Below are positions 1 through 30,375 of a stretch of DNA of 30,375 bases, in pieces; within the stretch, counting starts at the first letter, position 1, and each line of letters begins with the position of its first letter. The stretch spans positions 1 through 30,375 of IMG/VR virus record IMGVR_UViG_3300020371_000039; one strand, written 5' to 3'. The stretch is from a virus. A model generated the notes under the pieces. It saw nothing but the letters and a program-made list of their open reading frames with translations, searched no databases and was not told where the DNA came from. The position numbers were made by a program, and so were the translations under genes.

Positions 1-3000
1 AATATTACTCTTCCCCACCAGAAGTTTTAATTACTGATAGTGCAGGAAAAGGTAGATTTGCAGATTATACTGCCACCATTGATTCTGCAGGTCAAATTAC
101 GGGATTTGTAAAAGTTAATGGTGGTAGTTTATACACTCAAGAAAACATTTCTGTCCAAATTATTGCTGTAGGATCTGGAGCAACAGCAACAGCAAAAATT
201 AGAGAATGGCGTAAAGATCGTTATTATAAGAATCTAGCAAACTTAGATTCTGAGAATGGATATTTCTTTAAAAACTTTGTAGATTCTCGTGGACATGGAT
301 ATGCTTACTATGCATCACCATCTACATTGAGGGCAAATGACAATGGATCTACTCACTCTCCTATTTTGGGATTTGCTTATGATGGCAATCCCATTTATGG
401 TCCTTTTGGTTATGCGGACGCTGTAAATCCTCAAAGTTCTGTAGTCCGTATGACTACTAGTTATTTTAGAAATACAACTAGAGACTTTGGTCCCCCAGTT
501 GTTACATATCCAATTGGTACTTTTATTGATGACTATACTTACATTGATGGATCTGGATCTCTAGATCAAAATAATGGTAGGTATTGTGTAACCCCAGAGT
601 TTCCAAATGGAACTTATGCATACTTTATGACAGTTGATGCGTTCAACTCTCCTGAGTTTCCATATATTCTAGGATTAAATTACTACTCGTTACCAGTTGA
701 TTCTAACTATAATTCTCCAATATCCCAAGAAGATATTCCTCTAAGGTCTAAGAGACTTAGAACTTCCGATATTGAAAATAATGGCGATCTTGCTATTGCA
801 AAGATCAATGATGCTAAGAGAGGTAGCGTATCATCAGCATCTATCTTAAGAAGTGTTCCAAATTTTTCGGTTGGATCAAAGTTAAAGATTAACAATAGTC
901 AAACTGAAGGTTTTGGTGTTAGTGCTGAAGTAGATTCAGTCAAAGGAAGACAAGTGGTCTCAATTGAGTCTCAAGACACTAAAGCACTGTTTATTGAATT
1001 AATTTCAACAGCATACTTATTTGATGGTGATACAATTACTCAATCAAATACAGGTGCAACTGGTCAGATTGTAGGAAACGTATTTTCGGGAACACGATTG
1101 GCATTGAGAAATGTTTCTGGAACATTTAGTAGTACAGATAAACTATCATCAAATACTACAGTTGTATCTCTTATTTTAAGTCAGAATTCTTCTTATACCA
1201 AGGGAGCAGTACTATCATTAAGTGATGGTATCAATCTTCCTGTAGCAACAGGAGAAGTACTAGAGACTACTATAGACCAAAATACTGTAAAAGTCAAGGT
1301 AACTTCGGGAACTTTTGTTGCGTCTGATGATCTTATTATCAGAAGTTCCGATCTTATCAACACAACAGGTTCAAAAATTGCGGCAGTTCTGTCATTAAGT
1401 TCTGGATTAGATATTTTCACAGTTAATGATAATGTAGCACTATTATCAACAGCAGATGCTCATGGTGTTGCAGTTAATGAAAAAATTGATATTGATATCA
1501 ATCCCGATGATTCTACTACTACAACTACTTACTATGTAAGAACTAGAATTTATCAAGAAGTCTTCTTCAAGAGTCCAGTCGTATCAAGGGTTCTCAGCGA
1601 TACTGGAGTTGGTAGAATTGCAATTCTAAATGGTGGTAATGATTACACTCCAAATACATATCAAGGCATTGCTCTTTCTGGTGGGTCTGGAACTGGAGCA
1701 GAAGCAACAATTGTTGTATCTCCATCTGGCACAGTCAACAGTGTTACTATTACCAACAAAGGTTCTGGATATAAAAAGTTTGATTTGTTGACTGTTGGCA
1801 ATTCTGCTCTTAATAAAACTAATAATGATACTCCAACTTTACAAGTAAGTGTTGATCATGTTGGATTCTCAATTCAAAATCCTGTTCTTACCGTTGATAG
1901 TTCTATCGGTATTACAACCAACGACTTTTTACAAGTAAATGATGAAATTGTTAAAGTCATTAACAGAACAGATAATAATCTTACTGTAGAGAGAGCACAG
2001 AAAGGAACTATTGCAACTGATCATTTTGATGGTGCTACAGTAACTATCTACGATCCTGGATACAATCTCAATATAGGATATCAAATTGGATCTAGTGTTA
2101 ATGATCCAAGCATTTTATCATACGATCCATCTACTCAAAAAGCAGTTTTTGTCTATGAGTATAATCGTAATCTAAGTCAAATTAATAAAGTAGAACTAAG
2201 TACAGTATTTTTTGATCAAAGTTCTGATCAAAGACTGGTAGAAGTTGATAGTGTAAATGATCCTGACGTATACTTTGAGTTCTCTTCGGACAATACAACT
2301 TTTGTAAAAAATCAAGTATTGGATATCAAGAAGTGCTACAAATATACATTTGATGTTTCGCACTCATCTATGAGTGGTGTTAATTTTGATTTCTCTCCAA
2401 GCATCAATTTAAATGTATTAACTACCGAGAAAACTTCTACTGCTAACACTGTTAGTTTAAAAATCGGTTTTGGACCTAGCATTTCTTCAAATCAATATAC
2501 AACAAAAGAAAGTATTCCATTCACAAAATATTTTTACTTTGATAGGAATGGTAATATCAACTCGGAAAGTTCTTTTGTAAATGTAGTGTCAGATCCTCTA
2601 CAAGGAACTAAAACAGCACTATATGTAACTAGTGATAAAATTTTGTATAGCACTGGATCAGCTGCTCCACATGATGGTAGTGGTGTAATGACTTATATTT
2701 CTAAGTCTATTTTCTCAATTGGAGAAATTAACAGTATCAAAGTGGTTAATATTGGTAGAGATTATAGAAAACTCCCACTTGTTACTGGTATCAATCCAAC
2801 TGAATCATATGCAGCAGTTGCAGAAGCAGTCATTGAGTCTGGAAGAGTTGTTAGCGTAAGTCTGACTAATCAAGGAAAGCATTATTCAAAACCAGTTATC
2901 ACATGCGAAGGTAATGCTAAATTAACTCCAATTTCAGATAATGGAAAAATTACTGGTATTGTAATCAATGATTCTGGATCTAACTACACCACTGCCCCAG

Positions 3001-6000
3001 AAATTACTATTCTAGAATCTGACTTGGATTGTTATTTGAATAGTGAAGATATTGGAGTACCAACTAGTGTACGTATAATCAATAATGGTGGTTCATATCA
3101 CAATGATAGTACACTATCATCTACGTTTAGATCAAATTATATTTTGTTAGTTTCTGACTTTGACGCAGATTCGTTTAGAGTTGGAGAAACAATTGTTCAG
3201 AGATTTGGTTCGGTTGAGGTTGCACGTGCAAGAGTAACTTCTTGGCGAAATGGATCCAATATTTTAATTGTTGATAGAGTAAAAGGTATTTTTAGAACAG
3301 GAAATACAATTACTGGTCTTGCTAGAAATAAAACAGCAAAACTAGAATCATTAGATTATACTAGCTTCTCTGCAGATATCAAATCTTATTATGACAACCA
3401 AGGATATTATAAATCAGATCTAGGTAAAGTAAGTGATTCTAACCAAAGAATTACAGATTCATATTATTACCAAGATTATTCATACCTTGTAAAATCAAGA
3501 ACTTCCATTGATACATGGAGATCTTTAATTAAAACAACATCACACCCTGCAGGATTCCAATTATTTGGTGAGGTTTTGGTTGAATCATCTTCTAAAGTAG
3601 AGATGAGTCCAAATACTTCAACAAAAACTACTAGTATTGTTCAGTTATGGAATCCAGATGTAAATAAAGTTACAGTAATTAGCACCAAGAAAAAGATAAC
3701 CCAAAGCATTGCTCTTGTAAAAGATACAGTTATTGAGAAGGGTGTTGGATCTGTAAGTATTGATACATTTAATACTAGTGAAGTCAAAGCAAAAGAAGTA
3801 TTCTTAAATGCATCTTTTGATGGAGCGTTTACGGACAGAGGTAATCTTGAAGGAACTACTACGTTTAATCTCATAGATAAAAATGGAAACACAGTATCTC
3901 CATATAACGAGCAAGCTTTAACTATCACTCTTGATGGAATTATTCAAGAACCTGGAATTGCATATACTGTATCGGGAGATAAGATTGTTTTTGCACAACC
4001 ACCACTAGGTCCTTCAATTAAAGATGGACAAGTTGCTCCAGGTGTAAAGTTTTATGGAAGATGGTTCCAATTTAAAACCGATAGTCTTAATCAAAAATAT
4101 CTCAAAAAAATTAGAAACATTTTCCAAAGAAGTGGAACATGGATTGATGCTGCTAATCAACTTGGCAGAAACCGAGCATTCATTCAATCCGAAACTTTAG
4201 GATACATCAAATCAAAGTATACGACTTTTGCTTGGGGAACTTTAGATACTAAGTGTTATCGCGATATTGGTCTAATTATAGACGCATTAGAACATGACTT
4301 AAGATTTGGTGGAAATGAAAAAACTATTAAAGCTGCCGAATCATATTTTAGAGCAGGAACATTAGATTATATTGATGGGGAAATAGAAGCTACTATTGAT
4401 GCTTTTGCTTTTGCAGTTCGTCTTTGTAAACTAGCAATGCGTAACTGGGACTATACTGATCGTCAAGTATCTTGGACCCCAGGTACAGATATTGTTGAAA
4501 CTAGTAATACTGATAATATTACAATTGGTATGAAAGTTAGTGCTGGTAAGGCATTTGCTGAAGGAACAAGAGTTGCTGAAATTCTTGATAGTAGAAATAT
4601 TAGAGTTACTACAAATGCTCTTAATGTTACAAATGCATCTACTAATACACTATTATCTAATACTGTAATCAATCAAGATACCGTATCTGGTTCTAATGTT
4701 GTAGAAATTGCTCCTGGAGTATTTTTACAAATTACACCAGTTAATACTTTTAGTATTGCTCCAGCAACTGGAGCTCTACCTTCCGATAATGCCCAAATGA
4801 CTTTCATTTGGAGTGGTTTAAATACTGGAACTTTCTTTGATGCATCTACATTGATTGCAGCAAATAAGGTCAATATTCAGAGAGAAGCATCTCATAGAAT
4901 TTACAATAAGTATCCAAACTTCACATACCCAAGAGTTCCAGAAAATGCATTTAGATTTAAAGATTCTCGTAGATTGATTTACGAAAATCTGCAGTCTATA
5001 ACTAACCAAGTAATTGCAGAACTAGAGTCGCAGTTTGGAGCAGAATATGCTACAGATTCTTGTGCGAGAGATTTGAAGATTATTATTGCATCAGTTGCAG
5101 AAGATATTGGTCGTGGAGGTAACTCTGCAACTATTTCTTCAACTAATAGATATTTTGATGCTCATGATGCACTTGAAGGAGAAAGATCAGAGTCCGTATT
5201 TGCATTTGAATATGCACGCGAGTTGTGCATTGAAGCCATTAATAATAGAGGCGCAATTAAAGATTCAAATATCATTCTAGTACCAGAGTGCAATGATGTC
5301 AATTCTTCAATAACTACTCTGTTTGACATTCTAATCAATGCTATTACTAATAATCAAAAACCATCAATTTCGGTAAATACTGGAATTAAAGAATGGGTTG
5401 AAGCAGAAGACTTCTGTTTCCGTGATACAGGTATTTTTGTTGATGCAGTTGTTCATTGTCTTCGTTATGGTGGCAATAAAGAAGTAATTGATTTTGCAAA
5501 TGCATATTTCTACAAAGGAGATCTAAATCACGTCAAATCAGAATTGAGAGAAACAATTTATGCATATAATCAAGCAAGAGACTTGATGATTGATGCAATG
5601 CTGAATCAAATTTCTGGATCAACCATTATTGCTCCTTACACCGATCCATTAGTTCGTGTAGACACTTCAACTCCATTGTGTGCAGAAGTTAAGAGTGCAA
5701 TTACTACATTTGCTCAGATTGTGGAAGATACTCTAGAAGGTGGTCCAGATAGAATTGAAGTTATCCCTGCTAATGAAAACTCTATTGGAAATTGGACTAC
5801 ACTTAGAACATATTCAAATATTAATATTCTACCAGATCCCCAACTAGTAAATGGAGTATTGAAAGAATGTGAAGATGTTGCTTCTTCTCTAGATTCTCTA
5901 TACGAAAATATTCGTACAACTTTAGTTACAGGTAAAGGAACTGCGGTTGTATCAAATCCAGACTATATTGATGGGGAGAATACTGTATTTGACTTATATT

Positions 6001-8204
6001 ATGAAGACGGAACTCCAGTAAGCACAGATAACAATGAAAATCTATTCATTGCATTAAGCGGGGTTCTGCAGCATGAAACCGCATATACTATTGATAGAAC
6101 TACAATTCCTAACAAAGTTATATTCTCTACTCCGCCAATCTGGGGTCAAAATGAAAATACTAAGACCGTACAAGAACCTCTCGCAGTAGAGAAGTTCTTT
6201 GCTCATAGTGTAGGTAATTATTTACGTTGTGAAATTGATAAGTCTGGCATTCTTGATGGTTCTGCAGGTCCATTCTTGATCATTGACACCGAAACTGATA
6301 AGGTAAAATCAATTGACGATTCCCGATTTGCATTAGTCTTTATTGACGGGACATTACAAAGAGAAAAAGATTCCTATATGATTAATGGATCTACAATTAC
6401 ATTTACTAGAAAAATATTCCCAGATAACAATATTGAGATTGTAGTTTTATATGGAAGAGATGTTGAGCAATCTATTACTCTATTTGATTTCCAGAGAAAC
6501 ACTTATTATAATGAACTTACTTTAACATGCGATGCTGGATCTGCTAATAACTTCTTAGCGTGGAAGTCTTGGTATAATAATTCTTATGATAAGTTCAGAG
6601 TTGCATATCAAAAAATTGGTGGTGTTAAAAAGTTCATTGGAAACTTAAAAACTTATACCAGCACTTCACAATCTTTAATTATTACTCTTGCAGGAACTAA
6701 TCCAGATATGGATTCTAGTAATATCTTCTTTGCAGGAAACTCTGATTTTTCAGATGAATATGAATTAACTGGAACTGCAAATAATATTGCAATTAAGAGA
6801 AATGACATCAATGAATATAGAATGCAGAGAAATTCTGCTGATTGGTTATATGGTAGTGAAAGAGCAGATGAATCATTCTACGAAAGAAAGAGGTTATTTG
6901 CAAACTTAAACGCTGGAGATATCATTAAGATTGACGGTGAAAAATCTTTCAGAACTATCAATAAACTACCACAATATGTAAATCCAAAAAACTATAATCC
7001 TGGTGAAGATGTATCAAATAGTTTCTTTGGTTCTGTCACTACTACCAATTATGATGGAGATACCGATGGCGTAGGTCTCAGTGTATCATGCGAAATTTCT
7101 AACGGCAGTGTAACATCAGTATCTTGGAATAGAAAAGATTTACAGTTGCAATATGATACTGGAATTATCCAACCAACAACTGCTTATGGTTATGATTCTC
7201 CTCCAATTTTACACTTCATTTCTAGAAATCAACAAGGTGGTGGTGCTAGAGCAGAAGTAGTTGTGTCAAGGGGACAGATTATTGATATTGTAATTACAAA
7301 TCCTGGTTCTGGATATACTGAAGCACCTAAGGTCGTTACTGCAAGACAGTATGACATTATTAAAAAGGGTGGAAGAAAAATTGACACATTCCATAGTCTT
7401 GTTATTGGATCACAAATTCAACAATCTTCACCAGTTGCAATTGATGTATCCAATTCCAACTTTAGAATTAGATCACTTGAATATCTTGTTACATTTAACG
7501 CATCAGCAAGTAAAGGTGAATATACCTTGTCACTGTTCATGCAACAAAGACTTAATTTTTCTGCAAAACTAAGTTCCAAGCAAGAAATTGTAAGATTTGG
7601 AAAACAATCTGAAGGATTTGCTTCTTCTCCCGTAAGTCAACCAAGTTCTGCATTTACGTTGATGTATGAATTTGGAAGTGTTATTGATTCACAACCAACG
7701 TTGAATACACATGTTGAGAGTATTAAAGCATACCAAGTTGGTTTCTCAAGAAATTCATCTCTTGAAGATCTAACAATATTTAATAATCTAGATCATTGGG
7801 AGAATTCTATCTTTATAGATACTGGTAACTTAGTAGCTTCTAGTGGAACTCCTGTTTCTAAAGTGACGGTTGAAAGTTTGAGACCTTATCAAATTACTTC
7901 CGATGGTGAAAATGCTACTACACCATTCATGTTAGGATATCCAACAATTAATTATTATATGCAGAGACTTGATGTTTCAGATGTTCCTGCAGAAGGAGAT
8001 GCTGGTTATCTTGCAACTGGAGCAGTTGTATATGTAAATGGTGATACATCTAGGTTCCCTGCTTCTGGAACCATTTTACTAGGAAGAGAACAAATTTCTT
8101 ACACTAGTAAACTCACTGATCGTTTCTTAGATTGCACAAGAGGTGTCAATGGTACACCTATTGAGGAGCACCTCATCGGGGAGTACTTAAGAAACGTCCT
8201 ATAA
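1..8204 (+). CDS. Giant virion structural protein with YHYH domain, 5'-truncated (gp7 position)
   Basis: The frame is open from base 3 to the TAA at 8202-8204, giving 2733 visible residues; the true start lies upstream, so the TTG at 327 is not a start. Counting residue 1 at base 3, residues about 70-240 form a YHYH-type domain, with DGNPIYGPFGY and then NGRYCVTPEFPNGTYAYF followed by FPYILG. Next come long beta-rich stretches with repeated GSGY-type and GExI/SGA-type modules. Three related alpha-helical repeats begin at about residues 1418, 1687 and 1805. Three DGIIQ/SGVLQ/DGTLQ beta units lie near residues 1307, 2016 and 2112. No catalytic motif or membrane segment is seen. The gene sits directly before gene 8, the place of T4 gene 7 (baseplate wedge), so a peripheral baseplate role is inferred from position and composition, not from recognisable similarity to gp7. 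The structural-protein call is firm; the exact role is not. Confidence 0.85.
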   Translation, partial: YYSSPPEVLITDSAGKGRFADYTATIDSAGQITGFVKVNGGSLYTQENISVQIIAVGSGATATAKIREWRKDRYYKNLANLDSENGYFFKNFVDSRGHGYAYYASPSTLRANDNGSTHSPILGFAYDGNPIYGPFGYADAVNPQSSVVRMTTSYFRNTTRDFGPPVVTYPIGTFIDDYTYIDGSGSLDQNNGRYCVTPEFPNGTYAYFMTVDAFNSPEFPYILGLNYYSLPVDSNYNSPISQEDIPLRSKRLRTSDIENNGDLAIAKINDAKRGSVSSASILRSVPNFSVGSKLKINNSQTEGFGVSAEVDSVKGRQVVSIESQDTKALFIELISTAYLFDGDTITQSNTGATGQIVGNVFSGTRLALRNVSGTFSSTDKLSSNTTVVSLILSQNSSYTKGAVLSLSDGINLPVATGEVLETTIDQNTVKVKVTSGTFVASDDLIIRSSDLINTTGSKIAAVLSLSSGLDIFTVNDNVALLSTADAHGVAVNEKIDIDINPDDSTTTTTYYVRTRIYQEVFFKSPVVSRVLSDTGVGRIAILNGGNDYTPNTYQGIALSGGSGTGAEATIVVSPSGTVNSVTITNKGSGYKKFDLLTVGNSALNKTNNDTPTLQVSVDHVGFSIQNPVLTVDSSIGITTNDFLQVNDEIVKVINRTDNNLTVERAQKGTIATDHFDGATVTIYDPGYNLNIGYQIGSSVNDPSILSYDPSTQKAVFVYEYNRNLSQINKVELSTVFFDQSSDQRLVEVDSVNDPDVYFEFSSDNTTFVKNQVLDIKKCYKYTFDVSHSSMSGVNFDFSPSINLNVLTTEKTSTANTVSLKIGFGPSISSNQYTTKESIPFTKYFYFDRNGNINSESSFVNVVSDPLQGTKTALYVTSDKILYSTGSAAPHDGSGVMTYISKSIFSIGEINSIKVVNIGRDYRKLPLVTGINPTESYAAVAEAVIESGRVVSVSLTNQGKHYSKPVITCEGNAKLTPISDNGKITGIVINDSGSNYTTAPEITILESDLDCYLNSEDIGVPTSVRIINNGGSYHNDSTLSSTFRSNYILLVSDFDADSFRVGETIVQRFGSVEVARARVTSWRNGSNILIVDRVKGIFRTGNTITGLARNKTAKLESLDYTSFSADIKSYYDNQGYYKSDLGKVSDSNQRITDSYYYQDYSYLVKSRTSIDTWRSLIKTTSHPAGFQLFGEVLVESSSKVEMSPNTSTKTTSIVQLWNPDVNKVTVISTKKKITQSIALVKDTVIEKGVGSVSIDTFNTSEVKAKEVFLNASFDGAFTDRGNLEGTTTFNLIDKNGNTVSPYNEQALTITLDGIIQEPGIAYTVSGDKIVFAQPPLGPSIKDGQVAPGVKFYGRWFQFKTDSLNQKYLKKIRNIFQRSGTWIDAANQLGRNRAFIQSETLGYIKSKYTTFAWGTLDTKCYRDIGLIIDALEHDLRFGGNEKTIKAAESYFRAGTLDYIDGEIEATIDAFAFAVRLCKLAMRNWDYTDRQVSWTPGTDIVETSNTDNITIGMKVSAGKAFAEGTRVAEILDSRNIRVTTNALNVTNASTNTLLSNTVINQDTVSGSNVVEIAPGVFLQITPVNTFSIAPATGALPSDNAQMTFIWSGLNTGTFFDASTLIAANKVNIQREASHRIYNKYPNFTYPRVPENAFRFKDSRRLIYENLQSITNQVIAELESQFGAEYATDSCARDLKIIIASVAEDIGRGGNSATISSTNRYFDAHDALEGERSESVFAFEYARELCIEAINNRGAIKDSNIILVPECNDVNSSITTLFDILINAITNNQKPSISVNTGIKEWVEAEDFCFRDTGIFVDAVVHCLRYGGNKEVIDFANAYFYKGDLNHVKSELRETIYAYNQARDLMIDAMLNQISGSTIIAPYTDPLVRVDTSTPLCAEVKSAITTFAQIVEDTLEGGPDRIEVIPANENSIGNWTTLRTYSNINILPDPQLVNGVLKECEDVASSLDSLYENIRTTLVTGKGTAVVSNPDYIDGENTVFDLYYEDGTPVSTDNNENLFIALSGVLQHETAYTIDRTTIPNKVIFSTPPIWGQNENTKTVQEPLAVEKFFAHSVGNYLRCEIDKSGILDGSAGPFLIIDTETDKVKSIDDSRFALVFIDGTLQREKDSYMINGSTITFTRKIFPDNNIEIVVLYGRDVEQSITLFDFQRNTYYNELTLTCDAGSANNFLAWKSWYNNSYDKFRVAYQKIGGVKKFIGNLKTYTSTSQSLIITLAGTNPDMDSSNIFFAGNSDFSDEYELTGTANNIAIKRNDINEYRMQRNSADWLYGSERADESFYERKRLFANLNAGDIIKIDGEKSFRTINKLPQYVNPKNYNPGEDVSNSFFGSVTTTNYDGDTDGVGLSVSCEISNGSVTSVSWNRKDLQLQYDTGIIQPTTAYGYDSPPILHFISRNQQGGGARAEVVVSRGQIIDIVITNPGSGYTEAPKVVTARQYDIIKKGGRKIDTFHSLVIGSQIQQSSPVAIDVSNSNFRIRSLEYLVTFNASASKGEYTLSLFMQQRLNFSAKLSSKQEIVRFGKQSEGFASSPVSQPSSAFTLMYEFGSVIDSQPTLNTHVESIKAYQVGFSRNSSLEDLTIFNNLDHWENSIFIDTGNLVASSGTPVSKVTVESLRPYQITSDGENATTPFMLGYPTINYYMQRLDVSDVPAEGDAGYLATGAVVYVNGDTSRFPASGTILLGREQISYTSKLTDRFLDCTRGVNGTPIEEHLIGEYLRNVL
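4254..5606 (+). repeat. Threefold helical repeat inside the giant YHYH protein
   Basis: Three units of about 62-64 residues lie at 4254-4445, 5061-5246 and 5415-5606. Each starts C-x-RD, has (L/V/S)xxD(L/I/C)xxGGN near its middle, then SYF/RYF/AYF, and ends in an R-L-C/R-E-L-C/R-D-L helix followed by a short N-terminated turn. Their helical character contrasts with the beta-rich remainder of the protein. Confidence 0.82.
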
Positions 8205-8217
8205 ATAAATATAAATA
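8200..8217 (+). promoter_or_regulatory. Tandem T4-type late promoter boxes
   Basis: TATAAATA occurs at 8200-8207 and again at 8210-8217, exactly 10 bp apart. This matches the NATAAATA late-promoter consensus of T4-like phages. The upstream gene's TAA stop (8202-8204) lies inside the first box. Transcription would start a few bases downstream of a box and give a leader of about 30-40 bases before gene 8. Motif and position are seen; activity is inferred. Confidence 0.75.
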
Positions 8218-8253
8218 ACTCGGATTCAGTCTTATTACACAGGCACTAGTGCT

Positions 8254-10020
8254 ATGGCAGCTATTATTTCAGAAAAGTTTAGAATTTTTAACGCGAAACA
8301 GTTTCTAGAATCCCTAAGCGAAGGTTCTAATGATGCTGATGCAAGTCGTACAAGAATGTACTTCTTTGTTGGCAGATCTTCCAGATGGGATGCATACATT
8401 GAAATCTTCAATGTAAGTGGAACGTTCCAAGTAGGAGAAACTGTTAGTGGAGGTGGATGGAGTGGCGTTGTTGCTGCCGTTTACCCTAACAGTCTTCTTC
8501 TAAACACCATTCTACCAACCCCCACTACAACACCAGCGTTTGGTACAACACTTACTGGTGGCACTTCAAGTGCATCTGCTAAGTCGGGTGTTTATAGATA
8601 CGGAACTGAAGATGCTCCTCCAGCACCACTAGACAACAAATCCGAGAAACAAGCAATTTACGAAGAGTTAATCGCTGCCAAGAGAATCACTTCGCCTTTT
8701 GCTCGTCTTGTAGTTCCTCGTTACAATTGGAACCTTACACTGAATCCTAAGTTTGACATGTATCGTTCAAACTACTCCCCAACTCCAGGTGGCGGTGGTG
8801 CTATTGGCGTACAAACTGCACTAGGTTCTGTTTCTTTGTCTGGATCTAAGTTCTACGTAATGAACTCCAGATATGAAGTATTCAAGTGTTTGTATAATGG
8901 TCAAAGTCCAGCAGCTCCAACGGGGCAGAATGCTACTTACGAACCTACTTCACAACCAACTGCAGGTCAAGGAACTTTCGTAGGCGGAACATTTACAGAA
9001 CCTGCAGGAACTGCAGGATACATCTGGAAGCACATGTACACCCTCACAACAGGCGATGTACTATCTTTCCTATCAACAGACTTTATGCCTATTGCAGAGG
9101 CAGGAGAAGCGTCTAGAGTCGCTGTAGAGGGTGCTGCTGTTGATGGTGCTATTGATGTAGTAGTAACAAAGGATGCAGGAAGCAATTTACCTCCTAGCAC
9201 AACCTTATACACTCCAGCTTATGGCGATGGTACAGGAGCAGTTGTCAAGTTTATGACAGATGGTTCTGGATCTATTACATCTGCAGAAATGGAAGCAGTT
9301 GGTTCTGGATACACTTATGCAAGTGCTATTCTAGAAACTGGTAAGGTCTTTACAGATTCTGCTCTAACAGCAGCAGCAGGTGCTTTTGCTGGAACAGCAG
9401 CATTAGAACTAGTAATTGGACCAGAAGGTGGTCATGGATCTAATGCAGAAGATGAGTTGTTCTCCAAGAGAATCATGACAAACATTCGTCTAACTTATGA
9501 CGAAGGTTCAGGTGATTTCCCTGTTGATAATGACTTCCGTCGTATTGGTATTATTCAAGATCCATATGATTACGGAACCACAAACTTTGCTTCAGCAAGT
9601 ACCTTACGTGGAACCAGAGTACTCAAAGTAAATGGTGCTACTGCTGATTATATTGCAGATGAAGTAATTTCGCAATCTGTTAATGGTGGTGCTAACACTG
9701 CTTACGGAACTGTAGTTTCTTGGGATTCTACAAATGGCATTCTGAAGTACTTCCAATCTCCAGAACTACATAAAGAAACTGGTAAGGTCTGGGCGTTTGA
9801 ATCTGATGCTGCTAATGCAGTTGTTGGAGCAACTTCTACTGCATCAGGATCTGTTGATACTGCACAAAACGCAATTCTTTCCGATATCTCCTTTACTGGT
9901 GGACTTGCTTCCCCAGAACTAGAACCAAACTCTGGAGAAATCGTATACATAGAGAATAGAAGACAGATTACTAGAGCTCCTGACCAAATTGAGGACATTA
10001 AACTAGTAATTGAATTCTGA
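8254..10020 (+). CDS. 8: Baseplate wedge protein, T4 gp8 family
   Basis: The 588-residue protein should form part of the baseplate wedge, as gp8 does in T4. Family signatures lie at both ends and the middle: SEKFRIF at 6-12, FFVGRSSRW at 37-45, VVPRYNW at 153-159, the FRRIGIIQDP segment, and a C-terminus with GEIVYIENR, then APDQIE, from residue 561. From memory these match T4 gp8 (334 residues) in order and spacing at the end. This protein is about 250 residues longer. Much of the extra length is beta modules: GETVSGG...SGVVAAV at about 55-70, and a GTGAVVKF...VGSGYTYASAIL unit in the middle. The ATG at 8254 follows the tandem late boxes by about 40 bases; no strong Shine-Dalgarno is seen. 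The DUF4815 gene follows after 25 bases. Confidence 0.9.
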   Translation: MAAIISEKFRIFNAKQFLESLSEGSNDADASRTRMYFFVGRSSRWDAYIEIFNVSGTFQVGETVSGGGWSGVVAAVYPNSLLLNTILPTPTTTPAFGTTLTGGTSSASAKSGVYRYGTEDAPPAPLDNKSEKQAIYEELIAAKRITSPFARLVVPRYNWNLTLNPKFDMYRSNYSPTPGGGGAIGVQTALGSVSLSGSKFYVMNSRYEVFKCLYNGQSPAAPTGQNATYEPTSQPTAGQGTFVGGTFTEPAGTAGYIWKHMYTLTTGDVLSFLSTDFMPIAEAGEASRVAVEGAAVDGAIDVVVTKDAGSNLPPSTTLYTPAYGDGTGAVVKFMTDGSGSITSAEMEAVGSGYTYASAILETGKVFTDSALTAAAGAFAGTAALELVIGPEGGHGSNAEDELFSKRIMTNIRLTYDEGSGDFPVDNDFRRIGIIQDPYDYGTTNFASASTLRGTRVLKVNGATADYIADEVISQSVNGGANTAYGTVVSWDSTNGILKYFQSPELHKETGKVWAFESDAANAVVGATSTASGSVDTAQNAILSDISFTGGLASPELEPNSGEIVYIENRRQITRAPDQIEDIKLVIEF

Positions 10021-10045
10021 TCAGTTGATTTAGAGATCGTGCGAG

Positions 10046-13000
10046 ATGCCCCAAAAGACTAACCTGAACGTAGCACCATTCTACGACGATTTTGACCAGG
10101 ACAAAAATTTCTATAAAGTTCTTTTCCGTCCTGGGTACTCTATTCAGGCAAGGGAGTTAACTCAATTACAATCTATTTTACAGAATCAGATTGAACAGTT
10201 TGGCAAGTACGCTTTCAAGCAAGGCGAACTTGTCATTCCTGGTGAGGTGGGTTTAAATACCAAACTTAATTTTGTAAAATTGTCATCTGTATCTGAGATT
10301 CCTGTCAATCAGGATGGACAGATTGTATATAAAAAGTATGATGTAGAGCAACTCAAGTCACAGAGACTTAGAGGACTGACATCTGGTGTTATCGCAACCG
10401 TAGTAGAAGCAGAAGTCGCAACAGAAACTTCTGCTGATGTTGTTTATGTAAATTACAGCAATAGTGGTGATGCTGGTAACGAAGAAACTTTTAGACAAGG
10501 CGAAACTTTAGAAGTTGTAGATGGCGTCAATACACCCCTATTAGTTGTAGGTACAGACGGTAGTGTTCTCCCTACTAGTATTTCGGTAACAGATCCTGAT
10601 ACAGGATCGGTATCTAGTCTAGAGAGTCCCGCAATGGGATATGCTTCTGCTGTACAAGTAGAAGAAGGAATTTATTTTGTCAACGGATATTTTGTAAAGA
10701 ATAGTTCTCAACTGTTAGTTATTGACAAATATTATGACAAACCTTCAGCGAAGGTTGGATTTAAGATTAGTGAATCGGTTTTAACTCCAGAAGAAGATGC
10801 ATCTCTATATGATAATGCAATCGGGTCTTCTAACTATACTGCTCCTGGAGCACATAGATTACAAATTAATTTAAATCTCGTAAAGTATACTTTAGATGAA
10901 GTCACTGATAAGAACTTCATTCAACTACTTTCTGTATCACGAGGCGTTGCCCAAAAGCAAGTAGTACAAACAGACTATAATTTACTAGAGCAAACTCTGG
11001 CAAGAAGAACTTATGATGAATCTGGTGATTATGTCGTAGACAATTTTTCATTAGACTTCAGAGAGTATTACCAAAAAGATGGCAACTTAGGAGTATTTCC
11101 TCTAGGTTCCGATGGTACTGTTAATGGATTGAGTCAATCAGATGCAAGTGAAAAATTACTTGCTACCATTGGACCAGGAAAGGCATATGTAAAAGGTTTT
11201 GAAATTGTCAATAAAGAAACCAAATACATTCCTGTAAATAAAGCAAGAGAAACTCTTGACAGAGAAGACATCAGACTGAAAACAAGAGGTCTTCCAACTT
11301 ACAAGATTACAAATACATATGGATCAGTTCCTCTCAATGCTGAAGGAGCAGATCTTACTGCATATCCTAACATATTCTTATCTTCAGTCTTTAATGATGG
11401 TTCAATTGGTCTCAATGACACAGAGACAGATTTAGATCCAAAACAAACTCTGAGTCGTAGAGGGCAGTACTTTGATACTGACACTGGCATTAAAACTATT
11501 TACATTGATGTAGATAGTGCATATGCAAATACTTACTCAACTCTAACGGATGCAAATTTCCAGTCGGAAATTGGAACACTCTGGTTTATTCAAACCAGAA
11601 CAGATGCTGGAGAACCATCAGTTGCTGCATCAGTAACTTCCATCGCATATTCAAAAGTTCAAAGATTAGAAGTTAATAGTTCATCTTCAAAAACTTATCT
11701 AGAACTTACACTAATTGGAAGAAAAGATTATCTAGATACTTATTTCCTAGAGTATGATACTGGATCTGGATCTAAGTACAGAGAATTGTATCTAACAAAA
11801 AATGATGCAGTTACCTCTGGTGCAACTCCTTTCGGAAGAATTGTTGATTATAACGAAACAATTACTCCTGTTATTGGAACTTCAAAACCAAGTAACTTTA
11901 CACTAATTAAAAAAGGTAATGGATTTAATCCCGATACTGATGTAGTGGTATCAAAAGGAAGACAGGCAAATGGAGATGCTGTATATAATTCCACATTTGG
12001 TCTTTCATATTTTGATCCTCAGTTCTTTACCAAAATTCAATTAGACGAACCAATTACAATTCAGGGTAGTTTTGTTCCTGGCAAATATGTTTTCGGTTTA
12101 GAAAGTGGTGCTTATGGAGTCGTAGAAGGAACTCCTGATGGTTATTATACCACAAGAAGAACATTGATGGTGAAGACTCTTTCTGGTAATTTTGCATCAG
12201 GCGAAGTAATCAGAGATGAAGATAACAATTCCATCCGAATTGCAAAAGATAATACCATCTCCCATTTTATTGTTAACAATAGAGGAAATGGTTATGTTCA
12301 AGGATCTAAAATTAGAATTGATGGTGTTGACTATGACTCATCTAAAATTCTACTAGAACTTCAGAGTTCATCTTTAGTTGCAGTTTCTATTGTAAATAGA
12401 GAACTGTTCAACGCAGAATATTCAAAACCACCTATTGTAAATGTAATTCAAGGAACTGGTGGTGGAAATGTAACTGCTGCTGTTGTAACTCCTGTAATTG
12501 TAAGAAATGCAGTAACAACATATACTCCTCAAAATGTCAAGTCTTTCTATTCACTATATGGTTCTGGAGGAGCAAATACTTTTACTTCCGATGTTGAAAT
12601 CAACAACGAAGAGTATGCAGAAGTTGTTTCGGTAACTAACTTTACATTTAGTGGAGAACAAGGCAGAAAGTATCTTGATTGTAATGGATTTGGCGGAGAT
12701 GCAGCAAAGTTCTTGCAGCAAGGGGATTTAATCCAGTTTACTGATACTACTGATAGAGTAGTTCGTGCTGTTGTTCAATATGCAACAGAACCAGAAGGTG
12801 TGTTAAAGTCCAGAGTTTACATGGACAGATCTCTACCCGAAACTGTAAGTAATAGCAGTCTAGTAAGAGTTCGTCCAAATATTGGCAATTTCAACCAAGG
12901 AACTTTACTTTACAAGACAGGAACTACACAAGTAAGTTCTATTGTTGCAGATAGCGAAGATTCTAAGATTTCATACTTCTTACGTAGAGAATTTGTTACT

Positions 13001-16000
13001 ACTGGAAATGGTGGTAGTAACAACTTAATTACTTTTGCAGCAAACTTACCGTTTGGAACTCAGAGATTTGTTTCTTTTAGTGAAAGTAATTTCTTAATTA
13101 CGATTTTAGATCCAGGTGATGCTCCAAACATTGCTAGAGGTGATATCATCTATGTCACTGAAAATCAAGTAAAGATTAAAGCTTCAACAGATTCTGCTAG
13201 CGGTCTTACATCTGGCAGTGTTACATTAGAATTACCAGAAACATATTTTGGAACTATTCCAAGTGGTGGTTCATATCCCAAACTAAAACTAACTGCAACT
13301 CTTGAAGTTTCCAAGGCGAAACCAAGACTCAAGACTGTAGTAATGAATAAGCGTATTGTTGTTGATTCTGCAGGTGATCGTGTTGTTCCTTTCCGTGGAA
13401 AAGATTACGATAGCGAAAGTCTAACAGTTTCAAGTTATGCAGATGCATTTAGTCTTAGGTATGTCTACGAAGGTTCATCTTCAGAACCACCAGTAGTTGA
13501 TAGAAATGGTGTACTTGTCAGCGGAACTGATATTACATCAAGATTTACATTTGATGATGGTCAAAGAGATACAGTTTATGACGTTTCTAGACTTGTACTG
13601 AAGCCTGGTTTTGATGCTCCAAGCGGACAGTTAGTTGTTGCATTTGATTACTTTGAGCACACTCAAGGCGATTTCTGCACGGTTGATTCATACCTTCACG
13701 AAGCAGGTGTTGGACCAGAAGAAATTCCTTCATTCAACTCTCCTGTTCTTGGTAAAGTTTCTTTGAAAGATGTTATTGACTTTAGACCAAAAGTAGATAG
13801 TAACTCTATTATTTCTGGTTTCCAGGATCTCTCATTGTTGTCTGGATCATCTACTAGATCATTTACTGGTTCTGGAGGTGCTGTTAGTAGCACTCCTGCT
13901 CCAGATTCAAATCTTGAATATACATTCTCATTTACACAAACTCAATATCTTGACAGAATTGATGGTATATTCCTTAACAAGAAAGGTCAGTTTATCATCA
14001 AAGAAGGAAACTCATCGTTAAATCCAACAAAACCTGATCCAATCAGTGATGCTATTCCTCTGTACTATGCTTACATTCCTGCATTTACAGAAAGCAGCAA
14101 AGATGTAAGAATTACTTCTGTTGACAATCGTCGCTATACCATGCGCGATATTGGAAAACTAGAGAAGCGCATTGAGCGTCTAGAATATTATACTCTATTG
14201 AGTGTTCTTGAGCAACAAGCTCTCAATATGCAGATTGTTGATTCTTCAGGTGTAAACAGATATAAGAGTGGTTTCATTGTAGACAATTTTGAGACTCATA
14301 AGATTGGTTCTCTACAATCTATTGACTATAAGTGTTCTATTGACACTCAACAGTCTGTCATGAGACCTCAGTCAAAAGAAGATTCATTTGGACTAATTGA
14401 GGTTAATACTAGAGAAGATCAACGATCAGTATCTGGATATCAAAAAACTGGTGACAGAATTACTCTACCATATACTGAATTAGAACTATTAGGAAATTCT
14501 TTTGCTACGAAGAAGATTAATCCAAATCCATTTGTTGTTCTTCAATATGTTGGCGACTCATTCGTAAGTCCTAGTGTAGACTCTTGGTATGATACTCAAA
14601 CAGAACCACTGGTCAATGACAACAACACAAATCTTTATTCTATTTTCCTAGCGAAAACCGAATTAAAAGATGCGTTCTCTAGTCTTTATAATTCGTATAA
14701 AGTTAATTGGTTAGGTGCTAATAGATCCTTCTTTAACTTAGGTTCTTTTGCTAGTGTTAATAGCACAGTTTCCTCAGAGTCTGTTGCGAATGCATCTGTT
14801 GCAAGTTCTTCCAATATTAGTCCAGAAAATAATGAGATCGGAAAAGGAATTTCAACCAGAGGTGTAGGATCTAATGTAGTTTCCACATCACTATCTTTCT
14901 TTGCAAGAAGCATTCCTGTTCAGTATAAGATTAATAGACTTAAACCAAATACTAGAATCTTTGTCTTTATGGAAGGCAGAGATATTGGACGTTGGGTAAA
15001 TCCCGACTTTAGATATACTGGAATTGCTGGTAATTCCTTATCTGCATTTAATGGCGAAATTAAAACAGATGAAAATGGAAATGCAAGTGGTATTATCTTA
15101 GTTCCAGCAGGTAAACCACCAAGAGAAAATGCTGTTTGGACAGGTGATGTAGATACTGTCATTTATGATGACGATGCTGACGAAATTAGATTCACCACTG
15201 GTGCAAAAACTATTAGATTTACTTCTAGTGCATCAGATGCTGAAAAAGATTCTGTTGATACATACGCTGAAGTTAAATTCTATGCAACTGGACTTCTTCC
15301 AGAGAATCCTTCTTCTATTGTTTCAACGTCTCCTTCTTTCTTTAAAGCAAATGAAGGAACTCAAATTACTGATAGCAATACTGATAATCCTATCAAACCA
15401 AATCCACTTGCACAAACATTTAAGGTTGAAGGATATGAAGGTGGTCTATTTACAACTGGCGTAGATTTATTCTTTAGTTCTAAGAGTGAAAATATTCCAC
15501 TAAGAGTTTATCTAACTGATGTTCAAAATGGAAAACCAGGAAAGAATATTGTTCCTGGAACCCAAACTGTTCTCACGCCAAGCACATATCTAAGAGTTGT
15601 TGCTAGTGATACACTGACAGTCGTAAAAGAAGAATTGGTAACTGGATCAACTTCAAATGCAACTGGTCCAATTTCTAAGATCTTTGATAAGAACAATATT
15701 GAAGTAATTCCATCTACAACTGGATTGTTTACTTTAACTAATGATCAAGTTTATACATTAGTTCTCAGTAATAATAATGGAACTCCATTCCAGCAGGATG
15801 AAATCCTTTCAATTCCATCAATTATTCAAGATAACAATCTTTCAAATACTACTAAGTCTTTGAGAATTACTAAAGATTCTGGCAGAGTTACAGATCTTCG
15901 TATCAAGAACACTGGTTCCAATTATACATCCGCAATTGTAACCATTGAAAGTCCTCAACTTCCAGGTGGTGGTAACTCTACTGCTACTGTAAGAGTATCT

Positions 16001-18169
16001 GGAGGAAAAGTATATGATACTCAAATTGTACTATCTGGATCTGAATATACAGAACCACCAGCAGTGGTCATTGCTGGTGTTGGAACTGGAAATGCAGGTG
16101 CATTGATTGAGTCATTTATTACAATTGATTCGCCAGCAGTAAGAATGGGTATTGCAACAGATGTTGCTGGTGTTACAGAATCAACTACTCCAACAAACTT
16201 CAAGTTTGACTATCCTGTATATCTAGAAAATGATACTGAATATGCACTCGTGGTAGAAACTGATTCTACTGACTATGAAATCTGGGCTTCTCAATTAGGA
16301 GAAGTTGAGATTGCAACTAGCACTACAGTCACTACACAACCAGCACTAGGGTCTCTCTTTAAGTCTCAAAATACCAATGCTTGGACTGAAGACCTGTTTG
16401 AAGATGTTAAATTCAAACTATACCGAGCAGAATTTGATACATCAAGAACTGCTTCTCTATTGCTAACAAACGAAAATCTTGGATATGAAAAACTAGGTGT
16501 AAATCCAGTTGAGACTAATGCGGGTTCAAATACCACAGCAACGTCTACTCTATTCAAGAATAATAACTTCGTTGTAAAGATTAATCATTCAGATAATGGA
16601 TTCTCTGCAGATAAGAAGTCTTATGTATTCTTTAAAGGATCTGAAGATGTTGGTGGTCTAAGTGCAACTCAATTAAACTCGGAGTTATTCCAAGTAACCA
16701 ATGTCGGTGTTGATTATTATAGCATTACTTCTTCTAGTAGAGCATCTGCAAATTCATTTGGTGGTGGATCAAGTTTAATGGCATCTTTCAATAGAAAGTT
16801 TGAAAAGATTCATGCCGTAGTTCCAAACCTTGTATTTGGCGGAACTAAAATTGAGAGCTATATTAAGACAACTAATATTTCTCCAATTGATGATGATGTC
16901 AATACTTTTACATCATATAGTCAATCGGATTATGAAAGAACCTTCCTGAATGAAGATGTGTTCTTTATTAATCAAAAAGTTATTGGATCTAGAATCAATC
17001 AAATTATTAATAATATTGACAGATCTTTGACATATAAACTAGACCTTTCCAGTACAGTTTCATATCTTTCACCTCTAGTTGATCTCTCTAGATCATCAAT
17101 TAAAACAATCTCAAATAAAGTTGAAAATGCTAAGGGTAAGGAAGAAAGATTTGGTCGCAGAGATCAAATTTTAGAATTCTATCCAGTATACACATTCTTG
17201 GCAGAAGGAGTGGAACAAACAGAAACAATTAACTCTGGTCAAACTGTTAGAGGTCTTACTACAAATGCATCTGGTGAAATTGTTAAAGTTGATGGAACAA
17301 CGTTATCTGTAAAAGTTAAAACTGCAAACACATTTACTGCTGGTGAAGAACTAGTATTTTCTGGTCAAACATTTAACGGAACGGTCAATGTATCAACGGC
17401 AATTGGAGTAACTAAGATTTCGTTCCAAATTCCAAATACTGTATCTCCTCCAACATATGTGACTGCAAGAAATCCTTCTATTCTTGCAGAAACTTATGAT
17501 AATAAGATTAATGGTAAGATTGTTCTTTGGAATCAAAAAACAAGTGTACTAACTGTTGTTAATGACAAACAACCAATCAATGATGATTATACTAGTGCAA
17601 TTGTTGAGAGCACAGATTTTACAAGAAATGCTAGTGTTGATTCTCAAGATGGGGATATCTTCAGAGTAGGAGATATTCTATCATACGTGGATCAACCTGG
17701 AGATGAATATAATTTCATTGAAGTTTCTAAAGTATCTTATAGCAATGGTGTTGATTTTATCTCAGAAAATCAATCTAAGAATAGTTCTTCTATTGCCAAG
17801 TACGTTACTAAAGAGATTGCAATTGAGAGTCCAGCAACTTCTATTGACGTTAGAACTACAGTAAATACATCCGATATTGAGAACATTCGCGTTCTGTATA
17901 GAATCAAGAAGTCCTCTTCACAAGAGAACTTTGAAGACATTGAATGGGTATACTTCAATACAACTGGTGCTCCAGATGTTGATGTGATTGCAACTTCAGA
18001 AAATGCAATTAGTGGTATCACCGAAAAGCAATCTTCATATCAAGAGTTATCATACAGCGTTGAAGATCTCCCTGAGTTCTCTTCATTCGCAATTAAGATT
18101 GTAATGAAGTCTAGTAATCCAGCATATGTTCCTAAAGTTCAAGACTTGAGAGCAGTTGCATCTTATTGA
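10046..18169 (+). CDS. Giant tail/baseplate protein, DUF4815 family
   Basis: This 2707-residue virion protein opens with the DUF4815 signature: NFYKVLFRPG, then QARELTQLQSIL (residues 34-45). A GPGKAYVKGFEI segment follows near residue 375. A helical TMRDIGKLEKRIERLEYY segment starts at about residue 1365. Typical later blocks are IPVQYKINRLKPNTRIFVF, NPLAQTFKV (near 1787) and FDYPVYLENDTEYALVVE (near 2057). Between these lie inserted beta modules: GNGY near 745, GSNY near 1954, and a GEELVFSG unit near 2433. The family is common in marine T4-like phages and is thought to be a peripheral baseplate or tail component; its molecular role is not established. Start ATG at 10046 keeps the conserved N-terminus close to residue 1. 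No late box is seen in the 25 bases after gene 8, so the two are probably co-transcribed. The next gene starts one base after the stop. Confidence 0.87.
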   Translation: MPQKTNLNVAPFYDDFDQDKNFYKVLFRPGYSIQARELTQLQSILQNQIEQFGKYAFKQGELVIPGEVGLNTKLNFVKLSSVSEIPVNQDGQIVYKKYDVEQLKSQRLRGLTSGVIATVVEAEVATETSADVVYVNYSNSGDAGNEETFRQGETLEVVDGVNTPLLVVGTDGSVLPTSISVTDPDTGSVSSLESPAMGYASAVQVEEGIYFVNGYFVKNSSQLLVIDKYYDKPSAKVGFKISESVLTPEEDASLYDNAIGSSNYTAPGAHRLQINLNLVKYTLDEVTDKNFIQLLSVSRGVAQKQVVQTDYNLLEQTLARRTYDESGDYVVDNFSLDFREYYQKDGNLGVFPLGSDGTVNGLSQSDASEKLLATIGPGKAYVKGFEIVNKETKYIPVNKARETLDREDIRLKTRGLPTYKITNTYGSVPLNAEGADLTAYPNIFLSSVFNDGSIGLNDTETDLDPKQTLSRRGQYFDTDTGIKTIYIDVDSAYANTYSTLTDANFQSEIGTLWFIQTRTDAGEPSVAASVTSIAYSKVQRLEVNSSSSKTYLELTLIGRKDYLDTYFLEYDTGSGSKYRELYLTKNDAVTSGATPFGRIVDYNETITPVIGTSKPSNFTLIKKGNGFNPDTDVVVSKGRQANGDAVYNSTFGLSYFDPQFFTKIQLDEPITIQGSFVPGKYVFGLESGAYGVVEGTPDGYYTTRRTLMVKTLSGNFASGEVIRDEDNNSIRIAKDNTISHFIVNNRGNGYVQGSKIRIDGVDYDSSKILLELQSSSLVAVSIVNRELFNAEYSKPPIVNVIQGTGGGNVTAAVVTPVIVRNAVTTYTPQNVKSFYSLYGSGGANTFTSDVEINNEEYAEVVSVTNFTFSGEQGRKYLDCNGFGGDAAKFLQQGDLIQFTDTTDRVVRAVVQYATEPEGVLKSRVYMDRSLPETVSNSSLVRVRPNIGNFNQGTLLYKTGTTQVSSIVADSEDSKISYFLRREFVTTGNGGSNNLITFAANLPFGTQRFVSFSESNFLITILDPGDAPNIARGDIIYVTENQVKIKASTDSASGLTSGSVTLELPETYFGTIPSGGSYPKLKLTATLEVSKAKPRLKTVVMNKRIVVDSAGDRVVPFRGKDYDSESLTVSSYADAFSLRYVYEGSSSEPPVVDRNGVLVSGTDITSRFTFDDGQRDTVYDVSRLVLKPGFDAPSGQLVVAFDYFEHTQGDFCTVDSYLHEAGVGPEEIPSFNSPVLGKVSLKDVIDFRPKVDSNSIISGFQDLSLLSGSSTRSFTGSGGAVSSTPAPDSNLEYTFSFTQTQYLDRIDGIFLNKKGQFIIKEGNSSLNPTKPDPISDAIPLYYAYIPAFTESSKDVRITSVDNRRYTMRDIGKLEKRIERLEYYTLLSVLEQQALNMQIVDSSGVNRYKSGFIVDNFETHKIGSLQSIDYKCSIDTQQSVMRPQSKEDSFGLIEVNTREDQRSVSGYQKTGDRITLPYTELELLGNSFATKKINPNPFVVLQYVGDSFVSPSVDSWYDTQTEPLVNDNNTNLYSIFLAKTELKDAFSSLYNSYKVNWLGANRSFFNLGSFASVNSTVSSESVANASVASSSNISPENNEIGKGISTRGVGSNVVSTSLSFFARSIPVQYKINRLKPNTRIFVFMEGRDIGRWVNPDFRYTGIAGNSLSAFNGEIKTDENGNASGIILVPAGKPPRENAVWTGDVDTVIYDDDADEIRFTTGAKTIRFTSSASDAEKDSVDTYAEVKFYATGLLPENPSSIVSTSPSFFKANEGTQITDSNTDNPIKPNPLAQTFKVEGYEGGLFTTGVDLFFSSKSENIPLRVYLTDVQNGKPGKNIVPGTQTVLTPSTYLRVVASDTLTVVKEELVTGSTSNATGPISKIFDKNNIEVIPSTTGLFTLTNDQVYTLVLSNNNGTPFQQDEILSIPSIIQDNNLSNTTKSLRITKDSGRVTDLRIKNTGSNYTSAIVTIESPQLPGGGNSTATVRVSGGKVYDTQIVLSGSEYTEPPAVVIAGVGTGNAGALIESFITIDSPAVRMGIATDVAGVTESTTPTNFKFDYPVYLENDTEYALVVETDSTDYEIWASQLGEVEIATSTTVTTQPALGSLFKSQNTNAWTEDLFEDVKFKLYRAEFDTSRTASLLLTNENLGYEKLGVNPVETNAGSNTTATSTLFKNNNFVVKINHSDNGFSADKKSYVFFKGSEDVGGLSATQLNSELFQVTNVGVDYYSITSSSRASANSFGGGSSLMASFNRKFEKIHAVVPNLVFGGTKIESYIKTTNISPIDDDVNTFTSYSQSDYERTFLNEDVFFINQKVIGSRINQIINNIDRSLTYKLDLSSTVSYLSPLVDLSRSSIKTISNKVENAKGKEERFGRRDQILEFYPVYTFLAEGVEQTETINSGQTVRGLTTNASGEIVKVDGTTLSVKVKTANTFTAGEELVFSGQTFNGTVNVSTAIGVTKISFQIPNTVSPPTYVTARNPSILAETYDNKINGKIVLWNQKTSVLTVVNDKQPINDDYTSAIVESTDFTRNASVDSQDGDIFRVGDILSYVDQPGDEYNFIEVSKVSYSNGVDFISENQSKNSSSIAKYVTKEIAIESPATSIDVRTTVNTSDIENIRVLYRIKKSSSQENFEDIEWVYFNTTGAPDVDVIATSENAISGITEKQSSYQELSYSVEDLPEFSSFAIKIVMKSSNPAYVPKVQDLRAVASY

Positions 18170-18170
18170 T

Positions 18171-18401
18171 ATGAGACATATTAAAGTAAAGAACGAAGAT
18201 CACCTGTATCGCGATGTTGATACAGGTGCAATCATAAATACTGACAGATCATCCTTTGAAAGGCATAAGAGGTCTAGAAGTAAGTTCCGAAACATGGAAC
18301 AAGAACTGGACCATGTAAAGAGTGAAATCAGCGAGATCAAGTCCCTATTACACCAGTTAATTAATTCCAATGACACTCAGGAAAGTAGAAAAGACATTTA
18401 G
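18171..18401 (+). CDS. Small conserved-type phage protein with C-terminal coiled coil
   Basis: The 76-residue protein starts at ATG 18171, one base after the stop of the DUF4815 gene, in a TTGATATG junction; a TTG 15 bases upstream in the same frame is less likely. The N-terminal half (RHIKVKNEDHLYRD, then DTGAIINTD) looks like a small beta unit. It is followed by a basic stretch (RHKRSRSKFR) and a heptad-like C-terminal helix (MEQELDHVKSEISEIKSLL). Similar small basic/coiled-coil proteins sit between structural genes in T4-like cyanophages, but no function is known to me. The gene's last 32 bases overlap the next gene. It also contains a perfect hairpin (18201-18228) and a late-promoter-like box (18233-18240). 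Confidence 0.8.
   Translation: MRHIKVKNEDHLYRDVDTGAIINTDRSSFERHKRSRSKFRNMEQELDHVKSEISEIKSLLHQLINSNDTQESRKDI
18201..18228 (+). other. Perfect 10-bp inverted repeat inside a coding region
   Basis: CACCTGTATC (18201-18210) pairs perfectly with GATACAGGTG (18219-18228) around an 8-base loop. No T-run follows, so it is not a classical terminator. It ends four bases before a CATAAATA box. It could be an RNA structure affecting processing or translation of the overlapping genes, or a binding site; its role is unknown. Confidence 0.6.
18233..18240 (+). promoter_or_regulatory. Internal late-promoter-like box
   Basis: CATAAATA fits the NATAAATA late consensus. It lies within the 76-residue gene, about 130 bases before the first tail-fibre gene (18370), which has no other candidate promoter. 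Being in coding sequence, it could be a chance match; the pairing with the preceding hairpin makes it somewhat more credible. Confidence 0.5.
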
Positions 18402-21400
18402 TCTTGAAGAGCAGAGACAAGAAATTAATGAGATTGCAGTAGATCTTGATGCTATTAATACTACGATCTCAAATTATAACACTACTAATTGGGATACAGC
18501 GTATAGTTGGGGTGATCACGCTCAGGCAGGTTATTGGGTAGATAACGCAACTAGTAGAGGGCAGTGGGATGCTGCTTATGGTTGGGGTGATCACGCACAA
18601 GAAGGTTATCTTGTAAATGGATCTCTTTCCTCTGTAGTTTATAGGGGAAATTCAGATTTTAAACTTATTGCTGGTGGATCTCAAACAACGAGACCTTATA
18701 TCCATCTAAAGAATACAACCAGTACAGATTTAGAAATTGTAGGGGCACAAAGTGATTCTGCTGGTGTAACTATTGATTCTCGTGGAACAGGTACAGTAAA
18801 ACTGAAAGACGGTGGAGATATCAGAGTAGAAACTTCAAATACTGGAGTAACTATTACTGGTGTTCTAACTGCTGGTGGTCTTTCTTATCCAAATAGCAAT
18901 GGTAGTGCTGGTGAAGTTCTTACTAGTGATGGTGCTGGTAATATAACATGGGCATCTTCTAGTGCATATGGGTATATCTCGGGAATTGGATCAACTCCAT
19001 CTCATGGTTTAGTACATGATGCAAATCTTGATCAATTTGTAATTAAAGATGGTACTAAATTAGCATTTGGTACAGGTGATCCAAACACAACTGGTGGAGA
19101 CTACTTTATTAGTTGGACTAGTAATGGCACTTCTGGTGATTTGGTCATGGAACCAAATGCTAATCAGCAAGCAACTAATAATGTATACATTAGATCTAAT
19201 GCAACAGGTGGAGTTGCAATTTTAGATGGTGGTTCAGTTGAATTATATCACCTCAGTGATAAAAGATTATATACAGATGCTGCTGGAATCCAAGTTGTTG
19301 CTGCTGGTGTTGGTGCTACTAGTGGAGGAAATATAACTTGTGGAAATATCGTCGCTAGCGAAGTAATTCAGGCTAGCAATCAAGGTCAAAGTGGTGTACT
19401 TGGCACTTCGGATGAATGGACTACCGCATATGGTTGGGGTGATCACGCTCAAGCAGGTTATCTAACAGCAGAAGCAGATACGATTGCTACCGTAGTTGCA
19501 AGAGGGGATACTATTGGTAATGATACTTCATTAAAATTTGGTGATACTGCTCCAACACAAATTTATTATGATAGTGCCAATAATGTCACAGCATTTGAAT
19601 CTAATGCATTAATTTTTAGAACAAAAACTACACCTCATGAAGATTACATTACATGTCTTGAGGGTGGAGCCGTTGAATTTTATTATGATGGTGCAAAGAA
19701 ATTAGGAACTACTAGTACTGGTGTATCTGTTGTTGGAGATCTTTCCGTCAGTGGAACGACAGATATTGACATTTCAGACCTAAACAATGTAAGCACTGCT
19801 GCAGCTTCTACTGGTCAAGTATTGACTTGGGATGGATCTCAATGGGCACCTGCAGGAAGTGCTGCTGCTACGGCAAATACTTTCAGTTCTTACCTAAATG
19901 GTGAACCTAGATGGTCTGAGCAAACAGCAGCAAGTGGATATACTGAGACCATAAGCTATGCATCTGCTGCTACTACTGGACCTGGAGGTGTATCATTAGA
20001 TGCGATTACTGACAGTAGCGATACAACATATGTAAGCATGGGTTCTGGTCATGGTGACCGTAGCATCTTGTGGTTAACTCAAGGAACACTAGCTGATGTA
20101 GTTAAAGTTACCGTTGGATATGATGGTGACGGTTGGTTGGGTCTACAAGGAACAGTTCAGGATCCTTCTACTCTGTTAAAAGTTAGTGATGGTCTAGCAT
20201 ATGGCACACCTGGAATTGTAGGATCTGCTACAGAAATTATCCTATATGATGAAACTGGTACTAATACAGCAGCAGCTTCTGGTCAATTACAATATTTAAG
20301 TTTTACAGAATATACAGATCCTAATGGCACTGCTCCTACGGGTGCTATTAAAGGAGCATCTTCAGTATGCCACATTTATTACTTAAAAGTTCAGAGATTA
20401 GTTGATAATGTATTAACTGAAATTACTTATGTACCAACTGCAACTGGGGGAATTTCTCTGGGAGATCTTTCTGTTGCTACAAATCCAGTAGGTACTGCTG
20501 CATTATCATATAGTAATATTACTGGCATTTTCACTTACACTCCGCCAGATCTTACAAATCAAAGCAACTGGGATACGGCATATGGTTGGGGCGATCACGC
20601 TCAAGCAGGGTATCTAACATCTGTTCCAGCTCCTGATCTCAGCAACACTTCTATTGATGCATTCTCTGATGTAGACACTACATCAACTGCACCTACACTA
20701 AACCAAATCCTTAGATGGAATGGTGCTAAATGGGTTCCTACAGATGAAGGTAGCACTAGTGGTGGTGGCGGTGGAACTGCGTTCCAACATGCTGTTGGAC
20801 AGGTAGAATATACTACACCAGGAACTACTACTTGGACATGTCCACCAAACGTAAATACTGTATGTGTAGTTTGCGTTGGTGGAGGTGGCGGTGGCGGTAC
20901 TGGCACTGGATATCAAGGTGGCGGTGGCGGTGGTCTTGGTTGGAAAAATAACATCACTGTAGTTCCTGGTCAAACATACAATATTGGCGTCGGTGCTGGT
21001 GGTGTTGGTAATACCAGTGGCGGAACTAATGGTGGAACTTCATACTTTATGGATGCCACAACTTGCGCTGGTGGCGGTGGATCTGGAAATAATGGTGGTG
21101 GCGGAACCTATTCGGGAGATGGTGGCGGTAACGGAGGAAATCACATAAGTTACGGTGGCGGCGGTGGCGCTGGCGGATATTCTGGAGACGGTAACAGTGA
21201 AACTGGTGGCGCAGGTGGTGCAGGCGCTGGAACAGGAAACACTGGCGGTGGAGCTGGTGGAGGCGGTGTTGGTCTCTTAGGTGAAGGAACCTCAGGTTTA
21301 AATTATAATGGTGGTACTGGAAATGTAATTACTTATGGAGCTACAATTAATGGTGGTGGCGGTGGTTCTGGTGGTGCTAATGGAAGTAATGGTCTAGCCT

Positions 21401-22254
21401 CTACATACACAACCAATTATAATCAAGACGCTATACTAGGTGCGCCTGGAGGTAATTATGGTGGAGGTGGCGGTGGCAGTCACAGTAGTTATGATTCTGG
21501 TCAAACATCTAACCAAGGTAATGGTGGTAATGGTGCCGTAAGAATTATTTGGGGTGATGGAAGATCATTCCCTTCCACTTTGACTACTGACCAACCAGTT
21601 GATGCAGGACAAGCAGGTTCTTCAGGAGGTACACTGAATAATATTGTTGATTCTGCACAAGGTGTTGATGTTACTGGTAGAGTTGCATGTGAGGGAGTTA
21701 ATATTAGTACTGGTGGACAAATTAATGCTGCAGGATGTTCAATTGATTTCCAAAGTGCTCTTATTAGTTTCAGTGGTGCAAGTGTCAGTGGTTTGAGTGG
21801 CGAGATTCGTGAAACTGTTGATCTCCATTTAAATCAAACTGATGGAACTAACACTTTACCAAGTGATGGACAAGTTCTAAGTTGGAATGCAACTGGTGGT
21901 GGACTTGGAACTGGTGATTATGAATGGGTTGATCAGGGTGGTAGTGGTAGTATCGGAATTAATACTCAAACTGCATCGTATACTTTAGTAGCATCCGACG
22001 CTGGAAAAGCAGTAGTTTGCTCTGCTAACTCTGGAACAATTGAAGTTCCTAGTGCAGTATTCAGCGCAGGTAATTTGGTGACTATCATTAACGATTCATC
22101 TACAACTCAAACTATTTCTCAGGGAACAGGTCTAACGATGTATTTCACTGCATCTGGTGCTGTGGGCAATAGACAAGCAAATCAAAGAAGTTCTACCACT
22201 ATATTATTTGTATCTTCTACAGTCGCTTATATTTCTGGATCTGGGTTAAGTTGA
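18370..22254 (+). CDS. Tail-fibre-like protein with WGDHA repeats and glycine-rich domain
   Basis: The 1294-residue protein is probably a host-recognition fibre. The N-terminus (residues 10-29) has EEQRQEINEIAVDLDAI, a likely docking helix also seen in the gene at 27240. Four WDTAYGWGDHAQAGY-type repeats lie at about residues 41, 66, 350 and 734. Two VELYH.../VEFYYDG...TGVSVV units lie near 290 and 435, and several GQVLxWDGxxWxP linkers link domains. A beta-rich region of unknown fold covers about 500-690. A glycine-rich domain runs from about 810 to 1067, opening VEYTTPGTTTW and closing GAVRIIWG. The last ~100 residues (TASYTLVASDAGKAVV...) resemble the C-terminal beta-domain of many phage fibres. 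The start at 18370 overlaps the previous gene by 32 bases and keeps the docking motif. The next gene follows one base after the stop. Confidence 0.85.
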   Translation: MTLRKVEKTFSLEEQRQEINEIAVDLDAINTTISNYNTTNWDTAYSWGDHAQAGYWVDNATSRGQWDAAYGWGDHAQEGYLVNGSLSSVVYRGNSDFKLIAGGSQTTRPYIHLKNTTSTDLEIVGAQSDSAGVTIDSRGTGTVKLKDGGDIRVETSNTGVTITGVLTAGGLSYPNSNGSAGEVLTSDGAGNITWASSSAYGYISGIGSTPSHGLVHDANLDQFVIKDGTKLAFGTGDPNTTGGDYFISWTSNGTSGDLVMEPNANQQATNNVYIRSNATGGVAILDGGSVELYHLSDKRLYTDAAGIQVVAAGVGATSGGNITCGNIVASEVIQASNQGQSGVLGTSDEWTTAYGWGDHAQAGYLTAEADTIATVVARGDTIGNDTSLKFGDTAPTQIYYDSANNVTAFESNALIFRTKTTPHEDYITCLEGGAVEFYYDGAKKLGTTSTGVSVVGDLSVSGTTDIDISDLNNVSTAAASTGQVLTWDGSQWAPAGSAAATANTFSSYLNGEPRWSEQTAASGYTETISYASAATTGPGGVSLDAITDSSDTTYVSMGSGHGDRSILWLTQGTLADVVKVTVGYDGDGWLGLQGTVQDPSTLLKVSDGLAYGTPGIVGSATEIILYDETGTNTAAASGQLQYLSFTEYTDPNGTAPTGAIKGASSVCHIYYLKVQRLVDNVLTEITYVPTATGGISLGDLSVATNPVGTAALSYSNITGIFTYTPPDLTNQSNWDTAYGWGDHAQAGYLTSVPAPDLSNTSIDAFSDVDTTSTAPTLNQILRWNGAKWVPTDEGSTSGGGGGTAFQHAVGQVEYTTPGTTTWTCPPNVNTVCVVCVGGGGGGGTGTGYQGGGGGGLGWKNNITVVPGQTYNIGVGAGGVGNTSGGTNGGTSYFMDATTCAGGGGSGNNGGGGTYSGDGGGNGGNHISYGGGGGAGGYSGDGNSETGGAGGAGAGTGNTGGGAGGGGVGLLGEGTSGLNYNGGTGNVITYGATINGGGGGSGGANGSNGLASTYTTNYNQDAILGAPGGNYGGGGGGSHSSYDSGQTSNQGNGGNGAVRIIWGDGRSFPSTLTTDQPVDAGQAGSSGGTLNNIVDSAQGVDVTGRVACEGVNISTGGQINAAGCSIDFQSALISFSGASVSGLSGEIRETVDLHLNQTDGTNTLPSDGQVLSWNATGGGLGTGDYEWVDQGGSGSIGINTQTASYTLVASDAGKAVVCSANSGTIEVPSAVFSAGNLVTIINDSSTTQTISQGTGLTMYFTASGAVGNRQANQRSSTTILFVSSTVAYISGSGLS
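18490..18609 (+). repeat. WGDHA protein repeats 1 and 2
   Basis: Two 45-base units (18490-18534 and 18565-18609) encode WDTAYSWGDHAQAGY and WDAAYGWGDHAQEGY. The DNA core TGGGGTGATCACGC is identical in both. Copies 3 and 4 lie at 19417 and 20569. Confidence 0.9.
19417..19461 (+). repeat. WGDHA protein repeat 3
   Basis: This copy encodes WTTAYGWGDHAQAGY, about 280 residues after copy 2. It marks a boundary between successive fibre segments. Confidence 0.88.
20569..20613 (+). repeat. WGDHA protein repeat 4
   Basis: This copy encodes WDTAYGWGDHAQAGY. A short linker and the glycine-rich domain follow it. Confidence 0.88.
20797..21570 (+). other. Glycine-rich domain 1 (coding segment)
   Basis: The segment encodes a module opening QVEYTTPGTTTW, with GLGWKNNITVVPGQTYNIGV, GGYSGDG and GLLGEG motifs, closing GAVRIIWGDGR. 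The same motif order recurs twice in the next gene. The GGT/GGC/GGA runs make the DNA locally repetitive and raise its GC content over its surroundings. Confidence 0.8.
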
Positions 22255-22255
22255 T

Positions 22256-25200
22256 ATGCAGTCTATCTTCATGGGTTATGGAGGTTCTAGTTCTGGATCT
22301 CCATTTGCTGGTCCAAGCATTACAGATACAGAATCTGGATCTGAGGAGTGGACAACTCCTGGCAGTTATACTTGGGTGTGTCCACAAAACGTATATTGGG
22401 TTTCTTCAGTCTGTATAGGTGGCGGTGGTCATGGAGGAACTTCAAACGCCAGAGGTGTAGCAGGTGCTGGTGGTGGTCTTGGTTGGAAAAGATATATTGC
22501 AGTTACGCCAGGGCAATCATATGATGTAGTAGTTGGATCTGGAGGTCAAACTGCAGGGAGCACTGGAGGTAATTCATATTTTGTAAGTTCTGCGGTATGC
22601 CAAGGTAACGGAGGAGGATTCTCTTCTGGTGGAAGTTATGTTGGAGATGGTGGCGGCACTGGTGGTGGTGGAGGAACAGGTGGAACTTATGTTTCATACA
22701 CCAATGCACAAACAAGAACTGGAACGGGCGATTACTACGAAAAACCATCATGTGCAGGTGCTACTAATGGTTGGTATACAAGATCTGGCGATGAAGAAAC
22801 TACAGGTGATCAAGATGTCCGAGCATTACAAATTTTCTGGGATGGAACTACAATATATGATGGAAGTGGAGCAGGTGCAAATTTAGAAGATGGTTATTAT
22901 ATTGCAGGAGGTTATGCTTATATTTGGGGAACGCATAGAGGCAGTGTATATGGTTGGTGTAATAATGATGATTGTGGAACATGTTCTTCTCCATCAGGAG
23001 ATATGTGTAACGGATTTGATGTAGTAAGATATGATTACACCGCATCTGGTGGTGGTGATGGAGCTGGTGGCGGTGGCGCTGGAGGATATTCTGGAAATGG
23101 TGGCAATGGAGCGAGTTTTCCTGGTGGTGCTGGATCTAATGGTCTTGGTGGTGCTGGTGGCGGCGGTGGATGCCAGTCTATAAATGCTGCTGGATATACT
23201 TTTGGTGGTTTTGGTGGTGGAACAGGAATTTATGGTGAAGGTGATAATGGAATTGGCGGTCCTCAAGCATCCACTGATAACCATGGTTATCAAGGTTCAC
23301 CAGGACCCGTAGCGCATCCATGGGCAGATGGAGTAGAAGCTTCTGGATGGGCAGCGAGTGACCTTTCAGATTACATGTTTAATGGTAGTTTGAATACGTT
23401 TGCAAAAGCAGAAACTGTATATACAGATTACTTAGGATGGAATAATTCTGGTACAGATTTACCTGCTATTAAAGGTCCTGTAGAAATTTACCAAGCATAT
23501 GCAGATGTTGTAAATTATACGTACACAGTAAACGGAAATATTGTTACTCCAAATACAACAGGAGCAGCAGATAGTGGTGCCTGGATTACTATCTCTAGTG
23601 GAGATGTCAATAGTTTTAGAGTCACATCTCCATCAAGTGCGGTTAATGTTCAAATTGCAGGTGTAAGATCAAATGGAGTATTATTAACTCCAACAACATT
23701 ATATGAACCACTTTCTACTCAGAGTAGAGTGTTTGGTGGAGGTGGTGGTGGAACTACCGATTTTGGCACTGAGGGAACTGGCGCTGGTGGCGACGGTGCT
23801 GTCAGAATTATCTGGGGACCAGAGAGAGAATATCCATCAACTCACACAAAACAAGACGATTACGCATACAACTGGAATTACAATGTTGGAGATTGGGTTC
23901 CTGCATTTGGTGGTTATTATGCTGGAATTCTTAGAACAGGATCTGAGTCTTTTACGAATCTAGATCCTGCAGAAACTTTATATAGAATTTTTATTGCAGA
24001 GAAATCTGTTTCTCAATCTCAAGGACAATATAAAACTTCTCAATCATGCGACGGTAGTCATACGTACCCAGGAACTACAACAGCTCCGAATTCGCAATGG
24101 GATGGATATTTCAATACTTATCAGAGCGTTCTAGCAAATTCGGGAGTATCTCATCCGATATTTAATACAGTACAGAATTTATCAATTACAGTAGATGGAA
24201 ATGTTTTTGATGATTGGTATATTCCAGCTCATGAAGAAGCAGGTGTAGTATATGGCAAATTAGAAGATTCTCTTGGTTGGCAAAGTAGTTCTCAAGCATT
24301 TGATACTACTAGCGCAGGAACTGCAAATGGTATTGGGGAACTTTGGACAAGTAGCGGAGATTCTTGCAGTAATACTGGTGTTTTAGTTACTGCTGGAAAA
24401 TGGTTTCCTAACAATGGTTTAGTGTATGGATACTATAAAGATGAAATTTCTTCTATCAGACCTATAAGAAGAGTTCCATTATCAGCTACTGCAGTATCAT
24501 CTGGACCTACAGGTCAAGTAGAATATACAACTGCTGGCACTTACAATTGGACTGCTCCTGAAGGAGTTGAGTATGTCTCAGTTGTTTGTGTTGGTGGTGG
24601 AGGACATGGATATGATCAGAATGAAGGGGGATCTGGAGGATCTAATGTCCCTGGCGGTGGTGGAGGATTGGGATGGAAAAATAATATTCCAGTAGTTCCT
24701 GGTCAAACTTATACAGTAAAAGTAGGTGGCGAAAGTTATGATAACTTAGGAATTCCTGGATCAGCTACACCTGGGGCTGGTGGCGGAACTTCGTATTTTA
24801 TTGATGACACAACTGTCTATGGTGGCGGTGGAGGCGTGCTGAATTATATTGGTGGTGGTTATGTAGGAGATGGCGGTGGTGAAGGTGGCGGCACAAATGT
24901 TGTGTCTGGAGCATTCTGGGGCGGTTGCGGTGCTGGTGGTTATACTGGTGATGGTGGTAAAGGTGGATATGGTACTAATGCCGCTGGCGATGGAGCTGGA
25001 GGCGGCGGCGGAGGTGGTGGTGCCACATCATTCCCTGCTGGAGGCGGCGGCGGTGTAGGAATTTATGGTCAGGGTGCCAATGGTATTGGTGCGGGAACAA
25101 CTCAAGGTGGTGGCGGTGGTTCTGGTGGAACTAGTGGCACTGCAGGATCTGGCGGTTCTGGCAATACCAGAGGCAATGGTGGTAGTTATGGAGGCGGTGG

Positions 25201-25315
25201 AGGATGTGGAGGTTCAGGAATCCTCGGTCCTGGTGGAATTGGCGGTGGAGGTGCCGTAAGAATCATCTGGGGTCCTGGAAGAGCATTCCCTAACTACAAT
25301 ACAGGTAATCTATAA
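22256..25315 (+). CDS. Glycine-rich adhesin with DUF1566/lectin-like domain
   Basis: The 1019-residue protein is a likely receptor-binding tail protein. It begins MQSIFMGYG, nearly the same as the next gene. A glycine-rich domain spans about residues 31-526 (WTTPGSYTW at the start, GAVRIIWG near the end). It is interrupted by two inserts. Insert A (about 147-265) carries a C-X4-C-X2-C-X7-C cluster. Insert B (about 336-488) looks like a galactose-binding-type beta-sandwich (FNGSLNTFAKAE, then VRSNGVLL). Residues about 552-741 resemble DUF1566 (Lcl-type, C-type-lectin fold): GGYYAGIL, DDWYIPAHEE (W654), ELWTSS (W697), RPIRRV (735-740). A second glycine-rich domain runs from 753 to the C-terminus. 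No signal peptide is seen. The start is set by the TTGATATG junction with the previous gene. Fold calls are by eye. Confidence 0.85.
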   Translation: MQSIFMGYGGSSSGSPFAGPSITDTESGSEEWTTPGSYTWVCPQNVYWVSSVCIGGGGHGGTSNARGVAGAGGGLGWKRYIAVTPGQSYDVVVGSGGQTAGSTGGNSYFVSSAVCQGNGGGFSSGGSYVGDGGGTGGGGGTGGTYVSYTNAQTRTGTGDYYEKPSCAGATNGWYTRSGDEETTGDQDVRALQIFWDGTTIYDGSGAGANLEDGYYIAGGYAYIWGTHRGSVYGWCNNDDCGTCSSPSGDMCNGFDVVRYDYTASGGGDGAGGGGAGGYSGNGGNGASFPGGAGSNGLGGAGGGGGCQSINAAGYTFGGFGGGTGIYGEGDNGIGGPQASTDNHGYQGSPGPVAHPWADGVEASGWAASDLSDYMFNGSLNTFAKAETVYTDYLGWNNSGTDLPAIKGPVEIYQAYADVVNYTYTVNGNIVTPNTTGAADSGAWITISSGDVNSFRVTSPSSAVNVQIAGVRSNGVLLTPTTLYEPLSTQSRVFGGGGGGTTDFGTEGTGAGGDGAVRIIWGPEREYPSTHTKQDDYAYNWNYNVGDWVPAFGGYYAGILRTGSESFTNLDPAETLYRIFIAEKSVSQSQGQYKTSQSCDGSHTYPGTTTAPNSQWDGYFNTYQSVLANSGVSHPIFNTVQNLSITVDGNVFDDWYIPAHEEAGVVYGKLEDSLGWQSSSQAFDTTSAGTANGIGELWTSSGDSCSNTGVLVTAGKWFPNNGLVYGYYKDEISSIRPIRRVPLSATAVSSGPTGQVEYTTAGTYNWTAPEGVEYVSVVCVGGGGHGYDQNEGGSGGSNVPGGGGGLGWKNNIPVVPGQTYTVKVGGESYDNLGIPGSATPGAGGGTSYFIDDTTVYGGGGGVLNYIGGGYVGDGGGEGGGTNVVSGAFWGGCGAGGYTGDGGKGGYGTNAAGDGAGGGGGGGGATSFPAGGGGGVGIYGQGANGIGAGTTQGGGGGSGGTSGTAGSGGSGNTRGNGGSYGGGGGCGGSGILGPGGIGGGGAVRIIWGPGRAFPNYNTGNL
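22346..23833 (+). other. Glycine-rich domain 2 with two inserted domains
   Basis: This copy has the same opening and closing motifs as domain 1 (WTTPGSYTW; GAVRIIWG), with GGYSGNGG and GIYGEGDNGIGG in between. It is expanded by two non-glycine-rich inserts, at about 22695-23050 and 23263-23720. Confidence 0.75.
24512..25315 (+). other. Glycine-rich domain 3
   Basis: This third copy opens GQVEYTTAGTYNW, contains GLGWKNNIPVVPGQTYTV, GGYTGDGG and GIYGQGANGIG, and closes GAVRIIWGPGR at the protein's C-terminus. It has no large insert. Confidence 0.8.
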
Positions 25316-25319
25316 AATC

Positions 25320-26777
25320 ATGCAGTCAATTTTTCTAGGATACGGTAAAAGTGAAGATCCTAATTCGTGGGTTCTTTTTATTGGCGATGATATCAATACA
25401 GATGCTAGTCCAACAAATCCTGGACGATTTTATGGTGGCGCTAGTTACATGGCGTTGGAAGTAGACAACCAAGGAAATTATCTGGTGGGATCAACTAGAT
25501 ATCAGTCCAGTTCTGTTAATGCTTTATTATATCTTTCAAAAATTTCAAACCAAGGAATTTTATTATGGGAGCTTGAGTTAACTGAACAATATGGGACAGG
25601 TCCTCTCTATGATTGCAGAACATACATGGAAGATATTGTTGTAGATGACGAAAACGCAATCTATGTTACTGGCAGTATTGTTACCACTGGTGCTCAAAAT
25701 GGATTCTTGATGAAGTTATCCGATACGGGACTTGTACAATGGCAACAGCATTGGGCATATCCAGATGTCTCATATACAAATGTTGGATATAAAGTAAGAT
25801 TCAATGACAATAACGATCCAGTAGTTTTTGGAACTTATAATTACACTAGACCATATGAAATTGGTGGTCATTTGCAACATGGTATTTGTTATGCTTTTGA
25901 TAAAGTTAGCGGTACACGTTTAACAGATAGAATTTTTATCGGTAGTTCTGGTGGATTAGGATCATGTTATTTTTATGATGCGGATAGAATTGGAGACTAT
26001 TTTTATATCCGTATGAATGGATATTATACTCATAGTCCCTATGTTGGTGGTCGTAGTCAATCTGCAATTATCAAGACCAATATGGCATGTACTACATTAG
26101 AAGCAATTCAGAATACACATATTGGTTCAAATTCTAATGTATACATTTACGAAGGTCTTGAAACTAATGGAACAAATGTTGCAGCTACAACGCAACTAAA
26201 TGATGGAGCAGGTGGTGGACCGAAACAATGGCATATTTTTGATACAGATCTAAATCAATTATATGGTTGGAGATACAATAACTCTGCTGCTGGAGTTGTA
26301 CAGGGACTCAATCACAACTGGGTATATGAAGGAAATTTCATTTATGCGGCAGTTACAACCAATGATGAATTGGTGCATTTTTTCAAGTTCAATATGACTA
26401 CTGGAGCAATAATTTGGCAAAATAAAATGCAAGGAGACACCAATAATAAAATTGCTTCCAGCACCTATAATGAGAGTTATTTGAGAAAAGATGCAGATGG
26501 GTATTTGGTATATTTGAATTCAACAAATAAAACGGAACTTTATGGTGATGCACATGTATTGATCTCTTTCCGTGTACCCGAAGATGGAACTGCACTAGGA
26601 GACTACGGAAACTATGAGTATTCTGCATCAACTGATGTATCTTTAACTACTACAGATCCTCCTACAGGAAGTAATCCTGCAACTTATCCTTCTGCTACAG
26701 CACCTACAGATTATGGTGATCCTGGAGTTGTGGAACAAGATCCCAACATTCCAATATATAAAGTGAGTAAAATATAA
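25320..26777 (+). CDS. Probable beta-propeller tail protein
   Basis: The 485-residue protein begins MQSIFLGYG, matching the N-terminus of its upstream neighbour, so both probably attach to the virion in the same way. The rest looks like a beta-propeller of the kind built from GxLxW blades: GILLWELEL, GLVQWQQHW and GAIIWQNKM alternate with strands such as NYLVGSTRY, AIYVTGSIV, PVVFGTYNY and FIYAAVTTN. The C-terminal ~60 residues are a Pro/Thr/Ser-rich tail. I do not recognise a named family. The context (fibre cassette) suggests a host-recognition or accessory tail part. The gene starts four bases after the previous stop, and the next starts three bases after its own stop. Confidence 0.78.
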   Translation: MQSIFLGYGKSEDPNSWVLFIGDDINTDASPTNPGRFYGGASYMALEVDNQGNYLVGSTRYQSSSVNALLYLSKISNQGILLWELELTEQYGTGPLYDCRTYMEDIVVDDENAIYVTGSIVTTGAQNGFLMKLSDTGLVQWQQHWAYPDVSYTNVGYKVRFNDNNDPVVFGTYNYTRPYEIGGHLQHGICYAFDKVSGTRLTDRIFIGSSGGLGSCYFYDADRIGDYFYIRMNGYYTHSPYVGGRSQSAIIKTNMACTTLEAIQNTHIGSNSNVYIYEGLETNGTNVAATTQLNDGAGGGPKQWHIFDTDLNQLYGWRYNNSAAGVVQGLNHNWVYEGNFIYAAVTTNDELVHFFKFNMTTGAIIWQNKMQGDTNNKIASSTYNESYLRKDADGYLVYLNSTNKTELYGDAHVLISFRVPEDGTALGDYGNYEYSASTDVSLTTTDPPTGSNPATYPSATAPTDYGDPGVVEQDPNIPIYKVSKI

Positions 26778-26780
26778 AAA

Positions 26781-26960
26781 ATGAAATATCTTCAACCAGT
26801 TCCTGAAAATATTCTAGTAGAAGTAGATAGAAGATGTGAAGAACACGGATATAAGTCTGGACTTCTTGATGGTTTTCGTGCATCTCAGATATATGCAGAA
26901 AATCCAGACTTTGAAACATGCGTCACATTGCTCGTAGACATAGCAAAATTATCAGGATAA
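26781..26960 (+). CDS. Small hypothetical phage protein (59 aa)
   Basis: The frame ATG 26781 to TAA 26958-26960 encodes MKYLQPVPENILVEVDRRCE, then a mostly helical remainder ending LLVDIAKLSG. It fits exactly between two genes (three bases after the previous stop, 27 bases before the next start) on the same strand, as expected of a real phage gene. Its stop codon lies in a GATAAATA box. It is short and acidic, with no membrane segment; function not recognised. The overlapping antisense frame is longer but implausible. Confidence 0.7.
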   Translation: MKYLQPVPENILVEVDRRCEEHGYKSGLLDGFRASQIYAENPDFETCVTLLVDIAKLSG

Positions 26961-26963
26961 ATA
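26956..26963 (+). promoter_or_regulatory. Late-promoter-like box over a stop codon
   Basis: GATAAATA fits the NATAAATA late consensus. The TAA stop of the 59-residue gene (26958-26960) is contained in it. It would serve the 68-residue gene that starts at 26988, with a leader of about 20 bases. Confidence 0.6.
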
Positions 26964-26987
26964 ATAACGTCATCATGATTTGTAGTT

Positions 26988-27194
26988 ATGGATCCATCAT
27001 CCCTTAGAGTTGAATTTGAAAAGCAACTCAAAGATGCCGAAGTCAAAATTGCTAAGGCAGAAGAACAAGTAGAAAAGCTGAAAGAATACAAAACAAAACT
27101 TATTGGAGGGTTGGAAACTTTAGAACTTCTCAACCCAAAGTCCGAGACGCAGGATGGTCCACCCGAGCCTACGACACCTGCCCTAGATGAATAA
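26988..27194 (+). CDS. Small coiled-coil protein (68 aa)
   Basis: The 68-residue protein is one long charged helix: residues about 6-40 show heptads (VEFEKQLKDAEVKIAKAEEQ, then VEKLKEYKTKL). A short LETLELLNP segment and a Pro/Glu-rich tail follow. It has no cysteine, membrane segment or enzymatic motif. A late-type box lies just upstream and a strong terminator just downstream, so it may form its own small transcription unit. A tail-assembly or chaperone-like role is possible from the coiled coil and neighbourhood, but this is only a guess. Confidence 0.78.
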   Translation: MDPSSLRVEFEKQLKDAEVKIAKAEEQVEKLKEYKTKLIGGLETLELLNPKSETQDGPPEPTTPALDE

Positions 27195-27200
27195 GAATCA

Positions 27201-27230
27201 ACCCTCTCTAAATAGTAGAGAGGGTTTTTT
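27201..27230 (+). terminator. Rho-independent terminator
   Basis: A perfect 9-bp stem, ACCCTCTCT (27201-27209) with AGAGAGGGT (27217-27225), closes a 7-base loop and runs into a T-tract (six Ts counting the last stem base). It lies six bases after the stop of the coiled-coil gene and is unidirectional. Its loop contains part of a late-promoter-like TCTAAATA. Confidence 0.88.
27207..27214 (+). promoter_or_regulatory. Imperfect late-promoter-like box in terminator loop
   Basis: TCTAAATA differs from TATAAATA at one position. It overlaps the 5' arm and loop of the terminator, 26 bases before the ATG at 27240. Transcripts starting from it would lack the 5' arm of the hairpin. Function is inferred and uncertain. 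Confidence 0.4.
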
Positions 27231-27239
27231 AATGCAGAC

Positions 27240-27803
27240 ATGGCAGCAGTAGATTTAAAATACGTTGATCCGTCTAATACTATTGAATTTCAACGTACAG
27301 TAATTAATGATATTGCAACAGATATCCATGCTGTATACACGGGAACTGCAGATCTTAAGGTAACGAGTCTGCAGGTTGGTGGTGCTGACGTTGGTGCAAT
27401 TGCCGACCAGTTAGATAAAATTATTTTCTTCTATTACGGTGCATTTGAATCTGATAGAACTGTTTCTTCACCAAATAAATTTGCTGAAGTTTTTACTCAT
27501 ACAGATGCAACTGTTGATATTGATGATGGCGTAACTATTACTGTAGATGATAGTTGTGTTTTTGCATGTACAGATACAAATCAATATCTATTCTTTACTA
27601 ATCAGACAGAACAAACAAACCTACCAAAGTTAGTGGATTTTGCAGATAATGTAAGGACATCTTTTACATCAAATGTATCTTTGGTTGGCGATAAAAAAGT
27701 AGGATATATTATTCTTCCAGCAGAATATGAAGAAGATGTACCTATTGATATTGAAGATGGGGTAGAGGTTGTTATCGGAGACCAAGCAGTCCTCATCGTA
27801 TAA
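27240..27803 (+). CDS. Tail-fibre or baseplate-associated protein (187 aa)
   Basis: The 187-residue protein has an N-terminal motif, EFQRTVINDIATDIHAV (residues 16-32), that aligns with the N-terminus of the fibre at 18370 and is likely a docking helix. A short beta segment (TADLKVTSLQVGGADVG) follows. The C-terminal two thirds carry two similar beta units, VDIDDGVTITVDDSCVFA and IDIEDGVEVVIGDQAVLIV, a pattern common at the ends of phage fibre proteins. It sits after a terminator and before a beta-helix tail protein, around where T4-like phages keep genes 9 and 10. I see no direct match to T4 gp9, so no symbol is given. The stop codon is embedded in a TATAAATA box. Confidence 0.8.
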   Translation: MAAVDLKYVDPSNTIEFQRTVINDIATDIHAVYTGTADLKVTSLQVGGADVGAIADQLDKIIFFYYGAFESDRTVSSPNKFAEVFTHTDATVDIDDGVTITVDDSCVFACTDTNQYLFFTNQTEQTNLPKLVDFADNVRTSFTSNVSLVGDKKVGYIILPAEYEEDVPIDIEDGVEVVIGDQAVLIV

Positions 27804-27806
27804 ATA
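27799..27806 (+). promoter_or_regulatory. T4-type late promoter box over a stop codon
   Basis: A perfect TATAAATA contains the TAA stop (27801-27803) of the preceding gene. The next gene starts at 27846, giving a leader of about 30 bases. The arrangement is the same as at 8200. Confidence 0.75.
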
Positions 27807-27845
27807 ACCCCAGGAACAAGTATTGCCTTTACGGAATAGAACAGC

Positions 27846-30375
27846 ATGTCCACATTAAGAGTAGACAATATTAAGTCGCGTACTGGAACGACAGTCACAA
27901 TTCCAGATTCTCAGAATTTGCAGGTAACTGGGTCACTGAACGTTAGTGGAACTCAATCATTTTCTGCTGGTGCATCTTTAGCATTGCAAGGAGAAAATAT
28001 TAACTCTGGAGTTAGAGGAGACATTCTTTATTATGATGCAAATGGACAGATTGCAAAACTAAACATTGGTGCTGCTGGTGCTGTTCTCCAGTCAGACGGA
28101 ACTGATGTTTCTTGGGGACAGATTGGTGGTGCAACTAACGTTTTTTATGTTGCCACTAATGGTACTGATGCTGCTGGTCGTGGTGGATCTATTGATACTG
28201 CTTTCGCATCATTGAAGTATGCTTGTGCCAATGTCGGTACACCAACACTTACTTCTCCAGCTGTTATCTTCGTAAAAGCAGGTACTTACGAAGAAGCACA
28301 ACTTCCAATTGTCGTTCCTCCTTTTACTACAATTGTTGGCGATAATCTTCGTGCTACTGTCATTAAACCAGCAACTGGTCTAGATTCCTCAGGATCTGTT
28401 CTTAACAATAGATCTACTCTGTTTAGATGTAGTAATGGAACAATTATCCAAGACCTTGTTCTTAACGGTATGGAGGGATACACTCCAGGATCTCCAGCAT
28501 ACGATCCAGAAGGAGCAACTCTTGGTGGTGTATATTTTGCATTAAACGCTGCAAGTCCAATTACCGACAAATCACCATACATTTATAATGTAACATCTTT
28601 TGGTGAAGGTGCTACTGGTGCTTATGTTGATGGTAGTCTACATGCAAGTGGAAACCGCAGTATGCTGTTCCACACATATACTTCTATTCATAGTGATGGA
28701 GTGGGTATTTGGGCAGATGCCAATTCAAACTGCGAGGTAATTTCTGGTTTTACTTATTATTGTCAGATTGGATATGCCGCAACTGGTGGTTCTAAGATTA
28801 GATCACTGAACTCATCCAACTCTTATGGTGAGTACGGTGTGTTCTCTAAAGGATTTGATGCTGGAGAAACTCCAAATTCAGGAACAGTTTCTGGAACAAT
28901 GCTTCAGTATGTTAATGTACTGACTACTGATTTCCAATTAGGAGAACAAATTACAGGCGGAACTTCTGGTGCAACTGCGTATGTTGCTAACGTACAAGCA
29001 GAACCAAAAGTTATTTACATCGTTGGCAAGACTGGAACATTCCAAGCAAATGAAGTTGTCACAGGTGCAACTTCTGGTGCTACTGCAACTCTAGAGGCAT
29101 CAAGCGTAGAAATTAATCAGTCGGGAAGAATTCTCGTCACTACATTTGCATCATCCGCTGATCCTGGTGACTCTCTACAGTTTGCTAGCACTGATGGTAA
29201 CGCATATCAGATTCAAACAGTAAGTTCGGTTACTGCTAATAGTGTTGCGTATCACGTTCTAGTATTTTCAACATCAAGAGCAACACCAGTTCCCAGTGGA
29301 ACAACTGTCAATGTAAGAAAAGAATTTAGTCTTGTTAGACTAACAGGTCACGATTTCCTACAAATTGGTACTGGAGATTCTACCACAACAAATTGGCCAG
29401 GAAGTCCAACACAACCAGCTTCACAAGCTGATCAGATTGTTACTAATCAAACTGACCCTGGTCGTGTTTATTATGTTGCAACTGATGATCTTGGTAATTT
29501 CTACGTTGGTGATTATTTTAAGGTTGATCAAGCAACTGGTCAAATTACTCTTGACGCATCAGCATTTAACCTAACTGGTCTTCAATCTCTGAGACTTGGT
29601 TCTCTTGGCGGTCTAATTGGTGCATCAGTCAATGAATTCTCTACCGATGGAACTTTATCTCAAAATAGTGACGAGAAAGTTCCAACTCAAGCAGCGGTTA
29701 AGTCTTATGTAGATACCAGTCTTTCTGGTTTAACTTCTGTTTCTGGTGACTTTACAGTTACTGGTAATCTAACAGTTAGTGGTACTACTACAACTATCAA
29801 CACCACCACTTTGGACGTAGAAGATAAGAACATTGTTGTTGCTAAAGGAGCTGCAGATGATAACGCAGCATCTGGTGGTGGTATTACGGTTGAATCTGGT
29901 GATGGTAATAAGGCATTTACTTGGAATGCGTCTGGTGTTCAAAATTACTGGCAGGTTGCTGGAGGTCAGTTATATGCTGCAGAGGGTTTAAATGCTTATG
30001 GTATGCTTTCTGAGCAAGTTAAGATTCTCAGTAACGACCTCGGTTCTGTACCTGAAATTAATGTTTCGGAGGGTATGGTTCATTATAGATCTGCTAACTT
30101 AGGTACTGATATTAGACCTAATATTAGATATAGTTCTACTAGAACTTTGAATAACACTATGAGTATTGGTGAGGCTATTACCGTCACGATTATTCACCTT
30201 GTAAGTAATTCTGATAACAATGTAAGTGGACTTGAAATTGATGGTACTATTCAATCAGTAAATTGGATTGGAGGTACTCCACCATCGGATGGCGGATCCA
30301 CTGGTGTTGATATTTACACCTTCAACATCATCAAAACAGCAGCAAACACTTATACCGTCATCGGTAATCAATCTA
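27846..30375 (+). CDS. Large tail protein with beta-helix domain, 3'-truncated
   Basis: The frame is open from ATG 27846 to the window end (843 residues visible, no stop). The N-terminus (MSTLRVDNIKSRTGTTVTIP) and LQVTGSLNVSG segment are typical of phage fibre starts. A GAVLQSDGTDVSWG linker follows. From about residue 98 (FYVATNGTDAAGRGG, FASLKYA, IFVKAGTYEE, TTIVGDNLRATVI) the sequence reads as a pectate-lyase-like right-handed beta-helix to about residue 330. Two GEQITGG/NEVVTGA...SGATA modules lie near 364-415. The NLTVSGTTTTINTTTLDVED segment near 640 is a widespread phage fibre module. The gene is positioned like T4 gene 10 or a tail-fibre gene, but I see no clear gp10 match. A glycan-binding or glycan-degrading role is possible for the beta-helix; no catalytic residues could be assigned. 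Confidence 0.83.
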   Translation, partial: MSTLRVDNIKSRTGTTVTIPDSQNLQVTGSLNVSGTQSFSAGASLALQGENINSGVRGDILYYDANGQIAKLNIGAAGAVLQSDGTDVSWGQIGGATNVFYVATNGTDAAGRGGSIDTAFASLKYACANVGTPTLTSPAVIFVKAGTYEEAQLPIVVPPFTTIVGDNLRATVIKPATGLDSSGSVLNNRSTLFRCSNGTIIQDLVLNGMEGYTPGSPAYDPEGATLGGVYFALNAASPITDKSPYIYNVTSFGEGATGAYVDGSLHASGNRSMLFHTYTSIHSDGVGIWADANSNCEVISGFTYYCQIGYAATGGSKIRSLNSSNSYGEYGVFSKGFDAGETPNSGTVSGTMLQYVNVLTTDFQLGEQITGGTSGATAYVANVQAEPKVIYIVGKTGTFQANEVVTGATSGATATLEASSVEINQSGRILVTTFASSADPGDSLQFASTDGNAYQIQTVSSVTANSVAYHVLVFSTSRATPVPSGTTVNVRKEFSLVRLTGHDFLQIGTGDSTTTNWPGSPTQPASQADQIVTNQTDPGRVYYVATDDLGNFYVGDYFKVDQATGQITLDASAFNLTGLQSLRLGSLGGLIGASVNEFSTDGTLSQNSDEKVPTQAAVKSYVDTSLSGLTSVSGDFTVTGNLTVSGTTTTINTTTLDVEDKNIVVAKGAADDNAASGGGITVESGDGNKAFTWNASGVQNYWQVAGGQLYAAEGLNAYGMLSEQVKILSNDLGSVPEINVSEGMVHYRSANLGTDIRPNIRYSSTRTLNNTMSIGEAITVTIIHLVSNSDNNVSGLEIDGTIQSVNWIGGTPPSDGGSTGVDIYTFNIIKTAANTYTVIGNQS

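Follow-up and report, generated by a model that had tools for sequence, protein, structure and literature searches.

Among the known systems closest to that described here are the gp38 adhesins of phages T2 and S16 (PF05268; PDB 6F45), where a gene directly downstream of that of a trimeric fibre specifies an N-terminal attachment part specific to the fibre tip and a freely exchanged Gly-rich host-binding body. In S16 one gp38 docks through its N-terminus on the tip of the gp37 trimer, attachment being by a three-helix domain with three tryptophans (PMC6851490), while the gp37 of T2 rejects the gp38 of PP01 unless the N-terminal 113 residues of gp38 are exchanged (PMC12892980). In the branched tailspikes of CBA120 and G7C (TSP4, XD domains) receptor-binding proteins are likewise recruited by N-terminal parts; XD1 of TSP4 represents, together with T4 gp9 and gp10, a trimeric phage module, and is described as a spacer rather than a partner-binding module, its ends being occupied by other domains, with docking taking place via the XD2/XD3 jellyrolls of the trimeric partners (PMC8825819). 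In the depolymerase spikes of Klebsiella phages a conserved N-terminal module is reported to carry interchangeable enzymatic or binding bodies, these anchors reportedly being whole domains that attach to the tail (PMC6872550).

The window analysed here, i.e. the whole stretch of DNA under study, is a 30,375-base IMG/VR virus record, which was assigned to the tail region of a T4-like cyanophage (a marine cyanobacterial virus) on the basis of its large ORFs, whose matches are to families of baseplate-wedge, virion structural and tail-fibre proteins; its nearest isolates are Synechococcus phages, at approximately 72% nucleotide identity. Two of its proteins start with MQSIF(M/L)GYG, and we consider it likely, with a probability of roughly 0.82, that this represents a short N-terminal address peptide by which a host-binding protein with a gene of its own is mounted on the distal tip of a trimeric fibre, the docking itself being inferred. 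As for gp38 of T2 and S16, the genes concerned are separate and downstream of a fibre gene (the ORF at 22256 adjoins it and that at 25320 follows 22256), the N-terminus is specific to the fibre tip and Gly-rich bodies are exchanged. In contrast to gp38, the window tags comprise some 10 hydrophobic residues with neither tryptophan nor a three-helix domain, tagged bodies are drawn from many families, two tagged genes per fibre are possible, and there are at least two tip-tag classes. By analogy, the tag likely works as the gp38 attachment domain does, at a far smaller size and for many binding domains, yet the window proteins are not gp38 by membership, as they lack the three-helix domain and the tag tryptophan, and neither of them matches PF05268 at E 0.01 in Pfam; four tagged proteins outside the window do match this family. 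The fold of XD1 is also that predicted for the fibre tip discussed below, but as distinct from the internal spacer of CBA120 and G7C the XD1-like domain is here C-terminal and its partner brings a short tag only, while in comparison with the Klebsiella phage anchors the tag is just nine to twelve residues long and is matched to fibre tips. No short adhesin docking peptide of this kind was found in the literature searched, coverage of which was partial.

The two tagged proteins and the upstream fibre

A first-pass annotation of the window, made from sequence alone, had claimed that two neighbouring proteins share the start MQSIF(M/L)GYG and are dissimilar after these nine residues, and both claims held. 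The ORF at 22256-25315 (1019 aa) starts MQSIFMGYG and that at 25320-26777 (485 aa) starts MQSIFLGYG, with 8 of 9 residues identical. The best BLASTP match between the two proteins comprises the tag only (12 aligned residues), the others being weak or due to low-complexity glycine, and BLASTP revealed no significant similarity outside the tag. Of the 27 bases encoding the tag, 8 are not the same in the two copies, and 7 of these are at third codon positions; the codons differ at almost every synonymous position, which argues that the tag has been kept as a peptide and is not a recent DNA copy.

The 22256 protein, called an adhesin, has Gly-rich adhesin-like domains, its match to Gly_rich_2 (PF21722) scoring 35.1 bits and thereby exceeding the curated cutoff of 24.3. 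Its first 30 residues, MQSIFMGYGGSSSGSPFAGPSITDTESGSE, are free of tryptophan and have the look of a short tag followed by a linker. For the 25320 protein, which enters its body by residue 14, the designation as a propeller remains unconfirmed: no Pfam, PHROG or PDB match was obtained, and the structure model, with a mean pLDDT of 40, was too poor for a fold search. The protein is beta-rich with repeats and is weakly linked to one tagged propeller-like protein (L242), while its body is 66% identical to L003:10468; tblastn of this body in isolates gave insignificant matches only, and neither the tagged proteins nor the tip had a significant match in sequence searches of the PDB.

The coordinates of the features are given in Table 1. 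The stop codon of the tail-fibre gene at 18370 lies 1 nt ahead of the first tag gene, and the C-terminal tip of this fibre is the likely docking platform for both tagged proteins, although physical docking is inferred. The first-pass annotation had proposed a virion-docking peptide with baseplate proteins as candidate sites; the likely site is corrected here to the distal tip of the fibre encoded just upstream, and both physical binding and presence in the virion are still inference.

Table 1. Features of the tail-fibre region of the window and their positions
Feature	Position	Strand	Remarks
Tail-fibre gene 18370	18370..22254	+	1294 aa; PHROG tail fiber family 9729; C-terminus ...AYISGSGLS
Class A fibre-tip domain	21949..22251	+	101 aa; alignment A3 (43 sequences); predicted T4 gp9 / TSP4 XD1-like beta-sandwich
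Tag 1, MQSIFMGYG	22256..22282	+	Scores 12.5 for the class A motif (window left out of training)
Body of tagged protein 1, Gly-rich adhesin-like domains	22283..25315	+	Gly_rich_2 at residues 33-207; phrog_4474 at residues 747-1017
Tag 2, MQSIFLGYG	25320..25346	+	Scores 20.3 for the class A motif (window left out of training)
Body of tagged protein 2, beta-rich repeat protein	25347..26777	+	Homologues in L003 and L045; propeller unconfirmed
Small structural protein adjoining the class B fibre	27240..27803	+	N-terminus resembles that of the 18370 fibre
Second tail-fibre gene, class B tip	27846..30374, runs off the window	+	phrog_9851, phrog_5906
Class B fibre-tip domain, incomplete at the window end	30015..30374	+	Alignments A2 and A7

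Fibre-tip classes and their tags

An exact search for MQSIFxGYG in IMG/VR, as had been suggested with the original claim, gave no match beyond the window, nor did tblastn against phages with the first 22 residues, so the tag family was found through gene context. MQSIF(M/L)GYG was established to be one spelling of a widespread tag, approximately M-x-Q-Q-M/I-L/F-L-G-x-G, that occurs in many aquatic viruses, and with this degenerate family being abundant the objection that the two window tags are a mere chance pair was not borne out. The class A tip was defined as the fibre C-terminal domain of some 100 residues ending in ...AYISGSGLS, with a tag gene within one or a few bases of the fibre stop, and the class B tip as an unrelated tip, related to phrog_5906, such as that of the window gene at 27846. 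They were treated as separate classes because comparison of their profiles found no similarity (hhalign probability 1.5%). From IMG/VR, 79 class A and 80 class B loci were gathered by tip sequence alone and the next ORF was then read, resulting in 56 unique ORFs for class A and 64 for class B. Those following class A tips start with variants of x-Q-Q-(M/I)-(L/F)-L-G-x-G-(G/A), e.g. MPIQQILLGAGG, MMQQMLVGGSA and MQQMFLGLGA, and same-slot relatives include MMQQMLLGGSG (L002), MMQQMLVGGHT (L005) and, in L003, MMQSLLLSYS and then MMHPILLSYV. For class B tips the start is a variant of MPxIITRGAxSARGFGF, or of ...PLSMTGLGGGATSL where the contig is cyanophage-like. Behind the class A tips of isolate phages the tags are divergent (MSLQKMSVG, MGIHQALFV, MSAIQMAVL and MSGIAMMLM), which counts against the address-peptide reading; the tagged genes of isolates are labelled 'hypothetical protein' or 'PE_PGRS family protein'.

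The link between tag and tip class is strict. Leave-one-out motif models assigned tags to the correct tip class for 38 of 39 class A and 61 of 61 class B non-redundant pairs (Fisher p 7e-27), and in the sole miss, L125, the fibre is followed by a second fibre which ends in a class A-like tip and is in turn followed by MSILQMFLGAGG, a class A tag. When a motif model derived from other phages only was applied to the 93 ATG starts of the window, the two tags ranked first and second with scores of 20.3 and 12.5, as compared to 5.9 for the next best. For a follow-up set of 49 further class A tips, 31 of the next ORFs exceeded the score of the highest-ranking window start without a tag and 45 had a positive score, with nearly all lower scorers being readable variants (MGIHQALI, MTIMQSFF, MTSVAILLGS); just 11 of 201 control starts passed, 10 of which were tags already known. 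Since these tips have relatives in part of the training set, they test the rule, albeit not in fully independent lineages. Among candidate exceptions, L159, L161 and L165 were rejected since their class A-like domain is not C-terminal, and L168 was rejected as its class A-like domain is internal and its C-terminus class B-like; the tag which follows is class B-like, as the tip rule predicts. A tip search in cellular genomes retrieved 2 partial matches only, both in metagenome-assembled genomes.

It could be argued that the shared start is a nucleic-acid feature, such as a translational coupling signal or a recombination landing site for domain shuffling, and that the peptide has no role. The start codons overlap or abut the fibre stop, mostly at -1 or +1 nt (-1 nt for 31 and +1 nt for 14 of 56 class A tag ORFs), and the motif is located exactly at the shuffling boundary, both of which would fit such a signal, although this spacing also counts in favour of the address-peptide reading. 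However, the tag codons vary at synonymous positions, the second window tag (25320) is not adjacent to a fibre stop, and a different peptide stands behind the class B fibres of the same contigs, making this explanation very improbable.

We attach equally little weight to the possibility that the tag docks elsewhere on the virion than at the fibre tip, at a conserved site in the baseplate or on another tail protein, with tip class being a mere genomic marker. In its favour, the tie between tag and tip rests on genomic linkage only and not on binding. Against this, six single contigs (L177, L179, L180, L193, L200 and L257) harbour both tip classes and both matching tags, each behind its own tip, and the tag therefore tracks the fibre and not the phage; in addition, the isolates that have class A tips, namely podoviruses (Autographiviridae) and S-CBS2, are not T4-like phages with a T4-like baseplate.

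Exchange of bodies behind the tags

The proposal that a shared tag allows different binding domains to be swapped at one site was supported by comparative evidence across phages, since the tag follows one tip class while unrelated bodies follow the tag, since homologous bodies change tag with tip class, and since the second protein lacks the tag when fused. Tabulation of the domains behind the tags revealed varied bodies with a Pfam repertoire largely common to both tag classes: mainly Gly_rich_2 (19 of 44 for class A, 18 of 56 for class B), in addition to Laminin_G_3 (3 versus 7), DUF7483 (3 versus 4), SBBP propeller (1 versus 3) and GP38 (2 versus 2). Homologous binding proteins possess the tag that matches the tip ahead of them, A with A and B with B, and the tag thus follows the tip and not the body. 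The identity between bodies is 37% over 827 positions for L113 (tag A) and L244 (tag B), 45% over 443 for L151 and L242 and 35% over 620 for L114 and L207, all three alignments beginning after the tag or at its end. In both L193 and L200 a single contig carries two related Gly-rich bodies, one with tag A and one with tag B, each behind its own tip.

A natural fusion was observed in L045, where one long ORF (L045:2-2995) combines a Gly-rich N-terminal part with a C-terminal homologue of the 25320 body, 60% identical from residue 14. At the junction the tag is absent and a linker takes its place, as a docking tag predicts, because a body already attached covalently can do without one. The ORF is, however, truncated at the 5' end, and a tag at the start of the fusion could not be seen. 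The fusion also suggests that both bodies can sit at the same position.

Two tagged genes behind one class A fibre are present in the window and in L003, and L258 also has two tagged genes. The tandem tags agree at 8 of 9 residues in the window and 5 of 9 in L003, as compared to 4 of 9 between the orthologous 25320-type proteins of the two phages; the closer agreement of tandem tags is merely suggestive, as 8 of 9 is also reached among other class A pairs.

The strongest rival explanation, which we nonetheless regard as unlikely, is that the tagged proteins are fibre-assembly chaperones similar to T4 gp38 or Tfa, the tag binding the nascent tip and aiding trimerisation before the protein is released. 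In its favour, the tagged gene is directly downstream of the fibre, T4 gp38 (PMC12892980) and Pam3 gp25 (PMC9608196) are precedents of released chaperones, and several Gly-rich bodies match phrog_863 'tail fiber assembly', although over the Gly-rich region; the match of a window protein to this family is weak and similarly confined to Gly-rich sequence (E 0.0011). A chaperone for one conserved tip should, however, itself be conserved, and it is only the tag of about 10 residues that is, while the bodies are diverse, lectin-like or Gly-rich, and swap between tip classes; furthermore, no Tfa-type or chaperone Pfam domain was found in the window proteins.

The class A tip and a proposed address code

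An AF2 monomer model of the window class A tip (43 sequences) reached a mean pLDDT of 97, and its structural matches include a Klebsiella phage baseplate protein (9f4a_LS, Z 12.2), the Pa223 capsid spike in its C-terminal domain (Z 11.8), residues 79-183, i.e. XD1, of CBA120 TSP4 (7rej; VIA Z 9.9, 92 residues), T4 gp9 (1qex; VIA Z 9.1, 88 residues, 2.4 Å) and T4 gp10 (Z 8.9). The tip is thereby predicted with high confidence to adopt the T4 gp9 / CBA120 TSP4 XD1 fold over the whole domain. As the domain is C-terminal and nothing follows it, its distal face is free, and we infer this to be the docking face, against which stands the spacer role described for XD1 in CBA120 TSP4.

In the address-peptide reading that we favour, the fibre would trimerise, the trimer being inferred, and present its gp9/XD1-like C-terminal tip of about 100 residues, to which the hydrophobic tag of the adhesin would bind so that the body projects towards the host. 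Each tip class would accept its own tag, and any body acquiring that tag could be mounted; in the window phage, a Gly-rich adhesin and a beta-rich repeat protein would both be tagged for one class A fibre. The permanent presence of these proteins in the virion, their stoichiometry and receptor binding by the bodies are likewise inferred: no proteomics placing a tagged protein in a virion was found, and the S-SM1 proteome (PMC3037559) could not be linked to a tagged gene. According to a bolder reading, which we would as readily doubt as accept, aquatic phages of several morphotypes use an address code in which the class of the fibre tip dictates the tag of the adhesin, and phages with two tagged genes (the window, L003 and probably L258) mount two different binding proteins on a common tip, either at once or one in place of the other, thereby giving one fibre type more than one host specificity. 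Few phage genes are as difficult to identify as those for the receptor-binding proteins of aquatic phages, given the divergence and swapping of their bodies. Read in combination with the tip encoded upstream, a tag in the first dozen residues would point out host-range genes in phage genomes that are otherwise unannotated. The tag code would also assign an adhesin to its fibre, and would provide a testable rule for adhesin exchange among phages of cyanobacteria and other aquatic bacteria.

A number of other recurrent N-termini were observed. Genes located after fibres with other C-termini start with MASIIHRGFGTPAK and MVQQLLHHMDSDPV (L016 2353 and L049 1323, respectively) and possibly represent further tip-tag classes. 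Two consecutive fibre genes of L021 (2798 and 4052) have the common start MAINFPxTxGQxTDGSxTH, which may be another fibre-base module. Several consecutive fibre genes of one phage (L004 2952, 4719 and 11446) have in common a longer N-terminal module, MVLRNVxKTFSLEEQRQEINEIAxDL, variants of which are present in the window at 18370 and 27240; it likely constitutes the attachment end of the fibres themselves. The gene order around 27240 is kept in L024, L026, L032 and L033. On one phage contig, L007, three nearby genes (8305, 10144 and 11359) contain RCC1-like repeats (WAWGRNTFGRLGDGT) with no recognised tip ahead of them. Elsewhere in the window, positions 327-8204 are taken up by a very long gene for a virion structural protein, for which TTG is listed as the start codon and the N-terminal part of which matches Pfam YHYH (PF14240). 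Finally, the last 110 bases of the window (30266-30375) are 99.1% identical to positions 1-110 of IMGVR_UViG_3300020371_000056 (L204/L057), a contig that probably continues the window and derives from the same or a near-identical phage; in L204 the gene after the class B tip starts with MMFNNWYRKEQPIQGMMGMGGGATGYL, a class B tag.
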